A stretch of 64,000 bases of DNA. It comes from Dioscorea cayenensis subsp. rotundata (Eukaryota > Streptophyta > Magnoliopsida > Dioscoreales > Dioscoreaceae). The translations under genes were made by a program, and so were the position numbers. How positions within the stretch are numbered: position 1 is the first letter of the stretch; the number at the start of each line of letters is the position of its first letter. The DNA is taken from assembly GCF_009730915.1 (NCBI RefSeq), contig NC_052488.1:22252305-22316304 (forward strand), read 5' to 3'. Positions 1 through 64,000 of this stretch are shown in pieces. Under the pieces are notes generated by a model. The model was not told the origin of the DNA, ran no database searches, and was given only the letters and a program-made list of their open reading frames with translations.

Positions 1-1461
1 TTCACTTAAAAAGCTGAGAGACATTTTCGCCAACATCAGTTACTTTTATGACAGAAAGACTTGAAAAGTACACTGTCAAAAAGAGTGACCTTCTGTAAAT
101 ACTCAAACTCAGAAGCATTTTTTTTATGAATAACCAAACTTCAAAGGGACTATTTATTTATTATCAGAATAATTTATTTGTATTTAAAAAAATAAATTAT
201 GGATTTTGAAAAAGAAAAATTATACACTAACAACACTGTATAGCTTAGCAGAAGTTACCTTGAGTGGTGAATGAGTGGTGCTAGGTCAATACACATACTG
301 TAGAAATATTATATCAGTAATGTTCATCCACCATTGATTGGGTCCTCTGTGGGATGAGTCATGTTCTCCACTTCTCCATGGTTATAAAGTATGAGAGATT
401 TATCATTGTGGGATTATCGTCCTTGATATATCATATTAGGTGTATTTGACAAGTCCTAATTGTCTCGTGTGTTAGCTCGCCCTACATGATAAATTTGTAT
501 GAGTCATTAAGCCATCAAAAATTGTATACCACCATACTTATTTGTCCCTTTGATATTTTCTTGTATAGTGGCACTTATCGTCATCAATGTGTATATACAT
601 AATGACCAAAAGTAGTGATCAAGGTGATTAATATTCAGGAAAAAAAACGAAAATATGAAATGAAGCAAGTGTGTTTTGATAATATCGATAGAGGTTTAAA
701 TAAAGTTCATTGTAATTTCCACAAAGAAATTAACAAATTAAAATTTACCATAATAACAAGGAGTATAAAATTTTGGTTTTTCAAATAAATGAAAATTTTT
801 ATTCCAATCTTGATATTTTGTGTTAGAAATTAAACACCTCTGCTTTAAGATTGTTGAATACGAAACGATCCTTGCTATGTGGAATATTGGTAAATAAAAA
901 CTTACAAATAAAATAAAACTTTATATTAAAAGTGAGAGAACCTTATACTGAACCCTCCAGTGCTTGGGTTTGAATTGGCGTCTGCTTCCCAGGATACAAC
1001 GGTCTTTAGTTACAAACAACACCACTTTACAACTCTGGGCGAACTGAATTATGTGAGCTCTATCATACAGAATTTAAATTTTCTATAAAAGAGTAGGTGG
1101 AAAGAATGAAGTGAAGTGTGTGTTTTTCACTTCTATAATTGTCTTTTTTATTATATTGTATTTTTGTATGTATTTTGTATATCTAAAGTTGAAGTTTGAA
1201 ACCCTTTATATAGCCTTGGAGACTACCACTTGGAATTCCAAATTTAATTTTAGAATTTAAAAGACTTGAGATCTCTTAAATTCTATGAAGTTGAAAAACT
1301 CTTCGCATTCTAACTTAATTCTAGAATTTCAAAATTTTGAAACCTATAAAGTTGAAAAACTCTTCAAATTCCAAAACCATTGGAATTCTTCAACTTTTCA
1401 AATTCAATTCAAAATTAATTTTACAACCTTTTAATCTTCCATACAAATTTACATGTCATGC
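1..1461. other. AT-rich intergenic DNA
   Basis: No convincing coding region is seen. A short direct repeat of about 28 bases lies at 1283-1310 and 1344-1371 (both contain AAGTTGAAAAACTCTTC), and a partly inverted version follows near 1380-1410. The stretch is the left flank of the nested transposon block. Confidence 0.6.
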
Positions 1462-1469
1462 CATATAGT
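1462..1469. repeat. Left 8-bp target site duplication of hAT-like element
   Basis: CATATAGT lies directly before a terminal repeat beginning CAAAGTTGTCAGA. The same eight bases follow the other terminus at 7309-7316. An 8-bp duplication is the hAT superfamily hallmark. Confidence 0.7.
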
Positions 1470-1499
1470 CAAAGTTGTCAGATACTAACACGTTTTCTT

Positions 1500-2074
1500 T
1501 GTCTAAGGACCCTGTAGTTGTCGTTTAGGGAGAACCTCTCTCATCCACTCAGCACGCATCCCCTGACGCTCTTGATAGGCAGAACGTTGGGCAGAACGTT
1601 ACCCTGCCCAACTCACCTGCTTCACTCTCGCCTCCTCGGCATCCACCCCATAGCATCATCACTGATGGGCAGAGTGTTGTTTTGCCCAATGCTCCACATG
1701 ATCTCTTACTTGGGAAGCATCGCACGAATGATATTCGAAATCGGTCCACCTCGCCGTCTCCCGTTATTCGTGCTTCCTTTCCACTTGGTCCTGCTCAGGG
1801 GTTATGTGAGTCTGATCTTTCTCATGAGATGGCGGTTGATAGGGTCTCGGAGGCTCTTCGGGGCGACCCTCCTGATGCTAGTATTGATGATGAGGAGGGT
1901 TCTTTGGAGAACGATGATGATGAGATGGGAGCCGAGGTGGAACCGGATGATCTTATGACTCTCGGTCAGTGTCAAGCGGAAGCCAGAAGGGATGCTTTAA
2001 TCCGGAAAGGGTCACAGGTTTCTTTGCCTTCTCTCAAGAAGGGTAGAGTGGATCTGGCAAGAAAGGACCGATAG
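1500..2074 (+). pseudogene. LINE ORF1 3' fragment
   Basis: The frame ending at 2074 (open from at least 1682) encodes an acidic then basic tail with a run of Asp/Glu residues and ends just before the endonuclease ORF, as ORF1 C-termini do in plant L1 elements. No zinc knuckle or start codon remains. The neighbouring frame 1518-1958 is a shadow. Assignment rests on position and lack of any other candidate. Confidence 0.5.
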
Positions 2075-2163
2075 TCTTGGTTTTTCCTTTCTTCATGGGT
2101 TTTCTCTTACTGTTTATGATGTTATCGGACTTATTGTTTTGTGTTCTCTTTATCGTGTTTATT

Positions 2164-5100
2164 ATGATGAATTTGTTTAAAATCATTTGCTGGAATTGCA
2201 GGGGCATTTCTGCGAGGGATACCTCTAATCAAGTTCTTAGGTTTATTCGTAAGCACAAGTTGGATATGATTTGCCTTACGGAGACTAGGGCCAATGAGGA
2301 TCGGGTTAATCGGTTTTGTCGGTGTCTTCCTGCTATGTGGGACTGGTCGGCTATTCTTGCCGATGGTTTTTCGGGGGGCATCCTTGTTGCTTGGCGGAAG
2401 GTTATTGGTAGGGTTTCTCCGATTGCTATTTCTCGGAGAGCACTTCACCTGATCATTTCTCCGAATCAATTTGGTAACTGTATCATTTCGGTTATTTATA
2501 ACTCAGTGCACTTTCATTCTCAATGTTCTTTGTGGAATGAGCTTTCTAGGTTCTCTTCCATTGGAATCCCTTGGCTCGTTATTGGAGATTTTAACACTAT
2601 TTGCTCTAGTGATGAGCATAGGGGTGGTCCTTTTTATTATTATGCTTGCAAGGCTCGTTATTTCGTTAACTTTATTGAGAGTACTAATCTTCTGGATTTA
2701 CAGTTTATTGGTCCTAGATTCACATGGTGTAATAAGCAAGTGAGTCTTGCTTTCGTATCTGGGCTCGGTTGGATAGAGGGTTGATCAATTTGGATTGGTC
2801 TTCTCGTTGTCGCTCAACCGACCTTGACGACCTCCCGAAGGTTTTTCTCGATCATGCTCCCCCTTTTTGGTGATTTGTTAATCTTTCCAATAGTCATATT
2901 CGTAGTCCCTTTCGCTTTAATAATTTTTTTGGTTGGATTATGTTGGTTGTCATAGTCTTTCGTTCGCAGGGGCTTGGGCTTTCTCCCCTAATGGTACTCC
3001 TATGCATGCTTTTACTCACTTGCTTTTTTAGATCGCGTGCTAATATTCTTAATTGGTGTAAAGAGGGCTTGACTAATCTTGATATGGATATTAAGAATCA
3101 TCGAGTCCATTATTTCTTCTCTAGAAATGTCATTGCTTTTTGATGATGGTACTGCGAGGGTCTTCTAGAGGAGATGTATGCCAAATATGCAATGCTGGAA
3201 AAGCAAAACACCAGCAAATGGGCCCAGCGTGCACACCTGGCCTGGGTTTGTGATGGGGACACCAATTCTAAATTTTTCCATAATGCTACTCGTATTCGCA
3301 GGCACTTCAACCAGATCACTCAGGTAAAGGATGTTAGCGGTAATTTATTTACAGAGAGGTCGGGTATTGAGAATGCTTTTTTGAATTTTTATTCTCGATT
3401 GTGGACTGGTTCTACTACTGATTCCTTTGCTGATATTATGAGTGCTATCCCTAATGATCTCCCTCAGCTCTCGAACATGGATTGTGATTTCCTCACTCGT
3501 GAGGTTACCCGTGAGGAAGTTAGATTGTCTGTTTTTGAGCTTCCTTTGGGTAAATGTCCTGGTCCGGATGGCTTTAATGCTGAGTTTTATCGTTTTTTCT
3601 GGGCTGATATTGAAGATAGTTTGTTTGAGGCTGTTAGTTTTTTCTTCACCAACTCTATTATGCCTAATTCTTGGGGGAAATCCTATATAGCCCTGATTCC
3701 TAAGAAAGACAGTCCTATGTCTGTTACTGATTACAGACCAATTTCCCTGTGCAATGTGTGTTTTAAGATTATTTCTAAAATCTTGGCCAATCGGTTGAAG
3801 CTTGTTCTCCCTAATCTTATTGGTAGAGAACAAGTGGGCTTTGTTTCAGGTCGTTGTCCCTTCGATAATATTATTGCTTTGCAAGAAGTGGCCCATACGA
3901 TTGAAACTGATTATAGAAACCCTCCTAGGATGTTAATCAAAATAGATATCGAGAAGGCTTATGATACAATCCATTGGAGTGCAATTCTTGCTACTCTTTC
4001 CAAAATGAATTTCCCTCCTATTTGGATCTCTTGGATAGAAGCTTGTATTTCGTCCACCTCTTTTTCCTTTCTTATCAATGGGCAGCCTACCCCTTGGATT
4101 AGATCTTCCAGGGGTATCAGACAGGGTGATCCTATCTCTTCTTATCTCTTCATTCTTGTTTCTCAAAATCTCACCACTATCCTGAATTTTGCTCTGGTCA
4201 ATAACTTTGTCCCAGGTTTTGATATGCGGCTTCGCAGTAACTTTAATCATCTTATGTTTGTTGACGATTTAGTCATTATTACTCAAATGTCTCGTAAGGC
4301 AGCTAGATCTATCAAGATTTGTCTAGACTTCTATGGCAAAATTTCTGGACAGGTCCCTAATGTTTATAAATCTGCTATCTATTATCCATCCTGGGCTAAT
4401 AAGAGGGTGGCTAGTCGTATTTGTTCTATCCTTAACTTCTCGGCTGCTACATTTCCGCTCAGATATCTAGGGATTCTTATCTCTCCCAAGCGCTTGGCTA
4501 AATCCACTTTTGCTGTTCTTATTGATAGCATTAAAAATCGATGCTCTCGGTGGGTTCACTCTAAATTGTCACCTGCAGCCAAGACAGTGCTCATCAATAC
4601 CTCACTTCTGTCCCTTCCTCTCTACTATATGTCTGTCTATCCGGTATATGACTCTATCCTTTTAGAGATCCATAGGATTGTTAGGAGGTTCTTTTGGAGT
4701 AAGAGTAGCAATGGAAAGGGCATCCATGCTGTTGCTTGGAATGATCTTACTATTTCTAAGACTGAGGGGGGTCTTGCAATCAGAAATCTTACTCTTGCAA
4801 AGCATTCCTTGATGGCTAAAAATGTTTTTAAATATCTTAATTGTGACAATTGTCTTTGGGTTGATATTCTGCTCCTTAAGTATGGCATGCTTAACCTATG
4901 GAGGGACTCCATCCCTTCTGGTTGCTCCTGGTTCTTTAGGGGTCTCTGTTATACAGCTATCAAAATTAATCCTAGCTTAAGAATTAGCTCTGTTAATCCT
5001 GATCTGACCTCTCTTTACAATCATCCATGGTGCTCTGAGGTTCCTCTCTGGATGTGTCCTACCTATTTCAATGTTAATTTAAATTTGGACTCTCTTGGAT

Positions 5101-6080
5101 TCTCTGACTTTTGTAGTTATGGGTCCTGGGATTTAGACAAGCTTGGGCTGTTATTTGGTGATTGGTTGGACTGCTTTATTTCTAAGCTGGGTGTCATTGA
5201 TTCTAATGGCAATAATCATTGGGTTTGGTCCTCTAAATCAGTGAATCAAAGCACTTCAGCTATTGTTTATCAGTATCTTAATAGCTCTTCTTGTTGGTTT
5301 GATGGTTGGCCGGGTTGGAAGAGGATCTGGGATTTAAATGTGGCTCCTCGGGTCCAACATTTCTTGTGGCTAGCTTTTAAGGGAAGGGTTAGTACTTATG
5401 ATTATCTTTATTCCATTAATTTGAGTCCCAGGAATTTTTGTGCCATGTGTAATTTAATGCATGAATCAATTGAGCATCTCTTATACTCGTGCAATTTGGC
5501 TCAAGCTGTTTGGGGTCATGTTTGCACTAAGCTTAATATTTCAAATCCCTTTTCTGGGGGTTTTTGTTCTGGCGAATGGCTCATCTGTGATTTACTGACT
5601 CCATTTGCTAAGGCAGTCATTACTTCTGCAGCTTGGTTTTTGTGGAAGAATAGATGTGATAAAATTTTCAGGAGATGTTCTGTCTCTAGCCTGGTCATTG
5701 TCTCCCGGGCTTTCTCCCATGCAAGGGACTTCTCCTTTGCCCATGCTGATAAATTTGGAACCCGGTTGATTCTTAACAATTTTTCTTTCAGGGATGGACT
5801 TTTCCTTTTCGTGGTCAGCCAATGGATTGAGGCATCTGAGGTAGGGAATGTGGGTTTCTTTTGTGTCTCTTCTAATCTCTCTGTGGTGTTGGCGGTCTTT
5901 GGTCCGGTCGCAGGCAAGGAATCTCTGAGGATGCTCGATCTGAGCGATCATCAACGCTCTTCGGGTTTCGTGGATCTTGGATTATCTCTCACGCCTTTCG
6001 CTTCATCACGAGCCCACGGTTCCAGCGAGGATTATTTCGTGACGATCTACACCGAATACGAGGGCTTGGACTTGGATTAA
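2164..6080 (+). pseudogene. LINE ORF2 (endonuclease plus reverse transcriptase), broken
   Basis: ORF2 normally nicks target DNA and copies the element RNA into it. The start at 2164/2167 opens an apurinic-type endonuclease (CWNCRGI, then a TETRA catalytic Glu motif, then GDFN near 2590). The frame shifts by one base at about 2745 and meets a stop near 2872. From 3174 the frame is open to 6080 and holds the reverse transcriptase, with PGPDGF near 3560, the palm IRQGDP near 4115 and the catalytic box at 4257-4268. A C-terminal zf-RVT-like segment with HFLWLAFKGR and CAMCN lies near 5360-5460. The catalytic box reads FVDD where FADD/YADD is usual, one C-to-T change away. The last 100 or so residues are not recognisable. 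Confidence 0.85.
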
Positions 6081-6687
6081 TCGCATCAACTCCATACTTC
6101 ACGGGGCTAGCTGTCCTTCCATACATCTCATTCCCAAGTCTTGGGCTTCACCCGACTACAAGCTCGCATCCTTGGCCTCAATTTGCATTTGCTCACGTTA
6201 TTTTTTTCCAGTGTCGTGAGTTGCGCGTTGGGTTATGAAAGCTTTTTGCAGTGAAGGTTTTATTTTTTAAGTTTTTGTTGCTTTGGTTGAGTCCTTGTAT
6301 TTCATTTGAGTTTTGTTTTTTGCTTTGGTTGTACTATTGAACTCTTTGTAATTTTTCCCCCTATTAATAAAATAAGCTCTCAGAGCTCTTCTCTTAAAAA
6401 AAGTTGTCGGACCCGGACCGGCCCGGCCGGTTCAATTGGAAAAACCGGGAACCGGCCATGTGGCCGGCTCGGGTATACCCCATTGAACCGGGTATAAAAA
6501 AAACCCGGTGTTAACCCGGTGACACGGGCGGTTCAACCGGGAATCGGTTGACACGGGCGGGTCAATCGAGTCACAATGTTTAATTTTTTTTTACAATATT
6601 TAATAATTTATTATTATTTTCTCATTAAAAACCATAAAATCGTGTATATTTATTAATATTAATTTATAATTTATAATCAATAAATAG

Positions 6688-6721
<34 letters not shown>

Positions 6722-7308
6722 TAAACATACCAACAAAAATTGACATTTAAAAATAAAATCTATTAATATGTTATGTACATACTTTCTAAAATTTAAATTT
6801 ATTAAAAAAATAAAACAATAAATGAGTGTAACTTTATTATAAAATATAAAAATAAAGTATTCTAATTAAATAAAAAAAATATAAGAATTTAAAATGAAAT
6901 AAAAACTCAATTGAGATATAAGAATTAGTGAATTAAATTTCTTATTTATTTTAACAAAATCAACCAGTACACAAACAAATAAATAAATAATGTCGAGAGA
7001 AGTTCGATAATTATATATTAATATATTAAATATGCAAATATTAAAAAAAAAGTAAAAATAAATGACATAATTAGAAAACACTACTGTATATAAGATCATT
7101 TATCAATTTAATATCAAATTTGAGTAGTTTTTTATAATATTATAATTATAGCTTTAATATTATATTTGCTAATTATTAATTATTATAATATTTTTTTTAT
7201 ATTTTATTATTGATACCGGTTTAATCCCGGTTCGACCCGGTCGAACCCATTGACCCCTAACCCTTGTGTTTAGCCGGGTCATTGCCCGTGGAGGGTCTGA
7301 CAACCTTG

Positions 7309-7316
7309 CATATAGT
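7309..7316. repeat. Right 8-bp target site duplication of hAT-like element
   Basis: CATATAGT copy, exactly matching 1462-1469, directly after the CTTG terminus. The following CAAA also matches the first bases of the left terminus, so the exact border could shift by up to four bases. Confidence 0.7.
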
Positions 7317-7872
7317 CAAAATTTATCTAATTGTAATTTAAGAATTATTATGAATTTGAACGTATGCTAATATTATTTATAAAATTTTTTTTATACAAAT
7401 AAAATTTTATAACCACATGCCCAAGTTGCTTGTGTAGTAGAATAGATAAGCCACCCCATCAGCCGTTAATTTTATTTGTCGTTTGCATCACATAATTCAT
7501 GATAAGTAATGGAAAACCAAATTAATTTTTTACATAATTAAAAATTCAAAAAAAAAATATTTATTTAATTTAAAAAATCATATTAAATACATAAAATTAA
7601 ATCAACAACTTCTTGGTTAATTGACATCTAATCCCTCTTTACAGCATTTGTGTCATTACTAAGAAGGTATCTCCGCTTATATAGGGTGAGGACAAAAAGG
7701 ATTGGGATACTCCTCATTAGTGTGTGCCTCTACTCTTGATATGATTTCTCCACTTTGTCAAAAATAAAAAAAATAAAAAAATCATAGAATGACACCATCA
7801 CAATGGCAGAGTGATTAAAGCATTTAACTCCTATACCAGGGTCGTTCATATTATATAGTATATATATATATA
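7317..7872. other. AT-rich intergenic DNA with a tRNA-like fragment
   Basis: No gene is seen. Around 7803-7850 a stretch containing TGGCAGAGTGATTAAAGC followed by a possible anticodon arm resembles the D-arm/A-box half of a tRNA, but no good T-arm or acceptor pairing was found, so it is at most a tRNA-derived relic. A (TA)n tract ends at 7872. Confidence 0.4.
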
Positions 7873-8845
7873 TGTAGGGGTTCCCGGCACTGAAACAATT
7901 GATTTTTTTTAGCGAAAGTTACAGTTTATAGTACTGTTCATATATATGGTCTCATATACAGGTTCACACATGCCTGCACGACCTTCTGCCGACATTGTGC
8001 GGGCTCACAATAGCCCTCACGCTCTTCTGGTAACGTTGTGCGGCTGTAGAGTCGTAGACTTGATGTATGCGAGCACACAACTGCCCATATGGCTTCCAGG
8101 ATCAGTTGTGCGGCCCCCTATGCGAGGTGTATGATCTCTACATGAGTATACAACTCTTACAAATGCAAAAACAATCATTCTTTGTGTTTGAGAATGGGAT
8201 AATATCTTCTAAAGACAACAAATACACATACAATCATACAAGTCACAAATTTAGCATGGAAAACCCTTCAAATTGAGGGCAAACCCACGGGCTCCTTAGA
8301 GCCACTTGCAATGCTTCCACTATGTCAATTAATGGGATTACAAAGGATTTCTCTCTAGCTAACTAAAAGTATACAACCACAATGACAAGAGTATTCAAAA
8401 GAGGAGACTCTTAATGACGCATGCATTCATCATCATCATTTGAGATGGATAACATTGACTTCAAAAAGGGTTTAAAGGAAATCAAACCGGTGAATTAGGA
8501 GGTTTGCTAGCAAGTTGCTTTACCTGAACCAGAAGTGTGGGCAAAATCCACCACTAATTGGCCATTCGATCTTTTTGCCAAGCTCAAAGCCCTAACTCTT
8601 TTCTCCTTCCTCTTCTTCTTGGTTTCAAGTTTTCTCACTCTCTCTATTGTCATTCACACACATTCTCTCTCTCTCTTCGCAATGAATGAGAGTTTACACA
8701 TATGGGCTTCTCACGTGAAAGAAAGCATGAAAGTTTACCTTTGTCATTTCCATTAATTGACATAGTTTCTTTGTTTTTCCCTTTTTCTTAAGTGGGATTA
8801 CCCACTTTATTAGATGTTGGACCCAAATAAGGTGGCACCCCAACA
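7873..8845 (+). mobile_element. Candidate solo LTR of a retrotransposon
   Basis: The 973-base segment begins TGTAGGGG and ends CCCCAACA, a near-perfect TG...CA inverted terminus (7 of 8 match). It sits inside a TA repeat, with TATATATA before it and ATATATAT after it, so a 5-bp target duplication such as ATATA is compatible but cannot be told from the microsatellite. The interior is non-coding and includes a GGAAAACCCTTC...GGGCAAACCCACGGG stretch that resembles the transcribed part of plant LTRs. No internal domain follows. The strand is nominal. Confidence 0.45.
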
Positions 8846-9840
8846 ATATATATATATATATATATTTCATAGAACCAATGTAACAACAAGATAGGCTCAA
8901 ATGATAAAGTTGAGCAAGTGGCAGAGATTTCATAGTTTGGCAAGCATAGATTCCATGAGGCATACTCAAAGTTAACCCAAAGAAGCATGTATAGGGTTGT
9001 TTAACAACTATAGGAAAATTTTCATTTTAATATTTTTCTATTAAATATATGAATTATTTGTGTTTTATTTTTGAAGTTTTAAAAATTTACAAATCAGTTG
9101 TATTTACTAGAGAAAGTGAATTACCAAATTCAAAATTTATCTCGGTTCCCTTAAATTTATTAATATAATCCCACGAACCTAATTCTATATGTACAACGTG
9201 TTTGGTAATGGTTGGGATTTTTTAAGAACTAATTGTATTTTTTTTAGACTCAACAACCGGCACTACATACATTGTGAAATTAATTATTGGTTTTTAATTA
9301 ACTTAATATCAAACTACTACTTATTCAAACATTTTTAATGTTCTTTACCTAAAAACCTTTACTTTCGTTGTTATGAGTAGTTGCCAACAATTTCCACCGA
9401 AAAGTCGTTGAGTCATTAATATATAATATATATTAAATTTTTATCAGCTACTACTCATTTTATAATATAAGAATTTTTTTTTTGTTCATGTTTGATTAGA
9501 AGATATGTTCCTTATTCAATGCAAATGTATAACTTTGAGGACACATGTACAAAAAGTTCTATTTTTTTTCTCAAAAATATATTTAATGTTATTGATTATT
9601 AAATAACACAATATAATTACCAATCATATATTTCATAATAATGATAGAATTATTTTTTAAAATACGCCCATCGTTTATTTGCATACACAAAAATTCATTA
9701 ATTTATACTAAATTTATCAATTTTTTAAATTTAATTATTAATTTAAAATTATACTGTCTGTGTACATTCAAAATTATACTTTTTTTACAAGTTTGGACTA
9801 TTATTTACTAAAAACACAATCATTTGGTGAGAACTAATCC
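8846..9840. other. AT-rich intergenic DNA upstream of the reductase gene
   Basis: Begins with a (TA)n run, then unstructured AT-rich sequence. No coding region is supported. The last 100-150 bases before 9980 become GC-richer and are the likely leader and promoter of the enoyl-ACP reductase. Confidence 0.5.
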
Positions 9841-9979
9841 CGAGGCAAGTGAACGGTGGGACAAGATTCGGCCGAGATCAAAGAGCGCGTGCTCCTCACG
9901 TGAGTGAGAAACGAGAAGGCTTTAGAAGGATCACCGAGTCTCAGACGAGCAAGAGAGAGAAACCTCTCGCGAACCACGA

Positions 9980-12431
9980 ATGGCGTCTCTACGGGCAACG
10001 CTGCGAGGTCTCGGCGTCTCTCGGCGCGCCGTGTTTCTCAGGGGCATAACGTCGAACACCTGCCGTGCATTCTCCACTGGCTTATCCCCTCCTTCCAAGG
10101 GCTTCGTTTACGAGCAGCATGGGCCCCCGGATCAAGTCCTCAGGTTCGATTTCACCTCCGTTTTGTTGAAAACCTTGTGATTATTTCTGATTTCATTGCA
10201 TTGATGTTCTGTTGCTTTGATTGTCGCCAGGATGGTTGAACTCCCGCCTGTCCCAGTGAAAGAGAATGATGTGTGTGTTAAAATGCTTGCTGCTCCTATC
10301 AATCCCTCTGATATCAATCGGATTGAAGGTATTACAGTCTTATTTTCATTTTTTTTTTTTCTAAATTATTTCAACTATTAGAGCAGTTGTTGTAGGTTTT
10401 CAATTTTTTGATATAAATTGAAATTAGCTATTGAAAAAAAAAATCATACTTGACCCTAAGTGATGATGTTTATTGAAACCAAAGTGTTACTATTATGGAT
10501 TTTAAAGCATGTTCAGACTTCAACCTGTATTGCCAAATTGTATGCAATTGAAAATTTTCACCTTGTTATTTAATCATAAGAAAATATGAAGAAACAATGA
10601 GCTGTACATGGTTTGTTTTACATTAATTTTCATCAGACTATTGATTTAAAGGCAATGTGATTTTCGTTTGTGTTTGATTGTGCTGTCTTGAGTATTTATC
10701 ATCTTCATGTTTCTGTTTTGATAGGTGTTTACCCTATAAGACCTCAAGTCCCAGCAGTTGGAGGTAGTGAGGGTGTGGGGGAGGTGCATGCTGTGGGCTC
10801 TGCAGTAACATCTCTCTCCGTGGGGGATCGGGTCATACCTTGTCCTACAACTTTCGGTATTATAATTATTTCGCATTATCTTAAAGCAAGCTTGATTTCT
10901 GAGAGATTAAACAGCTTACTTTGTATTGCTGTTCTGAGAGATTAAACTGCTGCTTTTCAACAATGCTTGAAGTCTGCACTTGTCAACAGGGACATGGCAA
11001 ACTTATGTTGTAAAAGAGGAGGACGTCTGGCACAAAGTTAGTAAGAATGTTCCTATTGAATATGCTGCAACAGTAACTGTAAATCCTATGACGGCTTTGC
11101 GAATGATGGAAGACTTTGTTGAACTGAACCCTGGTACTGCCTGATTGATATGTTTTTTTCTGTTCAGATCTCAATCTCTCCTTGCATTATTTTAAATTGT
11201 TGCTATTGAATCTACCAGGTGATGCCATTGTGCAAAATGGCTCTTCTAGTATGGTTGGACAGTGCATTGTTCAACTTGCCAGAATTCGTGGTGTTCAGAG
11301 CATAAACTTGATTCGAGAAAGGTGCAGATTGGCACTTTCTTTGATCTGATTATCCTGTGCTTACCATGATTTACACTTTATATTAGGGTCAGACTAAAGA
11401 AACTAGCATGAGTTTTTCATAACCTTATTTCTTATGCCAATGCTTTTAAATTGTAGTTGTGAAATTTCCAGGATACAAAGTCAACTATCTGTGCAGTTTT
11501 TCATAATGTTTAAGCTTTTGCTTGTTCAAAGCTTTATAATCCGTTGTGACCATGTTTTTACAGACCTGGGTCAGAAGAGTTAAAAGAAAAACTGAAGAAA
11601 CTTGGTGCAAATGAAGTTTTCACAGAAAACCAATTGGAAATAAAGAATGTCAAGAGTCTTCTGGTAATTTTTTTAAATTTTTTTTACATATAATTTCTCT
11701 TTTGTGGGCTGTTTTTTATAAGAATTTTCTACATGCTTAATCTCTCATACCATGGTTTATGTCTATCAGTTCGTTATTATGAAAGTTAGAGCTTAATTAA
11801 TTAATTGGTACATCAATTATTCCCTTATGCTTCTCAGAACAATATACAAGAACCTGCTCTTGGATTCAATTGTGTTGGAGGAAATGCTGCTTCTTTGGTC
11901 CTCAAGTTCTTGAGGTAGCTCGCTCTTCTTCTTCAACTATATTCAATCAATTTTACCTCAATTCACATTTCACAATCAGAATGACTGTTGTTCTTTAGGC
12001 AGGGTGGCACAATGGTAACCTATGGTGGTATGGCAAAGAAACCTATCACAGTCTCCACATCATCGTTCATATTCAAGGTAACTTCCTAACCATCAATCCA
12101 TAAAACCCGGTGAATTTCACGAAAACAACGAAAACATCTGCATCGTTCAGGACCTCTCCCTGCGGGGATTCTGGCTACAAAAATGGATGAACACAGAGAA
12201 AGCACAAGATTGCAGAGCTATGGCCAATCAACTCCTCAGCTTTGTCGAACAAGGAGAATTAAAATACGAGTAAGCAACATTTCCAATATCCGAATTCCGA
12301 ATATTAATTGAACACTGATCCAACATTGATCATGCAGGATGGAGCTAGTTCCGTTCATCGAATTCGACACAGCACTGAACAATGCACTGGGCAAATCAGG
12401 AAGTCGTCCAAAACAGGTCCTCACATTCTAG
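9980..12431 (+). CDS. MECR: Mitochondrial enoyl-[acyl-carrier-protein] reductase (MECR type)
   Basis: Catalyses the NADPH-dependent last step of each cycle of mitochondrial fatty acid synthesis, reducing trans-2-enoyl-ACP; this pathway feeds lipoate production. Ten exons: 9980-10143, 10231-10328, 10725-10856, 10990-11133, 11219-11321, 11564-11663, 11838-11914, 11999-12077, 12151-12269 and 12338-12431. Together they code for 369 residues. The first 34 or so residues are Arg/Ser-rich without acidic residues, a mitochondrial presequence. NPSDINRIEGVYP at about 79-91 carries the tyrosine (Tyr90) equivalent to the catalytic one of the family, and NGSSSMVGQ near 186-194 is the nucleotide-binding turn. 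The protein belongs to the zinc-free medium-chain dehydrogenase fold and appears complete. Its start is the first ATG giving a presequence. The family assignment (Arabidopsis At3g45770-like) is from recalled similarity. Confidence 0.9.
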
Positions 12432-12648
12432 TAAGATGTTTTGAAATGCTATTTGTATCTCATCTCATGCACACTTGTTTTTTCCCTTGTATCATATCCA
12501 TGTATGTGTGTGTATTAATGAAATTTAAAAATAAAAAAAAAGTAAACTTTGAAATTCTCATTGCACAACAATGTCATCAAATCAACACAAAACACAAAGG
12601 ACCAAAAACACAAGTTTGGAACAAGGAAAACAATGGGAGGAGGTATCA

Positions 12649-13332
12649 TCAAGCAGGGGTGCTTTGCTCCTCGAGCTTTTGCACATAGGCCTTGAGCGTG
12701 AGCACCAGCTCACGCGCGGGCGCTTGGAGCGTGCTGACGAGCGAGATCGAAGGGCCTTGCAAAGCGCCGAGCAACTTAGCATAGATCTCTTCTCGGCTCG
12801 GCAATGTCTCGAGCACCTTGAACTCATCCGGCGCGTAGAAGCGCCCCTCGAACACAGCTCCGGTGAAGTCATTGTCGTCGAGCTTGCGTTCCTTCTGGAA
12901 TTCCCTGTAAGGTTTGAGCGCTGCCGGGATCTCCTCGGTGTGGACGAAGAGCCAGGCGTTCATGCCCTTCATGCACGGCTTCAATGCCTCCCATGCCGTG
13001 CCCTCGATGGCTTTGCCGACGAGGGTGTTCTTAGCGACGATGAGCTTCACGGTGTCCGGGAGGGTGCCACGGAGGTCCTGGAACTGCTTGACGGTGAAGC
13101 CGGTGTAGCGGATGCCGGCGATGAGGTAGCAGCTCTCGAGCTGTTGCTTCACGTTATCGACCGTCTCCTCCTTCTTGGTCCGGCTAATGGCGGCGCGAAC
13201 GAAGGGGAGGGATCGGCGGCGAGGTTTGCAGACTAAGGTGGGGGATTTTAGGGTTAGGGTTAGGGATTGGGGACGGAGAGAGAGAGGGTGGGGTTTGGAG
13301 GAGGAGGAGAAGGAACAGAGAGTGGCCTCCAT
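12649..13332 (-). CDS. RPL10: Plastid 50S ribosomal protein L10 (uL10c)
   Basis: Single-exon gene for 227 residues. uL10 forms the base of the ribosomal stalk, binding 23S rRNA and the L7/L12 dimers that recruit translation factors; here it acts in the chloroplast ribosome. Residues 1-46 are Ser/Leu/Arg-rich with almost no acids, a chloroplast transit peptide ending near FVRAA. The mature part has the uL10 pattern: a SRTKKEETV start helix, YTGFTVKQFQDLR and VAKNTLVGKAIEGT. The 3' end faces the reductase gene with only 217 bases between the two stops. The transit-peptide codons contain a telomere-like TTTAGGGTTAGGGTTAGGG (plus strand, 13247-13265). Confidence 0.93.
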   Translation of the reverse strand: MEATLCSFSSSSKPHPLSLRPQSLTLTLKSPTLVCKPRRRSLPFVRAAISRTKKEETVDNVKQQLESCYLIAGIRYTGFTVKQFQDLRGTLPDTVKLIVAKNTLVGKAIEGTAWEALKPCMKGMNAWLFVHTEEIPAALKPYREFQKERKLDDNDFTGAVFEGRFYAPDEFKVLETLPSREEIYAKLLGALQGPSISLVSTLQAPARELVLTLKAYVQKLEEQSTPA

Positions 13333-14026
13333 TGCTGAGAAATGGAGAGCAATTCAATACCATAACTGATAACCCCCTCTTCTTCCTTACCTTATCCTTT
13401 TCTTGTTAATTATTATTTTGCATTTATACCCCTCTCAAATTACAAATTACTTTACTTTTGTATAAATATATATATATATATATATATATTTATCAATGAG
13501 GGCGCAGATTCTATTAATGTCAGTAAAATTCAATTATACATATATGTTTGTGTTTTATTCATTGGATTCAATGATGGAAAATATTTTTGTATAGTTCTCT
13601 GTAAATTTTGTATAGTAAAAAATAAGATAAATAATATTTTGATTGAATAGTTCAATCATGATCGGTTTAATTATTATTTATTATATTATTGTTATACCAA
13701 TTTATGTTTGTATTTTTCTATTTCTATTATTTTCCTGGTTTGTAGACATTTTATATATAAAAAACTTTAATAGTTGATGAATTCTATATGTATATTGTTA
13801 ATACTCTTGCGAAAACACATATGAAATAATGAATTTATTAAAGGTTTTAAGGTTTATTCTGCAAATTTAAAAAAAAAATTAATAATCATTTTTCGTTAAA
13901 AAAGGTTTTAAGTTTTATTATATTCCAAAATTTTAAAAAAAAAAATCATTTTTTTATATAAAATAGAAAAATAAATAACAAAACAAGCGGAGGTGCTGAG
14001 CAAGCTTTGGGCAAAACAAGAGGACA
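13333..14026. promoter_or_regulatory. Shared divergent promoter region of L10 and TOP6A
   Basis: About 690 bases separate two oppositely directed start codons. Most is AT-rich, with a (TA)n run at 13463-13489. No strong TATA box could be assigned to either gene. Likely holds both promoters. Confidence 0.45.
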
Positions 14027-15304
14027 ATGTCGGAGAAGAAGCGCCGCCGCCCGGAGCCCGGCACGTCCAAGCGGTCCCGTTCATCGTCCTCCTCGCATGC
14101 GCACGAGCTCAAGAACCAGCTCAAGCCCGATACTGAGATCCTCTCCTCTCTCCACCGCCTCCGCGCCGCCACCCAATCCTCTTCCGATCAAACCCTAACC
14201 CTCTCCGATCTCAACCTCTCCTCCCCTTGCCGTGAAGTCTCCGATCTCGACTCCTCTTCCGTCCGCCTCGCCATCGAGCGCGCTGCTCTCTCCGCTGCCC
14301 GCTCCATCCTCTCCGGCAATGGATTCTCCTTCTCCATCCCCTCCCGTTCCTCCTCCAACCAGCTCTACCTCCCCGAGCTCGACCGTATTGTCCTCAAGGA
14401 CAAGACCTCGTCGCGCCCCTTCGCCAGCCTCTCCACTGTCCGCAAGGCCACCATCACGGCCCGTGTCCTCTCCCTCGTCCACGCCATCCTCCTCAACGGA
14501 ATCCATGTCACTAAGCGTGATCTCTTCTACACTGACGTCAAGCTCTTCGGCGACCAAACCCAGTCCGACGCCGTACTCGACGACGTTTCGTGCATGCTTG
14601 GCTGTACCCGATCCTCCCTCCACGTTGTCGCCTCCGAGAAGGGCGTCGTCGTCGGCCGTCTCGTCTTCTCCGATGACGGCGACCGCATTGACTGCACCCG
14701 CATGGGAATTGGCGGTAAGGCCATTCCTCCCAACATCGATCGCGTTTCTGACCTTGAGAGTGACGCCCTCTTCATTCTCCTTGTGGAGAAAGACGCCGCC
14801 TTTATGCGTCTCGCTGAGGATCGCTTCTATAACCGCTTCCCTTGCATCATCGTCACAGCCAAAGGCCAGCCGGATGTCGCCACCAGGCTCTTTTTGAAGA
14901 AGATGAAGACCGAGCTCAAGCTTCCGGTGCTCGCATTGGTTGACAGTGATCCCTATGGATTGAAGATCTTGTCTGTTTATATGTGTGGATCTAAGAACAT
15001 GTCCTATGATAGCTCTAACCTCACAACTCCGGATATCAAGTGGCTCGGAATCCGGCCAAGTGATCTAGATAAGTACCGCGTGCCGGAGCAATGCAGATTG
15101 CCTATGACTGATCAGGATGTGAAGGTTGGGAAGGATCTCTTGGAGGAGGATTTCGTGAAGAGGAATGAGGGGTGGGTGAGGGAGCTGGAGATGATGGTGA
15201 GGACGAGACAGAAGGCTGAGATTCAGGCTCTCAGTTCCTTCGGATTCCAGTATCTCACTGAGGTTTATCTGCCTCTCAAGATACAGCAGCAGGATTGGTT
15301 GTGA
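14027..15304 (+). CDS. TOP6A: DNA topoisomerase VI subunit A (SPO11-3/TOP6A)
   Basis: Intronless gene for 425 residues, close to the usual length for plant TOP6A. With TOP6B it forms topoisomerase VI, which passes one DNA duplex through another and is needed for endoreduplication and cell growth in plants. A basic Ser-rich N-terminus (KKRRRPEPG) may direct nuclear entry. The winged-helix domain has [12 protein letters not shown] with the DNA-linking Tyr168. The Toprim domain has the metal-binding Glu254 (LLVEKDAAF) and Asp306/Asp308 (DSDPYG). It ends QQQDWL, much like other plant TOP6A proteins. This marks it as TOP6A and not the meiotic SPO11-1 or SPO11-2. GC content is very high in the first 800 bases and drops later, a monocot-like gradient. 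All catalytic residues are present, so it should be functional. Confidence 0.95.
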
Positions 15305-15382
15305 CTTGTGAGCTTAGGCAACTTAAAGCCTTTGAGTTAAGGTATGGCTTCATCTATGAATTGTTGATTTTAATGATATTAT

Positions 15383-15965
15383 CTTGAATTACAGCATGGC
15401 TTCACTCTATAAAAATTGCGCTTTTGATTGATTTTTGTGATATCATTTTTACTCTGGATAATACTTTGCATGTAATTCAACTAGCATACAATGCCTGTAA
15501 CAATTGCCTACTTGTTGAGCCTTTGAAATGTGAGTTTGGTTTGAATATATTGGTAGAATGAAGTATGAGGATGTTCGTTTAACTGAAATCTATGAAAAGA
15601 ACTTTCTTTTATTTGTGCTAAGATAGATATGGTAGAGGAACAATGGATCAACTATCATATTGAGTTAGGGGAGCTCACAGTGCTTGTAGGATAGAACTGA
15701 ACAACTTGAATTTGGGTATGGCTTCATTCTGTAAATTGTTCTAATTGATTTAGTGACCCCTTTTAATGCACTGTACTCACATATTATGCCTGTGATATCT
15801 TCGTAAGTCTTTCCAGTGTGAGCTTGGGGTTGAATCCATTTGTGGAATGAAGTATCTGTATGTGTATATTCATTAACTAAATCCTATGAAAAAAGAATTC
15901 TGTTTCCCCCCTTCTAGATAGAGAGAGGAATAATGGGTTGAGTATCATATTGAATTGGGGGAAGA
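15383..15965. repeat. Diverged tandem duplication downstream of TOP6A
   Basis: Two units of 260-300 bases lie head to tail: about 15383-15676 and 15705-15965. Shared anchors in the same order are CTTGAATT, ATGGCTTCA, a TGCCTGT stretch, GAATGAAGTAT, CCTATGAAAA/TCTATGAAAA and AGTATCATATTGA/ACTATCATATTGA. Non-coding; probably the 3' flank or 3'UTR duplicated. Confidence 0.55.
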
Positions 15966-17645
15966 TCCCATGCTGATATGACAGAAATAGCATTCAAATT
16001 AGATGGGTTCCAGTGAGTTTATAAATTTAGCAACCTAGCAAGTGTTCATGTGTACACAAATGGATTTAATTTAATTAGATAATGTGAAGTCAGCAGATTG
16101 ATTTGATGACCAAAATCAATATTTTGCCATTTATCCCATTTTCAGAACTTGTGCCCCCACAGCTTCTAAAATCTGTGCAAGTCTTTTGTCATAACATAAA
16201 GATCACTTCACATATATCTTGCACAAAACATGGAATTTAGTATGGTAGCAATGATTTTCAACGGCTTGTGCCTTTACAGAGCACGACATATAATCATCAC
16301 TGTCTGTGTTGCTTTTGTATGTTAAACTTAGCATAGATTCAAGCATTCATCTGTTTTTCACAAGGCATTGTATTTAACCTTTTGTTGCTCCAAATTTTTA
16401 GTGTAGGCCAAATATTTAAGCATCATATGTCTTCTGAACAGAGATGGATAAACAGCCAAAATGAAAAGGTACACTCAAGAGAAAGAAACTTTTGACCAAA
16501 TGAGGTTGCATTTCAGAGCTGCAACATCACAAGAAACATTTAGGAGACAATTTATTAACACCATATGTTTCGGTAGACTTGCTTTGTCGTTAGCGTTTTG
16601 TCATGATAATGCAAGTGCAGTGTAGTCGTAGGAGGTATACAAACTTGTTTCAAGAGAACAATCTTGCACTGCTATGTCATTTAATTTTTAGATTTCATTT
16701 CGGTGGAATTTCAAACATCAAATATGCATTTTCTGGATGAATATATTTCCTTTGTTACAATTTCCAATCTGGAATTAATCAAGTTGTGGTTTTCTCTCCC
16801 TCTATTGTCAATGTTGATTGTTTACTTCCCCCAACCATTTCTTGTGGTTCATTGGACTTTGTAATTTCTTTATTTTTTTTTTTCTTAATAGGTGTGTGAT
16901 TATTATGATTTTGTTTTAAATTTATTGTTTACTTATATAACAAACACAGGGACATTCTATGAATAGTACTGTACTGCCTTGTCTTAAGGCTTTGATTCCA
17001 TTTATAGCTTCTAAAACACAGAGTCTATAGGACAAAAGAGACAGAAATTCCACTTATGAGTTGCTGTTTGGAATTACTGATTATTATTTAAGTGCTCACA
17101 TGGTGAATGCAGTTCAACAATTAATAACACTTAAAATTTATAACTTAGTATCTTGCATTATTAAAGAACTTTTTTTAAGTTGACAAAGAACACAGCATGG
17201 AGTATAATCCAAAACCAGGTTCCAAGACCTCGTTAATGAAAATTGCTTTGAAAATTCAATCTTGTTTTTCCTGAATGAATCCCTGCAGGACCATGCTTGT
17301 CACTGATATTAAAAATGAAAACAATTCCCAGCCTTGATGATTCCCTGCAAACCAAATACTAACAACACTGCTCACATATTATTATTATTATTATTATTAT
17401 TGCATGATGATTGAGACGTTTGGAAGCAGAGGAAATGAATATCTCTGAAAACATAACATAAAAAAATAAAATAAAATAAAATAAAATAAGAAGAAGAAGA
17501 AGATAAATAAATCAAATGGCTCATCACAATTAATGAATTGCAGAGTGAAGTGTGGCTTGGCCTTTTAAGAGCATTAGAAGACATATCCCATCCCTTTATT
17601 TTTCCTTGCTCTATAATGTAATCTTTGTAGGGAACCAAGGAATAT

Positions 17646-17680
<35 letters not shown>

Positions 17681-19272
17681 TCCGGACAGCTAAATCTTTA
17701 ATATAATATAATATCTTTATATATTGCGCATGTGCGACAAATATATCTCTTAGATGTTGAAATTTTGTGAGTCCTGATGATGGCAGTCATTGGGAAGATA
17801 ATAGGGAATTTTTTTTTTTTAAAAAAAAGTGTAAATTATTAATTCTGATTAAGTTGTTTAATAATAATTGAAAGTAAGAGTTGATTGGAAAATGTTGGTC
17901 AATATTGAGCGAAAGAAGCAAAAATTGGAATATAATTTCTAGAAGAAAATAAAATAATTCATTAAAAAAAACACGAATTTTTAGGCATGTGAAGTGACAA
18001 ATTTTCATATATTTTTCTTAATAAATAAATACTCCAATAAAAAAACTTCTTTCACACGTTTTAGCTTTTCTTTTAAACTCCAAATTAAGTAATTATGTAC
18101 TAATAATGTTCATTAAGAAGCTCTTTAGAAAAAGTTGTTTAATTTTACAGTATTTCAAGGCTACTGCATGAAGAGATGCTCCCTATTCCTATAGTCAAAA
18201 TTTTCAAATGATATGAAGTGTCTCACCTCACGTGCTAAATGAATGGGACAAATAAGAAGAAGCCAAGATGGGTCAAAATTCTTTTGATATTTTTTAAAAA
18301 ATAATTATTCCTTCAATTTTTAAAAATCCTTTTCAATCTCTGTATTTTAAAACATTTCATTATCAATCTCAATTAAAATCGTCATAATAATAATTATTAT
18401 TCTTTTCTTGATGTTGAGACATACTAGAAAACATACCAGTGTGTTCAATGATAAATCATGTATAATCTTAAAATCATCATAATAATAAATATTTTTTGAT
18501 AATATGAATAAACCATCATCTTTAAAATATTTACTAAATAATCAACCACATAAATTATTGCGCAAGTAATAACAAAGTCACACTTTGAGTTCAATGATAA
18601 ATCCTGTATAATCTTAATTTTTAACTCACGCACCAGTGAATTAAATCTTGGCGAGCTTACAAACATGTAAATCCCTATTAAAATCATATTTTTGTTATAT
18701 TTATTATTATTATTATTATTATTTGTTAAGAAACACCATAAAACTCATTGGTAAGCAAACCTAAACTATGTCTGAACACAATGTCATCTCAATCTTTAAC
18801 TTGAACTAAGGCATCGGTGAGCCAGAGCTTGTAGAGTTTTCCATTAAAAAAAAAATCACCTATGTAATTTAAAAAAATAATTATATATATATATATATTA
18901 AACTTCAGAAATTTATTAGATATTTTGATAACTTGAAGCATGATTTGGGCATACTAGCTTGAGAGGAGGTCCATGCTACACTCACTACTCAATAGGAAAA
19001 AACAGCTACATACAAGTTGTGTAAGCTTTTACAGTTTAACTTTGAGAATACAACACAACACTAGTACAATACTAGTCTAGTACTACCACACAAATGTCTT
19101 TTTCAACACATGCATACATACTGCATAAATCTGTTCTCAATCTCAAATTCTTTTCAAAAGGACAAGCACACTGTACAATACCCTCCAGCCACCAAGGAAT
19201 TCATGCATGATCCATTCATTCTAGTGGGTCTTTTTGTAATTTAACACACTTGGACTTCCATCTTCAACCCAA
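15966..19272. other. Long AT-rich intergenic stretch
   Basis: No supported gene. Contains an (ATT)n run near 17380-17400, (AAAAT)n near 17461-17490, a broken (TA)n tract at about 17642-17681 and (ATT)n at about 18703-18723. A phrase TTCAATGATAAATC[AC]TGTATAATCTTAA occurs twice, near 18446 and 18591. Open frames here are short, low-complexity and unconvincing. Confidence 0.5.
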
Positions 19273-19280
19273 TATATAAG
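19273..19280 (+). promoter_or_regulatory. TATA box of first small-protein gene
   Basis: TATATAAG sits 149 bases before the ATG at 19429, at the right distance for a short 5' leader. Confidence 0.5.
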
Positions 19281-19428
19281 TCTCACACATAGCTCTGTTT
19301 CTTTGCTCTTTCTTGTTAGAGTTTGGTGTTTCTCTTTGGTTTTTCAGATTAAAAAAAAAAAGAAACAAAGAGTTGAATTAGTTTTGAAGTTTCTCTTCTA
19401 CTTTGTAGTTGTTTTTAAGTTGCAAAGA

Positions 19429-19584
19429 ATGTTGAAGATCTTCCATGCAATGGATGGTACTAAGAGAAGAAGTTTACCAAAGAGAGGCAAGATCAAAGCC
19501 AATATATTCAGGATGATGTTCAGATCACTTGTAGCTTTGGCTTCAAAACCAGCAACAAGCACAAGAACAAGGAGAAGTTCTTAA
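19429..19584 (+). CDS. Small PKRG-core protein 1 (51 residues, function unknown)
   Basis: An intronless frame for a 51-residue, strongly basic protein. It carries LPKRGKIKANI at about 16-26, the core shared with the two genes downstream, followed by an amphipathic segment (FRMMFRSLVALA) and a Thr/Arg/Ser tail. No signal peptide or membrane span is convincing. The ATG at 19429 is chosen because a TATA box and leader precede it; an internal ATG at 19450 also precedes the core. Support for a real gene is the protein-level conservation of the core in three same-strand frames whose surroundings differ. I do not recognise a named family. The basic core could bind nucleic acid or a kinase partner, but that is speculation. 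Confidence 0.65.
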   Translation: MLKIFHAMDGTKRRSLPKRGKIKANIFRMMFRSLVALASKPATSTRTRRSS

Positions 19585-20896
19585 AGGTTATAAATTTCAT
19601 TTCTCTTTATTTTACAATGACAATGTACCAAGTTTTTCCATCTCTTCATTTGTCATTGTTGTTGTTGTTGGTGGTGGTGTTGTTGTTGTTGTTGAGGGAG
19701 AGATACATAATGATATTGTTAATGATGCATGACTAATGTCTCTTTCATGCACATTAAGTGTATGTGAAATGTACACAATCAATGGCATGCAGAAAATGCA
19801 GTTAATTGCTCAGAAAACAGTGGATTTTGTTATTGCAGAGCCTGCACAAGCCACATGCACACACACTACAGTTTGCAGACCTGTCTCATCGAATGATTCA
19901 AAACTTTGTATTTTTTTTTTATTGCCAAAGTGGGATTGAACCTGTAAAACCACTGTGCCTTTAACTGTAGTGATTCTTTAATGCTTATTATAAGGATCTG
20001 TCACGGTCTTCTTCTTCTTTCTCTTGTTGTTGTTGTTCTTCTTCTTGTTTGTTTATTTATTTATTTATTTTTTTTTTTTTCTGAATTGCTTTAATACAGT
20101 TAGGAGACATGTTGTTCAAAGTGGGGCTTGATAAGACTAGTGAAAAGGGGGACAATTATTGTTCAATCTCTCTTTAAAACAGAAAGCTTTGACTCTTGGC
20201 ATTTAACATGGTTCTTTTATCTTTTATTTTTGTAAGAAAATTAACAAAGATGCATTGCAAGCATGTGTGAAATATTGGTTCATTATTGAATGATTCAGTG
20301 ATTCAGAATTCTAAGGTATCAACCTGTGACTTGCTTCATTAGTTTTCATGCAGAAAGGCTACAGTAACATTGTTTGGGATCAAGTGCTAGCTTCAATATA
20401 GTTTATTCCAAAGTAAAAGTGGTGTGTTTGGTTTTATAATTAAATACAGAGATCAAACACTTAATTACTTTGAAGCATGTGTTCCATATTGAGATTAACA
20501 ATACAATTAACATCTTTGTTTCTTTCTTGTTCTTTTGCTTTGGAGATATGGAAATAATGAAAAGCATCTTTTGAGGATAGTGCTGAGGCCTTTTTGGTCA
20601 GTGCACTAACTAAGACAAAGCATTTACATGATCTTTATTGATATTGTACAAGCATCTTTACAATCAGAAACCCAGTATTGCATTACTTAATACCAAGATA
20701 ATTTCATGGATCTGTGTGGGTTCTTTAGCTCAACAAATAGGAACAAGTCACGTAACTCTATTTGCAACTTATTCCAGATATGATAGAATCAACATATGCT
20801 TGTCTTTTTTTATCTTTAGAAGCTTAAAAGATGCTCACTGATCTTTTTTCTTATTGCAAGTTGGTAAAATTCTATTAGAAGATATTCAGGTTGGCT
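19585..20896. other. Intergenic DNA between small-protein genes 1 and 2
   Basis: Contains GTT-rich microsatellites (about 19658-19695 and 20025-20045) in the probable 3' region of gene 1. No further copy of the PKRG core and no other supported gene. Confidence 0.45.
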
Positions 20897-20904
20897 TATA
20901 AATA
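20897..20904 (+). promoter_or_regulatory. TATA box of second small-protein gene
   Basis: Perfect TATAAATA, 117 bases before the ATG at 21014. The leader after it contains a CAATAA/CAA repeat (about 20936-20966). Confidence 0.6.
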
Positions 20905-21013
20905 GGCTTAGTTATCATTCTCATGTCATTAAGTAACAATAACAATAACAATAACAACAACAACAAAAGTAGTACTAGAGTTACCAAGTTCTTTGGAAGA
21001 AGAAAAGGTAGCA

Positions 21014-21223
21014 ATGGCCTTTGGAGTTTCTGAGTTGCAGAGAAATGGAAATCCTTTGCCAAAGAGAGGGCAAGTAAAGGCAAAGATTGTAAGTATTCTG
21101 GTTCGATCTGTCTCGCAAAGCTTTAAGGGAGAAGAAAGAGCTAGATCGGACGGCAGTTGCTCGCCGCCGATAAACAGGTTGTCTTTGAGTCGCAATAATT
21201 CAGAAAATATGTCTGAAGAATAA
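21014..21223 (+). CDS. Small PKRG-core protein 2 (69 residues, function unknown)
   Basis: Intronless frame for 69 residues. The order is a short N-terminus (MAFGVSELQRNG), the core NPLPKRGQVKAKI at about 13-25, an amphipathic helix-like segment (VSILVRSVSQSF), then a Ser/Asn-rich hydrophilic tail ending EE. A perfect TATA box and an AAC-rich leader stand just upstream, making this the best supported of the three. The first ATG in frame is used; the frame opens five codons earlier but without an ATG. Its likeness to genes 1 and 3 is confined to the core, with the tails diverged, as in old tandem duplicates under selection on the core. The function is not known to me. Confidence 0.72.
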   Translation: MAFGVSELQRNGNPLPKRGQVKAKIVSILVRSVSQSFKGEERARSDGSCSPPINRLSLSRNNSENMSEE

Positions 21224-22213
21224 GGATAATATTAGAAAGAGATCATCAGTATGTTTATCTGAAGCATCATGTATACAGTACTACTACTCTGTTTATATTG
21301 TTTCTTGTTGGTTTTGTAGACTGCTTTGTTTATAAAGAGACTTAAAACAGTCTTTTTTATTTTTGTATACTTGTTGTTTAATTACTGAGAAAATTTACCG
21401 TGTGTTTGAGCAAGCAAGAAGACAAGGGAAATCTTTTAAATTCCTGCTCAGAAGTTTGAAGCCATTATAACTTCAATTCTCTGACTAGGAAAAGATAAAA
21501 GTTTGAAAATTAAATAACAAGACGAAGGTGAAATTTGTCTCTATGGACTCATGGATTCTGACTGGTTCAGAGAATATGCCAATTCATGATTGACCATTTC
21601 TTGACAGTAATTCTTTAACAGCAGTAACATTTTTACTGTATTTTTCTCTTGCTCTGTTTTACTTCTCATCAAAAACTGGAAACAATCTTGGAACTAGTCT
21701 TCTTCTAGAGTTCCATCAACTCAATCTCTTCTAGAGAGAGTGGGCAAAGCCTTGTGGGTGGGAGACTTAGAGTTATGACTACATTGAAAGGTGCTTTAAG
21801 TCTGTCCCATGAAGTCAATTAATTAGCCAGTCTCTTTCACTATTACATGCTCTCTCTCTATCTCTCTTCCTTCCTCTGTTCACACTTCACAGTTCATACC
21901 AAATTGACAGAGAAATTATTGAATATATTTAGAATAATAACCAGGATGATGTGCTGGTAAACAATCACTTCATGGATTTATATGTATAGTTTTGCATTAA
22001 TCATTTACAATAACAATGGCGTTGAATGTTCAAAAAGGTTAAAGTGTCAATGCATTGCATCTGGCATTGTGGGACCTATGAGATAACCCAAAACTTGGCA
22101 CAAAAGAAAGCTATTCTAAGTGGCTTTCTTCTCTTTATCATCCCCTAAACAACCCCTTGTAAGTCTTGTTCAACTTCATCAAACTCTTAACAAGTTCAAC
22201 TTCCTCTGTCACA
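21224..22213. other. Intergenic DNA between small-protein genes 2 and 3
   Basis: Probable 3'UTR of gene 2 followed by the promoter of gene 3. A CT-rich stretch lies near 21850-21875. No other gene is supported, and no clear TATA box for gene 3 was found. Confidence 0.45.
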
Positions 22214-22411
22214 ATGGCCTCTAAGTTTAGTCCTGAGAATTCTGAGAAGAAACCAGCTGGTAATCCATTCCCAAAGAGAGGTCAGATCAAAGCCAATATA
22301 ATGAAGGAATTCATCTCTTTTTTCATGACCAAGAATGATGATGAATCTGAGAAGAAAAAGGAGAAAACTGCGGTGATGCCGATTCGATCTTTCGGCAAAG
22401 CTGACAAGTGA
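22214..22411 (+). CDS. Small PKRG-core protein 3 (65 residues, function unknown)
   Basis: Intronless frame for 65 residues: N-terminus MASKFSPENSEKK, core NPFPKRGQIKANI at about 17-29, a hydrophobic patch (MKEFISFFM) and a highly charged Lys/Glu tail ending in PIRSFGKADK. The core is nearly identical to that of gene 2 and matches gene 1 at PKRG-x-IKANI. The start is the ATG at 22214; the in-frame sequence before it has no ATG. A tandemly repeated 3' region follows at 22496. No export signal is seen, so a cytosolic or nuclear protein is likely. I do not recognise the family. Confidence 0.7.
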   Translation: MASKFSPENSEKKPAGNPFPKRGQIKANIMKEFISFFMTKNDDESEKKKEKTAVMPIRSFGKADK

Positions 22412-22495
22412 TCAAAGTATGAAGAGAATTGGGTAATGCTCTGTGGATAGTTTTCAGTGTTTGCTCTTTTTAATGCAACACTGTGTAGGTGTTTG

Positions 22496-22698
22496 CTCTG
22501 TTTCTTATGTTTCATGCAAGGAGACCTCTGTTTTGGGATACTCTGTTTTTATGATCCCAAAAACAGGGTTGAATTGCCTTTTATTATTATTATTATATAA
22601 TGTGAAGGTTGTCTCTGTTTCTTATGGTTCATGCAAGGAGACCTCTGTTTTGGGATGCTCTGTTTTTATGATCCAAAAAACAGGGTTGAATTGGCTTT
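22496..22698 (+). repeat. Tandem repeat in the 3' region of small-protein gene 3
   Basis: Two copies of about 86 bases, 22496-22580 and 22613-22698, differ at only a few positions. Each begins CTCTGTTTCTTATG and ends AACAGGGTTGAATTG. A short (ATT)n spacer separates them. The repeat keeps a frame open at 22443-22700, but that frame has no ATG-led protein logic and is rejected as coding. Confidence 0.75.
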
Positions 22699-25601
22699 AG
22701 TTTTTTTTTGGTATCTGAAGGTTGTTTAGCAATTAGCTGTTGATCTTGCTCTGTTACTATTGTTTTTCAGGTAACAGAGTATAAGATTTTTAGTCATTTC
22801 ATGGTTTTTGGAATAAGTTCTGTACTTGTTTGTGTTCTCATGTGTTTCTTATTTCAAGCATTATCCAAAGCTCTGTTTTTATTAGCTTTAATCTATTCTT
22901 GTTCCTTTTGTTGTGGATTGGATTTCATTGATTGGCAAAAAGAAAAGAGAAAAAGGGAATCAAGGGAATAAACAGGGTCCCAATTAGAATTTTTTTTTTT
23001 TTTATCATTATTATTTTTCTGAAAATAGACTTGTTGGATGATACCAATTAATACAAATTAGCAAAGAAAAGTGTCTACTTGCATAATTTGGATTCCAAAC
23101 ATTTGTGATTTGTAAATGAATGAATCAAATTACTTATCCATTCAGTCATTTTGTCCAAAGATCATAAAAAAAATATTCTGTAATTAATATTCTTTGACTC
23201 ATATTTTCAAAAACAAAATGAATGTGGATTTAATGGTTCCAACTAATTATGTTTGGGTATATATCTCTTTTGACTGGCCGGCTAGGCAAGATGCTTTATT
23301 GAAAATATTTTTATTTTTAGTTTTATAAAAATAGATAAATCATAGTTTTATTAAAAAAAATATTTTTGTTATTGATTTGACTCATATTTTTTTAAAAATA
23401 ATTCTCATTTTAATAGTTTTAAATAAATTAAATAGTTTAAGAATATCCACCCTCAAATTGATTTTTAAATACAATATAAAAATAAATAAAATTTGTGCTT
23501 TATGAGATTATCACTCATGAAAACATACTATAAAAACTAATTTCTCACTGAACTCTGTCTATTTAAGTATTGATTAGATCTTTTTTAGCATTGTTTTCAT
23601 CACTATGCGAAAAGGTCTTTAGTAAATTTACATAGCAAAATCTTTTTTTTCATCTAAATAATTTTGCTAATTAAAAAAATATTTAAAAGCAGATGTATGC
23701 AAAATTGTTATTGTTTATTTGAAAATTATTAATAAAAAATAAATTGACAAAAAAAATCTTTTTTTTTTTTAATGTGGTAGTGAATCTAAACTGGGCCCAA
23801 GAGGCATGACACTTTATCAGTTCAACTATTAAAAGCAAAAAGTGAATAAGATTTGATGAATTTTCAAATGGGAACCATTCAGAAGTTTTGGAGCAGGACA
23901 CTCAAATGAGTGATGATCATATGATCATGCAAGCTCTCTCTTTATATATATATATATAGGCCTATTCATATGACCAAAATTTTTAACTCAACTTACAGAA
24001 ACGTACACTTTGAAAGTTGATTATTTTATTGACTATATGATATGCAGACTATGTCAAATTTTCTTTTTTCTTTAAAAAAAAAAAGAAAAAGGAAAAAAGA
24101 AAAACAAGCTCTTTGACGCCCACTTTGATTGCATGAATTTTGCACATTGAAACCTTCAAAATTTTTGAATTGGTTGTTCTTATGTAAATGCCTTGAGTTT
24201 TCGGTTGAGAGAAAATAAAGGAAAGTTTTTTTTTTTTTTCAAAATAAATAAATAAATAACTTAAGGAAAGTTTTTGATGTATTTTTAACCTTATTGACTT
24301 AAAAGAGTGATGGCCTTATATCATGCAAGCTCTCTCTTTATATATATATATATATATATATATGCTTATTTAAAATGGCTAATATTTTTGGTTCAACTTA
24401 AAGATATGTACACTTGAAAGTTGATCATATTATTGACATTTGACCATATGATGTGCAGTGCAGACTATTATGCCAAACTTTATTAAAAAATGCTCATTGA
24501 CACACACTTTGATTGTACGAATTTTGCACATTGAAACCATTAAACTTTTGCCATAAATTAACCAGGAGTCAATCAATAATATACCATCAAGCATAGTTTA
24601 CCTATTGAGCTTGAAAGTTAGTGAAATTTTGATGTTATTATTGTTGACTATGTGATGATGGAGAGAGAGAGAGAGAGAGCAAAGCACTCCACCTCAAAGT
24701 GCTCCTCAAGGTCAACAATGGACTAATGTTTGACAAATGAAATAAAAAAAATAAATAAATAAAAATGTTTGCCAAATGAAATCCAGATGAAGATTCAGGG
24801 ATGTTGCTGGTTGGCTTCCCCTTCATTTTGACATTTAGTCTACATGATTTTTTTCCCCACTTGAAGCACATTCTCTTCATTTGCTAATACTTCTTAATTT
24901 CCAGCATTGAAACAAAAATATAAAAAGACAATTTGCCCGGGACGGAAATGGGAAGAGACCTCCCCGTCCCCGCGGGAGACGAAATTAGGGAATCTCCATC
25001 CCCATCAAGTTAGATCACATGAAATTCAAAGATCCCGCCCCGTTACCACCCTTACTCTTATTCAATTATAGTTTGAATCTTACATTCAGGTAAAAAAAAA
25101 ATAGAAAATGGAAGAAGAAAAAAGAGTGTTTCAATTTGTATATAGAAATAAATCTCCATCTTATTAAACCATTAAATCATCACATGAAGCAAAAAAAACA
25201 TGGATGGATATCTGGCCTGTTGTGACAAACAAAAATTAAAAATCTTATTTTTCATGCGTCAAGGGCGATATACTCAAAAATGTCCTCCTAACACGATTTC
25301 ATGCATCCAAAGTCTGGCCGAGTTGGGAGAAACTGCATCAAAACTTGCTTCTCTTACAACTCACCAAGCAAAGTTCATTAAGTTATTGTCATTAACAGCA
25401 GAGTGAATAAACACTGACAGAATATTTGAAATGGTCCTCAGGCAACAAACCTTCATCTTGTTGACAGTTTACAAGGATCATAATTATGGACTTGTGCTTT
25501 CGAATTGTGGCCTATGATTCAGAATTGCTGCGGTCGGCTCAGGGGTCCGCAAAGTTCTCACACCAAAATGTATCATACAGCTCTCGAGGTCATGCTTCAA
25601 T
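22699..25601. other. Gene-poor stretch with duplications and a GC-rich relic
   Basis: No supported gene. Contains poly-T and poly-A runs, the duplication at 23907-24560, a (GA)n run at 24660-24679 and a CG-rich patch at about 24936-25050 (CCCGTCCCCGCGGG and related) that looks like a transposon terminal relic. The last part is probably the 3'UTR of the CCCH gene. The 68-codon frame at 25200-25406 has no supporting feature. Confidence 0.5.
23907..24560. repeat. Diverged tandem duplication, period about 395 bases
   Basis: Copy 1 is about 23907-24170, copy 2 about 24306-24560. Shared ordered anchors are ATCATGCAAGCTCTCTCTTT, a (TA)n run, GTACACTT, GAAAGTTGAT, ATGCAGACTAT/GTGCAGACTAT, CACTTTGATTG and GAATTTTGCACATTGAAACC. 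Non-coding. Confidence 0.65.
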
Positions 25602-28600
25602 TCAAGGCTCGTGGATTTGAATAGATGTTCTAGAAAGGCTTGCTTCCAGCTCATTTAACTCATCAATGTCCAATTCATCATCGTCGTCATCATCATCATC
25701 ATCATCATCAGGAATGTCTTCCTCGGCAACTCCGCCTGCATGGTTGGATGAACTAGGCTCTTCTTGGTCATCTTTGTTCTTTTCCTGCATTCAGGAAAAC
25801 AAATAAACATAAGTCCAATTTGGATAATCTGGTAAGTATAAATATGCCAAAATACAAGCTCATATTTGATGTAATTATGCTGCCCAAAATTACATAAGAG
25901 CTCCAGTTTAGCCCTTGATTGGAGAATGTTCGACTTATTGTGTATAATGTGCATGTGTGTGCAGACACACACAAATGGTGGGAAAGGCTTTACCGTCTCT
26001 TCAGTGGCATCTGATTCTTCTCTTTCGTAATTGTCATAAGCCTCGGCATCATCCACAAATAGGCTGGCATTTGACATGAACAGCTCACGACCACTGCAAA
26101 AAAATCAAATCACCAATATGTCACTAAAATGTCCAAGAAGAACCCTCCATACACAAGGACAATAGAGGACATTACCTCATCCGATCATTCTTTGCCCTCT
26201 CTGCCCGCATTGCAGCCAGACCAGCTTCTCTTTCGTCCATTTTTTTCTTCTTCCATTGCATAAATAAATCCGGCGTCATAGGAGTGGTAGTTGCAACTTT
26301 TGCACGCTATTTAAAGGAAAAATGACAAGGCATAAGGTTGAGCAAGAAACTATCCACATTCAAAGAATAGCATACTTTATTCAAAGGCAGGATGCAGCAG
26401 AATGATACTGATAATTAAAGAATAAGAGATAAAGAGGTGACTCGGATAACAGCACAAGCAGCAGAAATCCTAACCTCCTTTTCAATCTCCTCCTCAATAG
26501 GCATCTTCTCTGACTCTTCTGCCAATAAAGCCTTCATTTGAGACTTTAACACATATCCAGGGGGTAAAGCATGCCTGTAGTGGCAGTCCTTCCCACCATT
26601 TGGGCAAACCCAAAACCATCCATATTGCTTCTTTTCAACCGCTTCCAAGAAGTACTTGCAAACCTGCAGTCATTCATAGCCAAAACATGGAAAGTCTTGC
26701 ATCAAAATTTGGGTCACAGGGTATATGTTAGACATTCATCAAGGAAATGGCTATCTAAGTGCATATACATAACCAAAGCTGCACTCCAAAACAATAGTTT
26801 AGGAAAGAGCTTTTCCTCATAAATGAACCATAGACAAGTCACAATTGACATAAACAAAAGCAACATAGTTTCAAAAAAATAAGGCAAGCACTGGTGCGCT
26901 GATGCCTTTTGCTTTACAAGAAGACCTTAAGTGATTTTGTTAATAAAGTGCAAACAACCCAGATGCCACAAACCTTGTTACTTGTCAGGAGTAGTGTTTA
27001 ATTAAAAGGTGATGTTTAATGCCAAAGCAATAAGACTAATAGCACAAACAAAGTTTTTTTTTTAAATTGCAAATGTCAAGTTGTCTACAGATTACAAGGT
27101 CCATTGACTTCAAGCAGGACAAATGCCACCAACTATCTATCAACAAGATTCTCCTTCCCACTCGTTGCCTCTTGTCACAGTAGCCGCCTAGAGTTGCTCT
27201 TGACCAGTCTATTCTCTAGATTGCCTAGATTTAGGCCATGATCATCATCTAAACTTGAAATTTGGTACATATTGACTAGACAAATGATGTTATGAAGGCC
27301 TTGATTTAACATTATAGGATTGATTTGTCAATGGAACACAAAAAAGGTATGCTAAGTAAGTCTTGAAATAAGTAAATTCAAAATTTTAGAAAGTAAAATC
27401 TACAAAAGTAGATTGAAGGGGGAAAAATCAAGGAATACATAAGATACAAGAAGCTGTTCTTAATCTTTTCTGTCAACAGAGAAGCTACTGCACTAAGTAG
27501 AAGAATACTAATTCATTTTGTTCACAGTCAACATTCATGAGTTGGATGGCTACAGAGTACAGATTATAGGGTGTATCCTTCATAAAATGGAGTGGAAATG
27601 AAACGAAGGGCAGTGATGCCAGTGAACTAATAAAAGCTACAATGGTTGATTTATCCACATCAAAGAAATTATGACAAAGTTTTTGAGCTATTCTATTAAA
27701 CACTAGGTCTCCAAATAAGCAATTTGCTGAGATCAGCTACCTAGAGACTAATACAAGCATCAAGTTCATTCGCAATTACAGTAATTGCCTCCACAAGGTA
27801 TATATTCGCATTATACTTGTGTGTGTGTATGGTTACGTGTATCACTTGGATAGGTATGCAAAGTAAGATTTGGCTAAATTAAACAGCCAAGCTCCACATG
27901 GAAGAGAAACAAGGTTTCAGCTAATAGCTGAAAAACCCCACACAAATTAACACAAATATTTTAAGGACCCTAGAGGCCAGAAGGAAAAAAAAACAAACTT
28001 GATTATCAGGAAGCATCGTGGCACCAGGTTTCTGGGGGTTGAGTTAAAAAAAATCCCCACCAAAGTAGGAGAAAAATTGATTGGAAATTGCACTTGAGGG
28101 ACAGGTAGCACCTAGATTACTGCTTAAGAAATAATTTTGCCATTAAAAGGTATCGAATGGTGAAAATACTACGAATAGTATTGCAATGTGCTTGAGTGAG
28201 CCAAAGTAACATACAATCTCAGTCGGTTTGTTTTGGTTGTACTCCTTTTTCTTTGACTCCACGACCTTCTCCAGTGTCTCTTGATCCCAATCCTCCATCG
28301 TCCCTAAACGAATTTGTCAAAATTAATCCATGCATAACTCACAAAACAATTAAATATATATATATATATATATAAACACTTCAGCATGATTCAAATAACT
28401 TCCCTCACCTTCCTTTTCTTGATCACGCTGATCGCTATACAAGTCAATCTTCTCCCCCTTCCTCTGCACATTCAAATCATGAGAAAACTTGCACTTGAAC
28501 CCTTTTACACACTGCCCGGCCTTAAAGAATTCACACAGTATCGACTTCGGATCAACCCCTGATCAAAATCCATCAAATTAAGCAAGCAATTAATCAAACA

Positions 28601-29022
28601 TAAAACACAACAGCAGCAACAAAAACAGCTGATCAAAAGCTTCAGAGATCTCACCAACAGGCACTTTGGGCTGGCTGACGGCGACCTTGAACAGATCATT
28701 CAGCTCCTTTTCTCTGGCCTTCTCCTCCTCCTTCTTCTTCTGTTGATCGAAATACCAATAACCAGTCTTAGCTACCCGAATCAAAAGGGAAAGAAAGAAA
28801 GAGAGAGAGAGAGAGAGAAAGAGAGAAAGCGAGTGAGATTTAGAGTACCTTGGCGGCGGTCTTGGAAGCATCAGGCTTGGGCTGCACCGCTTGCTGGAGG
28901 TTCTGCACGTACTTCTGGACATTCTTGCTCTTGTTCTTGTTCTTAAGCCCGAAGGTCTTGTCCTCGACGATCTTCTGCTTCTTCGCAAGCTCGGCTTTGG
29001 AAGGCTGCTGCTTTGGCGGCAT
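25602..29022 (-). CDS. CCCH zinc-finger protein, ZC3H15/DFRP (Tma46) type
   Basis: In yeast and animals this family binds and stabilises DRG-type GTPases and associates with translating ribosomes; the plant members are the C3H11/C3H21-like proteins. Eight exons on the minus strand: 29022-28849, 28739-28655, 28558-28409, 28303-28215, 26663-26475, 26306-26176, 26093-25994 and 25784-25602. Together they code for 366 residues. A Lys-rich N-terminus ([21 protein letters not shown]) is the family signature. Two CCCH fingers follow: C-x7-C-x5-C-x3-H around residues 94-112 and a long-spaced one starting VCKYF near 169. A DFRP-like region and an acidic tail with eleven Asp in a row near the C-terminus complete it. 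The largest intron, 1.55 kb, separates exons 4 and 5. The exon 5 donor is GTTAGG, unusual but GT. Confidence 0.9.
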
Positions 29023-30479
29023 CGTCGATCAGCGCATCGGAAGATCAAGCGAACCAAGAGTGGAGACGACGACGATGACGAGGTTCTGGGAGCTAGGGCT
29101 GGAGAGAGGAGCTCGCTTCGCTTCGCTTCGCTTCGGCGATTGGGGACGGAGGTTGCTGAGTGGTGTGCGTGTGTTTGAGGGCTTCTTCTTTCCCGCTTTG
29201 GGCCGGGCTCACTTGGGCTGAGATAAAGATTATTATAAATAAACAAATAAATAAAATATAACAATGCTTATTTTATTTGTTTTTAGATTATCTGGATGAA
29301 GTTTCCATAAACTTTTTGATTTTACCTAATATATATATATATATATATATATATACTTTATTGTGTTTGATGGAAGATATGGTTGTCTTGTGTTATTATT
29401 GTTATTTTTTTTATTTTTGATTCACCTTTATATATAATCTGTGTCTTCGTGAGTTAGGTTCAAATTTGTAAATAAATATGAATATTTACACAAAAAAAAA
29501 AAATTAGTACTAATAAATTAAGAAATTATTGATAATTTCTTATTCAATAATTATATATATTTGATGAGTATGATTTATTTATTTTTTTAAATTCAAATTC
29601 AAATTCAAAATCACAGGTGAGATAACAAGTCTTAGATCAATTTAAATTGGTTATCTTGTATTACTTTTTAGTTTCATGTGACTATTTTTTATTTTTATTA
29701 ATTTTTTTAACAATTTTTAGGAGGACATAGGAATAAGCGGCTTATTCATTAAGTATTTTTGAGTTATTTTAATATAAATAAATAAATAAATAAATAAATA
29801 TGACACCAATCTCTAAAATTATGTAAAATTGATATTCCACCCACCTCTCCCAAAAACGAATCATCAAAATAACTCAACAAATCTTTCAAAACAAATAACT
29901 AAATAAAAATTAAAAAAAAAAACAACTATAACCTAAAAAAAAGGAAACTATAACCTTACCATGATATTTACCCTGCATTACATCAAATTGCTAAAAAAAA
30001 ATTACATAAATATGATTTCACTGCCATCACGTTTAGAAGCAAAATGTTTAAAATAAGGTATGCTCTATTGAATATATCAAAGTATCAAATAAGATTAACC
30101 ACTAAAAAACAAAAATCAAATTAGGAACACATCACGAGGCTCATCGGATCAAAATCCAACGGTGATCGGAGCAACCGCACCATAAAAATATAAAATCATC
30201 ACCCTGTTACATTCCAAGGAACGGAGGCACCGACGACATCCACACCCGTTCAGTTCTCGCCTCGAGATCAGCAAAAGTTCCCAATCTCGAGGCACAAGAT
30301 AAGCATAGCAACCGGCAGGTGAACATGAGGCGGGGACAATGTCGGCAATCCACAATATGGTGGCAATTTCGTAGTTTATAGCAAAGTTAGAGGGCGTTTT
30401 CATACATTTCTGATTATTTAAATGAAAGCGACGCATAAAGCCAGCCCCATCGGCGACAAAACAATCCACAGAAGAGAGA
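29023..30479. other. Intergenic region between divergent CCCH and NOT4-like genes
   Basis: Just upstream of the CCCH start is a GC-rich leader with a CTTCG repeat near 29107. Further on is AT-rich DNA with (TA)n at about 29329-29355 and (AAAT)n near 29774-29800. Around 30130-30310 the sequence becomes GC-richer and includes ATCCAACGG, typical of plant proximal promoters; this is the NOT4-like promoter. The 106-codon reverse frame 30149-30469 is rejected as a shadow. Confidence 0.5.
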
Positions 30480-31097
30480 AGAGAAGAGGACTTGGTTCGT
30501 TCTCGACCCCTGGTTCTTCCCGGCGCTCTCGGCTCTCTTGCTCCGCCCTCACCGCCCTCACGATCCCGCCAATGTAAGCCCTAAATCCCCGATCTCCTGA
30601 TTGCTCTATCGGTGTTGATTCTCGACGTGTTTCTAGCCCTAGATCAACCGGTCTCGTCTTATCGATCCCCTTTTTTTGATGGGCCGTGAATAGTGATGTT
30701 TCTTGCTCGATTTTTTTTATTTTTTTGGGTTTTTAGGTTGAATTTGTTGTTTTGATTTGGATCTTGATTTTTTCAGGGGTTTTTTTATCTTTTTGCCCTT
30801 CTTGGAGATTTTTCATGTGTTGCATAGGGGTTCTGTTCTTTTAAAAAGATTGATTTTAGTAATTGTGAAGATCTTGTAGCCTGGGGACTGGATTGTTTGG
30901 ATTTGTTGAAAAATGGAAATTTTTTAGGGCGTTTGGGATGGATTTTTGTTGTCGTGCTTGAAAATTTAGGGTTTCTGTTCGCTCCGGGTCATGGAGTGTC
31001 CTATGAATTGGTTGAGTTGTAGGCGTGGAACTGTTGTAGTGGTTTTCGTGCATTATGCGTTTAGACTTTGAAATTTAAACTGTATTGAAGGACGACC
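30480..31097 (+). promoter_or_regulatory. 5' leader of the NOT4-like gene with a probable leader intron
   Basis: A GC- and CT-rich leader ends at a consensus donor (AAT|GTAAGCC, intron from 30574). A T-rich stretch follows, with a likely acceptor TTTAG at 31064, giving an intron of about 490 bases before the ATG at 31098. First introns in leaders are common in plant housekeeping genes and often raise expression. The acceptor choice is uncertain. Confidence 0.5.
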
Positions 31098-34000
31098 ATG
31101 AGTGATGATGGAGAGAGGACGTGCCCCCTCTGTGCGGAGGAGATGGATCTCACTGACCAGCAACTGAAACCTTGCAAATGTGGATATGAGGTGTGTAACT
31201 TGAACAGAACTTTGTTTTTGTTGTTTGGATAAAAATATCATACTCAGCCGAGTTAAATGCTGCCCCTCTTTTGTTATATTGACATTTAGTGTTTTGCTGT
31301 ATGGGTTGAATCTTCTATTTTTCTGTGCAAACTCTAGTTCTCAATTGCTAGTTTAGTTTCCATGGAATGTCTTATACATGCATTATATATTTTTGTTGAT
31401 TGTTGAACAGATATGTGTATGGTGCTGGCATCATATAATAGACATGGCTGAGAAGGATGACTCTGAAGGACGTTGTCCAGCCTGTCGCACACCATATGAC
31501 AAGGAAAGAATTGTTGGAATGGCTGCCACCTGTGAGAGGTCTCAGATTCTTTTCCTTTTTCCACCCACCATTTTTCCTAATACATATCGGAAGAAATTAT
31601 TTTCGGATATTTATCCTTCATCTTACCATGTGACAGAGTGGTAGCTGAAGTGAATGCAGAGAAAAGGCAAAAGCCTCAAAAATCAAAGCCAAAAACATCA
31701 GCAGAAGCTAGGAAGCATCTTAGTGGTGTTAGAGTGATCCAGCGGAACCTTGTGTACATAATTGGTCTGCCTTCTAATTTATCTGATGAAAATGTGCGTG
31801 ATGGGTTTTATGTTTGCACAGTTTTCATAATTTGTTTTGTGCATGTCCTTGAGATAATGCATATTTACAATATTTTAAAAATGTATGCAGCTTCTAGAGC
31901 GTAAAGAGTACTTTGGACAGTATGGGAAAGTTCTAAAGGTATCAATTGCTCGGCCGACTAGTGCTGCGCAACAAGCTTCTAACAGTAACACATTTAGCGT
32001 GTAAGTCTCATGTTGATTGATGTAGACTGCTACTCCTTTGTTCAATCATGGCATTTGAGTTTGTCTTTAACTTCACTGTCTCTATCATTTTCTCCAGAGC
32101 AATACTTATGTTCCAAGATCGCAAGTATTGAAAGTTTGACATGTATTTTTCATTTATTGTATGCTTCCTAATGCACATTTATTTTTTCCACCTGACAACA
32201 TGTTTTTTTGGTCATATTTTTTTGTATTTATAAGGAGGTTTCTTTCGTTGCTAATCTAATTACAGCTAATGTTAGTATAAGATGTTACATTTGATTTCTT
32301 GCAGATATTCCACCAAATATTCGAACTTGAATTGACTGATGCTATTTCTTGTGACTGGTTTCCTTTAGTAGATTTGAAATTTTGTAATTTTCAGGGTGTT
32401 GTGAAGTTGAAATTTTACATTATACAGGATTTTTCATTACCTTGTTGTGAAGTAGAATCTGTTCAGGTTTAAAGATCAGCTGTATGATATAAGAGTGATA
32501 TAATATTAGATCTACCTCCATTTTGGATGTTTTTTCACTTTTACGTGTCATGGCATATTTTGTTTAGGAAGATCATTGTGTGCAGTGAAAAAAATTGTTG
32601 GGCTTGCTATCCACTCTGATGTTTGAATGAACTTGATTATCTATGTTTAAGTAGATGTTCTTTTTTACTTCTGTAATCATCTAAGGTATTGGGCGCCAAT
32701 CTTTTTAGGTATTCATTAAGTTCAGACTTCTATGAGATGATTCTTGATAATTTGACTACTGCACAAAGGAAATGAACTGTCTCACTATGATCTATGACTT
32801 TATGGTCAGGATAATGCAAGAGAATTTAGTATATCGATGTTGTTGTAAGAACTTGACATTGTCATATTTCAATACCCTAGAGAACAATGGATCTTTCTCC
32901 TATATTTTTCCTTATTTTTAATCTTTTATTATCTTTGCATAATAAAGAGTGAAAATGGACTCTATTATTCTATGCTCCCACGCATGACTATTTTCAGCAT
33001 TGTTTTATTGCTTCATAATCATTTTCAACTTTTGTTTTATGTTGCTTATTCATGGTTTAAATTCTGTAGTGTCTTTTTTTGGGAATTTAGTCCATACATC
33101 TGTGGTGGTCATCTGGTTCTTTTCAATGACATTTTTCCTGTAAATGTGCTTTTTTGTAGGACAATTACGTCTTATGGAGAATTTAGTTGTGCTGCATCAA
33201 TTTTCGTTCTATGCTTAGTGAAATGATGATTGATTTCTAACAATAAATTGCCCATGGGATCCTCTTAAAATCATTTTCTCAGGTACATTACTTATGCCAG
33301 AGAAGATGAAGCCATTAGATGCATTCAAGCTGTGCACAATTTTGCATTGGAGGGTAAACCCCTGAGGTAAGCACATGACCAATACTCAAGTCTTGTGTAA
33401 ATATTTCGCCTTTCGGTGTCTTACTATTTTTAATAACTGGTTTTGTAATGGCAGAGCATGTTTTGGTACTACAAAGTATTGCCATACATGGTTGAGAAAT
33501 ATGGTATGAACATCACTTTTGTTGTTAATGCTTTGCATATTTCAGTTGTGAAGAACATGAGCTATTTTTAGTTAATTTGTTGATGATCATCAATTGAGTA
33601 GTTTCTACATTATTGTAGACTTGCAGCAATCCGGATTGTTTGTATTTGCATGATATTGGTAGTCAAGAAGATAGCTTCACTAAAGATGAGATAATTTCAG
33701 CATATACAAGGTATCCATTTTTCTGTAGCTCCGTGATTCTTTATCTGGATGAAATGATTTTTACAGTGTAGATTTCTGCTCTGTCCTCTATTTGAGAATA
33801 AGTCCAGACAGACCATGAACATTTTGTTTGAAGGATTTCCGTTTTATATCATTGTTAATTCAGTTGTGCTTAGCTCCTGAATTCTGATGTTATAGTTATC
33901 ATTTATCTGTTTTGAACCAAATAGGCCCTTAACATGTTTAAATACTGAAAGAGGTGGGAGGAATGCGACTAAAGAATGAATATAAGAGCGGCCTTTGGTG

Positions 34001-37000
34001 GATTTTTTTTTTAGTACGGCGAAAATGATTAGATTTGAATTTGGAATTGGGAAGGGATCCTGCTGATCAATGATCTAAAGGGGTTGAAGCACATGATTCA
34101 GTGGAATTAGTTTATAATGTTGTATTAAATTTCATATGTCTAATAATCGAGTTGTTGCTGGAAAGACATCCTCTGCCAATTTCAATATCTTGTTAGGAGG
34201 GTTATGCAGGTGGTTATATATATATATATAAGTCTAGATGTGGCAGCTATTTTTCTGCTCAAAGTTGATCTTCCCTTGTGAACTGCAAACACAATATATT
34301 AAATTTTCATCCTAAATTTGGTATATATTGTTAGATGTATCCTACAGTTGCATGGTCCTTGCTATAACTATTAGTCATTTTCATCTGTTGGTTTGACTGT
34401 TTTTTTTTTCTATTTGATTTATGCTTCAGAAATTTTTTTGGGTGTTTTTCATAAATCTCTAAATCCTTTTGTTTATCATCTACATATGCATAATGCTTTT
34501 TTGACGCAGGTAGCTTTGGAGTTCTAATTGTCAAAATTTTCTCAGTTAATTGATGCATGTTTGTTTGTTTTTTAAATACCATTTCAAATCGCAAAGTCTC
34601 AACAATTAAGATGATATTTAGAATCTTAATTTGTATGGTTTAGTTTTAGTTGTTGTAACTAATGTAATATATTTATTTGATAGTACAATTTTGTTTGAGC
34701 TCCTTTTTTTCGTGGCATGGTTTAAATTCATTGCTTTATTTTTTTGATATAGGAGTAGAGTGCCTCAGATTGCTTCAAGTAATTTGCAAAGGCGTTCAGG
34801 GAGTGTATTGCCTCCACCAGCAGATGATTTTTATATTGATGGAACAGTTTCCAGCAAACATATGGTCAAGGGTGCCCCAGCTGTAAGTTGTTTTATTCAC
34901 TAATTTTTAGTGAAGATTAAGCTTGTATTGAAAAATCTGCTCATTTGTGTCCATGTTAATGGCATTCTCTTGTTATACTGTTTTTTTTTATATTGTATTA
35001 TGTGTTCCATTGCCAGAATTCTTCAAGTCAGGTCAAGGTTTCTTTGCCTGGCAATATTTCTGTAGCAAAACCAACAGTTCTTCCAGCAGCTGCTTCATGG
35101 TTGGTGGTCTAAAGTTTGATATATGTTTGGTTATGCATTTCTATATTGCTGAACTTCTGGTCCTTGTAGGGGAACCCGTGTTTCTAATTGTCGGCAGCCT
35201 GCTGCAAGTGTGGCATGTTCTCAAAGTCCTGCAAAGCAAAAGGCAGACATAAATAATGCACCGGCCCTTATTTCTTCTGTGGTTGCTAATACAAGACAAA
35301 ACTCTGCATGGCATGATGATGTGGTCTCTGCATCAAAAGCTTCTGAAGGAAGGAATGGAGCGTCTTCTGTTTGTAGATCCAGGCCTCTAGAACAGTTAAA
35401 TCCATCTATTGACGGTGACTCCATGAAAAGTCTATCAGATCTGTCATCAGAAGCTCTTGATGTGAATAGTGTTTCTGTAGCTTCTGCTTGGGATGATGAT
35501 GAAACTACAATATATAAGGCACCTGAAGAGAAGCATATGAAGCTTCATGTTGGCAGGTCGGGACCCTTAGAGTGTTTGGATTCTACTGTGGTCAGGGACT
35601 ATGGACAACATGGATCAGATCTGTCATTGGAACCTGTATTGGATGCAGATTATAGTGCTGAAACTACCATGAATAGCTCGTCTGACTCTCTACCTCCTGC
35701 TTCTAAAGATGTTGATAGAGGTGTGACTGCCCCGAGAAGCAGAAAATTTTTACACAATGCATCTGAAGGTCTCATCGGGCAGTCTAGCAGCTCAACTAGT
35801 GGGAGCATAGCTGCCGTTGGGGGTACTGCTAACAGTGGAAATGGACAGGATGCAAGCTTGATGTTGCCTTCAATAAACATTGATAATCAATCAAACAGGA
35901 TTTTGCATCAAAATTCAGTTGTGGCTCCCCTTTCAGTTGGTATACCTGTCAGCACTAGTTTAAGATTGCAACAATGTCAGAAGGAACTGGTGGTCAAAAA
36001 TGATTCTTTAACATTGTTAGATGATGCTTCTTTAATGGTTGATGTGAATAGTACTAGAGAGTCAGTTTGTAGCAGCCCAGAATATAAACAATTTGCACCT
36101 TGTACAATAAAGCAATCAGAAGGTGTTGCATTGAGCTCAGATGATCAAAACCATGAATATTCAGATATTTCCAGTCAATCCCCATGGTCTTATTTGCACC
36201 AAACTACATGTAGATCAAGTATTAATTCATGGAACAATGAGCCTGAAAGTTTAAATCCCATTGGTAATGGTTTGACAAAATCTGTTCCTCTAGAATCAGA
36301 TGGGGGCTTCCTGGAAAGAGAAAAGGAGTCCATATTGCCCAATGGGCATATTCATAATGGAGTAATCCGGTCAAATCACAGAATGGAGTCTGATATTAGT
36401 AGCCTTAAAGATAAAGTTAATTGTTTGGAGATATCTTCTTCTTCAAATGCTATAGATGAAACTTCAAATGTGGATACAGGGGAAAGCAGCATAATCTCAG
36501 ATATACTGGCTTTAGACTTTGACCCATGGGGTGACTGTTCTGCATCTGATAGTTTGGTTAGCATGCTTCGTGAAACTGATAAACAAGAAGGGTCTTTTAA
36601 ACTATCAAATTCATGGAAAATACAGAATAATAATGAATCCAGGTTTTCATTTGCCAGGCATGAAAATCAATTAAGTAGTTCAGAACATTCTTTTGCTGAC
36701 CACTCTCAGAAACTCTCCTCTTCATCATGTTATTCATATGGAGAAAGTTTTCAGGATGGTTTGCTATTGAATGGCTTGGCAGCACCCACCTCTTTTGCCA
36801 GCAGCAACTCAACTATTTCAGCTGACAAGGTTGCCGGTATGTGCTAATTCTCTGTTCTCACATGTTATATGATAGCTTATTTTTTTCCCATCACTACTGA
36901 ATTTTGTTTATTGATTTGCAACCCTGCTTCACTTAAAAAAGCGTACAATAGGTTACACAAGATAAGGGTCTGTGTATACGCATCAAGGTGATATAAGTCA

Positions 37001-38473
37001 CTTTGCTTGTAGGCATGGGTGCACTTTATTTAGCTCTAACAATATTTCTGTTGAGTTTTAGGTTAGCTCACGTCCTAATGCATACTGATACTTTTCTCAT
37101 TCATAGCGTCTTAGGGAAGCCTTTTGTTGGGCAAATGCTGTTACAGTTCATACATATGCCATGTGTAGTAGCGACCTCATAATTTTGATGCAAATAAGTT
37201 TTGTTTATTCAAAAACTTTAATCATTCTATGTAGAGAAGCAAGGTTGATAACGTGATAATTATGTGAGACTAATGCATGTCTGTATGGAGTTTTGCTTGT
37301 TACAATCCATTTACACAAGAAGGTGGCTGACCTTTTAGTCTCATATTTTTAGCTTTCAATACTATTTGAATATGTAAACTTATCGTTCATGGACTAGCCT
37401 TTTGGACTTGTTATGTTCATGCTAACCAAGCCAGTCAACTCAGTTGATCGGTGCGCAATTCTCCAGGATTGGTCTTGGCCCATTGCTCTGTCAGATGCAT
37501 CAGCTGTTTTCATCCATTGCCCTACTTACTTTTCCTGCAATTATTGTTTTATGGGTTATAGGTTTTTTTTTATTGCAACTAGCTGCAAGGACATTATTCA
37601 CCTCTTCTTTCTTCTGGGAAAGCAACATGCTCATTCTATATATAGTTTATTCTTCCTATTGCTTCGCTGGATTTGATAATCATAATTCTAATTTGATGCT
37701 CACTTGTATGTTGTTGCTCTTTAAGGTGGTTCGAGGGCCAAAATATCAGCTCCACCTGGATTCTCAGTTCGAAGCAAGGCACCTCCCCCTGGTTTTTCTT
37801 CTCATGATAGATTTGATTTGGTGCATGACATGCAATATTCAGGTTTTTTTTTCTCCTTGATGGTGGTGTTCTGTGAACTATCCAGTGACCTATCCGCTAA
37901 CTCTGTTCTTTTTTGTTTCCAGAAAACTACCTGAATAGCATCTCTCTTTCAAACCAATATCAGCCACATTTTATTGAAAATACCTCAGATGTGGAATTTT
38001 ATGATCCTGCAATTTTGGCAGTGGGCAAAGGCCGTGTACCCCTTGGAGTAAACAATTCAGGAGTGGGCTTGCCACTTGCCTATCCTGTTCAAACAAGCAC
38101 TTCTGAAACTGACCCCAGACTTCAGTTGTTGTTGCAACAACCCATAACTGCTCAACATGATTTAAGAATTCCGGATCATTTCTCTGATAGGTTCTTTCTT
38201 TCAAATGATTCTTATATGCCTTCTAGGATCTTAGCTCATAACGTTAGCAGCGTCTCCCCTTTGGCTCCAATGTCATTTCAGCAGCCCAGGAACCCACATG
38301 TACAAAACCAATGGAATGGTTGGACTGATGCACAGGCTGGGAATGGTGTTAGCATCGCAGATATATTGAGGAATGAGAGTTTCGGACTCCATAACTATTT
38401 TCCTGGCAACGACGAGCACAAGTTTCATGTTCCTAGCGCAGCTGATCTATACAACAGATCATTTGGAATGTGA
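31098..38473 (+). CDS. NOT4: NOT4-like RING/RRM E3 ubiquitin ligase (CCR4-NOT subunit 4 homologue)
   Basis: CNOT4/Not4 is the ubiquitin ligase of the CCR4-NOT mRNA-decay complex and marks stalled ribosomes. Twelve coding exons: 31098-31190, 31411-31538, 31637-31793, 31891-32000, 33283-33366, 33455-33503, 33619-33710, 34753-34882, 35017-35099, 35170-36836, 37726-37842 and 37923-38473. Together they code for 1086 residues. The N-terminal C4C4 RING has all eight cysteines (9, 12, 26, 28, 33, 36, 53, 56). An RRM follows at about 105-195 (NLVYIIGLP, then VYITYARE) and then a CCCH finger starting CFGTTKYC. Exon 10, 1.67 kb, codes for a Ser-rich, low-complexity region, probably disordered. The C-terminal part has an APPGFSVRSKAPPPGF motif and an ADILRNESFG segment. 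Residues after 300 are fast-evolving, so exons 8-9 are less certain than the N-terminus. Confidence 0.92.
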
Positions 38474-39431
38474 TGTTAATCAGATCCCCCTGAATGGTTG
38501 CTTGTCCTTCATGTATGTGATCAAAACTCTAACCATGGAAATTATAGCTGGGCATCTGGAGAGTGCGTGATTAGTTCCTATGAATGTTCACATGCATTTG
38601 TCACTAATTTGTCAAATGATCTGCATCGACAAAGGGCATGAGGCCCTAATCGCTCACTTTTTTTTTTCACTCAAGGGGTAAGACTTACAGCTTATTTTCT
38701 GAATTTATGGTAGTTCTGCAAATTAATGATTCAATTATCTTCTTGAACGGCTGTTGTATCATAGACATTTGGATTCCAAAACTCAGTTCTTGAAATATTC
38801 ATTGTTAACCTTGATGTAGCACACTGAATGGCCCTTAATTAATTAATGTGCAGCTGTGCTTTTGATCAACATGTTGACGGCATCCAGGAGGTGATTTATC
38901 TGGTGGTGTTAAATTCATCCTCAGGTAGTTACAGAATTGAAGCTGCTGCTAGTAGACGTCAATGTAATTATGCCTAGCTACCATATATGTTTTGCCTGGT
39001 GTCTTTATTGACAATCCTGCTGTTTAATTGTAAATACTTTTGTACCTTTATTTTCAAATATGGGATTGAGTTTGATTGCGTTTTGGTGCCAATGGTTTCT
39101 ATTTTGTGTCCATGCAGTTGACAAACAGTCATTTTTTTTTTGTTGCTAATAACTTAGTTTTTGTCATAAAAGCATTATGAAAATAATGTACTCTTACCTG
39201 ATTTTTTTTAATTTAACTAAAATAATTAAATATTATTAATGATTATTATATACGAAACATCTTCTCCTAAGGAAAAATTAGTTATGAACCCTTCAAAAGT
39301 TCTATCAATCACAGAATTTTTCAGCAACGGAAATCTATAAATTTTATATTTGCAAGTAACTGCGACCAATCAAGCATGCATATTTTTGTTTTCTGGGGTA
39401 CAAATTATGATTAAACATCACACTACAAGCC
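38474..39431. other. Convergent intergenic region
   Basis: Holds the 3' ends of the NOT4-like gene (plus) and the NT-C2 gene (minus). No other gene seen. Confidence 0.5.
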
Positions 39432-41208
39432 TCACAAGGGAACTGTATAATGGAATTCTATTTGCAGTCTTTGATGCAATGCTTTCTCAACCAATCCTCT
39501 TTGTAAATCATGTTCCAATAATTCTCTCAGTGGAAGACCTGCAAGAAATTCCTTGATATACTCCCTACAGCATCCCATCCCTTTACAATGGTAATCCTTC
39601 TCCTGTTCTTCACTATCATTCTCAATCTTCTCTGTCTGACAACCATCTTCTGTTTCTCTCTTACATATCATACTCCCTTCATGAAACTTCATGATATATG
39701 CTTGTTTACAACCTTCAAATAATCTCTCCCCAAGTGTATCAATCATGTAAATTGCATCCTTTTCCACTTTCAGTACAAAAAAATGGTCATTCCAACCAGT
39801 AATATATACTCTTCCTTCACCTGCATTATCAGCATGCAAAAGCTCATTCCATACATTATCAAATGTCATTGCTCCTTCTAAGAAGCCAAATCTTTCAATC
39901 ATGTCTTCTGAGCTAAAAAATCCAATGTAGGACATGTCTGTCATCACAGACAAATTTCTTATTTTTGCTTCTATCACAGTCTCCAGATCAAAATGCTGGT
40001 CAGAGAACTCGTTGTTTTTATCTGTGACTGCACAAAGTTTTCGCCATTCTGATGATCCTTCATGCACTAAGCTGTCAAACTGCCGACGATGTGGCATATT
40101 CTTCGGGTTCTTATGTAGCCAGTCTGCTATGACAGCAGCAAGAACTGTGCAAGCATTTCCACCTGCTGCTTTCTCATCACGCTGATCAATCGATGCGAAA
40201 AATATTTCGGTAATGAGCTCGAACTTTCCATCTCTACTTACCACTCTCCTTTCTTCCCAGCTTCCAATCTCTTCAGTTTGTTTATTGTCTGGCATGTCTG
40301 ACAGTTTTGAATTCTCACAATCTCGTGTAAAATTTTTGAAGCTCAATTTTGGCCTTAGTGAAAGTAATCTGAGTAGAGAATGTGACCTTTTGATCTTATC
40401 ATTTGATTTCTGAAAACCAGCTCCTTTGTTACTTGCCGATGAATCTAATTGGCAATCTGAAAGTTTCCCCTGATAATTAGTTGTATGCCTTGTGTGTGAT
40501 AAAGGACCTAAACTTAGCACTCTCGACAATGTTAATTGTGTGCTTCCTATTGCATTGAGCTCGACAAAGTGCAACTTAATCTGAGAAAAGTCGAATGTGT
40601 CAGATATATTAATATGGTATCAGAGCTATTGTTTCTTATCATTGCATAAATCTTACTGTTAATATAGCATGACCTCTGTTGCCGCAGTTGATCGGAATTC
40701 TAATACTTCTTTCATTTTCTTGATTGAGAAATTCAACAACATCCACAGTTCCTCTCCCAAGAATCCTCGCCGTATTTCTTGAATTACTACAACTAAATTC
40801 CTGCTTAAAACTTCACTATATCAGATTAATGTAAGTCATCAATCTTATTACTTTTTTGAATCTTAGAAGATATATATATACCTGAATTTCCAAATTGATG
40901 GTCCAACTTTTGTAACTCTGAGTGTCATCGGCCTTCCGAAGTTTGCAGATGTGATCAAATGTTTCATTCCAGCAAACAACACCACTAGCTTGTATCTGTT
41001 GTTTCGACGAGCAATTTCTCACCGATCTTTTCAGCAGAAAACCAGCTATTTTTCTGCTCCCTTTCCATTTTATCTGCACCATGAAGTTACTATTCTCACA
41101 ACTTTGCAGTAATTCTCCAGGCAGCTGCTCAAGTTGATCAATCAATAAGTTTAGCTTCAATCTCATTACTGAAGGAGTTTCAGGCCACACCTTTTTCGAT
41201 TTCACCAT
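39432..41208 (-). CDS. NT-C2 (EEIG1/EHBP1 N-terminal type) domain protein, plant-specific, function unknown
   Basis: Three exons on the minus strand: 41208-40882, 40800-40657 and 40580-39432, coding for 539 residues. Exons 1-2 form a lipid-binding-like NT-C2 domain: a beta-rich start (MRLKLNLLIDQLE), VQIKWKG, VCWNETFDHICKL and GRGTVDVVEFLNQE. The large C-terminal region is the recognisable plant part: SWEERRVVSRDGKFEL, FFASIDQRDEKAAGGNACT, ADWLHKNPKNMP, SSEWRKLCAV, FDLETVIEAKIRNLSV and IGFFSSEDM. It matches my memory of the At2g25460/At3g11760/At5g04860 family. An Asp-Gln-Arg...Asn-Ala-Cys-Thr arrangement recalls a hydrolase-like pocket, but no activity is known to me. It is divergently arranged with the peroxidase gene. 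Confidence 0.85.
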
Positions 41209-41983
41209 TCCGAATACGAAAAACTTCAGCTTGGAATTATTCTGGATTTGAGCTTTTTCATTTCTGCTTAATTGATTTTATAACATCTCATTAATTTGAA
41301 GTCAACTTCTTACAACTTTAATTAGTTTGCATTGAATTGTTCAGCCAGAGACCTTTTCTGGTTTATTCAACTGAAAACTTTAGTTTTATCTTCCACTCTG
41401 TTGATATACTATTAATTCCTGCCGTTTTCTTTGAAAACTTTTACTTTGTTTTTCTATCTTCATTCTATGACCAAAACAAGTAAAGCTCATGTTACATGCA
41501 TTGATCTCTTGTATTTCATCTCATCTCTGTTATTTAAATTTACTGTCATATATTGTGTTGATTGCTTATTTCTTAACAGAATATTAATTTTTTTTTTCCT
41601 TTGAGGATTTATCCATTGTGAGTTCATTTATAAGGCATAATGATAAAGAATATAGCTTGTTAGGTTGTGGATTTAGTCAAACAAATGATCCAAATCATCC
41701 ATCGTGTAATTAGATTTATATTAGTTTCAAGATTAATGTAATAAATAATATAACAACATGCCCATCTTGACCGTGTCAGTATATTTGAGGTAAATTCTGA
41801 ACTTTGACCAAGATAAAGATAAAAACATGAAAATAAAAATGGTTATTTTCAATCATAAAAATATATTTCTTATTATTATTTTATTTATTTATTAATTTAG
41901 AAAAAAAAAATAAAGCCGTTAATATCTGTTTTTCGCGCGCGAAATATCCGCACACTCGATCAGCATCAGCGGATTTGTATAAC

Positions 41984-41989
41984 CACGTG
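41984..41989. promoter_or_regulatory. G-box in the ascorbate peroxidase promoter
   Basis: CACGTG within AACCACGTGTTG, about 320 bases before the peroxidase ATG and 776 before the NT-C2 start. G-boxes bind bZIP and bHLH factors; stress or light control is plausible. Confidence 0.45.
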
Positions 41990-42206
41990 TTGCGTTCCCA
42001 TTCGTCAGGGAGAAGGAGGGTATTCTCGTCATTCTCTTCTTCATTTTTGTATCCTTGCTAACTGAGAATCACAACCGTTGATTGTGACTCATCGGACGGT
42101 GAGGAACGAGAAAATCTCTGTATAACTAACTACGAAGGCATCGTGAAAGCATGAGCGCTTGTGCTTCGTCTCTTCGTCGTCTCTCTGAGATTTCTAGGGC
42201 GATAAG

Positions 42207-42290
42207 GTGAGAGATCGGCGACGGCAATGGCGTTTTCACCGCCGGCCGGCGACTCCATTCCAGCTAACTATTTGGTTTTCCACCTCGCAG
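42207..42290 (+). other. Intron in the 5' leader of the ascorbate peroxidase gene
   Basis: Donor AAG|GTGAGA and acceptor CTCGCAG|GG bracket 84 bases; the ATG at 42306 follows 15 bases later. Leader introns are usual in cytosolic ascorbate peroxidase genes. Confidence 0.6.
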
Positions 42291-42305
42291 GGATCAGCAG
42301 TGACG

Positions 42306-44455
42306 ATGGTGAAGGCATACCCGAAGGTGAGTGAGGAGTATTTGAAGGGGATCGACAAATGCAAGCGGAGGCTTCGTGGGCTCATTGCGCAGAAGGGTTG
42401 CGCTCCGATCATGCTCCGTCTGGCGTAGGATTCCCTCGCCGCAGTCCGATTTGTTTATCATTGTAGCGAATTTCGTTGTGATTTGATGAAATTTGTTGGA
42501 AAATGGGGCAGGTGGCACTCTGCTGGCACGTATGATGTGAAGACGAAGACCGGCGGTCCGTTTGGGACGATGAGGTTCAGGGCGGAGCAGGGGCATATAT
42601 GCAACAACGGGATCCATATCGCCGTTGGCCTTTTGGAGCCGATCAAGGAGGAGTTCCCCAACCTCTCCTATGGCGATGTTTATCAGGTCCTCCATTGATT
42701 AGATATATAATATAGATTGAAAATTTTGATATAATCTTATCAATTTGTTGTTTTTATTTTTGTATTATATTATGAACGTCAGTTGGCCGGGATCGTAGCA
42801 GTGGAAATCACTGGTGGTCCTGATATCCCATTCCACCCGGGGAGAGAGGTATTCCTTGGTTCCACTTTTTCTCCATTTTAATCATCATTTCATTTTTGTT
42901 AGCATTTTTTAGTGTTTATAAGTGATTTTTTTTTTTCTTTTTTTTTTGGAGTTTTTTGGTATGTTTGATTGAAAGTTGAAAAACCTTAAAAATTCTTGCT
43001 TTTCTGGTGAAAGTGGGCCATTGGAAGGCACGGACGGTACCATTTTGACAAGTGAACGCAAGATCAAATACTGTGAAGATTGGTTAATAAGGTTATATAT
43101 TGCCGGCATGCATACGGTGCTAGAAGGTTTAACATCTTTAGTCTTGAATATATACAGCTTATAAAGAGTTGGTAATGCATGTGATTTGGGAACGAAAGTG
43201 CTTTAAATCAAATAAACATATATATATATATAGGATAAATAAAATATTCTTTCCTTATATTTCTCAAATAATGTGCAACTAGTGCTTTTTAGTTAAACAA
43301 ATACCAACCTCTTGACAGGAAGAATTTTTATGATTAATCTGCAAAGTGAGAGGTTGAGGTTTCAACTCTTTTTTCAGAATTATGACTTATTCACATTTAT
43401 AAGAAAAAATATAAATAAAAAATAATTTAGCCAAACTGTTTTGGGTTTAAGCAATCTCTTAAACCCCTTTCACTTGGAAGGAGCAATTTTTTGTTAAATA
43501 CTAAGGAAGGATGGTGTTTGGTAATGTCAATATCCAGTTTTTGTTTGATGATGATGGTTTCTCTCTATCAGGACAAGAATGAACCCCCTCTTGAAGGCCG
43601 CCTTCCTGATGCTAATAAAGGTATAAAGCTTTCATCAAATTGTCTAGATTCATGAGTTCTCCCATCTTTCAGTTAATGCATGCAACTTGTTTGAGTCATA
43701 GTACTACTAACATGATTAAATTGATTTTGGTTTCAATTTTCTTATTCAGGTTGTCATCATCTTAGAGATGTTTTTGTTACTCATATGGGACTGAATGACC
43801 AGGATATTGTTGCTCTTTCTGGTGCTCATACACTCGTAAGCTTTGATCTAACAACTTGTATTCATTCACCGTTATCTGCTTCATTTACTTGGATATTGTT
43901 TATTATGGAATTTAATCTTGCAGGGAAGGTGTCATCAAGATCGATCTGGTTTTGAGGGACCTTGGACTTCAAATCCTCTTATTTTCGATAACTCTTACTT
44001 CAAGTGTGTTCTTCTCTACCATGATTTACTTTGCTATTGAATTATACCTTCGCCAAACTACAAAAAAAAGATAATCAGTTGTTTCTAACTACATGAAAAT
44101 ACAGGGAGCTTTTGAGTGGAGAAAAGGAAGGCCTTATCCAGTTGCCAACTGATAAAGCACTTCTTGGTGATCCTGCTTTTCGGTCCCTTGTGGAAAAATA
44201 CGCTGCAGTATGTGAACTTACCTACTGAATCTTACCAAATGAAAACTTAGCTCATTGATGTTTGATGTCTGGTATCTTGGTTCTCCATTATAGGATCAGG
44301 ATGCCTTCTTTGCTGACTATGCTGAGGCTCACTTGAAGCTATCTGAGCTTGGGTACCATATTGAATTCAATTTTATTCAAGTTCATAGTTTTATGTTGTT
44401 ACTGTTATTGCCACCTTACTCCTTGTTTTTCTTTTTCAGTTTTGCAGACTCTTGA
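42306..44455 (+). CDS. APX: Cytosolic L-ascorbate peroxidase, divergent isoform
   Basis: Haem peroxidase reducing hydrogen peroxide to water with ascorbate, in the cytosol. Nine exons: 42306-42424, 42512-42686, 42783-42848, 43572-43620, 43750-43835, 43924-44003, 44105-44207, 44294-44352 and 44440-44455, coding for 250 residues, the standard length. Numbering matches pea APX1. Catalytic Arg38, Trp41 and His42, proximal His163, Trp179 and Asp208, ascorbate-binding Lys30, Cys32 and Arg172, and potassium ligands Thr164, Thr180 and Asp187 are all kept. There is no transit peptide or C-terminal membrane anchor. Exon 2 is unusual: the near-invariant AHGANNGLDIAVRLL reads [15 protein letters not shown], with Asp75 to His and Arg79 to Gly, and later KGSDH becomes KGCHH. 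The enzyme is probably active but altered near the haem edge. The donor after exon 2 is GTCCTC, weak. Confidence 0.93.
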
Positions 44456-45143
44456 AGAATTGCCAAAACAAAAGCACCTTTCTTTCATATCTTTTTCTTT
44501 TTTGTTTGTTTTACTTTCTTGGCACTAGAATTGGAAGTTGTTTTGGTTCCCAAACAATAAGGACCTTTGTGTTTCAGCTTTTAGATTGTGCGGTCCTCTT
44601 GTTTTATTTTGGATTGTTTCATAAGTGTTTTTTTTGTTTGTAATCTAGCGCTAAGACTTTCAGTGCTGGATCAAAAGACATTGTTTTATTATCCTCTTGG
44701 GCCCTTGGCCAAACTTAATGACTCAGCAACCCACCGAACCATCTATTCTCCATTCAAGTAATTTTTTTAATTATTATTTATCCACTTATTTATTATTTTA
44801 TTATTAGAGCAAACATGCTGAAAAGTCAGGTGGGCAAAAAACATTAAAAAAGAAAAAAAGAAAAAAAGTTCCTTTGATATCTTTACCCATCTAGACAACT
44901 TTTTAAAGGAAAACTAGTTCTCTGGGGCTACATATAATTCTCAGCAATAAGCAATATGCCAAACAAAAAGTCATTAAAGTGAGTAGAATATTTAAAAGGG
45001 ACAAAAAAAGCAAACGTGTATTGAATACATTCCCTGCAACGAAAACTTGGCCTATTCTGTTGAAAACATCCCAAGGCAACTTCAACTCATAAGAATTTTC
45101 CAAGGCCACTATTTAATTTTTTTTTTTAAAAAAAAAAAATCAT
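44456..45143. other. Convergent intergenic region
   Basis: 3' flanks of the peroxidase (plus) and receptor kinase (minus). The 63-codon frame at 44452-44643 is transcript tail, not a gene. Poly-A/T runs lie near 44848-44870 and 45117-45139. Confidence 0.5.
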
Positions 45144-48100
45144 CTACCGAAGACCAGGCTGCATGAACATCTCAGGGGAAGAATTATTTCGCTCCGGGAG
45201 AACCAAATCCATGGGTTCCACATTCACTGATGATCCTATCGAATGTTTCGAGTAAATGTCAATCGGCAATTCTCCACATTGCTCTGAACCTTGCTCGATC
45301 GCGATCGCCTCCTGAATATCTTTTAGTACTTCAGACATCGGCGGCCTTTGTGTCCCTTGTGGTTTAACACACATGATTGCCTTCTCGGCTATCTTCCACA
45401 CTGATTGTTCATTATAATCGTCCCCGAGCGAAGGGTCGATGATTCCCTTAATATCACCACTATCAATGTGTAATTTCGCCTACGATACACAGTATGATGA
45501 TCCAAAAATCAGTGATACAAAAAATGTGAATTCTTGAATGAATATAGAGATACTGGGGGTAAAGTTGTCTCACCCATTGGACTATATTCCGGCAATTGGC
45601 ACCGAAGTTTTCGTTTGATATTGGCTCTTGACCTGAAATCAACTCTAGAAGAATAACACCGAAACTGTAAATGTCACTCTTCTCAGTAAATTGCTGAGAG
45701 ATGTAGTACCTGTTCAATGCCGATAACATAACTAAGTCTTAGATAACGATTCATTCCAGTGAATAACTAAAATTGGTGTATGAATGCTATTTGTAGAAGG
45801 GAAAAAGGCTTCCTTACTCAGGGTCCAAATATCCAACGGTTCCTCGAACTATACTTGAAACATGAGAACCATCAGATGCCGGTTTTGAGAGACCAAAATC
45901 TGAGACCTTTGCTCTCATGTGCTCATCAAGAAGAATGTTGCTACTTTTAAGATCCCTGTGGATGATGGTCGGAGAACAGCCAGTGTGAAGGTACTCAATG
46001 CCTGATATTTTCAGATAGAAGAAGGAAAAAAAACTGATTATTTTCTAAAAATGCAAGCAAAGGATTTCAATTTTCAACATTCAAGTGTCGAAAGAAGTAC
46101 AAGCCGATCAACCTTTTGCAGCATCCTCGGCAATCTCAAGGCGTTTAATCCAATTTAAACTTCTTCTCAGGGATGCTGATCCTGGAGACATTTACAGACA
46201 GCCGAGTTCATCATACTCAAGAAATCGACAGGAGGAACTTTTATATGGCACCCATACCGAATCAAAACCACATAATGCTTACCATGAAGATGATCTTTTA
46301 GAGTTCCATTGCGCATAAATTCATATACAAGGATGTTCCTTCCATCCTCTTGGCTGTATCCGAGAAATGTAACCAGATTCCTGTGATGTATTCTGGAGAG
46401 CAGTGACACCTGAATAAGATTAATCATAGGCGGTGTCAAGATTAATAAGAGAAAACCAAGCATGAGACGAAAATGATTCTAAGATTATATAGTATATATT
46501 GTATGAAATATTTGAAACAAGGAGGTACCTCATTATTGAACTCACGATATCCTTGGAAGGATTCATTTGTAAGAACTTTCACTGCAATTTCTTTACCATC
46601 TTTCAGCTTGCCATAATAGACAATACCAAAACCTCCAGAACCAATTTTTTGTTTAAATTTCCCAGTAGCTTCATCAATTTCAGATAACTGAAATCTATAA
46701 GCTGATTCAGTAGCAATTTCGCTGAAGAAAGAACGTAATTTCTGAGTTGGCCGAGCATTGGTACGATTGTCTGCAACAGAAAAGCTCCCGCTTTTTAAAA
46801 GATAAAGCAGTTTGTGTGATAAAGATAGCGTTCGCGAATGTACCTTTGTGGAAATCCTTTCTTTTTTTTCGAACAGCACAAAAGCGGCATGCAAAGAAAA
46901 CCGCGATCAACAGTAATACTCCAACTACTGAACAGATTATAATAATTATCAAGTGACTCTTGTCACTGCTTTCTTTATGGAGGTTCACATTTCCTGAATA
47001 ACTAGCATGGGAAAAATAAAAGATAACTTTGCTCAGCCATACAGAAAGACAGGCGACTCAAAACAAAAGTAGATAAACAATATACAAAACTTAGGAAGTA
47101 TTGTTCAAGACAATGTGTGAAAGGCATGTGAGTGGTAGTAAGGCATATATGTAAAAGAAACAGAGGAAAGATGCCAAACGACTTTACTTACATTACTCTA
47201 TGAGAAACAATAAAATTCTAGGCCTTCTTTGAAGGCTCCCATAAATCCTCGTTTGTTAACTAAATAACCGGGGACAAACATTCACCATAGAGATAAATAA
47301 AGGATGTCCTTTGTGCCTTCATTTGACGGGGAAGTTAGAAAAACTATAACTATATGTCCTCCAAAAGTCTTTAAATCTTTCCTCAATGCTAGTATATTTG
47401 TAAAGCTCATTTTGTCTAGCATAAGCAAAAACAAACAAACAAACAAACAAAAAAATTCCAATAGAACAGATGGACTGCAAATGGAAGACCATTATGTTAT
47501 ACGTATTTTAGCATTGATAAACTTTGATGCACATGTAGCATATCAGAACTTAGTTGGCAAGACCATGCATTAATCCGACAAAAAAACTAACTCTTGTCAA
47601 TGCATCGTGCTCTTACCATGCAAAATCAAACTCAAAAAATGCAGGGAATATGATTTATGCATTTAATTCTCAATGAAGAAAATGTAGGACCTACTTGAAA
47701 ATTATGTTTTTATTAAGAAGACCTGCTGGAATTGATCCAGACAGCATATTGTCCTGCAAGTACCTGCAATCATCAAAATCGCTCATTAAATTCTCACACA
47801 AAGAATGGGCTTCATTCAAGCTTCTTAAATGGATAGAAACTGTCCATAAAAGAAATTGAATATGCATAAATCAAGAATAACAATTAATATATATGGGTTA
47901 AAACTATTGCAAAATGAAGGCACTTAAAGAGAACTAAAATCTTGCTTTGAGAACCTCAGATTGTTGACCATCAAAAATGAATGTGTCTTACAAATGAATA
48001 CCAAAAAATTATCGACTGATATCCAGGTCTGAAAACTTACAACTCCTTTAAATTTGGTAAGTCCGCCAAATATGAAGGCAGTGCACCAGTCAATTGATTG

Positions 48101-51100
48101 TTTTCAAGGTGACTACAACAAAGAAAAGTATGAGAATATAGATAAGAGATTAAAAGAACTGGAATAAAGATATATACAATCTTACATGTGCTCCAAATTT
48201 AAGCATCCGGAAAAATCAGGGATTGGACCAGTGAGTGAGTTCCCATCGAGTCGCCTAAAATGATCAAATTAATGATTAGTATAATACTAAATTACCAAGC
48301 TTTGAGAAGCAAATGAAAAAGCCTGAGAACACTTTGAATCTTACAGATCAACTAAGCTCGTCAACTTAGTCAGTTCTAATGGAATATTCCCCGTCAAATT
48401 CTTCCCTGACAAATTACTGTCAGCAGAGAACAGCAACAAATCATTGACAGGATTTTGGTTAATATCAGTACCCTGATATTTAATTACAATTTAATCTAAA
48501 GATAAAAGGCAGTGATAAAATCTAAACGCAAATTGGCCCAACAGTTCATTACATTAATGATATCTTTGGATTTGAATCCAAACTGCATTCCACCCAAGAC
48601 CATGATGCTGGCAGGCAGGGATCACCTCCTTCTTGTGCCCAATCTGCCAGGGGATAGCGGGACACAAAACTTGCCAATACGGATGCTGCAAACCCATTAT
48701 GTTGATTTCAAAAAGTTTGCTCATCTTGTTGAAAACCAAGCAAATTAAATCAGTGACTTCACAGGGCAAAAATTAATTCTTACCATCTGGAGAACCATAA
48801 TTTATTTCCACATACTTGTATATCTCCAAAGCATTCAAGATTGGTCCTTTAGATGAATCATTTGTTTTCTTGAACTCAAAAGAGAAAACAAATGGGAGAG
48901 AAATGTTGGGATAGCCTGGTTCATATAGTCGATAGCTCCCTAGAGCATTTTCTTGCACATTAACAGTGGCTTTACTTAATGCAGGCAAGCCTGGAATAAA
49001 CAGCTTAAATTTCCTAGTTTCATTCGGATTAAGATCTTCAATTTCTGCAAAGTATGAAACAGCCCACCCATTGCCTGGAAAGCCTTCCAAATTAAGCCGA
49101 TAAGTTAAGGATCCATTTTGACCAACAACAGCAGTCTGCATCACCTTTTGAGGTGGCATTTCTTTGATGGAAACATCTACAGGCAGGCTAGTTGATATAT
49201 TTTCAGTTCCTGAAGCAACATCAACAAGGTAGTTTGCTCTTCTCACAGAATCTGACTCCCATATTCTATCAAACGGATCATCTGGATACCTGAAACAGTG
49301 CTAGAAAATCTCTCACACACACTTCAATAATAGTAACAACAACAACAATAATTAGAAGACATCAACCACATATATATATATAATAAGATAAATAATAATA
49401 ATTTTTTGTGAGGACAAATAACAAATGGTAAAACCCAGTGAGTAGAAGACGTGGAGAATCAACAGATAAACAACTGCCTTAGCTATAAAAGATGTAAACA
49501 TGCATGTCAAGGCATCATCTTCATGTGAGTGTGTGTGTTTTTTATTTAGAAAGTTCAATGAAGGGCCTATTGACATCATCATTTTACTTATTTATTTATG
49601 CATTTATTTTGGTAAGTTGAGCTCAAGTATCAGCTGAGACAAAGGATGTCTTTGTTAATTGCATTAAAAGCCTTGCATATAGAAAAAGATTTAATAAAGT
49701 TAACGTCCATGTGGTAACTGGTATCTAAAACTTTCAATATAATGGGTACATAAATCCACCGATTTCTTCTTTTTAACATTTTGTTACGAGTATGGGAAAA
49801 GTATTGCATAACCTTCCATATGCTATGTGCAATTAAGGACCATGAATAATGAAACAATCCTAATAGATCATTTGATTTGATAAAAGAAGATCAGCTTTAC
49901 AGGCAACATATTAGTGCAATAATGAAGTAAAACCATCAAAATGCTCAAGTGGAACTTTGAAAAAATTTTCCAATAAGAAGAATCTTCCAATCCATGGCCA
50001 TAAAGTGACTTTCAAAGACTAAGAAACAAGGCATACCTGACTGAGTCATTGCTAACAGCACCAAAGTTTATTCGTGCGGATAAGCTGAGAAAGAACTGAG
50101 ATTCATATACAGTAGAATAAAGCGAGCCATTAAATTGTCGAAGCTCAAGGGTTGAGATAAATGGCTGTCCAGTTGTTGCATTTGATAAACACAAACTAAT
50201 TGTTGGAGAAGCAGCAAGCAAAACCAACTCTTCTGATTCTATTGTGTTTGCATCAGAAATAATAATAGTAGACCAAGGGGTTGGGCCAAGGGAGATATCA
50301 AATTTCGGGAAAACTGTGCCATTGTCAAAGTACCCATATAAGAAGGTTGCTCTCAGAAGGTACCTAGTTCTGGTCGTCACATTTAATGTGTAGCAATACT
50401 TCTGATTATCAACAGGGAAGTATCGAACTGTCGAGTATTGCTTCCGGTCCTCATTTGGGACAGATATCTGGGCAGTTTTACCAAATACAAATCGATTGTC
50501 AGGAGTCCACTCAAGTCCAATATCATCAACATACTGCTCCGTGCCTCCACAATCTATACTTAAAAAACCTGTTTCAGAACAAGCATGACAATTAGCAAAT
50601 AAACAATTAAAAAATAAATAGATAAATAAATGAAATGCTTTTATCTTTGAATTCAAGCGATTGTATACTACCATACACTCCAAATGAAATGGCCAGTTAA
50701 AATGAAGATAGAGAAATTAAATATATAAACCATGGCTTTGCACCATATAATTTCATGCAAAAGGAGACAAACAGAAGAAAAAGTGCATATCACTTACGAA
50801 ACACACTCGACATAAGGAAATGAGTAGAGAAGACAAAAAAAAAATCAAGAACAACACTGAGCGAAACTAGGATAAGTTACTAATAACTCTAAAGGACAAC
50901 CAATCCCGCTGCCATCCTAACCCATAGTATCACAAAGACAGCTGCTTCTCAAACCAAGTTAATTAGGTTGTTTAAGCCCATATAAATCACACAAAAACAG
51001 CAAGACCACAAAATCACTTTTTTCTCCTTTCCCTCGGTAATATAATATCATACCAAACCAAGTATATCTGGACATAAATACATAACAGAGGTGACTTCTA

Positions 51101-51502
51101 ACACTAGCTCAAGTCCAAAAACACTAATTTTGGCAGTCATATGGAAAGAACACATGAACACGCGCAACCTTAAAAAAAAATAAATAAGTAAATAAAAACA
51201 TAGCCTTTTCAACCATAAAAAACAGAAGACTTGATTGAATTCCCTGGGTTGATAGAACGGTATTAACAAAATAAGAGCAAAAAGTACATCATTTTAGCAA
51301 AACAAACAACGAGAAAGATCAACCTTGCAGAACCACGCAAACCAAGAAACTCCACACAAACTAAACACACTCAAAACAGCATAAAAAACACGCCTTTCAT
51401 CTCAAACAGAGCTCCAAATCCCAAAACTCACTCACCGGGACTCTGCGCTTCGGTCAGGGACAGCAAAACCAGATGGAAAAGAAGAAAAACCACAGCTTTC
51501 AT
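45144..51502 (-). CDS. Malectin-like LRR receptor kinase (At1g67720-like, LRR-I type)
   Basis: Plasma-membrane receptor kinase coded by fifteen exons on the minus strand, 923 residues: 51502-51436, 50568-50037, 49289-48784, 48685-48553, 48416-48345, 48254-48186, 48112-48041, 47763-47695, 47001-46844, 46770-46529, 46409-46283, 46181-46113, 46001-45818, 45709-45574 and 45479-45144. Order: signal peptide (1-20), malectin-like domain (about 24-370, opening GFLSIDCGG), Cys pair region [15 protein letters not shown], three or four leucine-rich repeats (about 408-505, one per short exon of 69-72 bases), transmembrane helix (about 523-545, Ile-rich), then kinase. The kinase has a Gly loop near 603-608, Lys624, HRDLKSSN at 720-727 and DFG at 740-742: an active RD kinase. 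The ligand is unknown. The exon 9 acceptor is taken as CTAG|TTATTC because the nearer CAG breaks the frame. Confidence 0.9.
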
Positions 51503-52171
51503 GCCCGCAGAGAATTTTGAGTCACTTAAACTCATTGAGGCATTATATCAAACAAAATCCGATCAATTCTCCAAATGATAGAACTAAGAGACAGAGAGAG
51601 CGAGAGGGAGGGAGAGAAGAGACAGAGAACGTGTGGGGAAACGCCAAGAGGAGAAGGGGAAAGAGGAAAAGTGGAACGAAAAGCGAGGGTTGCAAGGGAG
51701 TGGAGAGGAAGCGGGCGCGGCTGGCGATGTGAGACCTTTTTCTCTTTCGCTGGAGAAGGAGTGGACCATGGTAGCTGGTCACTCTTTTTGACGGGCGGTG
51801 ACGGGATCTACTCCCAGTGATCAAATCCGCGGCAACCTTAAGCTATCTTTGGGTTACCGTCACCGTTATTAGGTGTGCTTACCTCTGTAGCATATCATTA
51901 TCAAAAAGAATGTTTGATGTTAACAAATATGATGATATTTATGTTTGATTTGAGTAGTTTGTGTTACTAATTTAATTTGAGTCTAAATTAAGAGATGTTT
52001 GGTGTCATTTTTTTTTTAAATAAAAAAGAAACAAAAATACGATTTCATTATGTAAAGCATAAGCAAATCGAATGGGATAAGATAAAATGTTTGTTTGAGT
52101 TTTGTGGTTATATGGATGTTTTATTACTGTTGTTAAATAGTACCATGTTATTAAATTTGTGAAAATTTATA

Positions 52172-52210
<39 letters not shown>

Positions 52211-53419
52211 TAAATCATAAATTCATTAAAAAAATGAGACAATAAATATAAAAAGACCAATCAACTATTATAAAAAATTTAAATAAAAATAAAAGAGTTC
52301 AATGAAAAATATAGAAGATAATAAATTACAATTAATATTAATTTTCTAAAAATTAATTTTTAAAAAATAAAAGTTGCTTTGAGTGAATAATGCTATCATT
52401 AATTGAAAATTACAATGCCGCATTTGTAATTGTTTCTTCTTCCCTTCATTTTGATTAAAATCAAAATTGATCATATGTCTATTTATTTATTTATCCACAC
52501 CAACTTTGAAGTAAAACACTTTATAAATACATGTATCACCAACCAAGATTCACTCTGTCCACAGTTCATGGATCAAGTGGCATACCATATGTACTATTTA
52601 GTATTTATTTACTACACCATAGTAGGTCCCTTGTATCATTTTCTTATTGCATCATATTTTATTTATAATGTTTTTTTATCACTGACTTTTGATTTCAATA
52701 GAACAGTGGTTCATCTATTTTTATTAAAAAAAAAAAATCTATGCCTTTCCTCTTAAACTATCCAAAATAACTATTACATCTCAACTGAAAAAGCACAGAT
52801 GATTTTTTTAAACTCCAATGTCTAAAATGGGAATGTATGTATACATATTTATATATAATTCATCATGAAATGATCTGTATATGAGTTGTTTGAACTTTGA
52901 ACTTTGAACTTTGAACTTTGAACTTCAAATTATATATATATATATATGAAGATAGATTTTGAGACCTTGAAACATGAAATAAGTAGCTGTCTCACAAGTG
53001 GTTTTAAGTTAATGGAGCAAAAAGCTGTTTAAACTGAGACAAAAGCTGCATGATCACTCTATTTTAGACCCAAAAAAACCAAAAGGGTCAATTTCTGGGT
53101 CCCAGGATGACATACACAAGCACTTATTTCCTTAGTGTTTAAGTTTCCTTAGTGTTTAAGTTTCTCTTCAAAGTTCAAACACTTAATTGCATAACATCAT
53201 ATCATGCTTAACTAGATCCAGTGAGTAACTTTTTTTTTTTATGTTTTGCATGCCTGGAAAGCCAATCAAAATCCACAGCTTGATCATTGGACAATAACAA
53301 TCAATTTTCAGAAAAATAAATAAATAAAAATTTGGTAGGATTTCAGGTAAAGAAGTACAGAGTTATTCACCAGAAATCATAAACAAAGAAAAAAAAGGAA
53401 AAGGATCAAATGGTTAAAT
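51503..53419. other. Intergenic region between receptor kinase and MAP kinase genes
   Basis: A GA-rich leader-like stretch (51585-51720) lies just upstream of the receptor kinase start and gives several spurious frames. Beyond it is AT-rich DNA with (TA)n at about 52168-52207, poly-A runs and a heptamer repeat. CCTTAGTGTTTAAGTTT is doubled at about 53131-53164. No further gene is supported. Confidence 0.5.
52889..52923 (+). repeat. Heptamer microsatellite (TTTGAAC)5
   Basis: Five perfect tandem copies of TTTGAAC, followed by TTCAAAT, which can fold back on the repeat. Non-coding. Confidence 0.9.
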
Positions 53420-54974
<1,555 letters not shown>

Positions 54975-55205
54975 CACTTCTTGTTCTTTTGGTTTGTGAT
55001 TAGATTTAGTTGGGAAATGAATAGATTGATAATTGGAACTGTATTTAAGAAGGAAACAAAGAGGAAGGAGTAGAAGAACAAGAGGATGGAAAATCACGCG
55101 GGAAGTTGTTGGACTAAAGGAAACGCGGATTGATGTGGACTGTAGCCGTTTTTGACCGTTGACCCCATAACATAGTCAAACTTCATGTCTTAATGTTAGT
55201 TTTTT

Positions 55206-55246
<41 letters not shown>

Positions 55247-55877
55247 AAAATAAAAGTCTTTTTTAAATGTAGAAGTGGAATTTTTGATTTTTCTCATAAG
55301 AGTAGGATATGTTACGACTTGACTATTGCGATGGACCGGCAATTGTAAAATACTATTCTTTGATTTGAATGTGATATTAGAAATTGTTACATTAAATATT
55401 TATTTAGGAAAAATTAGATCTATTGAAATTTTTTTAAGAAATATTGGTTTTATTATTGTTGGTGGTTATTTTTAATTTATTGTTTTTTTTGTTTGTGTTT
55501 GTAACCAGTGGATTTGAGAATTGACTTCAAATAAGAATTAAAGAAATTGGCAAAGCTATAAAATAAAGTGTAATTTAATTGACTCGGAGATTATGACCTG
55601 TTATTAAAGAAAGTTGAAAAATTAAGCGTGAGTCAGAGAGATCCAATATTCATTCAACACGAAACAGAGTAAATAGACTCGTCAATAATTATATTCACTT
55701 TTATTTTATTTCTTATGTATATATAAATATAAATATATATAGTGTTTGGTGAGTTTGACCAATTAAAAAAATATTTTTTTTATAAAAAAAACAAATTACA
55801 TCAGCAACATAAATAAATGTGGAATTAAAATATAAAATTAATTATTCGGGGATGATATAACTGATGGACTTGAATTA
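54975..55877. other. Leader, promoter and AT-rich flank of the MAP kinase gene
   Basis: Apart from the W-boxes this holds a long (TA)n run at about 55212-55242 and AT-rich DNA up to the LINE target duplication. No gene seen. Confidence 0.5.
55152..55179. promoter_or_regulatory. W-box cluster upstream of MPK3
   Basis: Three TTGAC cores within 28 bases: 55152-55157 (TTGACC), 55159-55164 (TTGACC) and 55175-55179 (GTCAA, reverse), 180-205 bases upstream of the start codon. WRKY factors bind such clusters; defence induction of this MAPK would fit. Confidence 0.55.
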
Positions 55878-55889
55878 GCTCTTCAATTT
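55878..55889. repeat. LINE target site duplication, 3' side
   Basis: GCTCTTCAATTT, matching 62511-62522 exactly, directly beside the element's poly-A tail (poly-T on the plus strand). Confidence 0.85.
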
Positions 55890-56085
55890 TTTTTTATTTT
55901 TTATTTTTTTTTTTTTGAAGAAGTGGATAAACCACTGCAATATATTAAAAGGAAAGTAAAAATCCAAATAAAACGAGAACTCCTACAGAACATCACGAGA
56001 CATGGCAAAGTTCCCACAAAAAATAACAAAACAACAATCAAAAAGGGAATTCTCTTGCGATCCTCAGCACATCACCAACAGCCGA

Positions 56086-59000
56086 CTATCTCGTGATAAA
56101 TAAATTATCTGCCTCTGGAGGATCGCCTCCAGTCTCCCGACCACTGGTCCCAAGGGTCTCCGCACTCTGCCGAATCAAAGCAATATGGTCCTCCATCACC
56201 TCCCTCGCACCCTCAGTAGCTGAAGAGAACCAGGACATAAAAACATGGTCAATTTTCATAATGAGTGCATGCATAGACAAACAATTGGCATTAAAGATGC
56301 AATCATTTCTAGCAAGCCAAATATTCCACACAATTGCTTTTGCTACTAAAATCCCAACATCCCTATTGTTCGCACACAACGAAGTTCTCCAATTCCCCCA
56401 GATTTCCTGCAGGGACTCAGGAGAATCCGGAAGACGCAGGAGGCTCACAAAATACGTCCATACTTGTCAAGCCACCGAACATCGCAAGAATAGATGATCT
56501 GTCATCTCGATCACCAAATTGCACATGACACATGTAGCCGTAGGGAGCTGATTACAGCTCCTAATGGCAAGAACCTCCAAAGTAAGGATCCTATTCTTCC
56601 AAGCTAACCAGTTGAACAAGTTAACCTTCTTCGGACACGGCTTTTTCCAGAAGAATCTTGCGATGGGGCAACGCATACCACCATCAATTAGAAAATTGTA
56701 AAATGATTTCACCGTGAAGGATCCATTCCCAGTCAACCTCCAACATTTTTTGTCTCCTAACACGCCGGCATAATCCCTGACTCTTTCCCAACAGTTAAGA
56801 CTATCTCCCTCCGTAGAGAAAGGAACTTGCTCTAAAAGGTAGTGCAACTCGTGAACCGAACCATTGGGCTCACCCGTCCTACGAAATTCCTCCGGCCAGA
56901 TGTACATAGGTGCGCGCCCGTTAAACCATCTATCCTTCCAAAAGAGTGTCTCAGTTCCTGATACGACCTCATGCAGCACACATCCCCGAAACGCCGGTAG
57001 GCAGCCCAGAACTCCTTTCCATAAGAAGGAAAACCTACCTGCCTGCCTGGGGAACATATTCCATCGGCTCACTCCATAATTAAACTGGATGATATCAACA
57101 CCACACCATGCAGAATCCGTCATTAACTTCCACCACCACTTGCCCAAGAGCACAAGATTAAAACTCGACAGCTCAAGAATACCCCAACCACCCTGATCCC
57201 TAGGTCGACATAGATTTTTCCACCCCACCAACCTCCATCTCGGGTGTTCCATGTCCGGACCAGACCAAAGGAAATCTCTTCTGATTCGATAAATTTCCTT
57301 GATAACCCAGCAAGGCAAACGAAACAGCGACATCCAAAAAGTAGGAATCGCAGATAGGACCGAGTTAATCAGAGTTAGTCGCCCCCCTGAGGATAGATGT
57401 CTCACTTTCCAAGTGGATAACCTTCTCCGAATTTTTGAGATAAGAATCTCCCAGTCTTGTTTCCTTGGTCTCCTACCGGATATAGGAATCCCCAAGTAAG
57501 TAACTGGAAGCAAACCCCTCGCACAGCATAGCGTCTCCGCCGCCTCCCTGTTCGGTAACCCATCCATAGAAACCGAATAGAGACAAGTTTTAGAAAAATT
57601 AGCAGTTAAACCAGAAAGACCTTCGAAGATATACAAGATCAGCTTGACAATTCGCAAATCTTCTAGCCCTCCTATAGTCAAAACTAACAGGTCATCCGCA
57701 TAATGAAGATTGCATTTACGACCCCAATCCCCCAGAGGCACACCCACCAAAATCCTAGATCTCAGAGCATTTGAAAACATCGTGCTTAGTACATCCGTTA
57801 CTAGAACGAAGAGTAGAGGGGAGAGTGGGTCCCCTTGACGTAAACTGCTAAGATAACAAACATACCCATGAGGTGAACCATTAATCAGGATAGAAGCCTT
57901 GGAAGATAAAAGAATGCATTTGATCCACCTGATCCAACGGTCCCCAAACCCCCTTGTTTTGAGCAACTCCAATAAAAACTCCCAATCAACCCTATCGAAG
58001 CCCTTGGAGAAGTCAACTTTTAAAATATGCCCCGGAAGTCTTCTTTTGTGAATGCTAAAGATAAGTTCCTCGGCGGTTGCGATGTTATCTAAAATACAGC
58101 GACCTTTCAGGAACGCAAATTGTTCAACATCCACAAGTGAGTTGATCACACTGCTCAACCGTGAAGCCAACAGTTTGGAGATAATTTTTAAAGAGGAATT
58201 TATCAAGCTGATAGGTCAAAAGTCACTAGGGGACTCCGGTGTATCTACTTTCGGAATGAGAGCAATATTGGCCCAATTAATCCTTTCTAAATTAGCTCTA
58301 TTCCAATAAAAGTCCTCACAAAGTTGAACGAGATCCTTTCTAATTACATCCCAGAAATGCTTAAAGAATTGTAGAGGAAAGCCATCCGACCCCGGGGCTT
58401 TATCCCCTCCCAGTTCAAACACCGCCTTTTTTATTTCTTCATCCGAGAAAGGTCGCTCCAGAGTTGACAAATCAACAGAGGACTTATAACAAAAGAGATA
58501 ATGGAAGTCAATCTTGAATCTGCTAGCGCGCCTAGTCCCAAACAGATGCTTGAAGTGCTCAGTAAATGCCCTCCCAATCTCTTTGTATTCCAACATAATA
58601 TTACCATTCTGCTGCAGACTAGGAATGAAATTCCGGTTCCTACGACCGTTGGCTACCGCGTGGAAGAATTTCGTATTTTCATCACCTTCTTGCAACCATT
58701 GTAATCTTGATCGTTGTTTCCAGTAAATTTCTTCCTGCTTTTGGATGGTTCTGAGTTTCTCCATTAACTCCTGCTCTTCCTGAGCTTCAACCGCGGTCAG
58801 CAATCGCGATTCCTTAGCGATGTCCAGAACCTCCAAGTCATGTAATAAGGCCAGTTTCCTCAGTTTGATCGAACCAAAACTAAACTTCACCCACTGGCGG
58901 AGTTGAGCCCTAACGTGAGCTAGCTTCTTGGAAAAGACAAAGGCCCCACATCCAATCGGTGAACAGCCCGTCCACCACCGCTTAACATGCTCATAGAATC

Positions 59001-59757
59001 CATCAGCTGTGGCCCAAACCGCCTCGTATCGAAAAAGTCTTGGCTTAGAAGCATGGATCCCCACTTCTAACCTAATTGGAACATGGTCAGAGCCCAGTCT
59101 AGGCAGACTCGACTAGATGACCCTAGGGAATCGATCTAACCAATCAGAGTTAACCAGGAATCGATCAAGCTTCACCCAAATAGGCACCTCTTGACCATTT
59201 GTCCAAGTGAATTTCCTACCTACCGAAGGTGGCTCCTGTAAGCACAGAGACATCAACAGGTTATTGGCACATCGGATATCCTCTAAATTAGGGTTTCCCG
59301 AAGGTTTATCATTGATATCAAAAATCGCATTAAAGTCCTCACAAATAACCCAAGGTCCAGAGAATACCCCTTTACAATCTAAAAGTTCAGTCCAAAAGGC
59401 CTGCTTGCGAGACCGCTCGGTAGGTCCATAGACCACCGTACAACGCCAAATAATACTATCCCGCAAGGAGCGGAAGTCAACTGAAATACTGAAAACACCC
59501 ACATGTGTAACCGTTCCAGATAACAACATGTTGTTCCAATCGATCGCAATGCCACCCGCCGATCCCTTAGCCGGTACAAAGGCAAATTGATCCAAGCGCG
59601 TGCCACCAATCTCCCGCCAAATTGGCACAGAGATCACCTCCAGCTTAGTTTCTTGCAAACAGCAGACATCCGCAAAATTAATATTAAGAAAGTCTTTAAC
59701 TAAAAATCTCTTAGCTGGCCTACCAAGGCCCCGGACATTCCAATTGATAATATTCAT
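56086..59757 (-). pseudogene. LINE ORF2 (endonuclease, reverse transcriptase, zf-RVT) with three stops
   Basis: A single frame of 1,224 codons interrupted only by in-frame stops at 59113-59115, 58216-58218 and 56467-56469; no frameshift was needed. It starts MNIINWNVRGLGRPAKR with the endonuclease fold (CLQETKLE carries the catalytic Glu). The reverse transcriptase has PGSDGFP, LKVDFSKGFDRVDW, SLRQGDPLSPLLF and an intact YADD at 57691-57702. The C-terminal zf-RVT-like part has NLFNWLAWKNRI and CVMCN. At 58216 the family's DYRPIS reads DF-stop-PIS, which fits a single Arg-to-TGA change. Confidence 0.92.
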
Positions 59758-59961
59758 TAATCAACAAACTAGTTCTCACGGGCCTCCGAAGAGGTCTCCG
59801 CCTGACCCGTCGTGGTCCGTGATCGAGTCTCCTCTAGAGACCAAATTTGCTTAATACAATCATGCACAGAATCAATAAAAGAAATTCCACAAGCATCACA
59901 GTAACTAGTAAGTTGTACATCAGACCAATCAGAAATCAACAACGGTTTAGCTTTTGTACCT

Positions 59962-62360
59962 TTAGCACCATCTGCCCCCTTTTTTTTTTAATGGCTTGGA
60001 AGACTCAGTCAACTGACTAGCATCCTCGTTAAATCTTGCAGGTGGCTTCTTATGCCGTTCACTTTTCCTTAATCCCGGAGCCTGCTCCGGTGGTAAGGAA
60101 GAACTGTCTTCCTGGAGATCCGGGATAAGTTCCCGTATCTTCCTCTCAAATTTGGATACCGAATCATCCGAGTCAACATCAATCTCCCGGGACAAGTCAT
60201 CTGCCTCTTTAGCCTCCGAATTCTCTTCATCGACGCGAACGGTCGACTCAATACACTGCTCACTGTCATTTGCCATCAAGTTCGGAGCCAGTACCCAAAA
60301 ACCACCCAAGAATTTCCAGTGGAAACCCTCTGGGGGTGCCATTGCCGGTGCCACAGAATAATCACAGAAATTTAATCTCCCTACACTAGGTACAATCAAG
60401 GAAGGAATCTCCTCCTCGTGACCCAAGGACAGGTTTGGCCCTTTGTCAACCGTTACAGGTACACTCGACTTCGACAAATCGTCAGAAATGTAACTCAAAT
60501 TTTTCTTGGTTAAAGAGGCCCGGCCCATCTGGAAGCCCACGTCACATAAAAGAATAGGGTCCTCATGATTTACACTGGTATTAAGGCCCATATTCATCCC
60601 AACATCAAGAATGAGTGGATCCTCCACTCTACGGCCCACTTCAATGGCTTCAGAACTGACCGGCCCACCCACTGATTCAGACCGCTCTCCATACATAACC
60701 TGCACCAGCGGAGCAACCGACCGTCCATCATTAACGTGCACCTGCGGAGCAACAGATCTCCCAGGCGATACACCATGTATATCTTGTGCCTGCGGAGCAG
60801 TATATCGCCCGACAACCTTGGCCCGAGAAGAATCACCCTCGACGTACGTGCCATCCTTAACCTGATCCTTCGCTTCCTTAACCTGTACCAGCGCAACCTC
60901 GGACACTAGCGTTTTGCCATGCGTTCTCTCTCCTTAACCTGTTCCAGCGGCGCAGCAAATGAGCGTTCTCTCCATTGCTCGACACGTCGAGCCGACGTAC
61001 ACTGCACCTGCAGACCCCTTCGGCGCTCGGGAGACCGAGCCGTGCCATCACCCCCAGTCCGTCTCCGCACCTTCGAAGGATCCTCTGTCCGACCAGCCGG
61101 TCCTCGGCCATGAGTGGAATCACCCTCCACACCGACGAGGGAGCATGGCTCAACCGTCGTCACCGGCCTCACCACCGTGCCATGCACGGCTGACGGCGCA
61201 TCTCTCCTCGGTCCGGCGTGGGAGTCAAGCTCCACCACACCTTTCCTCTTTGCACTGATGTCTAACATCGAATTCGGTACAGCTACTATCTGTTCGGGCT
61301 GCACCATTGCACTAGTGGCCAACGTCGTTGCACCCTCGTCCCCCACTTTTACAGAGAAAGCGAAACGGCCAAGGTCCCGGCGGTACACCGGATGCATGCA
61401 TCTTTCACCAGTGATCAGAACCACATACCTACGCATACCCAAGCTCAATACAACCTCCATCGGAAGCGTGACCCCCACCAGCCGTCGGACCAACACTGAG
61501 AGAAACTCCTTGTGAGGTAACTGCGCTTGTGACAGAGCGACCAACTCTGCCACCGGGCGGATGACCTCTGCAATCATCGTCCAACACCATGCGTGTAAGG
61601 GTAAGTTCCACACTAGTAGCCATTGTCCCTCCCTCGAAGCACGCCCCCATGCACCGAGCTCCGCCGACCAGGGGGCAAGTTTGAGTCGACACGGGCCATC
61701 CATGGTTGCAGCATTGAAGGTCCCCAGTTTGCATAACTCTTTAACATCCTCTCTACTCTCCAACGGAAGTAAAAAATGAGCATCATTCAACGGGGTGATA
61801 GGGCCAGCGAGCTCCCTGTTAATAAGAGAGGGGATCACAGCACGGAGATTAGCATCATTCACTGTCCCTTCCTCCAGAGAAAGCACTGCCACCTTAGCAA
61901 GTTCCTCACGAAGCTCCTCCGACTCCGGCGACAGTTAAATCGAAAGCTCCAACCTGTTAACCTTGGGGTCACGTAGCGTAGTCTGCTCCACCATCTTCAC
62001 GTTAACATCTAGTGAAACAGGCGAACGACCATGCGGATGTGCGTGTTTAGAGCGAACATGTGTTACTCTCCGTCGAGGGCTTCTCCTCAGCTCCACTGTA
62101 CAACGGGAAGCCATATGACCGACGCCCAAGCACCTCAAACAGACCACCTGATGCCTGCATTCAGAGGTCTTGTGTGTCGGTCTGAAGCAACGTCCACACG
62201 AGAGCTCCTTCGGGGACCGCGGACGTTTTGCTCCAGAGAGTTTTTCCTGAGCAGATGATCCACAGTCCCCGCTAGAGCTTCGTTTACTCATCTTCCTCAC
62301 AGGACGAGCCTCACCCGAGGACGAAGAGCTCGCCACCTGGGCATAAGAACGAACCAACAA
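59962..62360 (-). pseudogene. LINE ORF1 (zinc knuckles and DUF4283-like nucleic-acid-binding protein), broken
   Basis: The frame from about 62360 carries two C-x2-C-x4-H-x4-C zinc knuckles (CGRCFRPTHKTSEC and CLRCLGVGHMASRC), then a stop at 61935-61937. The same frame continues with a DUF4283-like domain (WLLVWNLPLHAW) and a VRRLVGVTLP segment, and ends at 60906. A frameshift there leads into a third, Asp/Glu-rich frame to 59962 with a basic end (LKKKGG). No ATG in frame precedes the zinc knuckles; a nearby ATG in another frame (about 62482) suggests a second small indel. ORF1 protein packages the element RNA. Confidence 0.8.
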
Positions 62361-62510
62361 ATGCTGCTCTGGTACCCCCGCCGGAAGAGCACCAGCAAGT
62401 TGTGGAGAAGACGCCTTGTTACCCCCTCTCCCACCGTCGCCAGAAGCTCCCCATAGACCCCCGAAGAAGGCTCGCCATCCTCATCACACCCACACTCACA
62501 AACTACATAT

Positions 62511-62522
62511 GCTCTTCAATTT
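62511..62522. repeat. LINE target site duplication, 5' side
   Basis: GCTCTTCAATTT, identical to 55878-55889, marks the intact 5' border of the minus-strand LINE. Confidence 0.85.
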
Positions 62523-64000
62523 CGGAAATTAAGATATTATTTTCCCTATCTAATTATTCAAAAAAAAAAAAAAATGTAAACAGTGTGTTTATGTATCTCT
62601 GATATTTTTCTCACATATTATAAATTGTTTTGAATTATTTGTGACAAAGAAAATTTGAGTTATAAATTTATTTATTTATTTGTTTAAAATACTTTTTTTA
62701 GTGTGATTCCCAAAATGGCCTTTACTTCTTATCAAAATTAAGTTGATGCCCGGGACCCACATCATGCCACCGACCAACGGCTGTGATTGGTCGGTATTGG
62801 TAGGTGGGTCCCGATTCAGAGAGGTGATCATACCGGGAGGGAAAAATAGCAAAACGAGTACGTTGATTCCTGGCCGTACGATTCAGCGTCTCTGTCAGAT
62901 CCACCGTCCGAATCAAACCAAAGGCACTTCTCGTCTTATGTGGGTTCACAACTAAGTTTGACCGGTCAATGCTCATCTTCATGTTTTTCTTTTCTAGACC
63001 ATCTATTTCTGTTTTTTTTCTTCTTTTTTTATTCTTTTTTGATGAAAAATTTTGTTTTTATTTTGCATGTTTATTACAAGGTTTTGCTGGCAATATGAAA
63101 GAGTGGCATGGAAATAATTGAATTAATTTTTTTTCCTTTATAGTTGACACTTGTTCAAGTGTCATTGATTGTTTAATTAATGCTTTTTTTTATTACTTGA
63201 ATATAATTTTTAGCATTATGATAGATTGTTTATGTTTAATGTTATTGTTATTAAAAGAATTAAAAAAAATAATCTAATATTATGTATTATATAGAACTTT
63301 TTACTAAACAGAAGTTTGTGGCCGTTTTTGGTCATTGAAATTTATTTTATTTAAATAAACAGTTTTGAAATTAAATTTTGGTATATATTAAAAAATATTT
63401 AATTAATTAAAAATAGCAATTAGTATTCATTGACGTTAATATAAATTGAGATTAGTATATAATTAGTGTCCAACTTAAACTCAAACTAATATTGTAATCA
63501 CATTTAGCATGTGTTTTGCTAGAAGAAAATAAAAATCAATGCTCATTAATATTCAGCGAAGCATCTTTCTATTTACATTTTATTCTCAATCAATTGAATT
63601 TTCTTCTAAACACAAGTTAAAATCATTTATATAATTATTAATCAATCTCACACAATGTATGCAAGAATATATACATAAATCAAGATTCATTTATTGAATG
63701 ACTAAATCATTATTATCTTTTTTTATTTTTTATTTTTAGATTTACAAAGAGTAAAAGGAATCTGATCCTTTTTCTTTTCTTTTTGGAATAAAAGATGAGT
63801 CTGAAACTTAATTCCAATTTCCCACGCACATTATATATATATATATATATAATTTATTAAAAAAAAAGAAAAAAAAGGAAAAAAATAAAGACCACAAGGT
63901 CGGCGTGGGATGGTGAAGGGGTGGGTCCACGAGTGTGTGCGATCCACGCCATGCATGGGCCCCACATATGACTATGAATTTATGAATAACAAACGTTTTC
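62523..64000. other. AT-rich flank with a GC-rich promoter-like patch
   Basis: No supported gene. A GC-rich patch at about 62740-62970 holds CCAACGGCTGTGATTGG, GGTGGGTCCC and a palindromic double W-box TTGACCGGTCAA at 62958-62969. The frames there (62722-62982 and 62743-62955) show no protein signature. (TA)n lies at about 63832-63852. The last 100 bases are GC-rich again and may lead into a gene beyond the window. Confidence 0.45.

What the first reader, a model, noticed from the sequence alone, without database searches (positions are those of the whole stretch)
19429..22411. Tandem trio of tiny genes sharing a PKRG-x-[IV]-K-A-x-I core
Three intronless frames on the same strand within 3 kb encode 51-, 69- and 65-residue proteins. 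All hold a core of the form N-P-[LF]-P-K-R-G-Q-[IV]-K-A-[NK]-I (gene 1: S-L-P-K-R-G-K-I-K-A-N-I). A hydrophobic or amphipathic stretch follows the core in each; outside these the sequences differ. Two have TATA boxes at proper distance. Core conservation with free tails suggests a selected, short functional motif in a locally expanding family. I do not recognise a characterised family, and standard gene finders may miss such short genes.
Basis: partly seen in the sequence, partly recalled or inferred. Interest (0 to 1): 0.75.

Follow-up and report, generated by a model that had tools for sequence, protein, structure and literature searches.

The report
Small plant protein family, PKRG helix motif
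Three tiny neighbouring plant genes are real members of an old, scattered gene family whose proteins share one short conserved helical motif, probably used to grip a partner protein that is not yet known.

Summary
The trio is real: intronless frames at 19429-19584, 21014-21223 and 22214-22411 (51, 69 and 65 aa), + strand. The window's own 584-Mb genome (plant, inferred) holds at least 14 intact members, trio included, plus two decayed copies. A second tandem trio lies on contig C7; the rest are on seven other contigs. Selection keeps it: pN/pS 0.13 in the 10-codon core over four separate pairs (P=5e-4), while tails change far more freely. A TATA box lies 50-160 nt before the ATG in 13 of 14 members, against 37 of 231 control ORFs. 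"Locally expanding" is mostly not supported: gene 2 is closer to copies elsewhere than to its neighbours; only genes 1 and 3 look like later sisters. No Pfam, profile-PDB, viral or prokaryotic relative and no paper with the core strings was found. Best guess: an intracellular microprotein docking on one unknown partner; calmodulin binding is the main rival.

The parts
19429..19584 (+). W1, 51-aa protein with core SLPKRGKIKANI
   Evidence: compared with the other members of the genome. A second in-frame ATG lies seven codons in, so the start is uncertain
19474..19539 (+). W1 motif region (core plus following hydrophobic positions)
19273..19278 (+). TATATA box, 156 nt before the W1 ATG
21014..21223 (+). 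W2, 69-aa protein with core NPLPKRGQVKAKI
21062..21121 (+). W2 predicted helix, residues 17-36
   Evidence: AlphaFold2 model, (block means of pLDDT 62, 80 and 63 for residues 11-20, 21-30 and 31-40; pTM 0.27)
20897..20902 (+). TATAAA box, 117 nt before the W2 ATG
22214..22411 (+). W3, 65-aa protein with core NPFPKRGQIKANI
   Evidence: no TATA[AT]A in the 250 nt upstream
22268..22300 (+). W3 core DNA, 30 of 33 bases identical to W1 19474-19506

Best explanation
The trio belongs to an old family of intronless genes for basic intracellular microproteins (37-69 aa). SHOWN here: the family, the conserved motif, selection on it, TATA boxes, loose tails. MODELLED at modest confidence: the motif starts after a Pro-x-Pro turn and runs as a single helix through K-R-G-Q-[IV]-K-[AS]-x-I and about two more turns. 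INFERRED: the nearly invariant P-x-R-G-Q-[IV]-K-x-x-I is a docking motif read by one conserved partner protein, and the following hydrophobic positions add affinity. The variable N- and C-terminal tails tune stability or a second contact. The protein would act as a small adaptor or competitive inhibitor, much as VQ proteins work through one short motif.
For: 14 intact members: 3 in the window and 11 on eight further contigs. In 13 members (C1329 left out as near-identical to C1923) P0, R+2, G+3, K+6 and I+9 are invariant and Q+4 is 12 of 13; in my judgement this is more specific than a generic basic helix needs. Core pN/pS 0.13 (P=5e-4) and 21 codons 0.25 (P=3e-6) over four separate pairs that I chose as near relatives. 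W2 modelled with one helix, residues 17-36, and nothing else. TATA box in 13 of 14 against 37 of 231 control ORFs. C7a and C12 kept the motif and a tail after a duplication that also kept a neighbouring gene. Two copies on C19 with stop codons show that copies do decay.
Against: No partner, transcript or protein evidence is available here. Positions after the core and the tails are much less constrained (pooled pN/pS 0.72 for 9 codons after the core; full-length dN/dS about 0.3, 0.5 and 0.7 for three pairs). W1 against W3 gives 0.92 over 22 codons, so selection on genes 1 and 3 rests only on their keeping the family motif. The structure model is weak (mean pLDDT 60.9, pTM 0.27, three sequences). 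None of 18 upstream elements tested was enriched after correction, so inducible expression is unsupported. The 50-160 nt TATA range was set after seeing the distances.
Confidence: 0.45

Rival explanations
1. Calmodulin or calmodulin-like protein binder: the basic stretch plus hydrophobic anchors at core positions 5, 9 and 14 form a 1-5-10 type calmodulin-binding helix, so the protein is a calcium-dependent decoy or effector.
For: 1-5-10 spacing at +5/+9/+14 in 12 of 13 members; 0 of 20000 shuffles of residues +10 to +19 gave FILVW at +14 in at least 12 of 13; net charge +3 to +9 over positions -6 to +19. Helix modelled there.
Against: Calmodulin motifs tolerate most residues (recalled), which does not explain the invariant P, R, G and K and near-invariant Q. 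Hydrophobic moment not above shuffles in any of 13. The 1-5-10 rule is recalled and loose, two of its three anchors are already fixed by the core, and the members are related, so the shuffle is not independent.
Confidence: 0.2
2. Peripheral membrane or organelle-surface peptide: the basic, partly hydrophobic helix lies on acidic membranes.
For: Basic proteins (whole net charge +4 to +14 in 13 members) with conserved hydrophobic positions after the core.
Against: Hydrophobic moment not above shuffles; membrane binding alone would not keep an exact P-x-R-G-Q-[IV]-K (judgement).
Confidence: 0.12
3. Secreted signalling or antimicrobial peptide cluster.
For: Short basic proteins, six of the 14 in two tandem arrays.
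Against: By eye, no N-terminal signal-peptide-like hydrophobic run in the three window proteins (sequences; no predictor was run).
Confidence: 0.06
4. Non-functional ORFs that look alike because of a shared repeat or recent duplication.
For: Tails diverge almost freely; W1/W3 share a 33-base stretch and give dN/dS 0.92 over 22 codons; two decayed copies exist.
Against: Core synonymous change is high while amino acids are kept; 14 open frames across the genome; TATA boxes in 13 of 14.
Confidence: 0.04

Closest known systems
VQ motif proteins (plant cofactors that bind WRKY factors; start of the abstract of PMC5052590 seen in the listing)
   Same: Plant family defined by one short conserved motif with otherwise free sequence; many are intronless (recalled)
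   Different: No VQ pair, hence no FxxxVQxhTG, in the 14 proteins (read); the motif here is P-x-R-G-Q-[IV]-K-[AS]-x-I; no Pfam match in the trio or in the 11 of 14 members scanned
Uncharacterised small plant proteins annotated as 'unknown protein' (e.g. Arabidopsis At2g28570, a lead from recalled gene order only)
   Same: Two papers list At2g28570 only as an unknown protein (passages); genes next to it are recalled to be relatives of genes near the two trios
1-5-10 calmodulin-binding helices (recalled)
   Same: Spacing of hydrophobic anchors and positive charge
   Different: Stronger residue-level conservation than such helices are thought to need; binding untested

Membership tests
PKRG microprotein family of this genome (defined here) | Core P-[KRM]-R-G-[QK]-[IV]-K-[AS]-x-I in a short open frame | tested here: met
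   All three window genes
PKRG microprotein family of this genome (defined here) | Purifying selection on the core | tested here: met
   pN/pS 0.13, P=5e-4 over four separate pairs, of which W2 is the only window gene; W1/W3 alone shows none over 22 codons (0.92)
VQ motif proteins | FxxxVQxhTG motif | tested here: not met
   Absent from the 14 sequences by reading; no Pfam match for the 11 of 14 members scanned
Any Pfam family | Profile match | tested here: not met
   0 families at E 10 for the trio; 0 families at E 1 for 11 of 14 members
Calmodulin-binding helix (1-5-10) | Hydrophobic anchors at 1, 5 and 10 with net positive charge | tested here: met
   12 of 13 members, W1-W3 included
Calmodulin-binding helix (1-5-10) | Clearly amphipathic basic helix | tested here: inconclusive
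   Helix modelled for W2, but hydrophobic moment not above shuffles in 13 of 13
Calmodulin-binding helix (1-5-10) | Calcium-dependent calmodulin binding | not testable with these tools
   Needs a binding assay
Secreted peptide families | N-terminal signal peptide | tested here: inconclusive
   None visible by eye in the trio; no predictor run

The most novel reading that the evidence does not exclude
P-L-P-[KR]-R-G-Q-[IV]-K-[AS]-x-I-h-x-x-h-h-[RKH]-S-h is an undescribed helical docking motif that defines a plant microprotein family, each member being a small switch on one shared, still unidentified partner.
Probability: 0.35. Interest if true: 0.6.

Novelty: new member of a known kind. Interest (0 to 1): 0.36.

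Why it matters
Genes this short are easily missed or left as 'unknown', and no Pfam model matched any member scanned. A motif kept with little amino-acid change, while its synonymous sites turn over and the tails drift, points to a binding site. The partner could be sought with one peptide. If it proves to be a known regulator, at least 14 loci in this genome would gain a likely function at once.

Tried and rejected
Local expansion of the whole trio: rejected, because W1/W2 and W2/W3 are saturated at synonymous sites and W2 is nearer to C9 and C522, and C7 carries its own trio. W1/W3 (dS 0.60; 30 of 33 core bases) is the exception. Chance ORFs: rejected.

Recent block duplication of the trio between C18 and C7: not shown. 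In 30 kb of C7 (its trio's 10 kb and 10 kb on each side) no window frame of at least 35 aa other than those of the trio and their antisense matched at E 1e-4. C7 and C12 do share a neighbouring gene at 56% identity, about 5 kb from the motif gene on C7 and 45 kb on C12, in different relative orientation. The window frame 35153-36847 has one second match, with stops, on C7 26 Mb away. The search with the window gene near 39.4-40.6 kb had a faulty query and is not relied on; its listed other places were C8, C17 and C15, none near a trio.

Promoter elements: 18 patterns in 800 nt upstream of 13 of 14 members gave a lowest P of 0.009, not significant after correction. Trees: FastTree on 21 codons and on whole proteins gave low support at several nodes and placed W1 and W3 differently.

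Relatives elsewhere: viral contigs, 6 pattern matches, none confirmed; genome contigs, 10 pattern matches, none confirmed. PDB: for W2 alone four hits at E 0.025 or worse (F4132-2, T32-15-1, a designed helical repeat protein, a merozoite surface protein), taken as chance; none for the 11-sequence profile. No plant collection is held, so orthologues in other plants could not be sought. Papers: the core strings gave none; PKRG with 'plant' and 'small proteins' gave none; a loose search with a recalled PANTHER number gave 23,951 papers by its common words, 5 listed, none of them holding that number; one search was read as a listing only. At2g28570 is a lead from recalled Arabidopsis gene order only: one search listed three papers; passages of two were seen and call it unknown protein; the third was not opened.

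Full report
Observation. The three frames are present as described: 19429-19584, 21014-21223 and 22214-22411, + strand, 51, 69 and 65 aa. P-K-R-G-x-[IV]-K-A-x-I occurs three times in all six frames of the window, only in the trio; a related pattern occurred 0 times in 300 Markov windows. Genes 1 and 2 have TATA boxes 156 and 117 nt before the ATG; gene 3 has none in the 250 nt examined.

The family. The window lies in a 584-Mb genome. It is inferred to be a plant: the window codes for a ribosomal L10 protein with what looks like a plastid leader (recognised from memory), a TOP6A/Spo11-type protein, malectin-like pieces and a protein kinase (Pfam). Protein searches of that genome found 14 intact members: W1-W3; a tandem trio on C7 on one strand (C7a, C7b, C7c); C12; C9; two on C19; C11; and C522, C1923 and C1329 on small contigs, the last two nearly identical. 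Two further C19 copies carry stop codons. The search scores only the best candidates, so 14 is a lower bound.

The motif. Across 13 members (C1329 dropped as near-identical to C1923), counting from the first core proline as 0: P0, R+2, G+3, K+6 and I+9 are invariant; Q+4 is 12 of 13; +5 is always I or V; +7 is always A or S; +9, +14 and +17 are always hydrophobic; +10 and +13 are hydrophobic in 10 of 13; +15 is K, R or H in 11 of 13 and +16 Ser in 11 of 13. An AlphaFold2 model of W2, built with the three window proteins only, shows one helix, residues 17-36, beginning just after the core proline. Confidence is modest: block means of pLDDT 62, 80 and 63 for residues 11-20, 21-30 and 31-40, mean 60.9, pTM 0.27. 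Helical hydrophobic moment did not exceed shuffles at P<0.05 in any of 13 members, so 'amphipathic' should be softened.

Selection. In four separate pairs, chosen by me as near relatives (C19a/C19b, C7a/C12, C522/C1923, W2/C9), the 10-codon core has 9.0 synonymous and 4.0 non-synonymous differences over 27.3 and 92.7 sites, ratio 0.13, P=5e-4; 21 codons give 0.25, P=3e-6. Pooled over all 78 pairs of 13 members, which are not independent, the ratio is 0.14 in the core, 0.48 in the three codons before it and 0.72 in the nine after it, with synonymous sites near saturation, which inflates the ratios. Results against: W1/W3 gives 0.92 over 22 codons, and full-length dN/dS is about 0.3 (C19 pair), 0.5 (C7a/C12) and 0.7 (C522/C1923). 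Selection is thus focused on the motif, and for genes 1 and 3 it is inferred from their keeping the family motif. C7a and C12 also share a tail with SGYTSDA.

History. Synonymous change in W1/W2 and W2/W3 is saturated, while W2/C9 and W2/C522 give dS 0.96 and 1.27; W1/W3 gives 0.60 with dN 0.55. The array is old on the whole, with W1 and W3 perhaps later sisters. They share 30 of 33 core bases but little else, which fits either a sister relation with free tails or a short gene-conversion tract; I cannot tell which. C7 and C12 share a second neighbouring gene, so one duplication was probably of a block. The window trio and that of C7 share no other neighbour in the 30 kb of C7 read. From recall only, relatives of a gene near each trio (a CNOT4-type gene in the window, an AP2/TOE-type gene by C7, both recognised by eye; Pfam named neither frame) are neighbours in Arabidopsis (At2g28540, At2g28550). 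This hints at an ancient common origin and makes At2g28570 a candidate homologue; none of this was tested.

Promoters. TATA[AT]A lies 50-160 nt before the ATG in 13 of 14 members, against 37 of 231 ATG-started ORFs of at least 40 aa in the window (the trio itself included) and 19% of 20000 random points. The range was set after the distances had been seen. Fisher P=3e-9, or 7e-8 for 11 of 12 after dropping two close copies. This supports real transcription units. Of 18 response elements tested in 13 members none was enriched after correction.

Known relatives. None in Pfam (trio; 11 of 14 members), in PDB by profile, or confirmed in viral or prokaryotic contigs. No paper in the library holds the core strings searched. 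This does not make the family new to plant databases; I expect orthologues annotated as unknown proteins in other plants (inference).

Mechanism. The pattern, an almost fixed short motif, one modelled helix, no recognised domain and drifting tails, is best explained by a docking motif for one conserved partner, in a small intracellular adaptor or inhibitor (0.45). Calmodulin binding is the main rival (0.2): the +5/+9/+14 spacing fits 12 of 13 members, but the fixed P, R, G and K are not explained by it.

Noticed in passing
22490-22700: An imperfect direct repeat of about 85 bases, two copies, directly downstream of gene W3 (read by eye from the sequence).
   Followed up: no
1518-6238 and 56027-61934: Long frames that look like LINE-type retrotransposons (endonuclease and reverse-transcriptase-like motifs, recognised by eye) flank the gene-bearing part of the window, on opposite strands.
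   Followed up: no
G000:C19 19527585, 19596552, 19663279: Two intact copies and one decayed copy of the family lie about 69 and 67 kb apart, suggesting repeated large segment duplications.
   Followed up: partly
12649-13353 (-) and 14000-15304 (+): A ribosomal L10-type gene and a TOP6A/Spo11-type gene sit side by side, upstream of the trio (Pfam).
   Followed up: partly
45144-50716 (-): Malectin-like and kinase-like pieces of what looks like one receptor kinase gene (Pfam for the malectin-like pieces; kinase part by eye).
   Followed up: no
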